From the NCBI GenBank assembly GCA_039654915.1, contig CM077597.1, positions 25,704,001 to 25,768,000 of the forward strand: a stretch of 64,000 nt of DNA, written 5' to 3'. Shown here piece after piece: positions 1 through 64,000 of this stretch. Source of the stretch: Aquilaria yunnanensis. Lineage: Eukaryota; Streptophyta; Magnoliopsida; Malvales; Thymelaeaceae. A program made the translations under genes and the position numbers. The first letter of the stretch is position 1, and every line of letters starts with the position of its first letter. The notes under the pieces were generated by a model, which worked only from the letters and a program-made list of their open reading frames with translations, did no database searches and had not been told where the DNA came from.

Positions 1-1262
1 TATTTTTTATGTAAGTAAAAATCATCACTTGGCAGCCCTTCACGAGGGAAAAATCATATCTGGAGCTGTAGGCATCGAAACTGAGGGATTCCAAATTGAT
101 TTGAAAGCTAACACATAGATCTTGAATTTTGGTTTATTTCACAAGCTAGTTTGATCATTTTCATTACCGAAATCTAATTATAGATGAGACCCTTCGTTAT
201 TTCGTATGCTGAAGAGTAGTTTCGGTAGAAAAATCATAACTTAAGCTACGGATGTCCGATTTGAATGAGCAAGCTATTGATTTAAAGCTAAAGAGGAGAT
301 CTACAACTTCTACGCTTTGAGGAAGAGCTGATCTGATGTCTATGATGGCCAAAAAATTAAAAGAAGTTGCGGCTCACCATTATTGATTTGTATTTACCTA
401 CATTTTACTATTTTATTTTTACCATTTCACCCACCCCAAAACTCTATAAATAGGCACCTTGGGGGGAGGGTGAAGGTTGCCATTTTCTTATGCCATTTTC
501 TTAGGCCTCCTTTATGTTCTTGTATTTTCTTTAGCTTTTCTTCTTTGTTCTTGTTCTTGTTTTCAATACCGAAGCTCTGTCCAAGTGTTTTCTCGTTCTT
601 GTTCTTGTTCTTTCCTTTGATCTTTCAATCTATGTTTATTTTATCTTTCTACATGTTGTTTACTTTTATTATGTCTAACTAATCTTCTTTTTGCTAAAGT
701 GAAAGGGTGAATCTTTTGGTGTAGAGGTTATGATTGATTTGAATGGATCACAATGTTAACGGTATTTTCTTCCTTAATCTATTTTAACTTCCCTCCTTGT
801 TAAGTAAGAGTCTTGATTCATCATAGTCAAATCATTAGCACAAAAGCTGCTTGATTCCCTCTGTAGAACATGGCTATGCCGGCTATATTGGAATCTTGAG
901 TTATTGTCGACAAAGATTGGCATGATGGATGCTTGAATCCATTAGCAAGTGTTGGCATTTTAAGATCAATGAATATTAATACTAAATAAATTCCCCGATT
1001 GGGACCTCCTTTATGTGTGGATCTCAATTGAGTGGTAAGATGGGCTAAAATTAATCATAACTGATATACTAAAAGTGGATCCCCTAACCATAGCTATTTT
1101 ATTTGAATTTCAATTTTAATTCACACTTGTTCACACTTTGCACCAAATACTTTCTCTCCTAAAATCCTGTAATTTGTATTTTTAATTCACTTCCCTGTGG
1201 TTCAACACTTGGACTCCCGAGATTTTATTACTTGTGACAACCTACACTTGGGTTACAACTAC
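1..1262 (+). other. Decayed LTR-retrotransposon sequence
   Basis: No credible protein is present. A TATA box (445-454) sits in a setting typical of plant LTR promoters and is followed by a pyrimidine-rich leader. At about 1190-1255 there is a stretch of the type found near the 3' end or leader of many plant LTR elements (a 'ccctgtggttc' motif, then 'gacaacctacacttggg'). I cannot find both ends or a paired LTR, so the family is unknown. Confidence 0.4.
445..454 (+). promoter_or_regulatory. TATA box of LTR-like promoter
   Basis: TATAAATAGG is preceded by CTC and followed by a G-rich then T/C-rich leader, the usual layout of a plant LTR promoter. No intact gene follows it. Confidence 0.4.
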
Positions 1263-3850
1263 TAGAGTGCAGCAATTCACTATGACTCACTCTCATGGGC
1301 TCTTAGTGATTCAAGGCCATCATTTAGTAGCTCAACTTTAAGGACTCACTAGGTAATTCCAACTGCCTTAGCTTTAACAATCTTACCTTGGAGTTTTGGT
1401 TGTTTTCTTGGCTACCTACTTATTCAAGAGTCTTTTTTTGTCATCAGCTGGCCACACTTAGACTCTTAAACTACTTAGGTAAATTCTTACCCCTTAGGAA
1501 AATAAAGAATCCCATACACTTCTTAGGCTTAGCAAGCTTACTTAATTTCTCAACAAACCTCAACTTTCAGTTGCCTAGAACCCACTAATAAGGATATTAT
1601 CTGTACTGACACTTAGCTCCATCTTGAGCTTCTGTATATTTATAACCTTAACTCTGCATTTATACCCATCTAAACCTTTGCCAATTCTTTCCATTTATCT
1701 GGACCCTTTAATAATGGAGTACACTTTGGACCTTAGGGTCTTTTTTTACGAACCTTTGGGTTAACTTAGGTCTACACTCTTAGCCTTTTGACTTTAAGCT
1801 TTCTTAGCTCTTTCAAACTCACAATGAGCCCCCACTATCTAAAATGGTTGAACTCCCAAGCATTCGAGAACGCTGCTCAATTTACTTTCACTCTTCATGA
1901 GCAACCTTAGGTCAACATAGGCCATAACAAAAAAAAAACTAGCAAAAGTCTACTACTTTGAGTTCATTCTTTCTCCATGGGTGTTCTTATCAACTATAGG
2001 TCTCGATTTTAAAACCATTTAGGATGACTCCTTTCTAACTTACATGGGTTATCCTTAAAGCCATTGGTTAATGGTGCTTTCATGGTTCTTCCTTACACTC
2101 CCATATAAGGTTGTAATTCCCTAAGGATCCAGATATTACCTTTTTGGTCTTTAAGGCTCAGGTTAATTCTTGAACCTTGACCAACTTACCAAATTCAATG
2201 GATTCCCCTCCTTAAGGAACCACACCTTTAAAGACAACTTCACAGTTTTGAGACCTACGGGTTATGGTCTTTAACTTTCACTTAACTGACTTCCCGAAAT
2301 CACTGCGAGTCCTTAGGGTACCACTTACTTTTCTTCACTCGCAACTTCAAGTTATTAAAGTTAACTCTTGGCTTTATAAGCCTTCTTACCTTAGTTGCAA
2401 GTGCTCAAAGAATTCATCCTCACCTTGCTTGGTAACCCTTGGTAACTTTTGTGCAATACTTATCAAAATTGGACCAGTCATATTTGTCTTAAAGTTGTCC
2501 TTCCTTAAACTGTCCCTATATTGCATAAAGTACTCCTTGCACCATTGGTACAAGTTCGATCAACTTAAGGCTTAACTCATGGCGTGACTTACCAACATTC
2601 TATACAAGCCACCCTTACCTTTACGATACTTCCAAGGGTCACTTATGACCAGCACAGATAAGTCAGTTCTTATGCCCCCTAACCGATCGTCTTCCTAAGC
2701 ATTACCACACCAACAATAAACCACAACCATAGATCACTACATACCTGCTACCACTAAGCTTATAGGCAAAACCTTGACAACTTAAAGGGTATAAACAAAA
2801 CTTACCCTTTTTGGGCTCTTATGGGTTCACATACCCACACCTCCTTCTCAATCCTAGCTTTCTAGGCAAGCTAGTCACAACCACAGACATAGTAGTTTAA
2901 ACAATAAAACTACTTACCACTATGCTGTAAACTTAAAGGTACCTCTTTTGTTGTCTGCTCCTTGACCAACCAATTGGTCTGAGTAAGCCTTATTGGTTGG
3001 CTTTAAGTACTGGCGGTGCTTCCTAAGTGATTGAGGCATTCTTGAGCTTAGCCATGTTCAAGCGTTGACCTTGAGCATATTTATGCTTTTAGTCCTTTAC
3101 CAACCTTAGTTTTCAAACACCTAGCACATAGCCCTCAATTTCGGTTCATGTTATTCTTCCTTAGTTCTTCTTTGGGTTTCATAGACCCCAAATTAAATGA
3201 TCCTTACCTGAGTTCTTGTTTTAGGCCTCAACTTACCTTGGGGTGGTGATATTATTCTCTTGGCTCGAGTGCACACATGGTCCTAATGCATCCGAGCCCT
3301 TACCCCATGGTCCATTACTATCTTCTTGTCCATGTCACCCTTTCCCTTAGGTAACAATGGTTTACTTGGCCTTGGTTTAGTGCTCCTTGGCCCTTACCAT
3401 TGGGCCCTCTAACTACTCATCAAATTCTATCCTTATCCATATAAATGTAGACATTTCCTTGACCTTTGTCTTGCCCTCAGGGTGGAGATTCCTCCCTTGG
3501 TCTCAGTGTACTAGTATGCCTTAGCACACTTCAACCCTTACCCAATAGGCGTCAACCATGCCCTCCCCTTTTCAAAGGTTGGGCATGCTCCTTGGGCCAC
3601 TCAGGCCATAGTGCCATTTGGACTATGCAACAAAATTGCCACCTTCCCTATGGGTAACACCATGAGGCCACTTGGACCTTTGCTAGGTCCCCTACCTCAA
3701 TACAAGAACCTTACCAAGTTCCCGTTAATATACCTGCAACCAAAGCAAGATAATAACTTCATGAATACTTATAAGTAGTACTAACCACACTTAACATAAG
3801 GGCAAACCTAGATTTTAGTCTCTTATTGCCTCTACTAGGACCATTGACCT
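1263..3850. other. No gene seen; decayed repeat
   Basis: Low-complexity sequence rich in CTTA/CCTTGG on the plus strand. All open frames are short and resemble nothing I know. It may be the decayed interior of the minus-strand element whose primer site is at 3851-3862, but I could not read gag or pol in it. Confidence 0.4.
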
Positions 3851-3862
3851 ACTCTAATACCA
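3851..3862 (-). other. Primer-binding-site relic (tRNA-iMet type)
   Basis: On the minus strand this reads TGGTATTAGAGT, close to the TGGTATCAGAGC primer site used by many plant LTR elements. It lies two bases from a ...ATAACA terminus (plus strand TGTTAT from 3865), as expected for the end of a 5' LTR on the minus strand. Confidence 0.45.
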
Positions 3863-4541
3863 ATTGTTATAGAATATGGCCCAAGTGCCCTAATTTACTA
3901 ACACTAGTAGGCTCTTTAAGAACTATGATCCCGCTTAGGTTATAATTGGCTCGTTATTACTGGTGAAGTATCTTAAATCATTACGTGCAACTAGTTACTT
4001 AGCCTCCCCTACATAGGAAATATGCATGCATCATCCTGGCTATGCAATAACAATAAATAAAATAACATTGAAACTAGTGCCATAGCAATTAATGAAAACA
4101 CAACTCTAAACAAGCCAAGGCGTAAAACTTTATTTGCTTTAACTTCAAGTAATAACTATTTGCATACATCTTAATCTTATATGCACCCAAATGTTACCCT
4201 AGTGTTATACACACCAATGCACACTAGTAAAGGCAATCTATTTATATGAAAATACCATACATAAAGAAGAAACAACATATATCTACTAAGATCCATCATT
4301 AGCTTTTCACCCAAGCAAGCTAGCTTCAAGTAATGAGTACCACTTTCCTTGTACACACTTAGCCTCAAACTATAAGGCAAACACCTTAGTCAGTACTAAC
4401 TTATATGACAAGTAGCTTAGAAACTTAAAGATTCTTACTTAGAGAGCACCTTTAAACCAATAAAATATACCCATAATAGCTGCCCTTTACCAATTGTGAA
4501 GCCTGAGTAGCCCGCTTAATACCTAGACAAAACTTAAAAGG

Positions 4542-4706
4542 TGTAACACCCCCATGTCCCACATGGGTGAATTGTGGGAAGCCTTATGTGGATATATAGG
4601 CTTCAATTCCAGAATATAAGCACCTAGCGCTTATCCTTTTCCAAAGGATAGCCCATGTGGTGTGGGCAGGTGTTTCGTTGACCGGTTCTGGATTTGGGTC
4701 GTTACA
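4542..4706 (+). repeat. TRIM 5' LTR
   Basis: 165 bp, TGTAACACC...CGTTACA. Contains the palindrome CCCATGTCCCACATGGG. A short AT-rich GGATATATAGG could act as a TATA box. Confidence 0.95.
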
Positions 4707-4708
4707 GA

Positions 4709-4720
4709 TGGTATCAGAGC
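4709..4720 (+). other. TRIM primer-binding site, tRNA-iMet
   Basis: TGGTATCAGAGC, identical to the primer site of the Tekay-type element at 10227-10238, two bases after the LTR. Confidence 0.95.
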
Positions 4721-4893
4721 CGACCCGGGACCACGATGGTGTGGCATAATGGGTATGCACATGCATCATCTACCGGGACTGATCCTGGATTCGAGAGGCT
4801 ACTTGGCCAGGGGCTAAGTAGTCCGATTAAAGAGGTTACTTGGTCCGGGGAACCAAGTAATCCGATTGACCCCAACGGGGACGTTGGGTACAT

Positions 4894-4904
4894 AAGGGGG
4901 GGAG
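4894..4904 (+). other. TRIM polypurine tract
   Basis: AAGGGGGGGAG, two bases before the 3' LTR: the expected plus-strand priming site. Confidence 0.85.
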
Positions 4905-4906
4905 TT

Positions 4907-5071
4907 TGTAACACCCCCATGTCCCACATGGGTGAATTGTGGGAAGCCTTATGTGGATATATAGGCTTCAATTCCAGAATATAAGCACCTAGCGCTTATC
5001 CTTTTCCTAAGGATAGCCCATGTGGTGTGGGCAGGTGTTTCATTGACCGGTTCTGGATTTGGGTCGTTACA
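4907..5071 (+). repeat. TRIM 3' LTR
   Basis: 165 bp, 163 of 165 identical to the 5' LTR by eye, which implies a recent insertion. Confidence 0.95.
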
Positions 5072-6030
5072 AAAGGTGAGTACTCTAAAGTACTCAGTAA
5101 AGGATTCGGTACCTACAGGAGGAAACAAATACAAGCATGTGAAGCACAACAAGCATATAAATAAAAAAAACAAACAAAACAAACAAGCAACAAACAACAC
5201 AACTAGAAACAAGAATAAAAACAAAAAACAATGCAAATAATGGATGGATGGATGAATGAGTAAAATATGCATATGCAAATGCACTTAGGACTTCTTTATA
5301 CCCGTAGGTGCTAGACTTGCTGTGAGGTATTACGGTTATGGAACTTGGATACTAGCCCTCGTATCCTATGCTAGCACTTAACTAACCTCATGAAGTCTTC
5401 TTATGGGCACGTCAAAGTAAGTCACTGCTTACTTAACCCTTGCCCGCCTTTGACAAGCTACTTAGAATAAGTCATCACTGGCTCCCATCTTGCCCATCTC
5501 TTCCTTTAACTACGTGTAATCTTGCACAAAACTTGCTTAATCTTCTAATCCCTAAAGCTAATTCATATAGGTCTTGTTTTTACTTCATTCCTACATGTAA
5601 TACTGTATTTATATGCATTATTTGAGCTCAATTAACTTAAATCCCTTGCCTCAAATCATCTTCAAAGCAAGAAGCAAGCAACAAGCACACATGAGCTCAA
5701 TGGAGTTTCTTTGAGTTATAAGCTTGAATTCAACCAAATCGGACACCAAGGGCATGAAATTATGACCATTTCTAACCATTTAACAAGTTCAAAACTAACC
5801 CATAAGGATTATAGATGCTTACCTTAGGGTTCCAACCCAAAACTTGCAAGAACAACTCCAAATATACCAAACACACAAAAAATGAGCTAAGGGCTTGTTG
5901 TAATGGCTTTAGGACCTTCAATTTTCATGAAAATTTGGGTGATTTGGGAGGTTTGATGAGGAGGAGCTATGGAGGGAGGAGAGCTACGAAAATGGTGGAT
6001 GAGGGAGATGATGAATAGTTCCATCTCCTT

Positions 6031-6040
6031 CTTTTATATA
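6031..6040 (-). promoter_or_regulatory. TATA box of minus-strand LTR relic
   Basis: The minus strand reads GGCTATATAAAAGAAGG followed by a leader-like stretch. It probably belonged to the decayed LTR spanning 3865 to about 6540. Confidence 0.4.
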
Positions 6041-6540
6041 GCCAACCTCTCCAACTTAGCCCAATTCTTTTTTACTTGTCACTTTGGCCCTCAAACTTAA
6101 CTTTGATTCACTTAGGCCACTTAAACCTACACTAAACCATCCTTCTTAGTCCCAAGCAAGGTTTTTATTACCCAAATACTTTGCCATTAAGTCACTTAAG
6201 CCATTATAAGACATAATAGCTAATTTTCTTACTTTGTGCAATTTTCACCCTTCATCTTCACTTTTGGTTCAAATAGCTAGAAACACATATGGTCTTAACT
6301 TAATTAGCTCAAAACACTTGCATGAACCTAATTCCACTGAAATTACGGTCATGCCACTGACATTTTTTGCTTATTAGGTACCAATTTCACCTTGGAATTT
6401 AACTTAACCTTACTTAGCTTGCTTTCCTTGCTTAATAAAACTTATTTGATGAAAAATAACTTTGGATTTACTTACCTTGGCATCTGAACTAGGGGAAATA
6501 CTTGGATAGCCTTTATAATTATCACATGTATTACTCTAGT

Positions 6541-7390
6541 CAAAAGTTTTTTACTTATGGTGGTGTCCTAGGCTGGTAACGATGAGGGCCTATTAAGGGG
6601 TGAGTTATCAAAACTGCCTTTGCTTGAGAGAAACAAGAGACCACCTCGACAAGCTCTATCATCATCAATGACTCTACTTAGGAATGCACCTAGACATCTT
6701 CTCTAAGAACTTTTCCCATTTCCTTGTTTCTAGATAGGGAGGGGCAGATGATTTGAATAATCACTCCTTCAAAGTAGCAGTGGTAGCTGCGTTGTTGGGA
6801 GCTAAATCAACACCACCAATACGTGAGGCCTCTACCAACTCCCATGCTGTGTGACCGAAGCACTCCTCAACACTTCCCCATGAGTCCTATTGTGAAGACT
6901 CAATGAAGAGTAACTTCCTTTTTGCCTAGGCACACCCCAGAAAGTTTAATTGGCTAAAGTTAGAGCTTCTGTAGGCCCACATGGCCAGTAAGGCAGGAAC
7001 CATTACATTGGTGACTACAAAGGCTACACCCCAGACAGGAACATTGAATTGGTCTAATCAGAGCAAGTCAGATAAGAGTAAGCTGGGTGATGTAGGGTAG
7101 ATAGGAACTAGAACCAAAAGAGAGAACAAAAAGGAAAAGAAAAAAAAAACAAAGGAAGGAAAATTTCTCTTAATTTAATAACATCAAAAACTATCTCCAA
7201 AGGCCTTGTTTCCCCAGTTAATAAAGTTGGAAAGCATAAAGGAAATAATAATAAAAGAAAACAAGTAAACTATTAAGGAAACAAATAAACTTAGCAAGGA
7301 AAAAGATAGCAAAGAATCCTAACTGAAACTTATTTCCTAATTCTATGCCCAAAATAAGTTTGCCTAAAGTCTTTTAAGTATTGCATCATT
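6541..7390. other. No gene seen
   Basis: AT-rich sequence with an A-rich stretch near 7130-7290. No frame or repeat boundary could be supported. Confidence 0.4.
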
Positions 7391-7705
7391 CTCCCTTGGT
7401 TGAAAGAAACTTGATTCCATTGAATGTGACTATAAATAGCAATCTAAAAGCTTTGGGTCCAACTCACAAAGGTCTTCCTTAAACTTCCAAATAGCATCTG
7501 AAGGTGGGCATTTCTTGTTTAAAATTGGCACTCTTTGAGGCATTGTCCTTTGATTTTGTAGATTTGATCAAGCCCAATCCATCTTCCTTAAATTTTCTAG
7601 ACTTCGGTGTGTTGTTATCACCATTTCTAGATTTGCCAACAGCTTTGATGAATTGTCAGTTGTTCTACTGCTACCAATTTTGGGAGTCTGATCCTTTTTC
7701 TAAGT
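7391..7705 (-). pseudogene. Possible continuation of PDS5-like fragment
   Basis: When the Tekay-type element and one TSD copy are removed, this stretch directly continues the minus-strand PDS5-like segment at 17558-17985. One minus-strand frame reads as a lysine/serine/asparagine-rich, low-complexity peptide, like the basic tails that follow the Tudor domain in plant PDS5 proteins. There is no domain to anchor it, so the call rests on position and composition. Confidence 0.3.
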
Positions 7706-8740
7706 GACTATGTTACGGCCCTTCTAGTGGGAGGTAAGGACTTTAGAATTTAGTGTAGAAGTTTAATTTAAGTTTGCCTAGCAAGAATTAAGAAGTTTGC
7801 CAAAGTTCACTAAGTTCCGACAAGAATAAAGCTCTGAACTAAGTTCAGGGGCAAAATGGTAATTTTGCACCCTGAGTGGCCGGGACGAGTCCCGAGTGTT
7901 TTAAAATGAATTTTTAGAACTTAACTTTTAACCTTAACTCAAACTCAACAAAAAGACAAGGATTTAATCAAGAACTGTTAAGTTACAAAGATGGGGGACC
8001 TAATTGCACTTAACTTGAAACCTTGGTGATCTTGGTTGCTAAGTGAGGCTTTAAGAAGGGAAAGAGGGGGAGAAGCTGCCATTAACACGTTCTTAAGCTT
8101 CCCTCACTCATTTCTCTCTCAAATTGAACTTGGAATCAAGTGATCTTGGTGTCAAGAGGCGCAATTAAGGGTGTTTAAGCTTGGAGGATGCATTTTCAAG
8201 CTTGAATCCTTGTTTTTGAAGCTTGAAAGGGCGTTTTTCTCCATCCCCTGTTTTTGAACGAGGTATGATTTATGTTCTTGATTGAATTCGTGCTATTTGG
8301 TTGATTGGAAGCTTGGGTTTTGGTTGAAAGATGTGTTTTTGATGTTTTAGAGCTTTGTTTTGGTTTGAAATTGTGTAGAACTTTGGAAGCTTGTTTGAAA
8401 GAGGAAGGGTTCGAATTCTTGCTTGTTCTTGGTGTTAAGGTAAGGGAGAAAGTGTTTTTAAGTTGTTGGATTGCTTTTGGATTGAAATGGATTGAGAAAG
8501 TTGAGTAATTTTTGGTTATGGTATGAAGAAACGTTTTGGGAATTATGATGGACTAGCTAAATTCGAAGGATTGGTTTGATGTCTCTAATGCATCATAGTT
8601 TAGCTTTGATAGTTGGTTTTGTTCCTTGCAACATGTACTTCATGTGTATGAAATTTGGTAACTTTTGATGCATGTTTGCTATATGTATTTGGTTGCCAAA
8701 GTTCATAGCAGCAATCGGCCAAATTCTGCATTTCTGCAGA

Positions 8741-8867
8741 ATTGGCGACACAGCGCCAATTCGCCCGACGATTGGCGACGCGTCGCCAATTCATTTTTCG
8801 GTCACAGAGCGTTTGTTCGTTGGCGACGCGTCGCCAATTCCTTTTGCCTTTGGCGACGCGGCGCCAA
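8741..8867. repeat. Cluster of four GC-rich palindromes in 5' LTR
   Basis: A 20-bp perfect palindrome centred on GACGCGTC with ATTGGC/GCCAAT arms lies at 8771-8790. An 18-bp perfect copy lies at 8820-8837. Two imperfect copies flank them (8741-8760 and about 8850-8867). These are very GC/CpG-rich against an AT-rich background. Confidence 0.9.
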
Positions 8868-9295
8868 CACCTAAAAATGGGGGGGTTTGACTTTTTGCTG
8901 CGTTGATCCGACCGAGACTACGGAAGGTTCGGAACGTGCCTAAGGGTCCCAGGATCCCGATGGTACTCCGAGACTTCCGAAAGTCCCACCGGAAGTATGA
9001 GTTTTCTTGAACTGTTTGAGGTAAGTAAGTTTCTTAGGCAACAAGTAAGGAAACAAATGTTGCAATTGAACTTAATTAGCTATCAATAGCTCAGGTGAGA
9101 GGTTTAGAACCCTCGTCGGCCTAGCCGTGCCGGAGCCACGAGGCCACGAGGCGAAACCTTGTTCATCTAGTTTACATCAAAGAGGCCCTGCGGCCTAGTC
9201 TACAAGTCCCGTCATAAATTCCCCTGCATAACAACTAGGTGAGAGGTTCTATGTTTGAATGAGGCTTGCTAAGGTTCGCCCTTGAGCCATATGAT

Positions 9296-9397
9296 AGGTT
9301 GCTAAGTGATAGCGCTTGGCCTATATGTCAGGTTGCTAAGTGATTGCGCTTGGCCTGTATATGTGTCAGGTTGCTAAGTGATTGCACTTTGCCTGAT
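9296..9397 (+). repeat. Three-unit tandem repeat in 5' LTR
   Basis: Three units of roughly 30-37 bp sharing 'aggttgctaagtgat' followed by 'gc(g/a)ctt(g/t)gcct'. The same array is in the 3' LTR at about 16629-16730. Confidence 0.8.
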
Positions 9398-10226
9398 ACA
9401 GAGGACTACTTGAGGAGAGGTTTACGGACCTAGTATATATATATGACTAGTACCCTCATGCTGTGTGAGCTCGCAGCCAGAGTCCTAGCTTTTTCTTGCA
9501 GGTACATCGAAGACCCTTACTGAGAATGTTGAATTCTCACTCCCTGTTTGTTATGCAGAGTCTGGAGTAGCAGGACCGGATAATCGCTGAGGATTATCAC
9601 GGTAGTACCTTTTTGTCTGTAAAGGTATGGTAGTTGAGAAACTTTAAGTTTCTAGCTTGCTTAAGTGTTTAGTTGGTCTGTTGGTCAGGCTGTGGTACTA
9701 ACTTGCTTCTTCCTTTGGCTGCAGAGCCTAGTAGCACTTGGCAAAGGACTTGTGAGACTCGCCACTGGGACAGGAGTCCAAAGTGGGAGCTAGGGTAAAA
9801 GATCTCAGCAAAGTCTTGTATTTTGATACAGTACTTTATTTTGCCTCCAGTATTTATGTTATAAAGAGTCCTTGACTCAGGGGATTGTTCTCTGGGTGAG
9901 AGCATTAATTACTTATGTATAAATGCTTTCACGAGCGGTGTATGTGTAGTTAATCACTCAAAGGTTGATTTTGATATGCTTTGGCATTTTATATTTATTT
10001 ATATAGAATTTTACTTAGCCGGCTAAATGTCTAAATGATTAAATGTTTTATGGTTTTAATAAACCAAGTCAAAGCATAAGTGCATACATATTGCATTTCT
10101 AGGTTAATCAACTAGTAGCATTGGATTTAATCCACACACATAACCAGCTAGCCAATTACAATCCACCGTGAGACAAACGCTCACAGGGTATCCCGGGCAG
10201 GGGCACGGGGATCGTGTCAGTGTTTT

Positions 10227-10238
10227 TGGTATCAGAGC
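10227..10238 (+). other. Primer-binding site, tRNA-iMet
   Basis: TGGTATCAGAGC, seven bases after the 5' LTR end. The sequence matches the 3' end of initiator methionine tRNA. Confidence 0.93.
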
Positions 10239-10361
10239 TAAGGGTTTATTTCATAGATATTGGAGGCTTAGACTGAGATCTAGTAGTAAAGTCCAAGTGC
10301 TAGGAAGTTAGTACTGACCAACATCTGGGGAAATATCATCTGGTTGTGGTTGCAGGTTACC

Positions 10362-13300
10362 ATGGTTGATACGAGGTCTGGAATTTCGAGGGGGACTAGG
10401 GAACCTGGTGAAGGTTCTAGTGACCCAGTTGTGGCGAGGTTGGATGAGATATCCAGAGTGCTACAGAATTTAACTGAGACCATGGCTTAGGTGGCACAGG
10501 GCATGAACACTCTTGTAACAGAGATATTCAGAGATTATGGGGACAGAAGTGTTGCACAGGAGGAAGTTGAGCCACAACAGGAACAGGAAGGGCATGCTGA
10601 GCAACAGCAAGTGCCTAGAGCTCAGGAACCCAGAAATCAAGTTCTTGAGGAGGTTGAGGAACCAGAGATGATGGAGGCTCCAAGGAGGGGAGACACTCCA
10701 CATCAGATGAGGTTACTGGAAAAGTTCAAGACAGTTGATCCACCTAGCTTTGATGGGACGGGAGATCCTGACAGAGCAGAGGACTGGTTGTCTGTTATGA
10801 ACCGACTCTTTACTTGTGGTGGCTATGAGACAGAGCAGAGGATGGTTCTAGTACCTTTCTTTCTGAGAGGGAGAGCCAGTCTTTGGTGGGATGATGTGAT
10901 GGAGCTGCTGAGGGAGAGTAATGGCACTCGCCCAGAGCACAAGAAAAAGGTGCTCAAGTGGTCAGACTTCGAGAAGAAGTTTAGACAGGAGTATATTAGT
11001 GAAGCTGCACAGGATCAGAAGAGGATCCAGTTTGAGAATCTGACACAGGGAGAGATGTCAGTACGAGAGTATGAGCAGCGTTACAACTCACTTATCCGGT
11101 ATGCTCCATATATGTTGGGTAATGATGAGCTGAAAGCCAAGAAGTTTTCCCAGGGCCTGAAGCCTATTTTCAGGAGGTATATGGCGACAGTTGACATCAG
11201 GAGTTATCGCCAGATGGTTCAGAAGGCATTGGCATTGGAAAGGGAATTCGAGGATTCCAGAGCACCTGTGAAAAAAGTGGAAGCTGGGCCATCTAACTTG
11301 GGGAAAAGTGCTGGAAAGCGACCAATGGTGGGGAACCAGGATCCATCCAAGAGGAGGAGGACAGGTGTGTGTCCTAGGTGCAGACGGTTCCATGGTGGAA
11401 GACCATGTACACTGGGCACAGATATTTGTAATGTCTGTGGTCAGAGAGGGCATTGGGCCAGGGACTGCCCAAGGGTTCGATCAGTTACAGGTCCGCCTCG
11501 GGCTTTACCTCCAGTACCGCTTGCCATTGGGAACCGGCCTGGAGTAGTTGCTGCAGCAGTGAACCCGAGAGTTTTCGCTTTGACGAACCAGGCGACCAGA
11601 GAACCGGTAGCTGTTCGAGGTAATTTTACTTTTCTGAGCAGTAGTGTTAGAGTGCTTTTTGATACGGGAGCTACTCTTTCAGTGATATCTTCTGCCTTGG
11701 TAGATAAGCATAGTTTACAGCGTGAAATTGCGGGTGAGTTGAGACTCATCAGGACTGCAGGGAGAGGTTTTATTGTAACCAATGAAGTGGTTACTAGGTA
11801 TCCTTTGCAGTTAGGTGATCATGACTTTTGTTGTGAGTTGTGGGTGATTGAGTTGAAATCTTATGACCTGGTGCTGGGAATGGATTGGTTGAGTAAGCAC
11901 AAGGCACAAATTAATTGTACGAATCACTCAGTTGACATCATTGATGCTCAGGGGGCTAGAGTGACTTGCACAGGAGGGTTGGCATCTAGTGCTAAGAGTT
12001 TACACCTTAGACTTGTAGATACCATCCTTGTAGTGGGTGAAGAGGAGTATTACTCGTTGAATGGAGTAGCTATAGAGGAGGAGTTGGGAAGCATTCCTAT
12101 AGCTAATCAGTTTCCTGAGGTGTTTCCAGTGGAGTTACCTGGGTTACCACCTAGGAGGGATACTGAGTTTGCTATCCATCTGCAACCAAGAGTTGAGCCT
12201 ATTTCAGTACCACCTTATAGGATGTCGGCTTCTGAGATGGATGAGTTGAAGAAGCAGTTGGAGGAACTGCTAGGGAAAGGTTTCATAAGACCGAGTGTAT
12301 CACCGTGGGGAGCTCCAGTGTTATTTGTGAAGAAGAAGGATGGGACTTTCAGGTTGTGCATCGATTACAGGAAGTTGAATGCAGTGACAGTTAAAAATAA
12401 GTATCCACTTCCTAGAATTGATGATTTGTTTGACAGACTCAGAGGAGCGAGTGTGTTTTCCAGGATTGATCTTCGGTCTGGGTACTTTCAGATCAGAGTT
12501 AAGGAGGAAGACATTCCGAAGACTGCCTTCAGGACGAGATACGGACATTATGAGTATACGGTTATGCCTTTCGGTGTGACTAATGCTCCAGCAGTATTTA
12601 TGGAAGCTATGAATCGGATCTTTAAGCCATTTCTGGATCAGTTTGTTGAGGTCTTCATCGATGATATTCTGATCTATTCACAGTCTACAGCAGAGCATGA
12701 GGAGCACCTTAGAACGGTTTTGCAAGTGCTGAAGGATAATCAGTACTATGCAAAATTTTCTAAGTGTGAGTTTTGGTCCGAGAGGATTCAGTTTTTGGGG
12801 CATATTATCAGTGCTCAAGGTTTGTCAGTTGATCCTGAAAAGGTTCAAGCAGTGGTTGATTGGAAGAGACCGACTACAGTTACAGAGGTCAGGAGTTTCT
12901 TGGGTCTAGCAGGTTACTACAGACGCTTCATAGAGAAATTCTCTGTGATAGCTACGCCGTTGACAGCATTGACCAGGAAAGCTCAGAAATTTGAGTGGAC
13001 ACCGAAGTGTGAAGAAGCCTACATGAAGCTGAAGGAAAAGTTGACCAATGCACCCATACTTGTGTTACCAGACCCGGACAGAGCCTTTACAGTTTATACT
13101 GATGCGTCAGGTTCAGGTTTGGGTTGTGTTCTACATCAGGACAGTCAGGTGATTGCTTATGGTTCGAGACAGCTGAGGCCTAATGAGTTGAACTACCCTG
13201 TTCATGATCTTGAGCTTGCAGCAGTGATCTTTGCACTGAAATTATGGAGACATTATTTGATGGGAAGATCGTTCAGAATCTTCACTGATCACAAGAGTTT

Positions 13301-15086
13301 GAAGTATTTGTTTACTCAGAAGGATCTGAACATGAGACAGCGGCGATGGATTGAGTATATTAAAGACTATGATTGTTCGATCGAGTATTGTGCTGGTAAA
13401 GGGAACGTGGTAGCAGATGCTTTGAGCTGGAAGTACACAGGAGTGATCTTGTCCAAGGATCAGGTTACAGATTTTTCAGAAGGAGCATTGAAGGACTGTT
13501 TCTTAACTTTGCATGAATTATGGCAAAGTCGAGAAAAATCCTTAGTCTACGTTTTGGAGATTCAGACGGCTTGGTTAGCCAGAGTCAGAGAAGCTCAGTT
13601 GAAAGATCCATTGTTGAAGAAGATTTCAGGTGAAGTTAAGACTGGTGCTTTGAAGAAAGAGTTCAAGTACAAAGATGGAATACTGCATTATGGTGATCGA
13701 CTCTATGTGTCGAATGTTGAGGGACTTAGGCAGCAAGTCCTACAGGAGGCACATAGCAGCACATTGAGTATTCACCCTGGTGTTAGTAAGATGTATCAAG
13801 ATCTGAAGACACATTTTTGGTGGCCAGGATTGAAGAGAGATGTACGAGGACATGTGGCAAAGTGTTTGACATGCCAGGTGGTGAAAGCTGAACACCAGAA
13901 ACCAGCAGGCACACTTCAGAGTTTATCTCTACCAGTGAGGAAGTGGGGATCCGTTACTATGGATTTCCTAGTGGGGTTACCGACCACCCGGAGTCAGCAT
14001 GATGCTATTTGGGTAGTGGTTGACAGATTGACGAAGTTAGCACACTTTATACCGATCAGAGTCACCTATACATTGGAGAGGTTGGCTCAGTTATATCTCA
14101 GGGAGATTGTGAGACTCCATGGGATACCGGATCAGATCATATCAGACAGAGATCCACGATTTACATCACGGTTCTGGAATGCTTTTCAGGAAGCATTGGG
14201 CAGTAAAGTTAGCCTCAGTACTGCTTTTCATCCACAGACTGACGGACAGTCAGAGAGGGTGATTCAGACTTTGGAGGACATGCTACGCATGTGTGTCATT
14301 GATTTCAGAGGTGATTGGGATCAGCACTTACCACTGATCGAGTTTGCCTATAATAACAGTCATCAATCTGTTATTGGAATGGCGCCCTATGAAGCTTTGT
14401 ATGGGAGACGGTGTATGACACCTCATTGTTGGGCAGATCCAACAGACAGAGTGGTTATTGGACCTGAGATCATAGCTGACACTACAGCTAAGATTAAGTT
14501 GATTCAGCAGAGAATCAAGACAGCTAATGACAGATAGACTAAGTATGCAAACAGAAGAAGAAGAGAATTGAGTTTTGAGGTTGGTGACAAAGTACTTCTG
14601 AAGGTGTCGCCCATGAGAGGAGTTAGTCGTTTTGGACAGAGGGGCAAGTTAGCTCCAAGGTTCATTGGACCTTATGAAGTGTTAGAGAAAGTTGGGAAAG
14701 TTGCTTATCGGTTGGCTTTACCGCCTAACCTTTCTCAAGTGCATAATGTGTTTCATGTCAGTTTACTCAGGAAGTGCACAGTTGAGCCCAGACAGGTAGT
14801 AAATCCTTCAGTCATACCCATTCAGGAAGACTTGACTTATGAAGAGAAACCAGTTCAGATTTTGGATAGGCAAGTCAAGAAACTGCGGACTAAGTGGATT
14901 CCGATGGTTAAGATCCTTTGGTCTAACCATAGTGAGGAGGAAGCTACCTGGGAGACAGAGCAAGATATGCTGAAAAGATATCCTGGTGTTTTTCCAGAGT
15001 TGCAGCGGAATTTGGGGGACCAAATTCCAGAAGGAGGGGAGAATGTTACAACCCTTCTAGTGGGAGGTAAGGACTTTAGAATTTAG
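10362..15086 (+). pseudogene. Tekay-type gag-pol polyprotein with two TAG stops
   Basis: One frame runs from the ATG at 10362 to a stop at 15084-15086, inside the 3' LTR. Order: retrotransposon gag domain; CCHC knuckle near 11430 ([14 protein letters not shown]); protease with a DTG active site near 11660; RT with FIDD near 12650; RNase H (TDAS near 13100); HHCC zinc region (13740-13880) and D,D-E integrase core (aspartates near 13960 and 14140, glutamate near 14260); chromodomain at about 14850-15000. Only TAG at 10488-10490 and TAG at 14535-14537 interrupt it. The second stop is in the integrase tail before the GPF-like and chromodomain part. Both sit where glutamine (CAG) is expected, so each looks like one C-to-T change. 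The residue choice at the stops is inferred; the frames and motifs are seen. Confidence 0.93.
15031..15043 (+). other. Polypurine tract of Tekay-type element
   Basis: AAGGAGGGGAGAA directly abuts the 3' LTR start at 15044. It is also coding, since the gag-pol frame runs through it. Confidence 0.9.
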
Positions 15087-16073
15087 TGTAGAAGTTTAAT
15101 TTAAGTTTGCCTAGCAAGAATTAAGAAGTTTGCCAAAGTTCACTAAGTTCCGACAAGAATAAAGCTCTAAACTAAGTTCAGGGGCAAAATGGTAATTTTG
15201 CACCCTGAGTGGCCGGGACGAGTCCTGAGTGTTTTAAAATGAATTTTTAGAACTTAACTTTTAACCTTAACTCAAACTCAACAAAAAGACAAGGATTTAA
15301 TCAAGAACTGTTAAGTTACAAAGATGGGGGACCTAATTGCACTTAACTTGAAACCTTGGTGATCTTGGTTGCTAAGTGAGGCTTTAAGAAGGGAAAGAGG
15401 AGGAGAAGCTGCCATTAACACGTTCTTAAGCTTCCCTCACTCATTTCTCTCTCAAATTGAACTTGGAATCAAGTGATCTTGGTGTCAAGAGGCGCAATTA
15501 AGGGTGTTTAAGCTTGGAGGATGCATTTTCAAGCTTGAATCCTTGTTTTTGAAGCTTGAAAGGGCATTTTTCTCCATCCCCTATTTTTGAACGAGGTATG
15601 ATTTATGTTCTTGATTGAATTCGTGTTATTTGGTTGATTGGAAGCTTGGGTTTTGGTTGAAAGATGTGTTTTTGATGTTTTAGAGCTTTGTTTTGGTTTG
15701 AAATTGTGTAGAACTTTGGAAGCTTGTTTGAAAGAGGAAGGGTTCGAATTCTTGCTTGTTCTTGGTGTTAAGGTAAGGGAGAAAGTGTTTTTAAGTTGTT
15801 GGATTGCTTTTGGATTGAAATGGATTGAGAAAGTTGAGTAATTTTTGGTTATGGTATGAAGAAACATTTTGGGAATTATGATGGACTAGCTAAATTAGAA
15901 GGATTGGTTTGATGTCTCTAATGCATCATAGTTTAGCTTTGATAGTTGGTTTTGTTCCTTGCAACATGTACTTCATGTGTATGAAATTTGGTAACTTTTG
16001 ATGCATGTTTGCTATATGTATTTGGTTGCCAAAGTTCATAGCAGCAATCGGCCAAATTCTGCATTTTTGCAGA

Positions 16074-16200
16074 ATTAGCGACGCGGCGCCAATTCGCCCG
16101 ACGATTGGCGACGCGTCGCCAATTCATTTTTCGGTCACAGAGCGTTTGTTCGTTGGCGACGCGTCGCCAATTCCTTTTGCCTTTGGCGACGCGGCGCCAA
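16074..16200. repeat. GC-rich palindrome cluster in 3' LTR
   Basis: Counterpart of 8741-8867; the perfect 20-bp palindrome is at 16104-16123. The first unit reads GCGACGCGGCGCC here and GCGACACAGCGCC in the 5' LTR, two transitions apart. Confidence 0.9.
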
Positions 16201-16628
16201 CACCTAAAAATGGAGGGGTTTGACTTTTTGCTGCGTTGATCCGACCGAGACTACGGAAGGTTCGAAACGTGCCTAAGGGTCCCAGGATCCCGATGGTACT
16301 CCGAGACTTCCGAAAGTCCCACCAGAAGTATGAGTTTTCTTGAACTGTTTGAGGTAAGTAAGTTTCTTAGGCAACAAGTAAGGAAACAAATGTTGCAATT
16401 GAACTTAATTAGCTATCAATAGCTCAGGTGAGAGGTTTAGAACCCTCGTCGGCCTAGCCGTGCCGGAGCCACGAGGCCACGAGGCGAAACCTTGTTCATC
16501 TAGTTTACATCAAAGAGGCCCTGCGGCCTAGTCTACAAGTCCCGTCATAAATTCCCCTGCATAACAACTAGGTGAGAGGTTCTATGTTTGAATGAGGCTT
16601 GCTAAGGTTCGCCCTTGAGCCATATGAT

Positions 16629-16730
16629 AGGTTGCTAAGTGATAGCGCTTGGCCTATATGTCAGGTTGCTAAGTGATTGCGCTTGGCCTGTATATGTGTC
16701 AGGTTGCTAAGTGATTGCACTTGGCCTGAT
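16629..16730 (+). repeat. Three-unit tandem repeat in 3' LTR
   Basis: Counterpart of the array at about 9296-9397, with one visible substitution in the third unit. Confidence 0.8.
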
Positions 16731-17557
16731 ACAGAGGACTACTTGAGGAGAGGTTTACGGACCTAGTATATATATATGACTAGTACCCTCATGCTGTGTG
16801 AGCTCGCAGCCAGAGTCCTAGCTTTTTCTTGCAGGTACATCGAAGACCCTTACTGAGAATGTTGAATTCTCACTCCCTGTTTGTTATGCAGAGTCTGGAG
16901 TAGCAGGACCGGATAATCGCTGAGGATTATCACGGTAGTACCTTTTTGTCTGTAAAGGTACGGTAGTTGAGAAACTTTAAGTTTCTAGCTTGCTTAAGTG
17001 TTTAGTTGGTCTGTTGGTCAGGCTGTGGTACTAACTTGCTTCTTCCTTTGGCTGCAGAGCCTAGTAGCACTTGGCAAAGGACTTGTGAGACTCGCCACTG
17101 GGACAAGAGTCCAAAGTGGGAGCTAGGGTAAAAGATCTCAGCAAAGTCTTGTATTTTGATACAGTACTTTATTTTGCCTCCAGTATTTATGTTATAAAGA
17201 GTCCTTGACTCAGGGGATTGTTCTCTGGGTGAGAGCATTAATTACTTATGTATAAATGCTTTCACGAGCGGTGTATGTGTAGTTAATCACTCAAAGGTTG
17301 ATTTTGATATGCTTTGGCATTTTATATTTATTTATATAGAATTTTACTTAGCCGGCTAAATGTCTAAATGATTAAATGTTTTATGGTTTTAATAAACCAA
17401 GTCAAAGCATAAGTGCATACATATTGCATTTCTAGGTTAATCAACTAGTAGCATTGGATTTAATCCACACACATAACCAGCTAGCCAATTACAATCCACC
17501 GTGAGACAAACGCTCACAGGGTATCCCGGGCAGGGGCACGGGGATCGTGTCAGACTA

Positions 17558-17985
17558 AATAATTTTCTAGCGTACTGCCACTCTTGGACCCACCTTTCGA
17601 TCTACAATCAAACTTAGCAGCATCACGCAACTTCTATCCAGATTTGGTAGCAGCACCATTTGATTTACTAGATGTAGCAACCCAAGCCTTTTTTGGAGAA
17701 GCATCCACATGTGATTGCTCAATTGAATTCTCAGCAGCCTTCATCTTTTTCTTTGGTGGCATCTTACGTGAAGCATCAGGACTTTCATAATCAATTCTTT
17801 CATCCTCACTTGATCCATTTTCATTTGCATTAAACTCCTACATTTCCCTTTTCATATTCAGTATTTTCTCATCACCATTATGGTGCAAAACCTTGTGCTT
17901 CTTTTTAATGGGATCAAATGACTCAATGACGCCTTCATAGAACATGAGTAGTTGCTCCGCTATCTAGTCACCAGCAACTGGATGG
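17558..17985 (-). pseudogene. PDS5-like Tudor-domain fragment
   Basis: The minus-strand translation contains FYEGVIESFDPIKKKHKVL, then a GDEKILNMKRE stretch: the Tudor-like chromatin-reader core near the C-terminus of plant PDS5 cohesin-associated proteins. A lysine/serine-rich tail follows, with 'PPKKKMK' and 'SPKK' motifs. Several in-frame stops (for example just after NMKREM) show it is dead. There is no intron structure and no upstream HEAT-repeat body. It abuts the copia gag relic in the same orientation, and the Tekay-type insertion separates it from its probable tail at 7391-7705. Confidence 0.6.
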
Positions 17986-17989
17986 GGCT

Positions 17990-18850
17990 AAGCCAAATTG
18001 GATTCATGTAAAATACCAGCCAAAGAGTCATTTCATTGATGCCCATTCTTAGCTGACCAAGCTTTAAATTTAGAACAATCTTTTTTAAAATGACCTTTTT
18101 TCCTATAAAAGAAACGTTTCTTTTGTTTCTTCTCAATCACTGCATTTGGACCCCTCACTCCTCCAGCTTGACCATTAGCCTGAGTCTAAACATTCTTATG
18201 AGCATTAGAATTAGGCTTTTTACCCTTCTTCTTGTTATGTTTACCTGATACAAACAAGGCAGTTTAGGACTTGTCATTCTTAAGCTTATCCTTTTTAGTG
18301 ACACACCTGGTAATCAGGTCATTGACTGCCCAAGCCTCTTCTTGAGAGTTATAAGTAGTGACAAAAAGCCCATACTCCACAGGAAGGGTATTCAATGCTT
18401 AATGCACAATACATGCATCAAGGATGATAATGTTGAGCACCTTGAGTCTACTTTGAATGTGGACCATCCTAATGATGTACTCCTTAACACCACTTACTTC
18501 GTCATACTTCATGGAGTAAAGTTCCTTTAGGAGTACCTATCCCAACATTAGAGGAAATTCTATACCTTTAGGACACAGCATCAAGGAAATCATTGGCTAC
18601 ATTAGTTTTATAAAGACCACTCAGCAGGTGTTAAGGAATGGGCCTCTTAATCTAGAGATAGCACATGCGGTTTGATTTCTCCCAAGCTGCATAAGCCCTC
18701 TTCTCCTCATCACTACTCATGGTAGTAAGATATGCATAGCTTACCAGTGATCATGGCTAGATTCACATCTACCATCTCAAGAGCAAATTCCACATCTTGT
18801 TTCCACTTTATAAAGTTAGAGCAAGCCAACAACTAAATAGTAACCAAGTT
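17990..18850 (-). pseudogene. Ty1/copia gag relic (UBN2-type)
   Basis: Minus-strand translation shows a copia gag in order: an N-terminal stretch with FIKWKQDVEFALEMVDVN (about 18840-18770), a middle stretch with LYSMKYDEVSGVKEYI and ALNTLPVEYG (about 18530-18370), a lysine-rich linker, and a decayed zinc knuckle KKGHFKKDC near 18080 whose first cysteines are lost. Stops and small frame changes occur throughout. Its leader would lie at higher coordinates. No protease, integrase or RT was found; the gag runs into the PDS5-like fragment. Confidence 0.75.
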
Positions 18851-21690
18851 GTTGTTAACAGAAAAGGTGACTGAAAAGATCAAGCAAATGCAAGCATCAA
18901 TTATTTGTAAGGCAACCATGATACTTAAAACCATAAATAGTATCCACATTGAGAATTCAAGCACATCACTATAAAAACACCTTTGGGCAGAATTCATAAC
19001 ATCCAATCTCAAATTCTCACACATAATAACGACTCAAGGAACTTTTCCTATCTTCACCAATCTACCGCCTTTGGGTGTATAGACAACTTAGACAAGTCAA
19101 TCCTCAATCATATGTCATATGTGTCTCAGCTCTAAACTTCATGCATAGTAAACACCTTTGGGAAAAATAATCATGCACTTAATCCAGAAACATCCCTAGT
19201 CATACGAAAACAAAATTTTACAAGACCTATCAAATTAACCATTTTGGTGGCAAGAATTCAATGGAGGTCGTAAAACCCTCCAACAACAGGATATTCCTTA
19301 TGTTACCTTTCCAATTAACGGCAATCATGGGGCTCAATTTTAATTTTCATATGACTTTACCGAATGGGAAAATTAATTCAATTAAATTTCTCTCTAGTCA
19401 TATGTTGTTGTATTTGTTTACGCCTTTTGATCTATTTTAAAATTATTTATCATGCATATTCACTTTGGTTTATCTTTATGAGGCACCATGATTATATGTG
19501 TCTCTTCAATTAAAGTGAATTTAACCTTTATTGCATGAAAATAAATTTTAGTCTGACTTTAATTAAAGGTTTGGGGTCACTTTTATGAAATCAGCAGCTT
19601 TAGGGTTCATTTTAGGGTTCATTATGAAAGTCCAGGGACAGAATTACATAAAGAAGAAAAATTTAATGGCCAACAAACAATTACAGAAAGCATTTAGGAC
19701 CAAAAATCCAAAAGCAAGACTTAAGTCCTAACTCATCATAAATATTAATCTTAGGGGACTGCGTTGTCATTATACCAAAAGTAAAGGAAAGGCCAATCTC
19801 AAGTCGTCTTCTCCGATTTGTCCCTGAAACTTTCGAATCCCAAACTATTTCAAGTGCTTAATTTAAAGAAATTTCTTGCTGATTTCAACCAAAAACCATA
19901 GGTATGCATATTCGTTCGCCAGCCTTTGATTTTGCTATAATAGACGGCAATAAAAACCTTCAAGAAGTAATTTAGAAACCAGCCCACGGCGGCCCAAAGC
20001 GGCTGTTTCTTAACCGACAGCCATGTTCACAGCTAGGCATCGTTTGTGTAAGGTGGCCATGGCAACATCATTGGTCGCAGATCCCGATGCGATCAACTGT
20101 TATCATTGCTCGTCTCTGACGCCTCGACATGCCACCAATTTTTTTTCTTTAACTCAGATCCGTTTCTTATTTGTTTTAATTCAAAATAGATTTCATTAAT
20201 CAAAACAAAGGCAGAAACAGACAACAAAGGGATTGAACACCATGCTTCGGACCCAAAAAAAGGAGATCAAAATCCAATTTCATCCGAAATCTCAATTTAC
20301 TTATTTTATTACTTATGTATTCTATGATCATGTAAGAGACTCTAATATCACATGTTAATTTTTTTAGCCTACTAAGATCATACATGAAAGAATAGAACAC
20401 TAAATCAAATTGAAAGAAACAAAAAATCTGACCTAAATTAGGATTCTTCGATGAACGTAGTGGAAACAAGATCAACGAATACTAAGATCTTCTCTCTTAT
20501 TTCAGTTGGCGGCTTTTCCAAATGGGTGGAAAAATTTTACCTTAATCACCTTTGCTAAAGGAGAGACCTACCTCTCTATTTATATAAAAGTTCATGGGCC
20601 TACTAATTATTGATCACATGGATTCTATTAGCCCACATTTAAATAAACTCACACCTTTTATAATAATTGCAGTCAATAGCTAGTCTTTAGATCAATTACC
20701 ATATGAGTCCGATATGTTTCATTTGACCAATTTCAATTCTTAATCTGATAAGATAAAACACATACAACTAATATAACCCACATATAAGAAAATTCCAACA
20801 CGAACCTACTGCTCAACTAAACTGCATGCTACCTTGTCACTGCAAAAACAGCATCTACCTGTTAAATCTTAGACTAACCCAGCCAATTCCACTTTGCCTA
20901 GTAATTCTCTCTTCAGATACTCTAATTTCCATAAGAAATGAGTTCCAAGAGGTCAACTATGAAGAACATTTTCAGAATCAAGCCATCAGGAGAACAGCCT
21001 GACAACTAAATACTTCCATGCAATCAATGAGAATTAATTGCATGGTGACCCTACAACTCCCAGTTGTGTCCAATTATCATCTCGCGCTTTTCTCTTCAGT
21101 TCACTTAATTCCCTGATTCAATTTTAAATGAATTTTATTCCAAAATACAATTAAGTCCTCTAAGTTTTGCCAATTGGGTCCTCCACAGCTTCTTTATTTA
21201 AAGATAAGTCACCTGGTTCAAAGTCGGTCTACAAATTGCATAACATTTTTGCAATTCAGCCTTCGGCAATTCAAAACTTTCAACAATTCCATAATTATTA
21301 AGTTTAATAAGAAACTATAGATTCCTCGCTCATTAAGCCATTTATTTTATTTAGACAAGTGTAACTAAATCACCTTAAATTTCTGCCAATACATAGTCCT
21401 TTAATATGTACAACCTTTAAAGTTAGACCCTAAAGTGATTTAACAAACAGGCATAAAAAAGCCAAAATTGATAATCAAACTACAAGTTGTAACTAAATAA
21501 TTAGTAACAAAAATCTAGTAAAATATATAATTATACATATATTATATGAAAATTGATAAATAAATGTTCATTTTCTTTTAGCTAATTTTGTTTTGTCATC
21601 TTTCGAACTCTCTGTGATGGGAATCTAGCAAGCTCAAAGGATCCATGCACTAAAGGTTTCAATTCCATCAATGACACTAACGAGGACCTG
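18851..21690 (-). other. Decayed copia leader/LTR; no gene
   Basis: No protein seen. At 18980-19170 a motif around 'cacctttggg' recurs, which could be the leader upstream of the copia gag. A minus-strand TATA box lies at 20577-20590. LTR ends and a TSD were not found, so the extent is uncertain. Confidence 0.35.
20577..20590 (-). promoter_or_regulatory. TATA box, minus strand, LTR-like
   Basis: The minus strand reads CTTTTATATAAATAGAGAGG, typical of plant LTR promoters, about 1.7 kb upstream of the copia gag relic and in the same orientation. Confidence 0.45.
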
Positions 21691-22742
21691 AGATGTCACG
21701 CCTCAAAATCCATCATAGAAGTTCTAGGACGAAGACATACCACAAATTTGAAAAAATAAAATTTTCTCGAATATACAAGGATAAAAATATTCCAAATAAA
21801 TCTAAATAAACATAAATTATACAAACTCATTACTTGATATTTAATATTGAGTGGTAGAACAACAACAACTTAAAATCTTATACATAATATCTCTAACTTA
21901 AAAGTGTCTATTACATCTCACTTTAATATTATCTCAAACCTTGAGCTATTATAGTCACTCCCTAACTAGCTAACCTTGTGTTTTTTGCTTTCTGCATGAG
22001 TGGGATAAAAGGAGTTAAGCAAAAATAGCTAATAAGCAGCGGAATGTCCGCCATATATAAAATATGAAAACAATTTGTACAACATATATAACATAGAGAT
22101 CAAGTAAAAAACAATCTTACTGAAAATATGATAAGCCCAATATTAATTAGAAAGTATAATAAACATATAAATATGTTAGAATATTCATTTATAGGAAAGT
22201 CATATTCATAAAAATAAAAAAGTCACATAAGTGCTAAAAAAAATACAATTAACTTTATCATATAATATGATAAAACAAATGTGAAATTCATATTAGAAAT
22301 CATTAGTCAAAATAGAGCAGTTTAAAACAGATAACAAAAGATAATATTTCTTAACATAGTAAGTTGGATGATCACTGTGACTATACTTTAACCGTTGTAG
22401 TACGTCATACCTGAATAATTATATTTAACTGCTGTAGTATGCCATATCAAAATAACAATACTTAACCGCTATAGTACGTTATTAACTGACTAAGAATTGC
22501 GTTTGATGGAGTACCCAGAATGACATGTCCTAAAAACAATGCACTATAAATCATATTTACATAATCCCCTGTAAAATAGGTCATGAACTACACTTTTCCA
22601 CTAGCTAGGCATAGAACCAATACCCACTAAAATAGAGTGAAAACATACATATTTGTATTCATATTCATGAACTTTTAGAATCTAACGATCCACAAAAATT
22701 ATAAAATCATATTACTGTGAAAACATAAGTAAAACATGCTTG
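21691..22742 (-). repeat. LTR-like repeat, copy 1, left part
   Basis: From about 22130 this matches 59066-59663 closely (for example the run around 'aaacatataaatatgt' and the 'gtagtacgtcat' motifs). It stops at the CACTA insertion and resumes at 57632. No coding sequence. Probably part of a minus-strand LTR, judging by the junctions near 58.9 kb. Confidence 0.6.
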
Positions 22743-22754
22743 CACTACAAGGAT

Positions 22755-23165
22755 GAGGATTATTTGCTACGAAAATTTGCTACGAAAATTTCCTACGAAA
22801 AAAAGCGTAGCAAAATTATTCGCAGGAAAACCGTCGGACAAAATCTTATGTCCTACGGTTTTCATTCAATAAATTTCTAACACAAAAAAGCGTAGGATAA
22901 ATGTCAGCGTAAAATGGCGGGAATTAATGGCCCCAATTTGTCCGACGGTTTTGAGGCGCGTATGTAGGAAAAGCGTCGGACACATTGTCCGACGCTTTTC
23001 CTGCATTTATTTTTCCTATGTTTTTGAGACAAAAAGTTGTCCGACGCTTTTCCTTCATTTTTATTTTCTTACATTTTTTAGACAAAAAAAGCGTGAGTGT
23101 CTTAAAAATGTAGGAATTTTAATCCTGCAATTTTCCGACAGTTTCTTTTTTCCTACATTTTTTTG
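22755..23165. repeat. CACTA left subterminal motif array
   Basis: Many short copies in both orientations of 'GCGTAGGA', 'TCCTACG' and 'TCCGACG(G/C)TTTT', the kind of array bound by the accessory CACTA protein. The region is non-coding. Confidence 0.85.
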
Positions 23166-24099
23166 ACGTTAGTTACTACAACTTTCCTACATTAATCTTG
23201 CAGTTTAACTTTTCATATATAATACCTACGATATTACTACAAAATTTGGCTATAAATACCCTCCCACTTCTCTTCTCCACCTCGTCCCAGCAACAATTGC
23301 TACTTCAAATTTCACTTCTGCTTCAACATCTTCTTCAGCTCAATAAAAGTATTTATAAGTAATTTATAGATTAGTAATTTTTCTGTTAATTATTTATTTG
23401 TTATAAGATATGCTTATGTTGTTTTAGGTAGCTGACTTTAGATGTTAGTGATTTAAATGGTAATTATTATTTTTTATGAGATATACTTATGTTGTTTTAG
23501 GTAGATGACTTATCACATCATGTAGTTGCATAATATAAGTGTTTATTTATTATACCTTAGATTCTCCATCCATGATTGTGTTGATGACAAATATAATATT
23601 GGTCCGATTCAAATTGTTGGCAAACAAGATGTATTGGATTAAGTTATATTTCTAATTAACATAATCATGGATTGTCCAAGTTGGACAGTTGAAACTTGTA
23701 TAAGCAGTATTTCAGTTAATGTGTTCCTGCCGTAATAGCAATATGTGAAATTTGGTAGAGTATTTCCCAAATTGTTCCCATCATGAGTTTCTCAATAAGT
23801 TGATATTATTGAGAAACATTGTGAACGGGAACTAAAGGGAAATGCTGCCAAAATTTACATAAAATGCTACTAACATTGACCAGTTAAAATGGTTTACTGC
23901 TTATACAACTTTCAATGGAGTAGGGCCCTTATCTTAATGGAGTAGTTAGGTAGTTCAGTTATAGAAGGTTGACATGTATGCATGACATATATAAGTAATT
24001 CATTTACAGTTTCATTATATTTATATTATATGAAATGTAATAAATATATTATGTATTTATGTTGAGGATTTTTATTGTCTATTTTACAAGGGAAACAAA
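23166..24099 (+). promoter_or_regulatory. CACTA transposase promoter/leader region
   Basis: A good TATA box TATAAATA (23251-23258) precedes a C-rich leader. About 840 bp separate it from the ATG at 24100, so a 5'-UTR intron is likely, but I could not settle its splice sites. No other gene is seen. Confidence 0.5.
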
Positions 24100-25440
24100 A
24101 TGGCTGCTAATGGACGTGAATGGATGTACCAGAGGACAGATACAGATGGATATATGAATTCTGCGTTTATGGCTGGTGTGAATGAGTTTCTACAGTTTGC
24201 ATTTAGTGAGAAGGAGTCAGAAATGATTAAATGTCCTTGTCGTAAATGTAATAACAGATTTTATCGAATAGAGCTGAAAGTGAGAAAGCATTTGTTTCGA
24301 TATGGATTTATGCCAAACTATTGCATATGGCACTGTCACAACGAACAATATGATAGCAATCTGCACAATTTCAATATGGCCCGTAGCTATTTTCCATCGC
24401 AGTTATATGGAGGGACAAGGGGAGAATCAAGTAGTGTAAATGCGTATGAACAGATGGTATGTGAATCAATGGGTCCGTTATCATCGAATTTAGGATCTGG
24501 AAATAGTGAAAGAATGTTGGTGGATGAAGAGTTTATCGATGCTGATGTCGAAGAACCTGATAATGGCAGTGATAATAATGATAATGTGTTCGATGTGTCT
24601 GAAATGAGAGAGGGGTTACCTAATCCGACCGCACAACAATTTTATAATTTGTTGGACGATGCAAATGCACCATTGTGGGATGGGTGCACTAAACAAACAC
24701 GGTTGTCTGCAATGACCCAATTGTTAAATTGCAAAAGTGAGTTTAATATGACAGATCGTTGTTTCGATAGAGTACTGGAGCTTATGAAAGAAATGTTGCC
24801 TGAAAGTAATAGACTCCCATCCACCCTATATGATACGAAACAACTCACAAAAAGACTTGGGTTGCCTTATATAAAAATTCATGCATGTGAGAATAACTGT
24901 ATGCTATTCTATCGGGAAGATGAGAAATTAACACATTGTCGTGAATGTAGAAGCAGTAGATATAAAGAAAGAGTAACTTCCGAAAGGAAGACGTTGATTC
25001 CGAAAAAATTGTTACGGTATCTACCAATAACAAGCAGGTTGAAGCGCTTGTACATGATATCAAAAACAACGACTCACATGACTTGGCATGCTTATAATAA
25101 TTCATGCAATGATGGAAGTATGGGTCATCCATGTCAGTCTGAAGCGTGGCGTCACGTAGATCGAACATTCCCATCATTCGCTGATGAAATTAGAAATGTT
25201 AGGCTCCGATTATGTACCGATGGATTTAACCCGAATAATGTTGTTGGTGGAACATACATGATATGGCCAATCTTTATAGTTGTTTACAATCTTCCGCCAG
25301 AACTATGTATGAAAGAACCCTTCATCTTTATGACTCTCCTCATTCCTGGTCCTAGAGCACCAGGACGCAACATTGATGTATTCTTACGACCATTGATTGA
25401 GGAGCTCAAAACTTTATGGTCGGAAGGGGTTGTTACATGG
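24100..25440 (+). pseudogene. CACTA transposase (TNP2-like), 5' part
   Basis: 447 codons from ATG 24100 to the insertion point. Residues ~1-80 form a transposase-associated domain with conserved cysteines (KCPCRKCNN) and a final WHCH stretch. The TNP2 domain follows, with the cysteine cluster CENNCMLFYREDEKLTHCREC and an RLRLCTDGFNP motif near its acidic catalytic region. The frame is cut at TGG (25438-25440) by the solo LTR and resumes in the same frame at 54027 after one TSD copy. The enzyme would bind the termini and cut and join the element. The region shown is open; loss is due to insertion and to a truncated C-terminus. Confidence 0.9.
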
Positions 25441-26361
25441 TGTGGCAACGTGCGGGTCTTTTTCGGGAGTCGCCACCAATCGGTTTTCGTTCAGGTCGAT
25501 TGGATACCTTAAAATATGGTCTGCGAGAGTTCGGGGATCGGGAGTACGGTTACGCTAAAGCAATATTGTTATAGCGCCCAAAATTGGCACCTTAGTTGAT
25601 TTTAATTTTGTTTTACTTTGCTTTTAGAAAATTTTCAGTTAATTTTCAGTCTAGAAGTTTTAACCGAATTAATCGGATGTGGGTTTTTGGTAATTAATTT
25701 GTATAGAAATTTGATATTTCCGAACCATGGACTCTGCCGAGTCATTTGGACACGGAAGTTTTTAATTCCGAACCATGGACTCTGCCGAGTCACCCGGACA
25801 CGGAATGTTCATGATATTTTAAATAATTTAATCCATATCGTAAAATATGGATTTTTATCTTTTGTATTTATTTAATTTATTTAATTAAAAACTTTGATAT
25901 TTTCCAAACCGTAGATCCTGCCGGATCATCCGGATATGGAAATTATTTAATGTTAATTAATTATTTAATTCTTATTTATTATAGAATTAATTATTAGTTT
26001 AATGATTATTTTGTAATTCTTTTGTTTATGAAATTTTAGGTTTTTTGTTAATGATCTAAAAATTTATTTTGTTTATTTTTTTTTCTTATATTTTTCTTCT
26101 TTTCTTTTTCTTATCTTTCCTTTTTTTTGATTTTTCTTGTTTAATGAAGGATATTTATTATTTAAAGAATTACTCAATTTATAAAAGAATTAAAAAAATA
26201 ATTAATTTTTTATTTAATAAGAAGTTAATTTAAAGGAATCAAAGAGTTTAAAAATAAAAATCTTTGATCATGGTACGGGGCGTTGTTACTCAGCCGGACC
26301 CTCTTCACCAGGTGAAGCAGCTCAAAAGCGGGCACGAGACAGTTTCCAGCCAATATACCAT
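25441..26361 (-). mobile_element. Solo LTR of Ogre-type family, left part
   Basis: Begins TGTGGCAACG right after the TSD CATGG (25436-25440) and matches the start of the LTRs at 26362 and 47361. It is interrupted at 26361 by the Ogre-type element (TSD ACCAT) and continues at 51409. Together the two parts make one ~3.53-kb LTR with no interior, hence a solo LTR. It contains three hairpin repeats. Confidence 0.92.
25718..25942. repeat. Three covarying hairpins in solo LTR
   Basis: Units at 25718-25757, 25766-25805 and 25901-25942. Each has an outer stem (TTCCG/CGGAA, or TTTCCA/TGGAAA in the third), a middle stem (CCA/TGG, or CCG/CGG) and an inner stem (GACTC/GAGTC, or GATCC/GGATC) with a TGCC loop. 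A fourth unit is at about 52030-52070. Confidence 0.85.
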
Positions 26362-26638
26362 TGTGGCAACGTCGGGTTGGGTCGTTTTCGGGAGTCGCCA
26401 CCAATCGGTTTTCGCTCAGGTCGATTGGATACCTTAAAATATGGTCTGCGAGAGTTCGGGGATCGGGAGTACGGTTACGCTAAAACAATATTGTTATAGC
26501 GCCCAAAATTGGCACCTTAGTTGATTTTAATTTTGTTTTACTTTGCTTTAAAAAAATTCAGTTAATTTTCAAACTAGAAATTTTAACTGAATTAGTTGAA
26601 TGTGGATTTTTGGAAATTAATTTGTATAGAATTTTATA

Positions 26639-26860
26639 CTTCCGAACCATGGACTCTGCCGTGTCATTTGGACACGGAAGATTTTGATTCCGAACCATGG
26701 ACTCTGCCGAGTCATTTGGACACGGAATTTGGTGAAATTTTAAACAATTTTATCCATATTGTAAAAATATGGATTTTTATCTTTTTATTTAATTTGTTTA
26801 TTTTAAAAAGTTTGATATTTTCCAAACCGTAGATCCTACCGGATCATCCGGATATGGAAA
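26639..26860. repeat. Covarying hairpins in 3' LTR
   Basis: Units at about 26639-26679, 26688-26727 and 26819-26860, with a fourth at about 28223-28265 (GATCC/GGATC with a TGGC loop). The first unit here has GTGTC in the inner right arm where the other LTR has GAGTC, a mismatch private to this LTR. Confidence 0.85.
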
Positions 26861-26974
26861 TTGATTTATCGTAATTATTTAATTCTTATTATTATGAAAT
26901 TAATTTTTAAATGGTAATTCTTTTTGTTTATGAATGATTTTTAATACTAACTAAAAAATTTATCTTTATATTTT

Positions 26975-27360
26975 TTACTTCTTTTTTTACTTTCTTTCTT
27001 TTTCTTCTTTTTTTTACTTATTTTTACTTCTTTTTTTTAATTTCTTTTAATTTTTTTTCTTTTCTTTCTTTTTTATTCTTTTCTTTGTTTCTTTTCTTTT
27101 TCTTTTTCTTTCTTTTATCTTTCTTTTCTTTTTCTTATATTTCCTTTCTTTTCTTTATCTTATCTTTCTTTTATTTTTCTTTCTTATCTTTCTTTTATTT
27201 TTCTTGTCTTTTCTTTCTTTCTTTTCTTATCTTATCTTTTCTTTTATATTTTTTTTATCTTTCTTTTCTTTCTTATCTTTCTTTTATTTTTCTTTCTTAT
27301 CTTTCTTTTATTTTTCTTATCTTTCTTTTTTTTCTTGTTTACTTTTTTTGTTTTCTTGTT
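26975..27360 (-). repeat. Pyrimidine tract in 3' LTR
   Basis: About 385 bp of almost pure T/C on the plus strand (CTTT-type units), so purine-rich on the element strand. Long open frames here are compositional artefacts. The partner is at 47975-48359. Confidence 0.9.
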
Positions 27361-28539
27361 TAATGAAAGATATTTATTATTTTAAAGGATTACTCAATTT
27401 ATAAAAGAATTAAAAAAAATAATAATTAATTTTTATTTAATAAGAAGTTAATTTAAAAGAATTAAAGAGTTTAAAAATAAAAATTTTGATCATGGTACGG
27501 GGCGTTGTTACTCAGCCAGACCCTCTTCACCAGGTGATGCAGCTCAAAAGCGGGCACGAGACAGTTTCCAGCCAATATACCATGAACTAAAAAAATTTTT
27601 ATTTTTATTTTTATTTTTTATTATTTTTTTTTATTAAGAGAATCAAAAATTTTAAACAAAAGAAGAAAAGTTTTGATATTTATTTAATTTATTTTTGGAA
27701 AAAAAGATTATTTAACCGAAAACTTATATGTATTTTAAAACAAAAGTCTTGATATTTTTATTTTTATATTCTTCTTTGTTTGATGAAAGATTTTTTTTTT
27801 AATTTTAATTTATATTTCTGAAAATATATCTAATCAATAAGTCAAAAATATTTAAGAGAAAATTCAATTATTTTTGTTTTATTTTGTATTATTTTGAAAT
27901 TATTTGATTAAGATTTTTATAAAGGAAACAAAAAGTTATATCTTTTAATAAGTAAAATATTACTGAATAAAATATTAACCCAAAATTTTTATTCTTTTCA
28001 TTCTTTTCATTAATAAAGAAAACTAAAAAAAAATTATATTTTAAAAGAATAAAATATTATTGAAAAATATTAACTCAAAAATTTTACGCTTTTTATTCTT
28101 TTTAATAAAGAAAACTAAAAAAATTATATATTAATAGATAATTAATATATTAGTCTAAAGCTTTTTTTTTTATTTTTTATAAAGAAAAAAAAATTTTATT
28201 TATATATTTTATTTTAAAAATATTTCCGAGCCATGGATCCTGGCGGATCATTTGGTCATGGAGTTTTAATTAATTTTTTTTTATTTCATTAATTATTAAT
28301 TTTAAAGATGCATTAAAAGAATGATTTTATGTTTATTTATTTATTTATTTTATTTTTGAATTATTTCATTATGTTTGTTTATTAAAAGGAATAAAAACTT
28401 TGTTTCAAAATAAAAAAAGTAATTTTTATTAGCCTTTAGAAAATTATTCACATAAAATTCCTTTTTTTATCTTTTAATCATAAAAAAATTCAATTAATAA
28501 AGTGGGGCTTTTTGGCCATCCACTTTAATAACACAATAA

Positions 28540-29200
28540 TAATAGAAGTTAGCACAATTAATATAGTTAGATTAGTTGGATTAGTTAGTTAATAACAATA
28601 AAAAAAAGGTTAGTAAAAGTTATATTAAATTAATTAACAACAATAATAAAAATTAGCGAAGTTTAATTAAATTAATTGTTAACAACAATAATAAAAAGTT
28701 AGTCAAGTTAATTAAGTTAATTAATTACAACAAAAATAAAAGTTAGACAATTTAATTAATTTAATTAATTAACAACAATAATAAAAGTTAGCCAAGTTTA
28801 ATTAAGTTAATTAATTAACAACAATAAATAAAAATTAACCAAGTTTAATTAAGTTAATTAATTAACAACAGTAAATAAAAGTTAGCCAAGTTTAATTAAG
28901 TTAATTAATTACAACAATAATAAAAGTTAGTCAATTTTAATTAAATTAAAAGTTAGCCAAGTTTAATTAAATTAATTAATTAACAACAATAAATAAAAAT
29001 TAGCCAAGTTTAATTAAGTTAATTAATTAACAACAATAAATAAAAATTAGCCAAGTTTAATTAAGTTAATTAATTAACAACAATAAATAAAAGTTAGCCA
29101 AGTTTAATTAAGTTAATTAATTACAACAAAAATAAAAGTTAGACAATTTAATTAATTATTAACAACAATAATAATAAAGGTTAGTAAAAATTAGCAAGTT
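28540..29200. repeat. A/T-rich tandem array in 3' LTR
   Basis: Irregular units of about 45-55 bp built on 'agttagccaagtttaatta', 'agttaattaattaacaac' and 'aataataaa'. The partner array is at 49540-50190, and a diverged one lies in the solo LTR at 52440-52930. Confidence 0.85.
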
Positions 29201-29416
29201 AGTTGTTAGTTGCTAATAACAAAAAAAAAAAAAAAGGTTAGTAATAATAACAATAATAAACAAATAAATAAACAAGTAAAAAAATAAATGAGTTAGTTAA
29301 TTAATTTTCTGCAAAGACAAAATAAAAAGGTTAGTGACCTAATAGAAAGAAATTGAAAAGATGATGGGTGAAACAAGGGTTTACCCTTTTAGTTTTGAAT
29401 TTTGAATCCCAGGAAA

Positions 29417-29719
29417 TGAGAACGACGACGGCGCGAGGGGGGAAAGGGAGGGGCAGCTAGCGGCACGGCCAGGGGCAGGGGGCGACGGCGTGGGGGGGGG
29501 GGGGGGGGGGGGGCCGGCGGCGAGGGCGGCGCGGCGGCGGGCAAGGGCGACGCGGCGGCGGGCAAGGGTGGCGCCGGGCAGGGGCGGTGCGACAGGAGCA
29601 GAGGGAGCTGGGCGACGCGGCGGGCTGGGGGAGAGCGCGGCGGCGGCAGGTGCTGCGAGGGGAGGGCACGGCGGCGGCGAACGGCGTAGGGCGGCGGCGG
29701 CGGGCGGCGAGGGGCACGG

Positions 29720-29756
<37 letters not shown>
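29417..29756. repeat. GC-rich block, G-run and GA microsatellite in 3' LTR
   Basis: GGCGGCG-rich sequence with an uninterrupted run of 22 G (29492-29513) and a (GA)n stretch at about 29721-29754. It sits immediately downstream of the LTR TATA box on the element strand. Arginine- and proline-rich open frames here reflect composition. Confidence 0.85.
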
Positions 29757-29757
<1 letters not shown>

Positions 29758-29905
29758 ACAGCAGTGAAAAAAAAAAAATTTGGCTTTCTAGGGAAGAAGG
29801 GAAGAGGGCTGGGGCTAAGGGCTGTAATTTTCTCTTTTTTTTTTTAAAACGGAGCTCTAAGTTTTTTTGCTATTTTTTTCTGTGTTCAGCACAAAATTTG
29901 GGGGG

Positions 29906-29914
29906 CTATTTATA
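29906..29914 (-). promoter_or_regulatory. TATA box of 3' LTR
   Basis: The element strand reads CTCTATAAATAGCCCC, conserved at 50911-50919 and in the solo LTR at 53519-53527. Confidence 0.75.
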
Positions 29915-30398
29915 GAGGAAGTTTAGCTGAACTGTTGATGGATAAATTAATAAAAAATTTCAAACTTATCTCTTAAATTGGTAAAATGACAATTTTAGTC
30001 CTTTACGTCTCTCAGCCTCTGGATAAGTTCCTGAAGCTTCTGATTTTGACAATTTTGTCGTTTTCTGTCAATTTGAGCCAAAAACGTCGGCAGGCTCAAA
30101 ATTTTATGTGACAAACTACCAAATGCTCCTGGAACTTTCAGAATTTGTCAATTTTACCTGAAACTTCTCAATTTTGTTATTTTTATCTCAAACTTTTTAA
30201 TTTTGTCATTTTTATGGAGTTTTCTTTTTTCCTTTCAAACATACACATATACACACATATATCAAATCTTCACAAAACAAAACAAAAAAATATATTTTAA
30301 ACTAATTAAAAAAATTTAGTAATAATAATAACAATAATAATAATAATACATTTTTTTATTTAATTATTTTAATGGCCGGACGAAATTGGGTGTCAACA

Positions 30399-30411
30399 GC
30401 TGCCCCCCTTT
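30399..30411 (-). other. Polypurine tract of Ogre-type element
   Basis: AAAGGGGGGCAGC on the element strand, directly before the 3' LTR. Confidence 0.85.
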
Positions 30412-30504
30412 GCATGCTTCATGGGACATGATGTATGCAAAGTTAGTTACCAAATTTCGTCCAGCTTAGCTAGGCATTGAAAACCTTCTCGCCGCCTAAA
30501 CTCT

Positions 30505-31868
30505 GAGGTTTAAGGAAAGGTCCTTAGAACCTCTAACGATAGGAAAGGTTCTATCGTTGTAAGATGGACTGAATGATTGATTGTTTGTTTGAGGTTTAAA
30601 GAAAGGTCCTTAGAACCTCTAACGATAGGAAAGGTTCTATCGTTGTAAGATGGACTGAATGATTGATTGTTTGTTTGAGGTTTAAGGAAAGGTCCTTAGA
30701 ACCTCTAAGATAGGAAAGGTTCTATCGTTGTAAGATGGACTGAATGATTGATTGTTTGTTTGAGGTTTAAGGAAAGGTCCTTAGAACCTCTAAGATAGGA
30801 AAGGTTCTATCGTTGTAAGATGGACTGAATGATTGATTGTTTGTTTGAGGTTAAGGAAAGGTCCTTAGAACCTCTAACGATAGGAAAGGTTCTATCGTTG
30901 TAAGATGGACTGAATGATTGATTGTTTGTTTGAGGTTAAGGAAAGGTCCTTAGAACCTCTAACGATAGGAAAGGTTCTATCGTTGTAAGATGGACTGAAT
31001 GATTGATTGTTTGTTTGAGGTTAAGGAAAGGTCCTTAGAACCTCTAACGATAGGAAAGGTTCTATCGTTGTAAGATGGACTGAATGATTGATTGTTTATT
31101 TGAGGTTAAGGAAAGGTCCTTAGAACCTCTAACGATAAGAAAGGTTCTATCGTTGTAAGATGGACTGAATGATTGATTGTTTGTTTGAGGTTTAAGGAAA
31201 GGTCCTTAGAACCTCTAACGATAGGAAAGGTTCTATCGTTGTAAGATGGACTGAATGATTGATTGTTTGTTTGAGGTTAAGGAAAGGTCCTTAGAACCTC
31301 TAATGATAGGAAAGGTTCTATCGTTGTAAGATGGACTGAATGATTGATTGTTTGTTTGAGGTTTAAGGAAAGGTCCTTAGAACCTCTAACGATAGGAAAT
31401 GTTCTATCGTTGTAAGATGGACTGAATGATTGATTGTTTGTTTGAGGTTTAAGGAAAGATCCTTAGAACCTCTAACGATAGGAAAGGTTCTATCGTTGTA
31501 AGATGGACTGAATGATTGATTGTTTGTTTGAGGTTTAAGGAAAGGTCCTTAGAACCTCTAAGATAGGAAAGGTTCTATCGTTGTAAGATGGACTGAATGA
31601 TTGATTGTTTGTTTGAGGTTTAAGGAAAGGTCCTTAGAACCTCTAACGATAGGAAAGGTTCTATCGTTGTAAGATGGACTGAATGATTGATTGTTTGTTT
31701 GAGGTTTAAGGAAAGGTCCTTAGAACCTCTAACGATAGGAAATGTTCTATCGTTGTAAGATGGACTGAATGATTGATTGTTTGTTTGAGGTTTAAGGAAA
31801 GATCCTTAGAACCTCTAACGATAGGAAAGGTTTTATCGTTGTAAGATGGACTGAATGATTGATTGTTC
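30505..31868 (-). repeat. 16-copy tandem repeat, unit ~86 bp
   Basis: Units of 84-86 bp, nearly identical. Each holds an inverted repeat (AACGATAG/CTATCGTT arms, 8-bp loop) and the near-palindrome GGTCCTTAGAACC. It lies in the 3' untranslated part of the Ogre-type element, a usual place for tandem arrays in this lineage. Confidence 0.95.
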
Positions 31869-32042
31869 TCGAGGCAAAGGTTCCATCCTTAAAACCTCGG
31901 ATTGATTGATTGATTTCGAGGCAAAGTTTCCATCCTTAAAACCCCGATGATGAAAATTGATTGTTTTCGAGGCAAAGGTTCCATCCTTAAAACCCCGATG
32001 AAAATTGATTTTGAGGCTAAGGAGCTTTCCTTAGGACCTCGA
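31869..32042 (-). repeat. Diverged tail of tandem array
   Basis: Three to four shorter units sharing 'cgaggcaaaggttccatcc' and 'ttaaaaccccgatg', related to the main array by the paired 'aggtt...aacct' arrangement. Confidence 0.75.
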
Positions 32043-32557
32043 GCGAAATTTATATGAAAACAATTAAAATTGGAATAATTTTCTTCGAAAGTATGAATTT
32101 TCATAATAGGTGAGTGCAAAAATTTAAACTTCGATAAGATGAGTGAATCTTGATGATGACAATAACACTGACAAATTATGTAAAGGGAACGGATGTTTGG
32201 AATCAATATTCAAGGTTCATCTAATATTTTCTTCAGTAAATATAGATTCCCTTGTGAGATATGTCATCCGAATAAGGTTAAAACTTAACTACCCCAAAAT
32301 GTTATGCCTAGTAGATCTAATAGGATGCGTCTCAAGAGTAACAAAAATTACTCTTTACTCAACCATTCCAACCTAAAGGCATTGTCCTATGGTTCTAATA
32401 TCAGCATCGACGAAACTATCTTATAAAAAAAAGAAATTCCTTGAAAAGAAAAACTGAAACGCGAAAGAAAATGCTGATAATAAAACTAAAGGACAAGAAA
32501 AACGGATCAGATCGCTTCTTTCTTCCACAATACTTCAACAGGGTGAGTAGAGGACCA
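32043..32557. other. No gene seen; downstream flank of LOG-like ORF
   Basis: AT-rich, probably the 3' UTR of the LOG-like gene. Short frames are unsupported. Confidence 0.5.
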
Positions 32558-33187
32558 TTATGGGAGTGAACTGGTCGGGAAAGACTGTCGTGTCCAGTCT
32601 ATCTGAATCATTGCTGGATCTGGTTCAGGAACAAAAGCTTGTATTTTATCTAGCAATTCTTCAGCAGTTGTTGCGGATATTATGATTCGCCGTGCCACTC
32701 TTGATATGAAATTCTTCTGCATAGCATAATCCATAAAAGCTATCAGACCTGTAAAGAAATTGTTAACATTTAAAAGCCCAATGGGTTTCTTATGCAAATT
32801 AAGTTGGGCCATGGAAGCAATTTGAAAGACTTCTCCCAATGTGCCAAAACCACCTGGTAGAGCGATAAAAGCATCAGCATTTAAAAGCATTTGTAACACA
32901 CGCTCTTGCAAATTTTTAACCACTAATTCTTCTCCAATCGTGCCCCCAGAAACAAATTTCAAAGGTCCAGGGATGATGCCCAAAACTTGACTTCCTCCTA
33001 AAGATGCTGCTGATGCTACACCTCCCATTAATCCGACACTACCTCCTCCATAAACTAAATGTATTTTTCGCTCAGCTAATACTCTACCCAAATGGTTGGC
33101 TGCCTTTAAATACTCTTCATCTTTTCCAGGAAAAGCCCCAGAAAATACACAAATACTTCGGGATTTACGAGTTGGGGTTTTCTCCAT
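32558..33187 (-). CDS. LOG-like cytokinin riboside 5'-monophosphate phosphoribohydrolase
   Basis: About 209 residues from the ATG at 33187. The frame is open up to 33274, but the 29 extra residues are unlike the family and would lie upstream of the TATA box at 33221-33227. LOG enzymes cut ribose 5-phosphate from cytokinin nucleotides to release active free bases in the cytosol. Visible family marks: the N-terminal 'SICVFSGA' strand, nucleotide-binding 'YGGGSVGLMGG', the arginine in 'LQERVLQM', the PGGFGTLGE signature (PGGxGTxxE) and 'KPIGLLNV'. Length matches plant LOGs, but there are no introns where host LOGs have several, which suggests capture through RNA. It lies inside the Ogre-type element, same strand as pol. 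No stop or missing catalytic residue is seen. Family call is firm; activity is inferred. Confidence 0.9.
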   Translation of the reverse strand: MEKTPTRKSRSICVFSGAFPGKDEEYLKAANHLGRVLAERKIHLVYGGGSVGLMGGVASAASLGGSQVLGIIPGPLKFVSGGTIGEELVVKNLQERVLQMLLNADAFIALPGGFGTLGEVFQIASMAQLNLHKKPIGLLNVNNFFTGLIAFMDYAMQKNFISRVARRIIISATTAEELLDKIQAFVPEPDPAMIQIDWTRQSFPTSSLP

Positions 33188-33220
33188 TCCTATCCTTATC
33201 CTTGTGAGAAAAGAGGATAT

Positions 33221-33227
33221 ATTTATA
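33221..33227 (-). promoter_or_regulatory. TATA box of LOG-like gene
   Basis: CTCTATAAATATATCC on the minus strand, only 34 bases before the ATG at 33187, so the leader would be very short, or transcription starts at more than one point. Confidence 0.55.
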
Positions 33228-33274
33228 GAGATGAAGAGATAAGGCAATAATTTTATTTTCAAGAGTGGATACAT

Positions 33275-33665
33275 TATTGCCAGCTATACACAGTAGTCAC
33301 GAGTATGACTCTGGTCAGGTATGGGTACACTATCGTTAAAAGAGGAGGAAAATTTTCAAAATAGCTGCTAGCATGTACAGTAGTCACTACTGTAGCTTAC
33401 GTCAGGAGTAGGTACGTGATTGTTGGAAGGGAAGGAAAATTTCAAAAGTGGCAGCTATATACAGTAATCATAACTGTATCTCATGTCAGGAGTGGATACA
33501 TTATCGCTGAAAGGGGAGGAAAATTTCAAAAGCGACAGCTAGTACGTACAGTAATCGTGACTTTGGTTCACGTCAGGAGTGGATACATTATTACTAAAAG
33601 GGGAGGAAAATTTCAAAAGCGACAGCTAGCACGTACAGTAATCGTGACTTTAATCCTCGTCTTCC
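33275..33665 (-). repeat. Tandem repeat upstream of LOG-like gene
   Basis: About four and a half units of roughly 85-90 bp, each containing 'ggaggaaaattt(t)caaaa', 'acagtaatc/gtg' and 'gtcaggagt'. On the minus strand two units carry TGACGT, the core bound by plant TGA-type bZIP factors; the other two have TGACAT and TGACCA. Related sequence occurs singly downstream of each cysteine-rich ORF, so the array grew from that spacer. Confidence 0.8.
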
Positions 33666-33700
33666 ACTGGCTTTGCGTCCAGTAATGGCTTCAATGCTTT

Positions 33701-34264
33701 CTATGAATCGGTGATTTGCATCTCATCTAGCTTTCTCACAAACTGGCAAACAGGGTCGTTTAGGGTCAGATTCCCAAGACTGTAACGATCTCGTTCTTTT
33801 TGGAAAATTACCCATAATCCAACAACCTCAAATTGCACTATTCCGCAAGAATGCGCTTCAAGAACCTCTCGAATATCTTCTAGAGATTCCTTACGCAAGC
33901 CATTCTTAATGAATCTTATTCTATCATTACGATTTCTGGTGATCACTCCTGGAGCACGACATTTATTGCCGCAAATCCACCATCCACAATTATGACAAAC
34001 GCCTAGCCTTTTTGCTCTTCTTTTTTTGGCATAAGCGCTTTTACCAAAGCCGGGCATACGGGGAAAGAACGCTTCGGGAACTTCACCAGCTGAACGAACC
34101 TTAGCTTCAATTAGCCACCGCACATTATCAGGAATGCCTTTGTGCATAAATACTCTGAATCGTTCACATCTAGCTTGATAAATCTTTTTAAGAACATTTA
34201 TTGGGAAGGAAGGAAAATACTTTCGTAGGGCGGAAAGAGAAGACTCCATTGATGAAGGAGGCAA
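33701..34264 (-). CDS. Cysteine-rich basic protein, cargo copy 1
   Basis: 187 residues; a second Met at codon 6 aligns with the start of the other three copies, so the true start may be 34249. A conserved N-terminal ~65 residues is followed by GKSAYAKKRRAKRLG, a strongly basic nuclear-localisation-like patch running into CHNCGWWICGNKC (Cys spacing C-x2-C-x4-C-x3-C), then an amphipathic C-terminal ~80 residues. The 'G-K-S-x-Y-A-basic-LG-x-C-x2-C' layout resembles the cysteine-rich nucleic-acid-binding proteins of carlaviruses. Family assignment is from memory of pattern, not from a search. Divergent copy: GNK replaces NTK. No stop inside. Confidence 0.75.
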   Translation of the reverse strand: MPPSSMESSLSALRKYFPSFPINVLKKIYQARCERFRVFMHKGIPDNVRWLIEAKVRSAGEVPEAFFPRMPGFGKSAYAKKRRAKRLGVCHNCGWWICGNKCRAPGVITRNRNDRIRFIKNGLRKESLEDIREVLEAHSCGIVQFEVVGLWVIFQKERDRYSLGNLTLNDPVCQFVRKLDEMQITDS

Positions 34265-34308
34265 AGAAAGAAATTAGTGATTGTAGAAAACGAAAATAAC
34301 TAACACAT

Positions 34309-34315
34309 ATTTATA
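34309..34315 (-). promoter_or_regulatory. TATA box upstream of cargo copy 1
   Basis: CACTATAAATATGTGTT on the minus strand, 45 bases before the longer start and 60 before the second Met. The block around it is conserved upstream of copies 2 and 3. Confidence 0.65.
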
Positions 34316-34465
34316 GTGATGAAAGGGATAATGCGTTAATTACACTTACAGAAGCAAGTACATTATTGTCAAAAGAAAAGACAAATGACAGCTTATATGT
34401 ATAGCAATCATGACTGTGGCTCTCATCTTCCACTGATTTATATCTAGTAATGGCTTCAATGCCTT

Positions 34466-35014
34466 CTATGAGTCTAGGACTTGCTTCCTATCCAGTTTTC
34501 TTACAAGCTGGCAGACAGGGTCGTTTACAGTCACATTCCCAAGACTGTAACGGTCTCGTTCTTTATGGTAAGTCCTCCACAATTTGACAATTTGACCTTG
34601 CACTTTTCTACAAGAATGCGTTTCAAGAGTCTCTCGGATATCTTCCAGAGATTCCTTACGCAGGCCATTCTTAATGAATTTTCTTTTATCTTCACAATTT
34701 GTGGAGATGTATCCTAAAGAGCGACATTTAGTATTACAATTCCATCGCCCACATTTATAACACACGCCTAGTCTCTTTGCTCTTCGTCTTTTGGCATAAC
34801 GGCTTTTACCTAAACCGGGCATGCGGGGCATAAATGCATCTGGAACTTCACCCGCCAGACGGACCTTAGCTTCAATTATCCACTGCACATTATCGGGAAT
34901 GCCTTTGCGTGTAAAAACTCTAATTCTTTCACATCTAGCAAGGTAGATCTTTTTAAGGACTTTTATTGGAAGGGAAGGAAAGCATTTTCGCAGTGCAGAA
35001 AGAGTAGAATCCAT
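34466..35014 (-). CDS. Cysteine-rich basic protein, cargo copy 2
   Basis: 182 residues, open. Basic patch at residues 75-81; Cys 85, 88, 93 and 97 (CYKCGRWNCNTKC). Nearly identical to copy 3 over the first ~130 residues, then divergent, which suggests gene conversion or unequal exchange. It lies in a tandem unit of about 0.8 kb with its own upstream TATA box and a conserved downstream spacer. Role unknown; nucleic-acid binding is inferred from the basic/cysteine module. Confidence 0.75.
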   Translation of the reverse strand: MDSTLSALRKCFPSLPIKVLKKIYLARCERIRVFTRKGIPDNVQWIIEAKVRLAGEVPDAFMPRMPGLGKSRYAKRRRAKRLGVCYKCGRWNCNTKCRSLGYISTNCEDKRKFIKNGLRKESLEDIRETLETHSCRKVQGQIVKLWRTYHKERDRYSLGNVTVNDPVCQLVRKLDRKQVLDS

Positions 35015-35128
35015 TGATGAGAGAAGAATTTGAGAGAAGAGGGAAATGAATCAGTAGGAGACTGGAATAACCGACTTTAGAAGTCACGGGGTATCTTACC
35101 CGCTGGTTAATCAGAAGGAAGAACACGC

Positions 35129-35135
35129 ATTTATA
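35129..35135 (-). promoter_or_regulatory. TATA box upstream of cargo copy 2
   Basis: CACTATAAATGCGTGTTC on the minus strand, 115 bases before the ATG at 35014. Confidence 0.65.
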
Positions 35136-35296
35136 GTGATAAAAAGGGATAACGTGTCGATTACACTTAGGGGAGCATGTACATCTGTCAAAAGAAAATG
35201 CAAACTTCTCCAAATATAACAAACTGTATGTACAGTAATTGTGACTGTGGCTCACATCTTTCACTGATTTATGTCCAGTAATGGCTTCAATGCTTT

Positions 35297-35845
35297 CTAT
35301 GAATCGGTGATTTGCATCTCATCTAGTTTTCTAACAAACTGGCAAACAGGGTCATTAAAAGTCAGATTTCCAAGACTGTAACGATCCTGTTCTTTACGGA
35401 AAGTCCACCATAAATCCATAATTTCCCATTGCACTATTTCACAAGAATGTGTTTCAAAAGTTAATAGGATATCTTCCAGAGATTCCTTACGCAGGCCATT
35501 CTTAATGAATTTTCTTTTATCTTCACGATTTATGGAGATGTATCCTAAAGAGCGACATTTAGTATTACAATTCCATCGCCCACATTTATAACACACGCCT
35601 AGTCTCTTTGCTCTTCGCCTTTTGGCATAACGGCTTTTACCTAAACCGGGCATGCGGGGCATAAATGCATCTGGAACTTCACCCGCCAGACGGACCTTAG
35701 CTTCAATTATCCACTGCACATTATCGGGAATGCCTTTGCGTGTAAAAACTCTGATTCTTTCACATCTAGCAAGGTAGATCTTTTTAAGGACTTTTATTGG
35801 AAGAGAAGGAAAGTATTTTCGCAGGGTAGAAATAGTAGAATCCAT
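35297..35845 (-). CDS. Cysteine-rich basic protein, cargo copy 3
   Basis: 182 residues, open. Same four-cysteine module and basic patch as copy 2, but the last ~45 residues resemble copy 1 (ending KLDEMQITDS). It is thus a mosaic of copies 1 and 2. Element-strand orientation. Confidence 0.75.
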   Translation of the reverse strand: MDSTISTLRKYFPSLPIKVLKKIYLARCERIRVFTRKGIPDNVQWIIEAKVRLAGEVPDAFMPRMPGLGKSRYAKRRRAKRLGVCYKCGRWNCNTKCRSLGYISINREDKRKFIKNGLRKESLEDILLTFETHSCEIVQWEIMDLWWTFRKEQDRYSLGNLTFNDPVCQFVRKLDEMQITDS

Positions 35846-35925
35846 TGATGAGAGAAGAATTTGAGAGATGATGGAAAGGAATTAGTTATTGAAGGAAACT
35901 TAGATAACCGACTGGAAGAACATGC

Positions 35926-35932
35926 ATTTATA
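35926..35932 (-). promoter_or_regulatory. TATA box upstream of cargo copy 3
   Basis: GCTATAAATGCATGTTC on the minus strand, 81 bases before the ATG at 35845. Confidence 0.65.
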
Positions 35933-36091
35933 GCGATGAAATGGATAACGTGTCGATTACACTTACGGGAGCAAATACATTATTAAAAGAAAAATGGAAA
36001 ATTTTAACTATGATAAATTGTATGTACAGTGATTGTGACTGTGGCTCACATCTTCCACTGGTTTTACGTCCAGTAACGGGATTAACGGCTT

Positions 36092-36640
36092 CTATGAGTC
36101 GAGGATTTGCTTCCCATCCAGTTTTCTTACAAGCTGGCAAATAGGGTCGTTTAACGTCAGATTCCCGGGACTGTATCGTTCTCGTTCTTCATGAAAAATG
36201 CTCCATAAATCGAGAAGTTCACGTTGCACGGATCCACAAGAATGCGTCTCAAGAGTCAATTGGATATCATCCAATGAGTCCTTACTCAGGCCATTCTTAA
36301 TGAATCGTATTTTATCTTCTCGATTACCAGAGATCATCCCTAAAGAACGACATTTAGTATTACAGGTCCAGCGTCCGCATTTATGACAGACGCCTAATCT
36401 CTTCGCTCTTCGCTTTTTGGCATAAGAGCTTTTGCCTACACCAGGCATGTGAGACACAAATGCCTCTGGGATTTCACCTGCCAGACGAACCTTAGCTTCA
36501 ATTAACCACCGCACATCTTCAGGGATTCCTTTATGCATCAGAGCTCTTAATCGTTCACAGCGAACTTGGTAGATCTTTTTGAGGATGTTCATTGGGAGAG
36601 AAGGAAAATATTTTCGCAAGGCAGAAAAAGTAGGATCCAT
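36092..36640 (-). CDS. Cysteine-rich basic protein, cargo copy 4
   Basis: 182 residues, open, the copy nearest integrase. Module CHKCGRWTCNTKC with basic KKRRAKRLG before it. It differs from the others across its length, so it is probably the oldest branch. Its upstream region keeps part of the conserved block (an 'accgactt...agtcacgg' stretch) but lacks the clear TATAAAT seen at the others. It could be driven by a different promoter or be the least expressed. Confidence 0.75.
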   Translation of the reverse strand: MDPTFSALRKYFPSLPMNILKKIYQVRCERLRALMHKGIPEDVRWLIEAKVRLAGEIPEAFVSHMPGVGKSSYAKKRRAKRLGVCHKCGRWTCNTKCRSLGMISGNREDKIRFIKNGLSKDSLDDIQLTLETHSCGSVQRELLDLWSIFHEERERYSPGNLTLNDPICQLVRKLDGKQILDS

Positions 36641-37935
36641 TTTCTAGGAGAAAGTAAAAGAAAGGAGGGAGGAAATGATCAGTTATTATGGGCAACTGAG
36701 AGAACCGACTTGAGAGTCACGGAGTACCGTATCCGCCGCTTAACCGGAAAAGTGAATCCTACTTTATTTTGATGTGATAGATATTCCATCCAGCTGACGT
36801 CGATTCAGTCCTTGATTATTGAATCCATTGTCCGCTTTTGACGAATTTTCAACGACAATATTTCTTGATGTCTGCCTTATCTTTGACGATAGCTATCACT
36901 CATCTTGGATGCTGCTAAGCTGGCATCAATTCTGTTCTTTTAGGTGTAGCCTCAATTGCCAGGCTTTTGACGATATTGTATGCTTTATCCTTGGATTCCT
37001 GATGGGGCTGGGTCCAGCGTATTAGCTATGCGTCCAATTAGTAAGAGCTGATGTCATTAAGATCTCAGCTTATACTGCTGCAATCATGCTGCGGACATGC
37101 TTTTCATTTGATCCCTGTTATGTAAAAGCCATGCATGCATGATGTGAAATGCATGAATGCAAGGCATGTGTAACTGATGGTTTTTTTTTTTTTTTTAATC
37201 TAGCTCTTCATGTCTTTGCTTTACTTTACTGGATCTTCTTTGTGATTTCCTTCTCGGACTATTATTGAATCTCTTTATGCTTTCCAGCTGTTGTCCATTG
37301 TCTCAAAAGCCCAACTCTGTTCAAAAATCCTCTTTCCTTGCCTTATTTTTGAATTTTGACCTCAATTTTCTTTAATGCCCGCCTCATATTTTATGCTTCT
37401 CTAGATAATTGTCTCTGTTGAAATATTCGCGAGCATGATTCTTTCCTGCTGACATAGACATGTTAAGACTTCTGAAATGATCATTCAGGCTACCACCAAG
37501 GCTATCTCCCAAAGATTTGTTACTCCTTCTTCTTTGTTAGCCTATGTTCTGTGCTGCTCGCAAAGCAGGACCTCAATCTTACCTGTTTTAATTCATAAAG
37601 CTTATCAAAGTAATCTACGGTCTTTGTTTTTTTCTAAGTTTTAATTATTACTATTCTTCCTTCAAAAGTCACAATTTATTGCACACTTAAGGCTAGTAGG
37701 AATGTGAGATTTGAAGGAAAAGAACTGGATAGAAGCGACTTTAGCATTTTGAACGTGAAAATCTAAGGTAAGTTAAAGAGAATTGGATTTTATTTATGGG
37801 TAAAAGAATATGAAAATCTTGGGTACAGATAGATAATGAAAGTGTAAGGGAAGAAAGCTCTCTTTGACAACTTTGATCAAATAAACTTTGGTAACCCTGT
37901 ATCCACTTCTCCCCTTCTGTTCGAAAATTTCTTCA
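36641..37935. other. No gene seen; spacer between integrase and cargo
   Basis: AT-rich. A poly-T run lies near 37175-37196, and loosely repeated 'ttttgacga' and 'gcatg' motifs occur. I find no coding sequence or clear promoter. Confidence 0.45.
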
Positions 37936-40900
37936 TTATGCAAAGTATTTCTTTACTGCATCCGAATTTACTGGCTTCGGTAATTCTCGTCCATCCATTT
38001 CTGTCAGAATTAGTGCCCCTCCTGAAAATGCTTTCTTCACGACATATGGCCCGTCATAATTTGGTGTCCATTTTCCTCTTGAATCGTGTTGCATGGGTAA
38101 AATTTTCTTGAGCACTATGTCACCTTCGTGAAATTGTCATGGGCGAACCTTTTTGTTGTAAGCACGAATCATCCTTCTTTGATAGAGTTGCCCATGGCAG
38201 AGGGCTATCATTCTTCTTTCATCAATTAGATTTAATTGCTCGTATCTAGCTTTGACCCATTCTGCTTCTCCTAATTGAGTATCCATTAGTACCCTTAATG
38301 AAGGAATTTCAACTTCGATGGGCAATACAGCCTCCATACCGTATACCAGAGAAAAAGGTGTTGCTCCAGTAGAAGTACGGGTAGAAGTTCTATAAGCATG
38401 CAGTGCAAAAGGTAACATCTCATGCCAGTCCTTGTAAGTGACGATCATCTTTTCAACAATTCTCTTGATATTTTTATTGGCCGCTTCTACTGCACCATTC
38501 ATCATCGGTTGATAAGGTGCTGAATTGAGATGCTTGATTTTGAATTGCCGGCACAAAGCCTGCATCATTGCATTATTCAGGTTCGTGGCATTGTCTGAGA
38601 TGATACACTCTGGCGGTCCATAGCGACAAATGATTTCTTTCTTAATGAACCGGCATACTACCTTTTGAGTTACGCTTGCATAAGACACAGCTTCTACCCA
38701 TTTAGTAAAGTAGTCAATTGCAACTAGGATGAATTTGTGACCATTGGAAGCTTTAGGGGTAATCGCTCCAATAACATCGATTCCCCACATGGCAAAAGGC
38801 CAAGGTATTGCTGTTACATTAAGAGGAACAGGTGGAGCTTGGATCTTGTTGGCATATATTTGGCATTTGTGACATTTTCTTACGTGATTGACGCAATCAC
38901 TTTCCAATGTGAGCCAATAGTAACCAGCCCTCATTATTTGTCTTGCCATGGTATGACCACTAGTGTGTGCTCCACATATTCCAGAATGAACTTCTTCCAT
39001 GATCTTTCGTGCTTCATGAGTATCTACACAGCGAAGTAGCATCGAGTCTGGGGTTTTCTTATAAAGTATGTCTAGGTTTAAAAGAAAACCCATTGACAAT
39101 CTTCGTAGAAATTTCTTGTCATTTTCTGATACTTCTGGTGGATATACTCTTTCTTGGAGGTATTTCTTGATATCGTGATACCAAGGCTTTCCATCCAATT
39201 CTTCTTCGATGCTCATGCAATAAGCTGGAGAATCTATTATTCTCATTTCGAACACAGGAGTATGCTCGGGGTCACTGATCTTGTACATAGCAGCCAAAGT
39301 AGCTAAAGCATCCGGTATTTGATTATCTTCCCTTGGAAGATGATGGAAGCTTATACTGTTGAATTTTCGAGCCAAGTCTAGTATGAGCTTTTGGTAAGGG
39401 ATCAATTTTGAATCCCTTGTCTCCCATTCTCCGTTGATTTGATATATGACTAATGCGGAATCCCCATAAACTTGGAGATCTCGCACTTTCAATTCCAGTG
39501 CCATTTGGAGTCCCATAGCACATGCCTCATACTATACTATATTGTTGGTACAAGCAAATGTAATTTTTGCTGTAAGAGGGAATTGCTCTCCACTTGGAGA
39601 GATGAGTATGGCTCCAATCCCTTGTCCCAAAGCATTAGATGCTCCATCGAATGCCATTTTCCATGTTTCATCATCTTTATCGACTTCCTGTTCTATCGTC
39701 ATTATATCTCCATCAGGAAAGTCCATTCTCATGGGCTCATAATCCTCCAATGCTCTATCAGCCAGATATTCAGCGATCACACTTCCTTTTACGGCCTTTT
39801 GGGTGACATACTGTATGTCGTATTCAGATAACAGCATTTGCCATTTTGCAATCCTGCCTGATAAAGCTGGTTTTTCAAAAATGTACTTAATGGGATCAGT
39901 CTTGGAGATTAGCAATGTGGTGTTGTTGAGCATGTAGTGTCGTAGTCGGTGTGCTACCCATGCAAGGGCACAACAGGATTTTTCTACTATTGAGTATTTC
40001 GCTTCATATGTGGTAAGCTTCTTGCTCAAATAGTAAATTGCATGCTCTTTCTTGCCTGTCTCATCACGTTGACCCAATACGGATCCTAATGAAGAATCCT
40101 GTATGGATAAATATAGAATCAACGATTCTCCAGATCGGGGTGGTACCAAGACTGGTGGATTTGATAGATATTGCTTGATTTTCTCGAATGCTTCTTGGCA
40201 TTCGTTATTCCACTCGATCGGATTGTTCTTCTTCAGTGATTTGAAAAGAGGTTCACACTTGGATGTCAATTGTGAAATGAACCTTGCTATGAAGTTGATT
40301 CTGCCCAGAAAACTTCTTACTTGTTTTGGAGTCTTCGGGGGTTGCATTTCTTGTATTGCTTTGACTTTACTCGGGTCAACTCGAATCCCATCCTTGCTGA
40401 CCATGAAACCCAATAACTTTCCTGAAGAGGCTCCAAAAATACATTTGGCAGGATTCAACTTCAGTTGATATTTGCGAAGTCTATCGAATAGTTTTCTTAG
40501 CACTTTTAGATGCCCCTTAGCAATGAAAGTTTTGGCGATCATGTCGTCTACATATACTTCAATTTCTTTATGCATCATGTCATGGAATAATGCAACCATG
40601 GCTCTTTGATATGTAGCACCAGCATTCTTTAACCCAAAAGGCATCACCTTGTAGTAGAAGGTACCCCAAAGGGTTATAAAGGCAGTTTTTATCATATCAT
40701 CTGGATCAAGTTTGATTTGATTGTATCCAGAGAAGCCATCCATGAAGGAAAAATAGGAGTTTCCTGCGGTGTTATCCACCAGCGTATCAATGTGAGGAAG
40801 TGGGAAGTTATCTTTAGGACTGGCTTCGTTCAATGGCCGGTAGTCCTGACAAACTCTTAGTTTCCCGCTTTCTTTCTTTTCGACTGGAACAATGTTAACC

Positions 40901-41365
40901 ACCCATTCTGTATATTCAGCGACCCCAAGGAATCCTGCATCCCACAGCTTTCGAATCTCATCTTTCACTCTTAAGATTAGATCCGGCTTTAATCTTCGTA
41001 ACTTTTGTCTGACAGGCTTCGCCCCAGGTTTCAAGGGTATTTTGTGTAGTACTATGTCTGAGCTTAAGCCAGGCATGTCTTGGTATGACCAAGCAAACAC
41101 ATCCATATATTCTTTCAATAAGTGGACTAATTCTTCTTTTTCTTCAGGAGGGAATAGAGTGCCAATCTTGACTTCTTTTACATTCTGACTGTCTCCCAAG
41201 TTAAATGCCTCAGTTGGTTCTTGACTTGTTGCTCTTTCTTTTTCATCTCGCTCGATCATTTTTAATAGCTCAGGAGATATTTGAAGATCTTCGTCATCCG
41301 AGTCGGTAGTGTTTACAGGATTATCAAAGTTCATTCTTTTATTGTCATCAAAGAGAGTTTCAGGT
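37936..41365 (-). pseudogene. Ogre-type pol: RT, RNase H, second RNase H, integrase
   Basis: Second exon of the polyprotein, open from the splice acceptor (41365) and containing an ATG at 41334. RT has YVDD at 40543-40554. A degenerate connection RNase H follows, then a second, archaeal-type RNase H (about 39230-39660), then integrase with an HHCC zinc region (about 38870-39000), a D,D-E core and a C-terminal tail to the TAA at 37936-37938. Two stops break it: TAG at 39532-39534, at the codon where the catalytic glutamate of the second RNase H is expected, and TGA at 38137-38139 in the integrase tail, where CGA (Arg) would be one transition away. Frame is otherwise continuous. This copy likely cannot make integrase. 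Confidence 0.92.
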
Positions 41366-41548
41366 CTGCATTATTCAGAGGAAAAAAAAATGGCAAGAAT
41401 AAGATGGATGCAAACTAGTACTTTATTTATAGTGTGCATAAATCACAACTTTATTGGAATAAAAAGCAATAACTAAAAGGTTCACTTAAACAAAGACTAC
41501 ACCCTATTGATTGAACCTTTCTTTAGGAGGTTTTTACTATTGGATTAC
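41366..41548 (-). other. Putative intron between protease and pol
   Basis: 183 bp. The donor GTAATC overlaps the gag-protease stop codon; the acceptor is a T/C-rich tract ending ATGCAG. Removing it deletes the stop and joins gag-protease to pol in one frame (phase 2, completing a lysine codon). An intron at exactly this place is a known trait of Ogre elements. Donor, acceptor and frame are seen; splicing is inferred. Confidence 0.8.
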
Positions 41549-44500
41549 TTTGGAAAGCTTTCGATTATAACAGGCAGTTCTATCGCCTCCCAATTGTTCA
41601 GCACATCCCGTGGGCCACAAGGTTGAACAAGCTCCTCCTCTTCAGGTGAATCGCTGATGATTGCCTGAATAGAAAGACTTTCAAAAGACTTGTTGATTTT
41701 GATAGTCAGCTTGCCTTCATTGTCATTTTTTGGAATGAGACCACCACTCACGAACGTTTCGGTGATTTCAGGGATATCCAGATTTCTTTCCTGGAGAGGA
41801 TGCCCTGTTAATCGTGCAATCCTCTTTTCTCTCTTTTCAGCTATTGCCTTCATTTTATCATGTCTTATCGGTGTGAAGCCTAGGCCGTATTTCCCTTCAT
41901 TTGTGGTGATTTTCAATGGTTCTGTGATTCCTTGTAAATCTTGTCCCAGTCCTAACCCTGGTGAGTATCCTTCTTTTATCATGAGTTTGGCAACCATGCG
42001 ACTTGTTTTAGAGATGCTAGGAATGGGTTCTTCTTCATATTCGCTGACATAAGCAGCATTGACAATCTCAAAAGACCTGAAGGAGCAATCAGGTATATTT
42101 TCATTGACTTCGACATATTGAGCATCCGCAGGTCTTGATAGCAGGATGTCTTCTTCAGCGAAGACCGTGATTATCTTTCCTTCAATAATGAATTTCATTT
42201 TCTGGTGTAATGAAGAAGGAATTGCTCCGGCCATATGGATCCATGGTCTTCCCAGCAGGCAGGTATAAGATGGACAAATATCCATGACTTGAAATGTGAT
42301 GTGGAAAAGACAGGGACCAATCCCTATTGGTAGCTCTATTTCTCCAACAACATCTCTCTTCGTTCCGTCAAATGCTCGAACAACAATATAACTGTTGTTG
42401 AGGTATGATGGGTCTAAACCAATCTTATGTAAGGTTTCGAGTGGCATTACATTTAGAGCTGACCCATTGTCGATAAGAACTCTGGCCATAATCCGATCTT
42501 TGTATTTGACCGAAATATGTAGGGCCTTAGAGTGACCCCTTCCTTCTGCTGGTATCTCATCGTCAGTGAATGTGATGAGATTTTGTGCCGTGATGTTGTT
42601 GACGAGGTGGTCAAAATTGTTCACGGAGATATCTTGTTCAACATAAGCCTTATTCAGGACTTTGAGAAGAGCTTCTCGATGAGCATCAGAGCTTAGGAGT
42701 AATGAAAGTATGGAAATTTTTGCTGGCAGGCGGTTTAACTGCTCAACGATACTGTATTCACTTTGCTTTATGAGTTTGAGAAACTCAGTAGCTTGTTCAT
42801 CTGTTACTGCTCGAGGCATCTCTTGCTCTTTAGATGTGTTAATAGGTCCATTTGCTGGATCCGTAACATTCTCCTCTTGTTGGAGCTTGTTCATTTGCTC
42901 GGGAGAATAACACCGACCGCTTCTAGTCATGCCCCCAACTTCTAACGGAGTTGATGTGATGTTAGAAGTATAGTCATAGTTCCATGGAACAGTTTTGTCT
43001 GATTTGTACGGGAATGGCTTTGGAACTTGAATTCTTAAAGGCTTGAGAGCAGATTTTGAGATTGGAATGACTAGTGGTCTTGGCATGATATTGACTTCTT
43101 GTTCTTTAATTATCACATTCACGTCATCCTCTTTATCTGACATAAAAACGATGATTTGGGAGGAGTCCATGAGACTTTGTAGACTTTTACGGAATTCTGG
43201 GCATTCTTGGATAGAATGACTCTTATTGTTATGAAAGTTGCACCACTCCTCATCCTCGACTTCTTTATTTCCAGAACACTTTCCTATGATAATCCCTTCT
43301 TTCACAAGGCATGAATATACATGCTTAAGAGGGGTTATGATATCATTGACTGTTTTCTTCATCGGCCAGTATTCTTCCATCATATTGACTGGTTTGGCTT
43401 GATGAGGAGGCAATGGATTATGAGTGACGTTTGGTTCATCGGAAAAGTCCAACCACTTTGACTCAATTAATTGTTGGACTATACACTTCAATGCTATGCA
43501 ATTTTCCAGTCTGTGGCCCACGGTACCATCATGATATGGGCAATTTATGTTAGGGTCATACCACCTTGGATACGGGGGTTCCAATGGCCTTGTAGGGATT
43601 GGGCGAATAAGTTGACTTTCGATGAGTTTTGGATACAGCTCAGTGTAAGTCATGGGAATTGGTGCGAAGATTTCTCTTGGTCTTGGTGCAGGTACTGGAG
43701 GAGTTGGAACAGGTGGCCGTAACTGATTAGGTCTGTTGGGAGGATAATTGTTGGGTCTATTGGGAAGATAATCATTGGGCCTATTGGGAGGATAATCATT
43801 GGGCCTATTGGTAGGATAATAATTGGGCTTATTGGCAGAATAGGATAGGCGAGGTCCGGTGGCCACAGTGCCCACGAAGGGAATCCCTCTTCCTCTTCCT
43901 ATTTGTTGTATTTCTTCATCTTTTCTTCTGGAAGGTCCTCCTCTTTTCATAGGATCGCTAAAGGATTCAGTAATCTTCCCAGTCCTGATACCATGCTCGA
44001 TCCTTTCTCCAGACATTACTACGTCGGAGAAGTTAGTTGCCGCATTGCCAATAAGTTTGTCATAATATGGGTATTTCAGTGTCTGGACAAACAAAGTGAC
44101 CATTTCTCTTTCTGTCATGGGTGGCTGAACCTGTGCAGCTAAGTCCCTCCACCGCTGCGCATATTCCTTGAAAGTTTCTGGCCTTTTCTTCTCCATGTTT
44201 TGGAGAGTTTGGCGATCCGGAGCCAAGTCCATAACGTGTTTATAGTTGCCGATGAAGGCCTGAGCAAGGTCATTCCAAGTTTTTATGTTCCTTGGACCTT
44301 GGCTTAGATACCACTGTAATGCTGATTTTGTGAGACTTTCCTGAAAAAGTGCGATCCACACCTTTTCATCTTTTGTGAGTGGTTGTAGTCTCCTTAGGAA
44401 CAATGTGATGTGAGTGATGGGATCACTCGTTCCATCGTATTTCACGAAATCTGGCACCTTAAAATCTGAAGGGATTACGACGTCTGGCACTAAGCAGAGG

Positions 44501-44856
44501 TCATCCACCGAGAGAGATCCGAATATAGTGCCTCCTTCAATGGCTCGCAGTCGCTTTTCTATTGTTTCGAGTTTTTGAGATTCTGCTTCTTCTTTTGGTA
44601 ATGTCTTCTTCTCTTCCTGTACAGTGTCTTGTTTCAGGTGAACACTAGCAGACGGTCCTGATTCTTGAAACAGGTTTTCTTGGACTGAGACTCGTTGCGG
44701 GGTGAATCCCGGGGGATAAGTGGGATCTTGTACTTCTTTGATAGGGACTTGAGTTGCTTTCCCTTTGATTAATTCCATCAATTGTCTCATCTGTTCTGAC
44801 ATACCTTCAATCTTGGACTCCATCTCCATGAGACGTCCTTCGGCTTGTTCTGCCAT
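41545..44856 (-). CDS. Ogre-type gag-protease with G-patch
   Basis: 1,103 residues, open. Order: N-terminal coiled segment, retrotransposon gag core (about residues 160-300, with WNDLAQAFIGNYK), a proline/asparagine-rich repeat, cysteine/histidine pairs in place of one classical knuckle, aspartic protease with LIDNGSALNVMP (DNGS active site, usual for this lineage), and a G-patch (about 41880-42010, glycines in GYSPGLGLGQ). It forms the particle and processes the polyprotein. Unspliced RNA ends at the TAA at 41545-41547; spliced RNA would read into pol. Confidence 0.92.
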   Translation of the reverse strand: MAEQAEGRLMEMESKIEGMSEQMRQLMELIKGKATQVPIKEVQDPTYPPGFTPQRVSVQENLFQESGPSASVHLKQDTVQEEKKTLPKEEAESQKLETIEKRLRAIEGGTIFGSLSVDDLCLVPDVVIPSDFKVPDFVKYDGTSDPITHITLFLRRLQPLTKDEKVWIALFQESLTKSALQWYLSQGPRNIKTWNDLAQAFIGNYKHVMDLAPDRQTLQNMEKKRPETFKEYAQRWRDLAAQVQPPMTEREMVTLFVQTLKYPYYDKLIGNAATNFSDVVMSGERIEHGIRTGKITESFSDPMKRGGPSRRKDEEIQQIGRGRGIPFVGTVATGPRLSYSANKPNYYPTNRPNDYPPNRPNDYLPNRPNNYPPNRPNQLRPPVPTPPVPAPRPREIFAPIPMTYTELYPKLIESQLIRPIPTRPLEPPYPRWYDPNINCPYHDGTVGHRLENCIALKCIVQQLIESKWLDFSDEPNVTHNPLPPHQAKPVNMMEEYWPMKKTVNDIITPLKHVYSCLVKEGIIIGKCSGNKEVEDEEWCNFHNNKSHSIQECPEFRKSLQSLMDSSQIIVFMSDKEDDVNVIIKEQEVNIMPRPLVIPISKSALKPLRIQVPKPFPYKSDKTVPWNYDYTSNITSTPLEVGGMTRSGRCYSPEQMNKLQQEENVTDPANGPINTSKEQEMPRAVTDEQATEFLKLIKQSEYSIVEQLNRLPAKISILSLLLSSDAHREALLKVLNKAYVEQDISVNNFDHLVNNITAQNLITFTDDEIPAEGRGHSKALHISVKYKDRIMARVLIDNGSALNVMPLETLHKIGLDPSYLNNSYIVVRAFDGTKRDVVGEIELPIGIGPCLFHITFQVMDICPSYTCLLGRPWIHMAGAIPSSLHQKMKFIIEGKIITVFAEEDILLSRPADAQYVEVNENIPDCSFRSFEIVNAAYVSEYEEEPIPSISKTSRMVAKLMIKEGYSPGLGLGQDLQGITEPLKITTNEGKYGLGFTPIRHDKMKAIAEKREKRIARLTGHPLQERNLDIPEITETFVSGGLIPKNDNEGKLTIKINKSFESLSIQAIISDSPEEEELVQPCGPRDVLNNWEAIELPVIIESFPK
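43725..43835 (-). repeat. In-frame repeat in gag
   Basis: Five units of 24 bp encoding variants of 'YPPNRPND'. A tandem, low-complexity linker between the gag core and the protease side. Unit number probably varies between copies. Confidence 0.85.
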
Positions 44857-45044
44857 TAATCTTGTTTGGAGTCGAGTTGAATATCGGTGTTGAGGTCCAA
44901 TTTTACCCTTTTAAAGGAATATTTATTTTATTAGATTCTATGTGTGTATGATTGATGTGATGGATGCATGCATGAATATTGTAAATATTTGGTGAAAGAA
45001 GAACTATAATGGAATTTCTCAATTATATTCAGCAAAAGGTTTGT

Positions 45045-46739
45045 TTAAAAGAAACGACCCAAAGTACAATACTGCTTTCTGGCCTTAGATATGAACTTCA
45101 TCATTCTTTGAACATTTACTGATGGAGTAGGACAGCTCAGTTCTTCTAACTCCTTGGCTTCTTCGCCCATTAGTTGGGCTTGTTCTGTAACTTTTCTGAC
45201 TTCTACCAAAAATGTTTGCAATTGATCTTGAGAAAATCTGTATTGATCTTCCCAGTATCTGACTCTCATCTCTTTTTGATCGGTTTCATCAACCAATTGG
45301 GAGATGACTTGTTTTTGGTATTCAACTTTCTCTTCGAGGAGTTGTGTTTTGTGACCGAGCTGTTGCATGTCAAGGAGCATCCTCTTGTTCTTCTCCTTTT
45401 CTTCCTCTAGTTCTTTCTCCAACTCTCTTTTCGCCAATTTTCTGATGACCTCTTCAGGTAGAACTATTCCTTCCTTCCGGTTATTTCTCCATTCATAATA
45501 AGCAGTGGGAGAAATAATAGGCCCCGACTTCAATATGAAAATTCTTTTCCACGCAACTGAAATACCCATTGCGAGCTTATTTGAATTTGGATCTTCGTGT
45601 GAAAATTCCAACTTACTCAGATTATGCGTCATGGGTATAAATTGCATGGACCCAAATTGTTTTCGTACTTGAGCTAGGGCATAACTTGTTCCTCCCCATA
45701 TACCTAAGAGAGGAACCCACGGGCAATTGCCGCAACGGTAGACAACGCGGGTGGAGGTAGACCAGGGGGCTCTCCATTCAATTTGGAATTCGATGATGTT
45801 CTTGAAATAATCAACCCATGCTTCCTTGCTGTCGTGATGAATGGTTTCACTTTTCAAAAAGGCTTCGATTGGGATGAAGTCCTTTGAAAAGCGATTTCCA
45901 AATTGTTGCTTCTCACAAGGAAGGTGGCTTTTGATCCAAATGTTGAGGAGATGTGAACATCCTATGAATTTGCCCCCTCTTTGGCGACAAAAGTTTAATG
46001 CCCTGATAGTTTCACATAATATTACTGAGGTCGGATTTATTTGAGCATTGCAGATTTGCTCAAATAGTGTAATGATGTCTCCTTCAATGAATCCGACGAT
46101 TCTTGGGAAGACTACCAGGCCATATATCGCCAAGGCGAAAAGCTTGCATCGTTGATTTTTCTGAGGGAGAACGTGACTTAATTGTTTTAAGTCGATCCAA
46201 CTGATAAATTTTCGAGATCCTTTTGTTGCAAACTTGGTTTGAAGACTGGAAGCTGGCATATCCAATAATTTTGCTAGGGCTCGATGAGGCTCCGTTCTTC
46301 TATCATGTTGATAAGTCTTGATTGGATAGTCGGAGGACCAACCCAAGAGGCTGTTGTATTCTTCAATGGTTGGAACCAGATCCATCTTATCGAAAGAAAA
46401 GCATCGATAAAATGGATCCCAAAATTGTATTAGAGCCCGGACAAGTGATGCATCAACGGTAACCTTTAGTAGGCAAGTGATGTGACCATATTTTGCCGTA
46501 AAAGCTTCCCGATCAGCAGAATTCCAACTATTCCAGACTTGCAATAATTCCGTGGTGTCGTTCTGATTTATCCGGACCGATACCTGGTCCTTAAGCTGTA
46601 CGTGAGAGTGGGATGTCAGAGCATCTCCGTGAAGCTTTTGAGTAGTTTCGGAATATTCCATAGCTTCAGGCTGAGTTTCGATTACCGTGTCATTCCATGA
46701 TCCAGTAACAGCCGTGGGAAGATAATCGAGAATATCCAT
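45045..46739 (-). CDS. Ogre/Tat ORF1 (DUF7745-like)
   Basis: 564 residues, open, lying between the 5' leader and gag on the element strand. The N-terminal two-thirds resemble the plant-mobile-type domain found as the extra ORF of Ogre/Tat elements (LVRALIQFWDPFYRCFSF, then DLVPTIEEYNSLLGW). Residues ~430-520 form a charged coiled coil (glutamate/lysine/leucine-rich). There are no enzyme motifs. Role unknown. Its position upstream of gag is diagnostic of the lineage. Confidence 0.85.
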   Translation of the reverse strand: MDILDYLPTAVTGSWNDTVIETQPEAMEYSETTQKLHGDALTSHSHVQLKDQVSVRINQNDTTELLQVWNSWNSADREAFTAKYGHITCLLKVTVDASLVRALIQFWDPFYRCFSFDKMDLVPTIEEYNSLLGWSSDYPIKTYQHDRRTEPHRALAKLLDMPASSLQTKFATKGSRKFISWIDLKQLSHVLPQKNQRCKLFALAIYGLVVFPRIVGFIEGDIITLFEQICNAQINPTSVILCETIRALNFCRQRGGKFIGCSHLLNIWIKSHLPCEKQQFGNRFSKDFIPIEAFLKSETIHHDSKEAWVDYFKNIIEFQIEWRAPWSTSTRVVYRCGNCPWVPLLGIWGGTSYALAQVRKQFGSMQFIPMTHNLSKLEFSHEDPNSNKLAMGISVAWKRIFILKSGPIISPTAYYEWRNNRKEGIVLPEEVIRKLAKRELEKELEEEKEKNKRMLLDMQQLGHKTQLLEEKVEYQKQVISQLVDETDQKEMRVRYWEDQYRFSQDQLQTFLVEVRKVTEQAQLMGEEAKELEELSCPTPSVNVQRMMKFISKARKQYCTLGRFF

Positions 46740-47340
46740 GATAATAGTTCTTTCACCAAATACTTATCTTTAATGATGAAATGTATATGCCGGAAAAATA
46801 AGGAAAAATAGAGATAGTAAAAAAAATAACACATAGGATCAAACATATAGATAAAACAAAACCTATGGAAATGGGAACCGAGGTATGGGAAATTCTTAAT
46901 GGCTGGTTCTAAGGTAAAGTAAGGAATTCTACATGTAGAAGGTGGTTTATCAAAAAGGCAAGGGATAGTTCCCGAATCCCGTCACTGAATCATAGTGACG
47001 GCCCGATTCCTTACCCTCTAGGGTTTATGTAAGGAATGGATTAATTCGAGTCGTAGCTTTTCGTGGGCCCATGCAGAGACTAACCGTCTCAAAAGGCAAT
47101 ACACTACTTTGCTACTTTGAAACCGGTGAAGGCTTGGAGACCGTGGCCTCACAAGGACAGCAACACCAATTCCGCTTAGAAAGAATCGTGTTTGATTTAA
47201 GGAAGCTCGGGTATAGAGCTTCATTTTGTGAATGCATTATGCATGTTTACTTAAGTAAATATAATATATAAATCCACATAATAGTAAAGCAAAGTAAATA
47301 AAAACAAATCAACTTTAGGCTCGACTCACTAACGTCGACT
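46740..47340 (-). other. 5' leader of Ogre-type element
   Basis: Untranslated region between the primer site and ORF1. Contains a perfect 7-bp inverted repeat with a 7-base loop (46980-47000, CGTCACT/AGTGACG), a candidate packaging or translation structure. No gene is seen. Confidence 0.6.
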
Positions 47341-47357
47341 CCCCAGTGGAGTTGCCA
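47341..47357 (-). other. Primer-binding site, tRNA-Arg type
   Basis: The element strand reads TGGCAACTCCACTGGGG, three bases after the 5' LTR. It resembles the complement of a plant tRNA-Arg 3' end (GGAGTCG-CCA), the primer class of Ogre elements, with mismatches. Confidence 0.6.
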
Positions 47358-47637
47358 AGCTGTGGCAACGTCGGGTTGGGTCATTTTCGGGAGTCGCCAC
47401 CAATTGGTTTTCGCTCAGGTCGATTGGATACCTTAAAATATGGTCTGCGAGAGTTCGGGGATCGGGAGTACGGTTACGCTAAAACAATATTGTTATAGCG
47501 CCCAAAATTGGCACCTTAGTTGATTTTAATTTTGTTTTACTTTGCTTTAAAAAAATTCAGTTAATTTTCAAACTAGAAATTTTAACTGAATTAGTTGAAT
47601 GTGGATTTTTGGAAATTAATTTGTATAGAATTTTATA

Positions 47638-47860
47638 CTTCCGAACCATGGACTCTGCCGAGTCATTTGGACACGGAAGATTTTGATTCCGAACCATGGA
47701 CTCTGCCGAGTCATTTGGACATGGAATTTGGTGAAATTTTAAACAATTTTATCCATATTGTAAAAATATGGATTTTTATCTTTTTATTTAATTTGTTTAT
47801 TTTAAAAAGTTTGATATTTTCCAAACCGTAGATCCTACCGGATCATCCGGATATGGAAAT
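47638..47860. repeat. Covarying hairpins in 5' LTR
   Basis: Three units as at 26639-26860, with a fourth at about 49221-49263. The first unit here has the fully paired GACTC/GAGTC inner stem. Confidence 0.85.
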
Positions 47861-47974
47861 TGATTTATCGTAATTATTTAATTCTTATTATTATGAAATT
47901 AATTTTTAAATGGTAATTCTTTTTGTTTATGAATGATTTTTAATACTAACTAAAAAATTTATCTTTATATTTTT

Positions 47975-48359
47975 TACTTCTTTTTTTACTTTCTTTCTTT
48001 TTCTTCTTTTTTTTACTTATTTTTACTTCTTTTTTTTAATTTCTTTTAATTTTTTTTCTTTTCTTTCTTTTTTATTCTTTTCTTTCTTTCTTTTCTTTTT
48101 CTTTTTCTTTCTTTTATCTTTCTTTTCTTTTTCTTATATTTCCTTTCTTTTCTTTATCTTATCTTTCTTTTATTTTTCTTTCTTATCTTTCTTTTATCTT
48201 TCTTGTCTTTTCTTTCTTTCTTTTCTTATCTTATCTTTTCTTTTATATTTTTTTTATCTTTCTTTTCTTTCTTATCTTTCTTTTATTTTTCTTTCTTATC
48301 TTTCTTTTATTTTTCTTATCTTTCTTTTTTTTCTTGTTTACTTTTTTTGTTTTCTTGTT
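47975..48359 (-). repeat. Pyrimidine tract in 5' LTR
   Basis: Counterpart of 26975-27360, with a few T/C and G/C differences. Confidence 0.9.
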
Positions 48360-49539
48360 TAATGAAAGATATTTATTATTTTAAAGGATTACTCAATTTA
48401 TAAAAGAATTAAAAAAAATAATAATTAATTTTTATTTAATAAGAAGTTAATTTAAAAGAATTAAAGAGTTTAAAAATAAAAATTTTGATCATGGTACGGG
48501 GCGTTGTTACTCAGCCAGACCCTCTTCACCAGGTGAAGCAGCTCAAAAGCGGGCACGAGACAGTTTCCAGCCAATATACCATGAACTAAAAAAAATTTTT
48601 ATTTTTATTTTTATTTTTTATTATTTTTTTTATTAAGAGAATCAAAAATTTTAAACAAAAGAAGAAAAGTTTTGATATTTATTTAATTTATTTTTGGAAT
48701 AAAAGATTATTTAACCGAAAACTTATATGTATTTTAAAACAAAAGTCTTGATATTTTTATTTTTATATTCTTCTTTGTTTGATGAAAGATTTTTTTTTTA
48801 ATTTTAATTTATATTTCTGAAAATATATCTAATCAATAAGTCAAAAATATTTAAGAGAAAATTCAATTATTTTTGTTTTATTTTGTATTATTTTGAAATT
48901 ATTTGATTAAGATTTTTATAAAGGAAACAAAAAGTTATATCTTTTAATAAGTAAAATATTACTGAATAAAATATTAACCCAAAATTTTTATTCTTTTCAT
49001 TCTTTTCATTAATAAAGAAAACTAAAAAAAAATTATATTTTAAAAGAATAAAATATTATTGAAAAATATTAACTCAAAAATTTTACGCTTTTTATTCTTT
49101 TTAATAAAGAAAACTAAAAAAATTATATATTAATAGATAATTAATATATTAGTCTAAATTTTTTTTTTATTTTTTGTAAAGAAAAAAAAATTTATTTATA
49201 TATTTTATTTTAAAAATATTTCCGAGCCATGGATCCTGGCGGATCATTTGGTCATGGAGTTTTAATTAATTTTTTTTTATTTCATTAATTATTAATTTTA
49301 AAGATGTATTAAAAGAATATTTTATGTTTATTTATTTATGTATTTTATTTTTGAATTATTTCATTATGTTTGTTTATTAAAAGGAATAAAAACTTTGTTT
49401 CAAAATAAAAAAAGTAATTTTTATTAGCCTTTAGAAAATTATTCACATAAAATTCCTTTTTTTATCTTTTAATCATAAAAAAATTCAATTAATAAAGTGG
49501 GGCTTTTTGGCCATCCACTTTAATAACACAATAATAATA

Positions 49540-50190
49540 GAAGTTAGCACAATTAATATAGTTAGATTAGTTGGATTAGTTAGTTAATAACAATAAAAAA
49601 AAGGTTAGTAAAAGTTAGATTAAATTAATTAACAACAATAATAAAAATTAGCCAAGTTTAATTAAATTAATTGTTAACAACAATAATAAAAAGTTAGTCA
49701 AGTTAATTAAGTTAATTAATTACAACAAAAAGAAAAGTTAGACAATTTAATTAATTTAATTAATTAACAACAATAATAAAAGTTAGCCAAGTTTAATTAA
49801 GTTAATTAATTAACAACAATAAATAAAAATTAACCAAGTTTAATTAAGTTAATTAATTAACAACAATAAATAAAAGTTAGCCAAGTTTAATTAAGTTAAT
49901 TAATTACAACAATAATAAAAGTTAGTCAATTTTAATTAAATTAAAAGTTAGCCAAGTTTAATTAAATTAATTAATTAACAACAATAAATAAAAATTAGCC
50001 AAGTTTAATTAAGTTAATTAATTAACAACAATAAATAAAAATTAGCCAAGTTTAATTAAGTTAATTAATTAACAACAATAAATAAAAGTTAGCCAAGTTT
50101 AATTAAGTTAATTAATTACAACAAAAATAAAAGTTAGACAATTTAATTAATTATTAACAACAATAATAATAAAGGTTAGTAAAAATTAGC
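49540..50190. repeat. A/T-rich tandem array in 5' LTR
   Basis: Counterpart of 28540-29200, with the same order of units. Confidence 0.85.
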
Positions 50191-50409
50191 AAGTTAGTTG
50201 TTAGTTGCTAATAACAAAAAAAAAAAAAAAAGGTTAGTAATAATAACAATAATAAACAAATAAATAAACAAGTAAAAAAATAAATGAGTTAGTTAATTAA
50301 TTTTCTGCAAAGACAAAATAAAAAGGTTAGTGACCTAATAGAAAGAAATTGAAAAGATGATGGGTGAAACAAGGGTTTACCCTTTTAGTTTTGAATTTTG
50401 AATCCCAGG

Positions 50410-50728
50410 AAATGAGAACGACGACGGCGCGAGGGGGGAAAGGGAGGGGCAGCTAGCGGCACGGCCAGGGGCAGGGGGCGACGGCGTGGGGCACGGGGGG
50501 GGGGGGGGGGGGGGGGGGGGGGGCGGCGGCGAGGGCGGCGCTGCGGCGGGCAGGGGCGACGCGGCGGCGGGCAGGGGTGGCGCCGGGCAGGGGCGGTGCG
50601 ACAGGAGCAGAGGGAGCTGGGCGACGCGGCGGGCTGGGGGAGAGCGCGGCGGCGGCAGGTGCTGCGAGGGGAGGGCACGGCGGCGGCGAACGGCGTAGGG
50701 CGGCGGCGGCGGGCGGCGAGGGGCACGG

Positions 50729-50762
<34 letters not shown>

Positions 50763-50765
50763 GAA
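50410..50765. repeat. GC-rich block, G-run and GA microsatellite in 5' LTR
   Basis: Counterpart of 29417-29756. The G-run is 29 bases here (50495-50523) against 22 there, and the (GA)n is shorter, so both are length-variable between otherwise near-identical LTRs. Confidence 0.85.
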
Positions 50766-50910
50766 CAGCAGTGAAAAAAAAAAAATTTGGCTTTCTGGGG
50801 AAGAAGGGAAGAGGGCTGGGGCTAAGGGCTGTAATTTTCTCTTTTTTTTTAAAACGGAGCTCTAAGTTTTTTTGCTATTTTTTTCTGTGTTCAGCACAAA
50901 ATTTGGGGGG

Positions 50911-50919
50911 CTATTTATA
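50911..50919 (-). promoter_or_regulatory. TATA box of Ogre-type 5' LTR
   Basis: CTCTATAAATAGCCCC on the element strand, the likely promoter of the genomic RNA. Confidence 0.75.
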
Positions 50920-51408
50920 GAGGAAGTTTAGCTGAACTGTTGATGGATAAATTAATAAAAAATTTCAAACTTATCTCTTAAATTGGTAAAATGACAATTT
51001 TAGTCCTTTACGTCTCTCAGCCTCTGGATAAGTTCCTGAAGCTTCTGATTTTGACAATTTTGTCGTTTTCTGTCAATTTGAGCCAAAAACGTCGGCAGGC
51101 TCAAAATTTTATGTGACAAACTACCAAATGCTCCTGGAACTTTCAGAATTTGTCAATTTTACCTGAAACTTCTCAATTTTGTTATTTTTATCTCAAACTT
51201 TTTAATTTTGTCATTTTTATGGAGTTTTCTTTTTTTCTTTCAAACATACACATATACACACATATATCAAATCTTCACAAAACAAAACAAAAAAATATAT
51301 TTTAAACTAATTCAAAAAATTTAGTAATAATAATAACAATAATAATAATAATATATTTTTTTATTTAATTATTTTAATGGCCGGACGAAATTGGGTGTCA
51401 ACAACCAT

Positions 51409-54021
51409 GAACTAAAATTTTTTTTTTTTTTTTACTTAACAACATGGTTCAGATTTATTTTACATATATATATTTTTTATGGCTAATTTCTTTAAATGAA
51501 ATGAGTTTAACCATAAAATAAAGAAAAATTAAATAAAAATAAATAAAGTGGAGGTTTTCTTCTTTTATTTATTTATTTATTTATTGTTATTTTTGAAATC
51601 ATTTGACTAAGATTTTTATAAAGGAAACAAAAAGTTATATCTTTTCATTATTTTAAAAGAAATAAGTAAAATATTACTGAATAAAATATTATCCTAAAAT
51701 TTTTATTCTTTTTATTCTTTTTATTAATAAAGAAAGCTAAAAATTATATTTTATTATTTTAAAAGAAATAAATAAAATATTACTGAAAAATATTAACCCA
51801 AAAATTTACACTTTTTATTAATAAAGAAAACTAAAAAGTTATATTATAAAAATAAGTAAAATATTACTGAAAAATATTAACCCAAAAATTTTACTCTTTT
51901 TATTCTTTTTTTATTAATAAAGAAAACTAAAAAGTTATATTTTATTATTTTAATAAATAATTAATATAATAGTCCCAAAATTTTATTTTTAATAAAGAAA
52001 AGTTTATTTATATACTTTATTTAAAAATATTTCCAAGCCATGGATCCTGGCGGATCATTTGGTCATGGATCATTTGGTCATGGATTTTTAATTTTTGTTA
52101 AATTAATTTCTAATTTTAATTATAATTTTATTGGATTTTTCTTGAATTTTTAATTTTAAAGATATGTTTAAAAAGAATTGATTTGTATATTTTTTTAGAA
52201 TTATTTAATTATTTCTATTTATTAATTTTAACAAAAAGGAATAAAAAGTCAACTTTGTTATTTTTAAAGAAATAATAAAAAATAAAAATAATTGGCTTTT
52301 AAAAATGATTTTTTATTAGCCTTAATAATTAATTACAAAATAACCTTCTTTTAATTTTCATTTATTTATTTATTAGTAAAGGGTAAAGGTGAATTAAATA
52401 TAATAAAGTGGGGCTTTTTGGCCATCCACTTTAAAAATAAATAATAATAAAGGTTAGCAAAGTTGATTAAATTAATTAACAACAATAATAAAAATTAGCC
52501 AAGTTTAATTAATTGTTAACAACAATAATAAAAAGTTAGTCAAGTTAATTTATTAACAACAATAATAAAAAGTTAGCCAAGTTAATTAATTAATAACAAT
52601 AATAAAAGTTAGCCAAATTAATTAATTGTTAATTAACCAAATTAATTAAATTAATTAATTAACAACAATAATAAAAAGTTAGAAGTTAATTAATTAACAA
52701 CAATAATAAAAGTTAGCCAAATTAATTAATTGTTAATTAACCAAGTTAATTAAATTAATTAATTAATTACAATAATAAAAAGTTAGTCAAGTTAATTAAT
52801 TAACAACAATAATAAAAGTTAGCCAAATTAATTAATTGTTAATTAACCAAGTTAATTAAATTAATTAATTAACAACAATAATAAAAGTTAAACAATTTAA
52901 TTAATTATTAACAACAATAATAATAAAGGTTAGTAAAAATTAGCAAGTTAGTTGTTAGTTGTTAATAACAACAAAAAAAGAAAAAGGTTAGTAATAATAA
53001 CAATAATAAACAAATAAATAAACAAGTAAAAAAAATAAAAGAGTTAATTAATTAATTTTCTGCAAAGACAAAATAAAAAGGTTAGTGACTTAATAGAAAG
53101 AAATTGAAAAGATGATGGGTGAAACAGGGGTTTACCCTTTTGAATTAAAATTTTGAATTCCTGGGAAACGAAAACAGAGCACACGCGAGGGAGGAAGGCG
53201 GGGGCGACGGAGCGCGGCGACGGCGTGGCGGCAGCACGGCGGCGGCGTGACGAGACGACGACGGCGGAGTGGGGAGGCGACGGGCGACGGCGTGACGGCG
53301 TGAACGGCAGCGACGGAGCAAAAGAGAGGAGAGACAGCGAGTGAAACGGAAGAGAGAGAAAGGAAGAAGATGGTCTGATCGTAAGAAAACAAAGTTTGGG
53401 ACTTTCTGGGCAGAGGGAGGATAAGCTAGGGAATAAGGCTGTAATTTTATCTTTTTTTAAAACGGAGCTCTAAGCTTTTTCTCTATTTTTTTCTGTATTC
53501 AGCACTAAATTTGGAGGCCTATTTATAGAGGAAGTTTGGCCGAACTGTTTATGGATAAATTAATAAAAAATTTCAAACTTATCTTTTAAATTGGTAAAAT
53601 GACAATTTCAGTCCTTTACGTCTCTCAGCCTCTGGATAAGTTCCTGAACCTTCTGATTTTGACAATTTTGTCGTTTTCTGTCAATTTGGGCCAGAAACGT
53701 CGGTCGACCCAAAAATTCATGTGACAAACTACCAAATGCTCCTGGAACTTTCAGAATTTGTCAATTTTTCCCGAAACTTCTTAATTTTGTCATTTTTACC
53801 TCAAACTTTTAAATTTTGCCATTTTTTTGGAGTTTTCTTTTTTTCTTTCAAATACACACATATATCATTTTAAATCAAATCTTCACAAAACAAAAATGTA
53901 TTTTAAACTAATTAAAATTTTTAGTAATAATAATAATAATAAAAATAATAATTTTTTAATTTCTTTTATTTAATTTTTTTTAAAAAAATTTTTTATGGTC
54001 GGACGAAATTGGGTGTCAACA
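51409..54021 (-). mobile_element. Solo LTR of Ogre-type family, right part
   Basis: Continues 25441-26361 after the Ogre-type insertion and ends TGTCAACA just before the TSD CATGG (54022-54026). Diverged from the two intact LTRs, especially in the A/T array and the GC-rich block (53160-53340), so it is an older family member. TATA box at 53519-53527; fourth hairpin unit at about 52030-52070, with a local duplication of its right arm. Confidence 0.92.
53519..53527 (-). promoter_or_regulatory. TATA box of solo LTR
   Basis: Same TATAAATAG element as in the intact LTRs. If active it would transcribe into the left part of the LTR, not into the transposase. Confidence 0.5.
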
Positions 54022-54026
54022 CATGG

Positions 54027-54890
54027 GACAGCTGTCGACAACAAAATATTGTTATGAAGGCATGTTTATTATGGACAATTAATGATTTTCCTGCACTAGG
54101 AAACCTTTCAGGTTGGAGTACCCATGGTAAGCTAGCGTGTCCATATTGCATGGATGAAATTGACACATTTATGTTGAAGAAATGCAGAAAGCCATGTTGG
54201 TTTGATTGTCACAGGGTTTTTTTACCGCATAATCACACATTCCGTTCGAATGTAACATCGTTCATCCCAGGGAAGAAGGTTAGTGCTGTTGCTAGTCCAT
54301 ATAAGTCAGGTGAGGACATACATGATATGTTGGTTGGGTATTGTTTTCCTCCGTTTGGCTCTTCATATGATAAACACCGAGTTGCGGGGTTTGGAGAATG
54401 GCATAATTGGTTAAAGTGGAGTATATTCTGGGAGTTGCCGTACTGGAAGCATTTGCTAGTTCGCCATAATTTGGACGTCATGCATATTGAAAAAAATTGT
54501 TTCGAGAATATTTTTAATACTGTTATGGATATACGTGGGAAAACAAAAGATAACTCCAATTCTCGCCTTTCGCTTCAGGAGTTAAAAAATATGCGGCGTG
54601 AACTACATTTACGAAATATTAGGGGGAAATGTGTAAAACCAAAAGCATCTTATACGTTGAGTCGGGAACATATAAGAGATGTTACTCTGTGGCTGAGAAC
54701 GATAAAGATGCCTGATGGGTATGCCTCGAACTTGGGCCGTACTGTTAACTTGAGTGACGGTACATTCTATAACTTCAAGAGTCATGATTGTCATGTGTTA
54801 ATGCTTCCAGTACGGCAACTCCCAGAATATACTGAGACTCAGACCCAGGTCCCAGATACCCAGGCGCAGACATCGGTGCCACAGACCTAG
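54027..54890 (+). pseudogene. CACTA transposase (TNP2-like), 3' part, truncated
   Basis: Continues the frame broken at 25440. TNP2 motifs: WTINDFPALGNLSGWSTHG, ACPYCM, NLDVMHIEKN, and PDGYASN near the end, closing with KSHDCHVLM. Shortly after this last motif, where a TNP2 protein would go on for some hundreds of residues, the sequence turns into a Q/T/P-rich repeat and meets TAG at 54888-54890. The same frame continues into the TNPA-like gene, so an internal deletion seems to have fused the two. The adjacent repeat unit has CAG where this one has TAG, so the stop is one C-to-T change. Confidence 0.88.
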
Positions 54891-56796
54891 TCGCAGACAT
54901 CGGTGCCACAGACCCAGCCACAGACCCAGCTGCCATATACTCCGGTGCCACGACCTCATGTGCCGCAAACGTTTGGCGCATCGAGCTCATCATTTCAGCA
55001 GTTTCGAGACACGCAGACTGATGCGTATTACCCGGATATGAGCGGAATATCCGGGTCATTTCAGTTCCAGCAGACAGGGATCGGGCAGCCCACATGGGAT
55101 GTCGATCCTAACACATTCATTGATCCAGAGGAGCTGGGTATATCCACTTCTCATCTACCCAGCCTACACCCGAGTCAGCAGCAGCAGCAGCCGCCTCAGC
55201 AGGGCCAGGCCACTGGCGGCCCAGCGGTCGCACCTGACGCGCATCCAGCTGCATGGGCCCCATTACCTAGAGGGCGAGGCCCACGGGTAGTTGACTTACC
55301 ACCACCTCCACCTCCGCAGGACCGTCCGCTCATCGTCCCTCAAGAGTAAGTATTACTGACTCTTAAGTCATTAATTATGATATAATTATACGTTGTTCTT
55401 AGTTACATCAGTTTATATATATATCTTACTATAATCATTATTTGTTACAGCTTACTCACTGATGACTCCCTTCGTTCCACCATAGCCTCTATTCATGTGA
55501 GGTTGTGGGACGAAGGTTCTATAGCTTGGTCACATGCATCTCGAGCTGCACGAGAGGAGCACGTGACCACGTTAGAGGTAATTGGTTGTTATACATTTTT
55601 AAACAATACTTTACATATGAAAAAATTAATAATTTTTTTCTTCTTTGTGAAATTGCAGAACTACTATAGATGGGACCCTAGAGACTTCGGCGCCATCCGC
55701 CGAATTGTGTTCGACTACTATTCGCGGTCCGTGCGGAACCGCGTCTATCATTGGAGGTCCGTCGCGATTCAGAAGATCCCCGCCTTCTTCGACAACCCTG
55801 ACTACAATTTGCTGTGGCCACATGTTCCACCCTGCTACAGTTAGCAGGTGTGGAATCAGTTGTGTGACCAGTGGGAGCAGGAGCGATGGAAGAAGCTATC
55901 GGAGGTTGGCTCCCATGCCAAGCACATAGCGGATAGCTCAGGCCTTGTTCCGAAGCACACGATGGGCTCAATCCCAGGCGAGATGCACTGGGATTGTATG
56001 GTACCAACTTGGACCTTTCCATACATTATAAATTTTGTATGATTTATTAATTACATAAATTTTTAATGATATCTAAAATTGTGCAGACAAAAGCAAATGA
56101 TGAAGTTGAGCCATCATTTGATGAGTGGTGGTCTCATACTCATAGATGGAAGAAGACCGGTCAGCCCATCGATCTGATTTCACAGCAGCTGCAGGTAATA
56201 AATGTTCATTTACCACTACAAACATTGATTTAAAAATATAATATTTGTCTTACTAACTCTAATTTCTTTTTCTTGTAGGATGGATATGTCCAGCGGATTC
56301 AACAAAAATACCAGAATCCGGATGACCGCCCGCAGTTCGATGCAAAGGTCTGGAGCGAGGTACGAGGCCCACAAAAAAAGGGCTGACTACCGGGTGTTCC
56401 GCGCCGACTCTCTGATCCCCAGACATTTGGACCACATCGGGTATTTTTTATTTTTATTTAACTTTATTAATTATTTTTATCACTTTTACGTTGCTAATTA
56501 CTACTTACAAAATTTTTTAGGCTCCACGTGCTGATTCGGAGGAGATTGCTCAGCTAAGGGCTGGGAACACCCAGCTACGGAGTGATTTTACGCGGCTACA
56601 GGCAGATGTTCATACTCAGGTTCAGCGAGAGACCGAGGCTGTAATGAGCGCCATGCTTAACAGGTTGATCCAGCAGGGGATTATACCTGCATCGGCGCTC
56701 TCAAACGACCTACGGACCGGTTCCTCCACTCAACCTCCTGCTGACGATCGTAGCCAGCGAGATGACGATGATCAGCCCGGGACTGCATCTCATTGA
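54891..56796 (+). pseudogene. CACTA accessory protein gene (Transposase_24/TNPA-like)
   Basis: Six exon-like blocks with good GT/AG ends that join in frame: to 55345, 55451-55577, 55659-56000, 56087-56194, 56279-56440 and 56521-56796 (stop 56794-56796). A Q/P-rich N-terminal part is followed by the Ptta/En-Spm plant transposase region (VYHWRSVAI, then a WNQLCDQW stretch; WWSHTHRWKK) and a coiled-coil tail. Proteins of this type bind the subterminal arrays. Defects: TAG at 55842-55844 in exon 3, and an apparent frameshift in an A-run in exon 5 (near 56375), after which the expected residues continue in another frame. No ATG of its own; the frame comes from the TNP2 part. Confidence 0.82.
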
Positions 56797-56897
56797 TTTT
56801 ATATTAGATCTCCTTCAGTTCTTTGTAATTAACTTTTTCTTGTAAAATTTGATTACTTTTGTGTATAGTAATTTTATTGATTACTTTGATCAATTGT

Positions 56898-56954
<57 letters not shown>

Positions 56955-56967
56955 TATTAACAAAATA

Positions 56968-57012
<45 letters not shown>

Positions 57013-57019
57013 TATTAAC

Positions 57020-57081
<62 letters not shown>

Positions 57082-57164
57082 TTGTGTTTTATTATTATTA
57101 TTAAATAATGCAATATAATATGTTTTTATTTTGTATATAAATTAATTTACTAAAATCTTTAAAT
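56797..57164 (+). repeat. Microsatellite (AAT)n and 3' flank of CACTA gene
   Basis: After a short 3' UTR, about 180 bp (56901-57080) of nearly pure AAT/ATA, broken twice by 'aatattaaca'. No gene. Confidence 0.9.
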
Positions 57165-57620
57165 TGTCATAAAATCGTAGGAGATATATTAATGACAGAA
57201 AACCGTAGGAGATATTAAAGTCACAAAAACGTAGGAGATATTACAGTCACAAAATCGTAGGAATTAATGCATCTCAAAACCGTCTTAAATAATGGGGACC
57301 ACGGGCGTCATAAAAGCGTAGGAAAAAGGGGCATCTCAAAATCGTCTTAAATACTGGGGACCACATGCGTCATAAAAGCGTAGGACAAAGGGGTCACAAA
57401 ACAGTAGGAAATAGTTTTGTCAGAAAACTGTAGCAATTAATGCATCTCAAAACCGTCTGATATGCTGGCGTCATAAAAGCGTAGGACTATTTTACATTTA
57501 TCCGACGGTTTTTATTTCCGACACTACTTTTTCCTACGGTTTTGTCCGACGATTTTTATTGTAGGAAATGACCATTTCCTACGATTTCCCTACGTTTTTT
57601 CCCGTCTCAAATGCCTTGTT
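57165..57620. repeat. CACTA right subterminal motif array
   Basis: Repeated 'aaa(a/g)cgtagga', 'aaccgtct' and 'tccgacggttttt' motifs mirroring the left end. The terminus is CTTATAGTG at 57631. Confidence 0.85.
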
Positions 57621-57631
57621 TTCTTATAGTG

Positions 57632-58998
57632 TTGATCCCAAAATCATTAAAAACACAACTTACATATATAGAAACATAAATAATACATATACAACTATTT
57701 CCAATATATTTAAAGAACAAAACTTTAAAATAAACTTTCAAGTAATAAAGGTTAAATCAAGAGATGAAGTCCAAAGATCAAATTTTTCTTACTTTAAAAC
57801 CAAACCTTCATAGAATTAGAATTCAATATAATTCAATACATTAAAATTAATAAAGTAGATAGCAAAATAATAATTTAAGTTTAGAATGGTGGGAGGCCAC
57901 TTACCTCAAATTGCAACTTTCCAAATCCTAAAAACAATGGTTTAGTTACCTCAACTAATTGTACAAAAGTCTATGTCAATGTCTAACTAATTTAAGAAAT
58001 AACCTAAAATTATCCTTCGTCAGTGGCCTAAAACAATATTTTTTGAAGATAAGGACTTTCTGAACCCGTGTTCAAAGCCCAGGATCAATACTGTCAATAA
58101 CGTGAATCTGTTTTTCAGCAGAAAGCTTGTAGTGACCAAATTGTAACATGTTTAACCATAGGAAACTTGATTCACTCGTATTCAAAAACTAGAGACCTAC
58201 AATGTTGTTAAACCAATTTTTGGCCATAGCGTGAAATCTTCGTCTCTTTCGGTCGGAACCTCCTGTAAAATGCGATTCTCTCCAATACCAGAATAAAACT
58301 TTAACAATCTTATTCTTAGTTCATTCTAAACAATTCCAAAAACCAATTATCTCTTTCACTCTGTAAAACCTATTAAAATCCTACCCAAATTAATTTTATT
58401 TTTTCTTAAATTTACACGAACATTTTTTATATAGATAAACAAAAGATTATTATATTATAACTCACTAAACTTATTATTTTGAAAAAAAATATCCTAAACT
58501 TAGTCTTAATCTTCGATCATTACTTCTTTTCCTTGCTCAGAAAGAACCATAACAACTTAAAAGTAGAAAAGTAAACCTTATTTTCTTTTTCCACAATGGT
58601 ATATATATATGTTAACCCCCTCCTACTATATTTTGAACTCTTTGGGTCATTTTTCTCCTTTTTTTTTTTCCACATACGTTCTCCCCTTATATTTTTTTCC
58701 TTGTTTTCATAACTTTTGTTTTAAATCTTTCGGATACTTCCACCCTAGGTCCCTTCATTATCTTTTCTCTTTTAGATTTTTCTATTTTATTTTTTTCTTC
58801 TTTCTTTTTTTCCTTTCAACGCTTTCTTTTTTTGTTTTTTAACTTGGTGCTTATACAATTAACCTAAACAACCTATATTAATAAAATTTTAGAGTTGCTA
58901 CATCCTTCTACCCTTAAATAAGTTTCATCCTTGAAACTTACCTTTAGTATTTTGGATATGTCCCACGTGCTGGGTTTATACACTAAACAAAATTTTAG
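57632..58998 (-). repeat. LTR-like repeat, copy 1, right part
   Basis: Continues 21691-22742 beyond the CACTA element; matches 59661 to about 60080 at its start. A minus-strand TATA box lies at 58600-58611. Ends at a junction resembling the start of a minus-strand LTR. No gene. Confidence 0.55.
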
Positions 58999-59060
58999 GG
59001 TCATTTCATCCTTCCCCCCTTAAAAAAAAAGTTTCATCCTCGAAACTTACATCATTAACC
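58860..59060 (-). other. Two polypurine-tract/LTR junction relics
   Basis: On the minus strand, 'gtttc(g/a)aggatgaaactt' then a purine run (AAGGGGGGAAGGA or AAGGGTAGAAGGA) then a TG-start, seen twice about 100 bp apart. This is the typical end of gypsy pol plus polypurine tract plus LTR start. The two copies suggest a rearranged or nested element. Confidence 0.5.
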
Positions 59061-59065
59061 ATAAA

Positions 59066-60080
59066 TATTATAAATCCAATATTAATAAGAAAATATAATA
59101 AACATATAAATATGTCAGACTATTCATTTTTAGGAAAGTCATACTCATAAAAGTAAAAAAGTCACATAATTAACTTTATCATAAAATATGACAAAACAAA
59201 TATGAAATTCATACCTGAAATCATTAGTCAAAATAAAGTAGTTTAAAACAGATAACAAAACATAATCTTTGTTAACATAATAAGTGAGGCTATCACCATG
59301 ACAACACTTTAACCGTTGTAGTATGTCATGTCAAAATAACTAAACCTAACCACCGTAATATGTCATATCAAAATAACTACACTTAATAACTGTAATACGT
59401 CATAGACCGACAAAGAATCACCATCGGTGGAGCACCCAAAAGGGCATGTCCTAAAAACAGTACACTATGAATCATACTTACATAATACCCCGTAAAAAAA
59501 GCCATGAACTACACTTACCCAGTAGCTTGGGACAGAAACAACACCCACTAAAATAGAGTGAAAACATACATATTCGTATTCATATTCATGAACTTTCAAA
59601 ATTTAAAGATCCATAAAAATTATAAAATCATATTGCTGTAAAAATATAAGTAAAACATGCTTGATCCCACAATCATTAAAAACACAACTTACGTAAGAAA
59701 CATAAATAATATATATATAATTATTTCCAATATATTTAAACAACAAAACTTTAGAATAAAATTTCAGATAATAAAGGTGAATTCAAGAGATTAAGTCCAA
59801 AGATCAAATTATTCATACTTTAAAACCAAGCTTCATAGAACTAGAATTCAATATAATTCAATACATTAAAATCCATAAAGTGGATAGTAAAATAACAATT
59901 TAAGTTTAGAATGGTGGATGACCACTTTCCTCAAGTTGGAACTTTCCAACTCCTAAAATAATGGTTTAGCACCTAAAATAATTGTACAATAGTCTATGTC
60001 AAAATCCAACTAATTTAAGAAATAACCTAAAATTTTTCTTCATCAGTGACCTAAAAGAATATTTCTGGAACATAAGCACT
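59066..60080 (-). repeat. LTR-like repeat, copy 2 (carries empty CACTA site)
   Basis: Matches 22130-22742 joined to 57632-58055. At 59651-59670 it reads straight through the position where copy 1 holds the CACTA element, with a single TTG (59661-59663). Confidence 0.8.
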
Positions 60081-63000
60081 CTTTTGGGTTCTTTGTAACC
60101 TTAACTTGCACATACCAGCATTTGCATATTCTTTGGGTGTTTTTGTCACAAGCCTTGAACCTTAATCCCATCTTAGTCATATAGAACCCCAGGAACCTTA
60201 CACTCATTCAGTGTTAGGCCTATGTAAATTTGTCCTTAGTGGGCCTACTAATTGATTAAATCCTTAATGCAATACTGTTTTATACTATGCCTAACTATGG
60301 GTAAAGGTCAATGACCATAAAAATAATATATAATCAATGCAGCTGGCCAGCACTTCAAACATGCATTTATATAAAACATACTATTATGCATTGTGAATCC
60401 ATACAAGCTACTAGGAAACACAACCACTAGTTCCATAGCATTTACCAGAGGCATAACTTTTGTACACATATATATATATCATACACAAAAGTGTTATACA
60501 TATGTTACACACTGAGAATCTGGGAATCTGATCCCACCTGAGTTACACTGCCAAAAAGGGTCACTACAGTGTTCAGGTATTCCCTGTTCCTTGCCTCTGT
60601 ACAATAAAGGCCAGTAAATTAGTATTCCAGTAATTAGAAACCTGCAAGAAAGAAACTTAGCAACAATATACAATATTAATTAACTTTTGCACACCTGGTA
60701 TTAAAATACTAATAACCAGTTCTTTTATTGGTTATTAGCCTCAGGTCCACCAGCATCTGCATACAAAATATGTAAGGGATGTGAGAACCAAAAGTTTCTA
60801 GTAAGAGTTATAACGTGCAAAAAAATCAACAATATAAGACCGTGCATATTATCCATAAGGATGTCGATATATGCCTAGTGCACTTGAGCTCAAATCATAG
60901 TGCTAGGAATTCTTATTATTGGCCAATAATCATGGGAGTAGCTAATTCCCACAATTCCTTTATCCATTTGTCTTGCAATTGACAAGTCCAACTTGTCCAT
61001 ACAAATACTGCTTTGAAAGCTTCTTACTATTTGCTAAAATCCCTTATTTTATGTACATGAGTGAACTATTTGCTTATTTAAATGCAGGTGTTAGTGCTAA
61101 CATTCCAACATTTTATGAGTGGTTGAGGATACCTCCCCCTCTTAGGTTCACCTAAGCCTTCGCCCATCACAGTGACCTTAGGTATCTTAGCATACTCTCC
61201 ATAAATTAGACCATACCAAGGTCCATGTTGCCTATACATAGAAGTTTACAAATATGCACTTACACACTTCATATGCACTTCATAGTTTGGTTTTCTAACA
61301 AACCCAATCATATAAGCTTCTTAAATAGCCATCAATACTCAAATCATATGCTTGTTAAATTTATCAACAATTCGGCCACTTGATATACAAGTATCATAGC
61401 CAAATTTATTTAACACATAAGCATATAAATTAAATAACCCTTACCTTAGATAACTTAGTTTGCAAGCTTCAAGCACTTAGCCTTTTTGTCTCGATTTCAA
61501 CCCAAACTTAGGTAATCTTTTAGTAGCTTATTCCCAGCACCTATAATGATCATTTTAAGCACAATTTATCAATTTTAACACTTGGAAACAGCCCTTAAAA
61601 TAACCACTAACTGTCCAGAATTTTCTATCTCCAGTTTGCCTATCTTGCGGTTCTTTACACTTTTAATGGCATAAATGCAGCCCAAATCTTGCTCCCTTAT
61701 TTTTTTTACGCCTTGTATACTAGTGTATAAGCAAGATTGTCACCACCAAAAGCCACCAAAATTACTGTAATAATACAGTTTATTCTTGGAAGTAACTATA
61801 ATTACAGCAGCCATATAATGCACATTCATGGCATTCATTGGTAATTCACTTCCAAATAAATGTTCCTTTGCTTCTTAGCCCTCAAAAACTAGTTCATAAA
61901 CAAGATAACATCCTTGGTGAGCTACTAAAATCCCTGGAACAAGAAATTATGGCTGGCTGTAAAAGAATTAAACCACACCTAACTCAACACTCACGGTTTC
62001 AGCTACACCAAAATTCCAGCCTTAGTTCTCTTGGGTTTTTAGCTCATTTGCATCTCAATTCACATATTACAGCTAGGAAACACATCAAACAATTATTCCA
62101 GCCATGAATTCTGCCATAAAAATCGTATGAACAGTACCAAATATCCAAAGGTGATGAAATCTACACCATAGGAACAAAACTAACCATGGATGAGCTCATG
62201 AATGCCTATAAACATGTTGAGCACCTTTGATTTCTCTTAACAACCAAGTCTAACATTAATTTCCAGAATTTACAGACCTAAACTGTAGCTCAAAAACATG
62301 GGAAATAATAGAACCAAACTTACTCAGACAGGAAGCAAGAAATCCTAGCTTAGGATAGCACAAAACTTTATTTTTCTTCAAAGTCTTGATTATTTGTGCT
62401 TGAATTTGATGGATTAAGCTTGGATTTTGTGTTAGCTGTGGTGTTTGGAGAGAAATAGAGGTTTTGGTGGTCTGGAGACGAAGGTGGAAGAAGATGGCCG
62501 GGCAATTAGTGGGAGGTCAACTTATGTAGGCTTTAATTGCATATACCACGCACATGTGCTGCCTTTGTACTCTCTAAGAAATCTGGGTTTATTCGTAACA
62601 CGCTTAGAACTTTAGGACCAAAGTTGGTATTACGCCGCGCTTGGTTCCTTCACAGATATAATTACACAGCCAGTCTCAGACTTTCATTTATATTCAATTT
62701 TGGCCCTACCTTTCTTAGGATTACACATAAACCACTTATAGACAATATAGTCAATTCACAAATTCACGATGATAGAGCGAGAATCACAAAAATCCGTGAT
62801 ACCTCAAATTTAATATTTTCTCATGCTCTATTCAACCGTGCAATAAAAATGGGTCATTATATGAAATGACCAAAATACCCTTCTTGGCCCAACTTGCTTA
62901 AATGATCAATTTTATTCATTTTTAACTACTGGACCCTAAATTACCGAGACTTAGCTTCCAAATAAATTATCTAAAGTGTAATTTATTAAATTAATTAATT

Positions 63001-63179
63001 ACCTGGCGGATTAGACTTATAGCTCCGAGGGCTGTCATAGTTTTCCTATACTTGTTATCGCTAATGCATGCAAGTTGGTGGTGGAGAGTATAATTCTAGC
63101 CATTTGGATGTTGTTTGTAGAGCTTGAAGACATTCTGGGGCATGTTACTTGATTTAAGAATCAAGTAATTCGTACCGTG
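60081..63179. other. No gene seen; decayed LTR-like sequence
   Basis: AT-rich. The segment about 62330-62530 reads on the minus strand like an LTR leader with C/T-rich sequence. No TSD, paired LTR or protein motif could be fixed. Confidence 0.35.
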
Positions 63180-63193
63180 TGGTATTAGAGCTA
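63180..63193 (+). other. Primer-binding-site relic (tRNA-iMet type)
   Basis: TGGTATTAGAGCTA, one transition from the standard TGGTATCAGAGC. It implies an LTR end just upstream on the plus strand, but a clear CA terminus is missing. Confidence 0.4.
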
Positions 63194-64000
63194 CAAGTTA
63201 CAACCAAAGAGCATATCTAGTGTTTTTTAATTTAGTCTTGTTGTTATTTTCAATATCTTATTCTATTTTTTCATAAACCATTCATTCTAAAACTCATTCA
63301 TTTCTATTTCAGGTTTGTTTGTGTTCATCCAACCTCATTGTCTTAATTTGCATTGTTTCTTAATCAAAACAATATGTTTATGCTCTTTATGCTTGAAACT
63401 ACTTTATTTCCTTGTTATTTCATCCACTTCAGCCTATTATATATTTATTTTCATTGTTTCAGCTTCGTGTCCTCTCAAAATCATCTTGTTCATCTCAATT
63501 TTATCAAGTTTTGTCTCAATTTGCTCCAATTGGGGTCAATTCTTTCAAGCATCCATTATTTTGTGTTTGTCCATTATCCAAGAATAATAACAAGACATCA
63601 TTTAGGTTGTTTTGTTACAAAATTATATCGGTTTCCTCAAATATTATACAAAGTTTCAAGTTGAAAAATCCAAAACCTTAATTTGCTTTTTTCCTTTTAC
63701 AACCAATAATGAACTCGGAAGCTTTGAAATCCTGATTTTTCTCAACAAGATAGTCTAAAAGAAAAGTCTTGTGAGATCTTTGCAAGTTAACAAAATGGAA
63801 AGCTTCATAGTTAAAATCATTTTCTTAAGGAAATTATTTCCCGTAGCTTTCTCTTTCATAAAAAACCCTAGCTCATTCAATCATTAAATGGCAAACTTCT
63901 TATTTTCTTTGCTTTACATTGTTTTTCCATTTTTTCTCATTCCAAAAAGTTTTAGTTTTCAAGAGGACTTAGGATTTTCTTGTATGTTTGAGATTGTATC
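63194..64000. other. No gene seen
   Basis: T-rich sequence, perhaps the leader of the element whose primer-site relic precedes it. Overlapping open frames near 63315-63681 are compositional. Confidence 0.35.

Follow-up and report, generated by a model that had tools for sequence, protein, structure and literature searches.

A young Ogre-type retrotransposon family of Aquilaria yunnanensis carries genes for cysteine-rich proteins related to those of plant viruses, usually followed by a LOG-type gene

We have analyzed a 64,000-nt stretch of the Aquilaria yunnanensis genome (the window), which contains a complete LTR retrotransposon with TG..CA ends and a 5-bp TSD. The two LTRs differ by 24 mismatches over 4028 aligned positions (K2P 0.006). 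The element is organized as follows.

26362..51403, minus strand: Ogre-type retrotransposon, complete, 25,042 bp, flanked on either side by the TSD ACCAT
47361..51403, minus strand: 5' LTR, 4043 bp
45045..46739, minus strand: ORF1, DUF7745, 5' of gag
41545..44856, minus strand: gag ORF with G-patch domain; the protease is expected here, without a Pfam match
39532..41334, minus strand: reverse transcriptase (RT) and RNase H ORF
38137..39516, minus strand: additional RNase H (RVT_3) and integrase ORF, its frame broken off from the RT ORF in the window copy
32296..36756, minus strand: segment homologous to the block of CRP and LOG in Athila-type elements, with its 5' edge at about 36756 and extending 3' to 32296 or beyond
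30504..31898, minus strand: 85-bp tandem repeat array in the interval between LOG and the 3' LTR
26362..30398, minus strand: 3' LTR, 4037 bp

In those Ogre elements that have been studied, a gap (intron) divides the two polyprotein ORFs, and a corresponding gap is present here, judged purely from the ORF positions (gag ORF end at 41545, RT ORF start at 41334). Ogre elements also have an extra ORF 5' of gag, often with the plant mobile domain PF10536; the window element has an ORF upstream of gag, named DUF7745 in Pfam. Ogre, a member of the Tat clade of Ty3/gypsy, has an additional RNase H domain, located between RNase H and integrase (PMC6317226). Here the RT ORF contains RT_RNaseH, and the integrase ORF opens with RVT_3. 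By its RNase H arrangement and the gap between its ORFs the element is of Ogre type, as an initial annotation of this DNA had proposed. That annotation had also contrasted an open cargo with a broken pol. In the window copy the RT-integrase frame is indeed divided into two ORFs of 600 and 459 aa. However, of 92 integrase matches that were scored across the genome, 85 fall within an uninterrupted frame of 1144 codons, and therefore the contrast does not apply to the Ogre-type family; the split frame is a peculiarity of the window copy.

Between integrase and the 3' LTR, at 32558-36640, there are five ORFs of 182-238 aa on the element strand, all of them open as first annotated. Four encode cysteine-rich proteins (CRPs) and one a LOG-type protein.

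36092..36640, minus strand: CRP A, 182 aa, Viral_NABP and Carla_C4; no upstream TATA motif
35297..35845, minus strand: CRP B, 182 aa; TATA motif 87 nt upstream
34466..35014, minus strand: CRP C, 182 aa; TATA motif 121 nt upstream
33701..34249, minus strand: CRP D, 182 aa from its ATG; TATA motif 66 nt upstream
32558..33274, minus strand: LOG-type gene, 238 aa (likely start 33187), motif PGGFGTLGE

The cassette region thus has five ATG-started ORFs of at least 180 aa, compared with a mean of 0.003 and a maximum of 1 in 300 first-order Markov resamplings, which rules out chance ORFs. The ORF of CRP D as listed from 34264 begins with TTG, its first ATG being at 34249. The claim that most of the ORFs have a TATA box of their own stands for CRPs B, C and D, which share the upstream motif CTATAAAT. 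This motif was absent when looked for upstream of CRP A and of LOG; for LOG the sole TATA-like site is a TATATA at -187. The real LOG start may be the internal ATG at 33187, because the closest relative (P0121) is 204 aa long, covering 82%.

LOG proteins carry the motif PGGxGTxxE, present in 108 of the 120 relatives among the matches listed. The proposed LOG identity is supported by a PF03641 match together with this motif, and solved Arabidopsis structures are among the relatives; release of cytokinin is a prediction from family membership.

The cassette is a resident part of a young, high-copy Ogre-type family, comprising about three or four CRPs, usually followed by one LOG. Absence of the cargo from other copies, named at the outset as telling against the initial annotation, was not what we found: all eight copies picked by their integrase contain four CRPs, and in six of them LOG is also present in the stretch read. 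The cargo is consequently not unique to the window copy, and since the gene order is common to these eight copies, separate late insertions are rejected. Among loci picked by LOG, CRP D lies upstream in 30/30, the window included, and 150 or more LOG copies in the genome have the same protein sequence. At loci picked by CRP A, the second-position CRPs have stops in 4/30 and indels in 2. Many copies of the family are young and near-identical. The unscored candidates from the first look at the genome (8564, 4045, 26646) are unusable as copy numbers.

Changes among copies are in synonymous excess, most strongly for LOG (37 synonymous versus 9 non-synonymous, p = 1e-15), with 30 versus 29 for the CRPs (p = 3e-6); both p-values are too small because the copies are kin. 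A dN/dS near 1, which the initial annotation had also named as telling against it, is not seen overall, though for CRP1 and CRP2 taken alone pN/pS is near 0.6 on few changes in the eight-copy sample. We infer from the synonymous excess that the cassette proteins are probably under selection.

The CRPs have a basic stretch and zinc-finger-like cysteines, predicted to bind zinc; the pattern CX2CX4CX3C occurs in 98 of 110 CRP sequences. The kinship with carlavirus-type nucleic-acid-binding proteins that had been suggested is confirmed by Pfam. All four window CRPs score above the cut-offs of both Viral_NABP (PF05515) and Carla_C4 (PF01623), as do 50/59 and 47/59 CRP members, respectively. Proteins of carla-, viti-, tricho-, allexi- and mandariviruses share with the CRPs this Pfam match, the basic stretch and the zinc-finger-like cysteines. 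The likeness is confined to the basic, zinc-finger middle of the CRP and does not extend over the whole protein.

For structure comparison, a CRP model built from 59 sequences (pLDDT 52) was of too low quality, and one from 110 sequences (pLDDT 66.6, pTM 0.32) was used. No likeness to solved structures was found, the one match having E = 1.7. Among viral protein models, the best 30 of 38 matches comprised 27 plant flexivirus proteins and 3 unnamed ones, all with E above 0.02 for a query of pTM 0.32. Most of these matches are to silencing suppressors and nucleic-acid-binding proteins of flexiviruses, consistent as a set and each individually weak. A search of IMG/VR viral contigs for relatives gave 34 stretches, none confirmed; in prokaryote genome contigs one of 109 stretches was confirmed (L001), whose CRP is above the PF05515 cut-off and slightly under that of PF01623. 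The CRPs are encoded by LTR retrotransposons and not by a plant RNA virus. Judged by sequence, then, they are kin of the flexivirus NABP/CRP family and not viral members of it. The viral proteins lie in RNA virus genomes, whereas these are 182-aa proteins, of predicted function, encoded in tandem within LTR retrotransposons, in DNA repeated thousands-fold.

Silencing suppression is reported for viral CRPs, and hyperplasia for that of chrysanthemum virus B, in an excerpt of PMC12172455. We give an even chance to the reading that the virus-type CRPs, usually with LOG and showing synonymous excess, form an accessory cassette, likely captured from an Athila-type element (see below), that is predicted to bind nucleic acid, dampen silencing and release active cytokinin. 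Small basic zinc-binding proteins would be made from the element mRNA or, in the case of CRPs B-D, through their own TATA sites, and would interfere with siRNA-directed silencing in the nucleus or target promoters of the host. By increasing active cytokinin, LOG would keep cells in division. Element RNA and new copies would then reach the germ line in greater numbers.

Alternatively, the CRPs might work in the replication cycle of the element itself, either as added chaperones of nucleocapsid type or in nuclear import of the pre-integration complex, LOG being a minor or regulatory passenger. Proteins that are basic, predicted to bind zinc and encoded in the sense direction behind pol would suit such a role, which reviews have proposed for additional ORFs (PMC7264820, in excerpt). 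We nevertheless consider it rather unlikely, given that the Pfam and structural matches are to plant-virus proteins, many of them named silencing suppressors, and that LOG has the strongest synonymous excess.

The CRP also occurs directly after pol in Athila-type elements, in some cases followed by LOG, so the cargo is not unique to Ogre. The sources are one plant-like contig, Rhamnella gene models and two decayed elements of the Aquilaria yunnanensis genome, the two decayed copies that were read; one of these lacks LOG. The LOG-bearing elements of Steinbauerova et al. in 2011 are reportedly Athila-like. The link to Athila is backed by L001, P0085 and P0105, by these decayed copies, and by the shared boundary and the CRP tree described below. 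No additional RNase H lies between RNase H and integrase; the Athila label is a putative one, resting on that absence and on integrase features, and the L001 contig lacks RT (its ORF 194-1594 has integrase domains only, the preceding frame having been read by eye). In other species CRP and LOG appear to lie on the same contigs; the longest contigs are equal in size (8723, 4511 and 2128).

Athila and Ogre integrases are only 32% identical, while the CRPs are 71% identical, and homology to the three Athila-type sequences begins at essentially one boundary (element positions 14648, 14648 and 14653; window position about 36756). The cassette therefore likely moved from Athila to Ogre as one CRP and LOG block, captured by an ancestor of the family. 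A boundary, which by the initial annotation could have exposed separate later insertions, does exist, but it points to this ancestral capture. Within Ogre the CRP was amplified in tandem.

In the CRP tree (100/98) the Ogre and Athila CRPs fall in one seven-row clade that gives no firm order among them, and the tree is midpoint-rooted. That, and an Athila sample of two decayed copies in this genome, leaves room for movement from Ogre to Athila, or for separate acquisition by both lineages from a third source. We judge this improbable in view of the common 5' edge, the Athila-type CRPs in other plants, and the contrast between decayed, single Athila copies here and a young, amplified Ogre array.

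The CRP paralogues have dN/dS of 0.20-0.53 among themselves and 0.21-0.29 against L001. These values, the synonymous excess among copies and the presence of these genes in both lineages and in several plants make it very unlikely that the cassette is a functionless passenger, derived from an ancient viral insertion plus a captured LOG gene and open only through the youth of its copies, even if many copies are young and near-identical and transduced host genes are known in LTR elements (PMC7264820, in excerpt).

A LOG domain in plant LTR elements is already known: LTR retrotransposons with a LOG/YgdH domain in Citrus and Populus are described in an excerpt of PMC9289625, citing Steinbauerova et al. 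(2011). The feature in common is the LOG-type domain within the LTR element; that excerpt mentions no CRP or viral protein, tandem array or move between lineages. It also describes Ogre-related Ty3/gypsy elements of orchids that are likewise giant with an acquired enzyme domain, but there the enzyme is a 2-ODD (m6A demethylase) ORF, without a CRP, acquired once in orchids. Retand elements, as excerpted from PMC11963269, have TRP28 ORFs that are antisense and of another domain, in contrast to the sense CRPs and LOG. A literature search for a virus-type CRP in plant LTR elements found no report.

The origin and function of accessory genes in plant LTR retrotransposons are mostly obscure. Here the kin of the cassette can be recognized on both sides, in a silencing-suppressor family of plant viruses and a hormone-activating enzyme family, and the cassette is common to deeply diverged retrotransposon lineages. 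As a tentative and somewhat doubtful extension, one silencing-suppressor gene family may be common to plant LTR retrotransposons and RNA viruses, the retrotransposons being an old reservoir in which a host-manipulation cassette of CRP and LOG passes between lineages as a unit and is amplified, and from which flexiviruses would have taken their NABP. Two questions are made testable: whether plant retrotransposons, like viruses, carry anti-silencing and growth-promoting genes, and from what source the flexivirus CRP genes came.

The element that carries the four cysteine-rich proteins (CRPs A to D) and the LOG-like protein lies among other mobile sequences in the window:

26362-51403, minus strand: whole Ogre-type element, from its LTR pair and flanking duplication
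47361-51403 and 26362-30398, minus strand: LTRs of this element, starting with TG and ending with CA
25440-26361 and 51404-54021: an older LTR, related at about 75-85% identity, split into two pieces that flank the young Ogre
24100-25512 and 54009-54890: tnp2-family transposase in two parts (Transposase_21, profile positions 1-121 and 106-210)
7710-17553: second LTR retrotransposon, with 2511-bp LTRs of 99.2% identity

The Ogre-type element is flanked on both sides by the duplication ACCAT. Its two LTRs, aligned over 4028 positions, show 24 differences (K2P 0.006), and from this low divergence the element is young. The older LTR has its own ends and flanking CATGG, suggesting that the young Ogre inserted into a solo LTR. 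The transposase parts bracket the nested LTR and Ogre, and therefore an En/Spm (CACTA)-type gene has been interrupted. The second retrotransposon has a 1348-aa gag-pol ORF with a chromodomain at its end.

The ORFs of the Ogre-type element are ordered ORF1 (DUF7745), gag with G-patch, RT-RNase H, and additional RNase H-integrase. The G-patch, an RNA-binding motif, lies within the gag ORF at 41545-44856. The available text of PMC6317226 describes Ogre as having gag and pol in separate ORFs and an additional RNase H ahead of integrase, and the element fits on both counts. The RT-integrase frame is broken in the window copy; in the genome search an open frame of 1144 codons holds 85 of the 92 scored integrase matches. 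From integrase to the 3′ LTR follow CRPs A, B, C and D, LOG and an 85-bp tandem array. The interval from CRP D to LOG contains imperfect repeats of ~87 bp (33278-33652), and its length is set by the number of repeats, which varies among copies.

The CRP+LOG cassette is resident in this Ogre-type family. Matches in the genome number at least 150 each for CRP A (best 150 all 98-100% identical, without stops) and LOG (best 150 all 100% identical over 238 residues), although lists of the best 150 are uninformative on decay. Sampling by the 92 scored integrase matches is less biased than picking by CRP A or LOG, and for 53 of these, counting the window copy, one of the listed CRP A or LOG matches lies downstream. 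Eight of the other 39 were read for 7.5 kb each. The initial annotation had taken the five genes to be cargo of the element, and they were indeed found in these other copies: all eight have the CRPs, arranged A, C, B, D, and six have LOG, which was not found within the 7.5 kb read in the remaining two. CRP D lies upstream of LOG in all 30 LOG-picked loci, window included. Among 30 CRP A-picked loci (window included) the third CRP is B-like in 16 and D-like in 12, the latter suggesting an arrangement of three CRPs; two are otherwise arranged.

The reading frames lack internal stops in 30 of 32 CRPs and six of six LOGs from the eight copies. Pooled changes were 30 synonymous against 29 non-synonymous for the CRPs (about 77% non-synonymous expected; p = 3e-6) and 37 against 9 for LOG (p = 1e-15), where both p-values are too small because the copies are related. 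The synonymous excess is borne mostly by CRP3, CRP4 and LOG. Pooled pairwise pN/pS, excluding rows with indels, was 0.20 for CRP D in LOG-picked loci (a stop in 1/30, indels in 3/30) and 0.46 for the second CRP in CRP A-picked loci, with B- and C-like copies mixed (stops in 4/30, indels in 2/30). The window CRPs give dN/dS of 0.20-0.53 among themselves and 0.21-0.29 against the CRP of L001, a 3330-bp contig described below. A ratio near 1, which the initial annotation held to count against its proposal, was thus not seen for pooled CRP and LOG; CRP1 and CRP2 alone gave pN/pS near 0.6 on few changes (15 and 6).

All four window CRPs exceed the curated cut-offs of Pfam Viral_NABP and Carla_C4, which are matched by 50 and 47 of 59 related proteins (E ≤ 1e-3). 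Homology search gave 255 relatives at E ≤ 1, with Populus, Rhamnella and Xanthoceras among the named sources of the best 120, and CX2CX4CX3C is present in 98 of 110 aligned CRPs. A middling CRP model (pLDDT 66.6, pTM 0.32) compared with viral protein models by Foldseek gave 38 matches at E ≤ 10, none reaching E ≤ 0.001. The top 30 comprise three without a name and 27 proteins of viruses that we take to be plant flexiviruses, most of them annotated either as an RNA silencing suppressor or as a nucleic acid binding protein. Of the remaining eight, one is again of flexivirus kind, one is citrus tristeza virus p23, one lacks a name and five come from unrelated viruses or phages.

For the window LOG, matches were obtained to PF03641 and to two solved Arabidopsis proteins, At2g37210 and At5g11950. 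A tree of 57 proteins sets 54 of LOG type, among them that of the window, apart from three host-type LOGs with support 100/100; the content of this clade is biased by choice, as the other 53 were drawn from the list of closest relatives of the window LOG. In Reevesia pubescens, similar LOG-type proteins occur by the dozen, dispersed over many sequences (P0129-P0240), suggesting that this plant also has a large family of LOG-bearing elements.

LOG in plant LTR elements has already been reported: the available text of PMC9289625 places it (as YgdH) in Citrus elements, citing Steinbauerova et al. 2011, and, with one filter disabled, in Populus. A plant survey of RNA-virus insertions, in the part available (PMC3136472), describes a betaflexivirus replicase-like sequence in cucumber. 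Searching by the names and accessions of both Pfam families gave no title on retrotransposons among the 17 of 18 papers listed, and no publication placing the CRP family in retrotransposons was found in literature excluding most subscription journals.

The same cassette occurs in Athila-type elements. L001, filed under a bacterial MAG, is plant-like in content; it belongs to a Candidatus Nomurabacteria record yet holds plant retrotransposon genes, and is likely contamination of that record. Its integrase ORF lacks the additional RNase H; 204 bp further on lies a CRP in the same orientation. Compared with the window, the integrase is 32% identical over 374 residues and the CRP 71% over 181. The Rhamnella gene model P0085 fuses an integrase end (70% identical to L001 over 111 residues; 23% over 74 to the window integrase, E 0.005) to a CRP part 70% identical to CRP A, and P0105, also from Rhamnella, joins a CRP-like part to a LOG part. 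A search of the window's genome with the L001 integrase gave 91 scored matches, the best 14 of which are 66-72% identical, all with stops. Two of these loci, L074 and L075, were read for 1.8 kb on the 3′ side, and behind pol each contains a broken CRP (79% and 72% identical to CRP A). L075 then continues with a LOG, 74-75% identical to the window LOG in two pieces; among the LOG relatives listed only P0121 (91%) is closer, the others being ≤63% identical. LOG was not found within the 1.8 kb of L074, which nevertheless holds DNA that adjoins the 3′ side of LOG in the Ogre element.

The stretch homologous to the Ogre element begins at element position 14648 in L074 and L075 and 14653 in L001, corresponding to window ~36756, 116 bp before the CRP A ATG. 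In the CRP tree, the L074 CRP groups with the four window CRPs and the homologues P0001 and P0005 at 100/98, with the order inside the group open. CRPs B, C and D have in common a TATA-bearing leader that CRP A lacks. The simplest history is pickup from Athila to Ogre, a direction that we infer, followed by CRP multiplication. Athila-type elements would have had CRP+LOG behind pol as the starting state; an ancestor of the window's Ogre family would have taken up this block plus a short leader, and the CRP would then have multiplied in Ogre, with part of this multiplication predating the divergence from the sources of P0001 (sister to CRP A) and P0005 (sister to CRP D).

Viral CRPs are silencing suppressors and pathogenicity factors, and that of chrysanthemum virus B is also a transcription factor inducing hyperplasia, according to the available text of PMC12172455. 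With LOG adjacent to the CRPs, we favor the prediction that the two may act jointly on silencing and growth.
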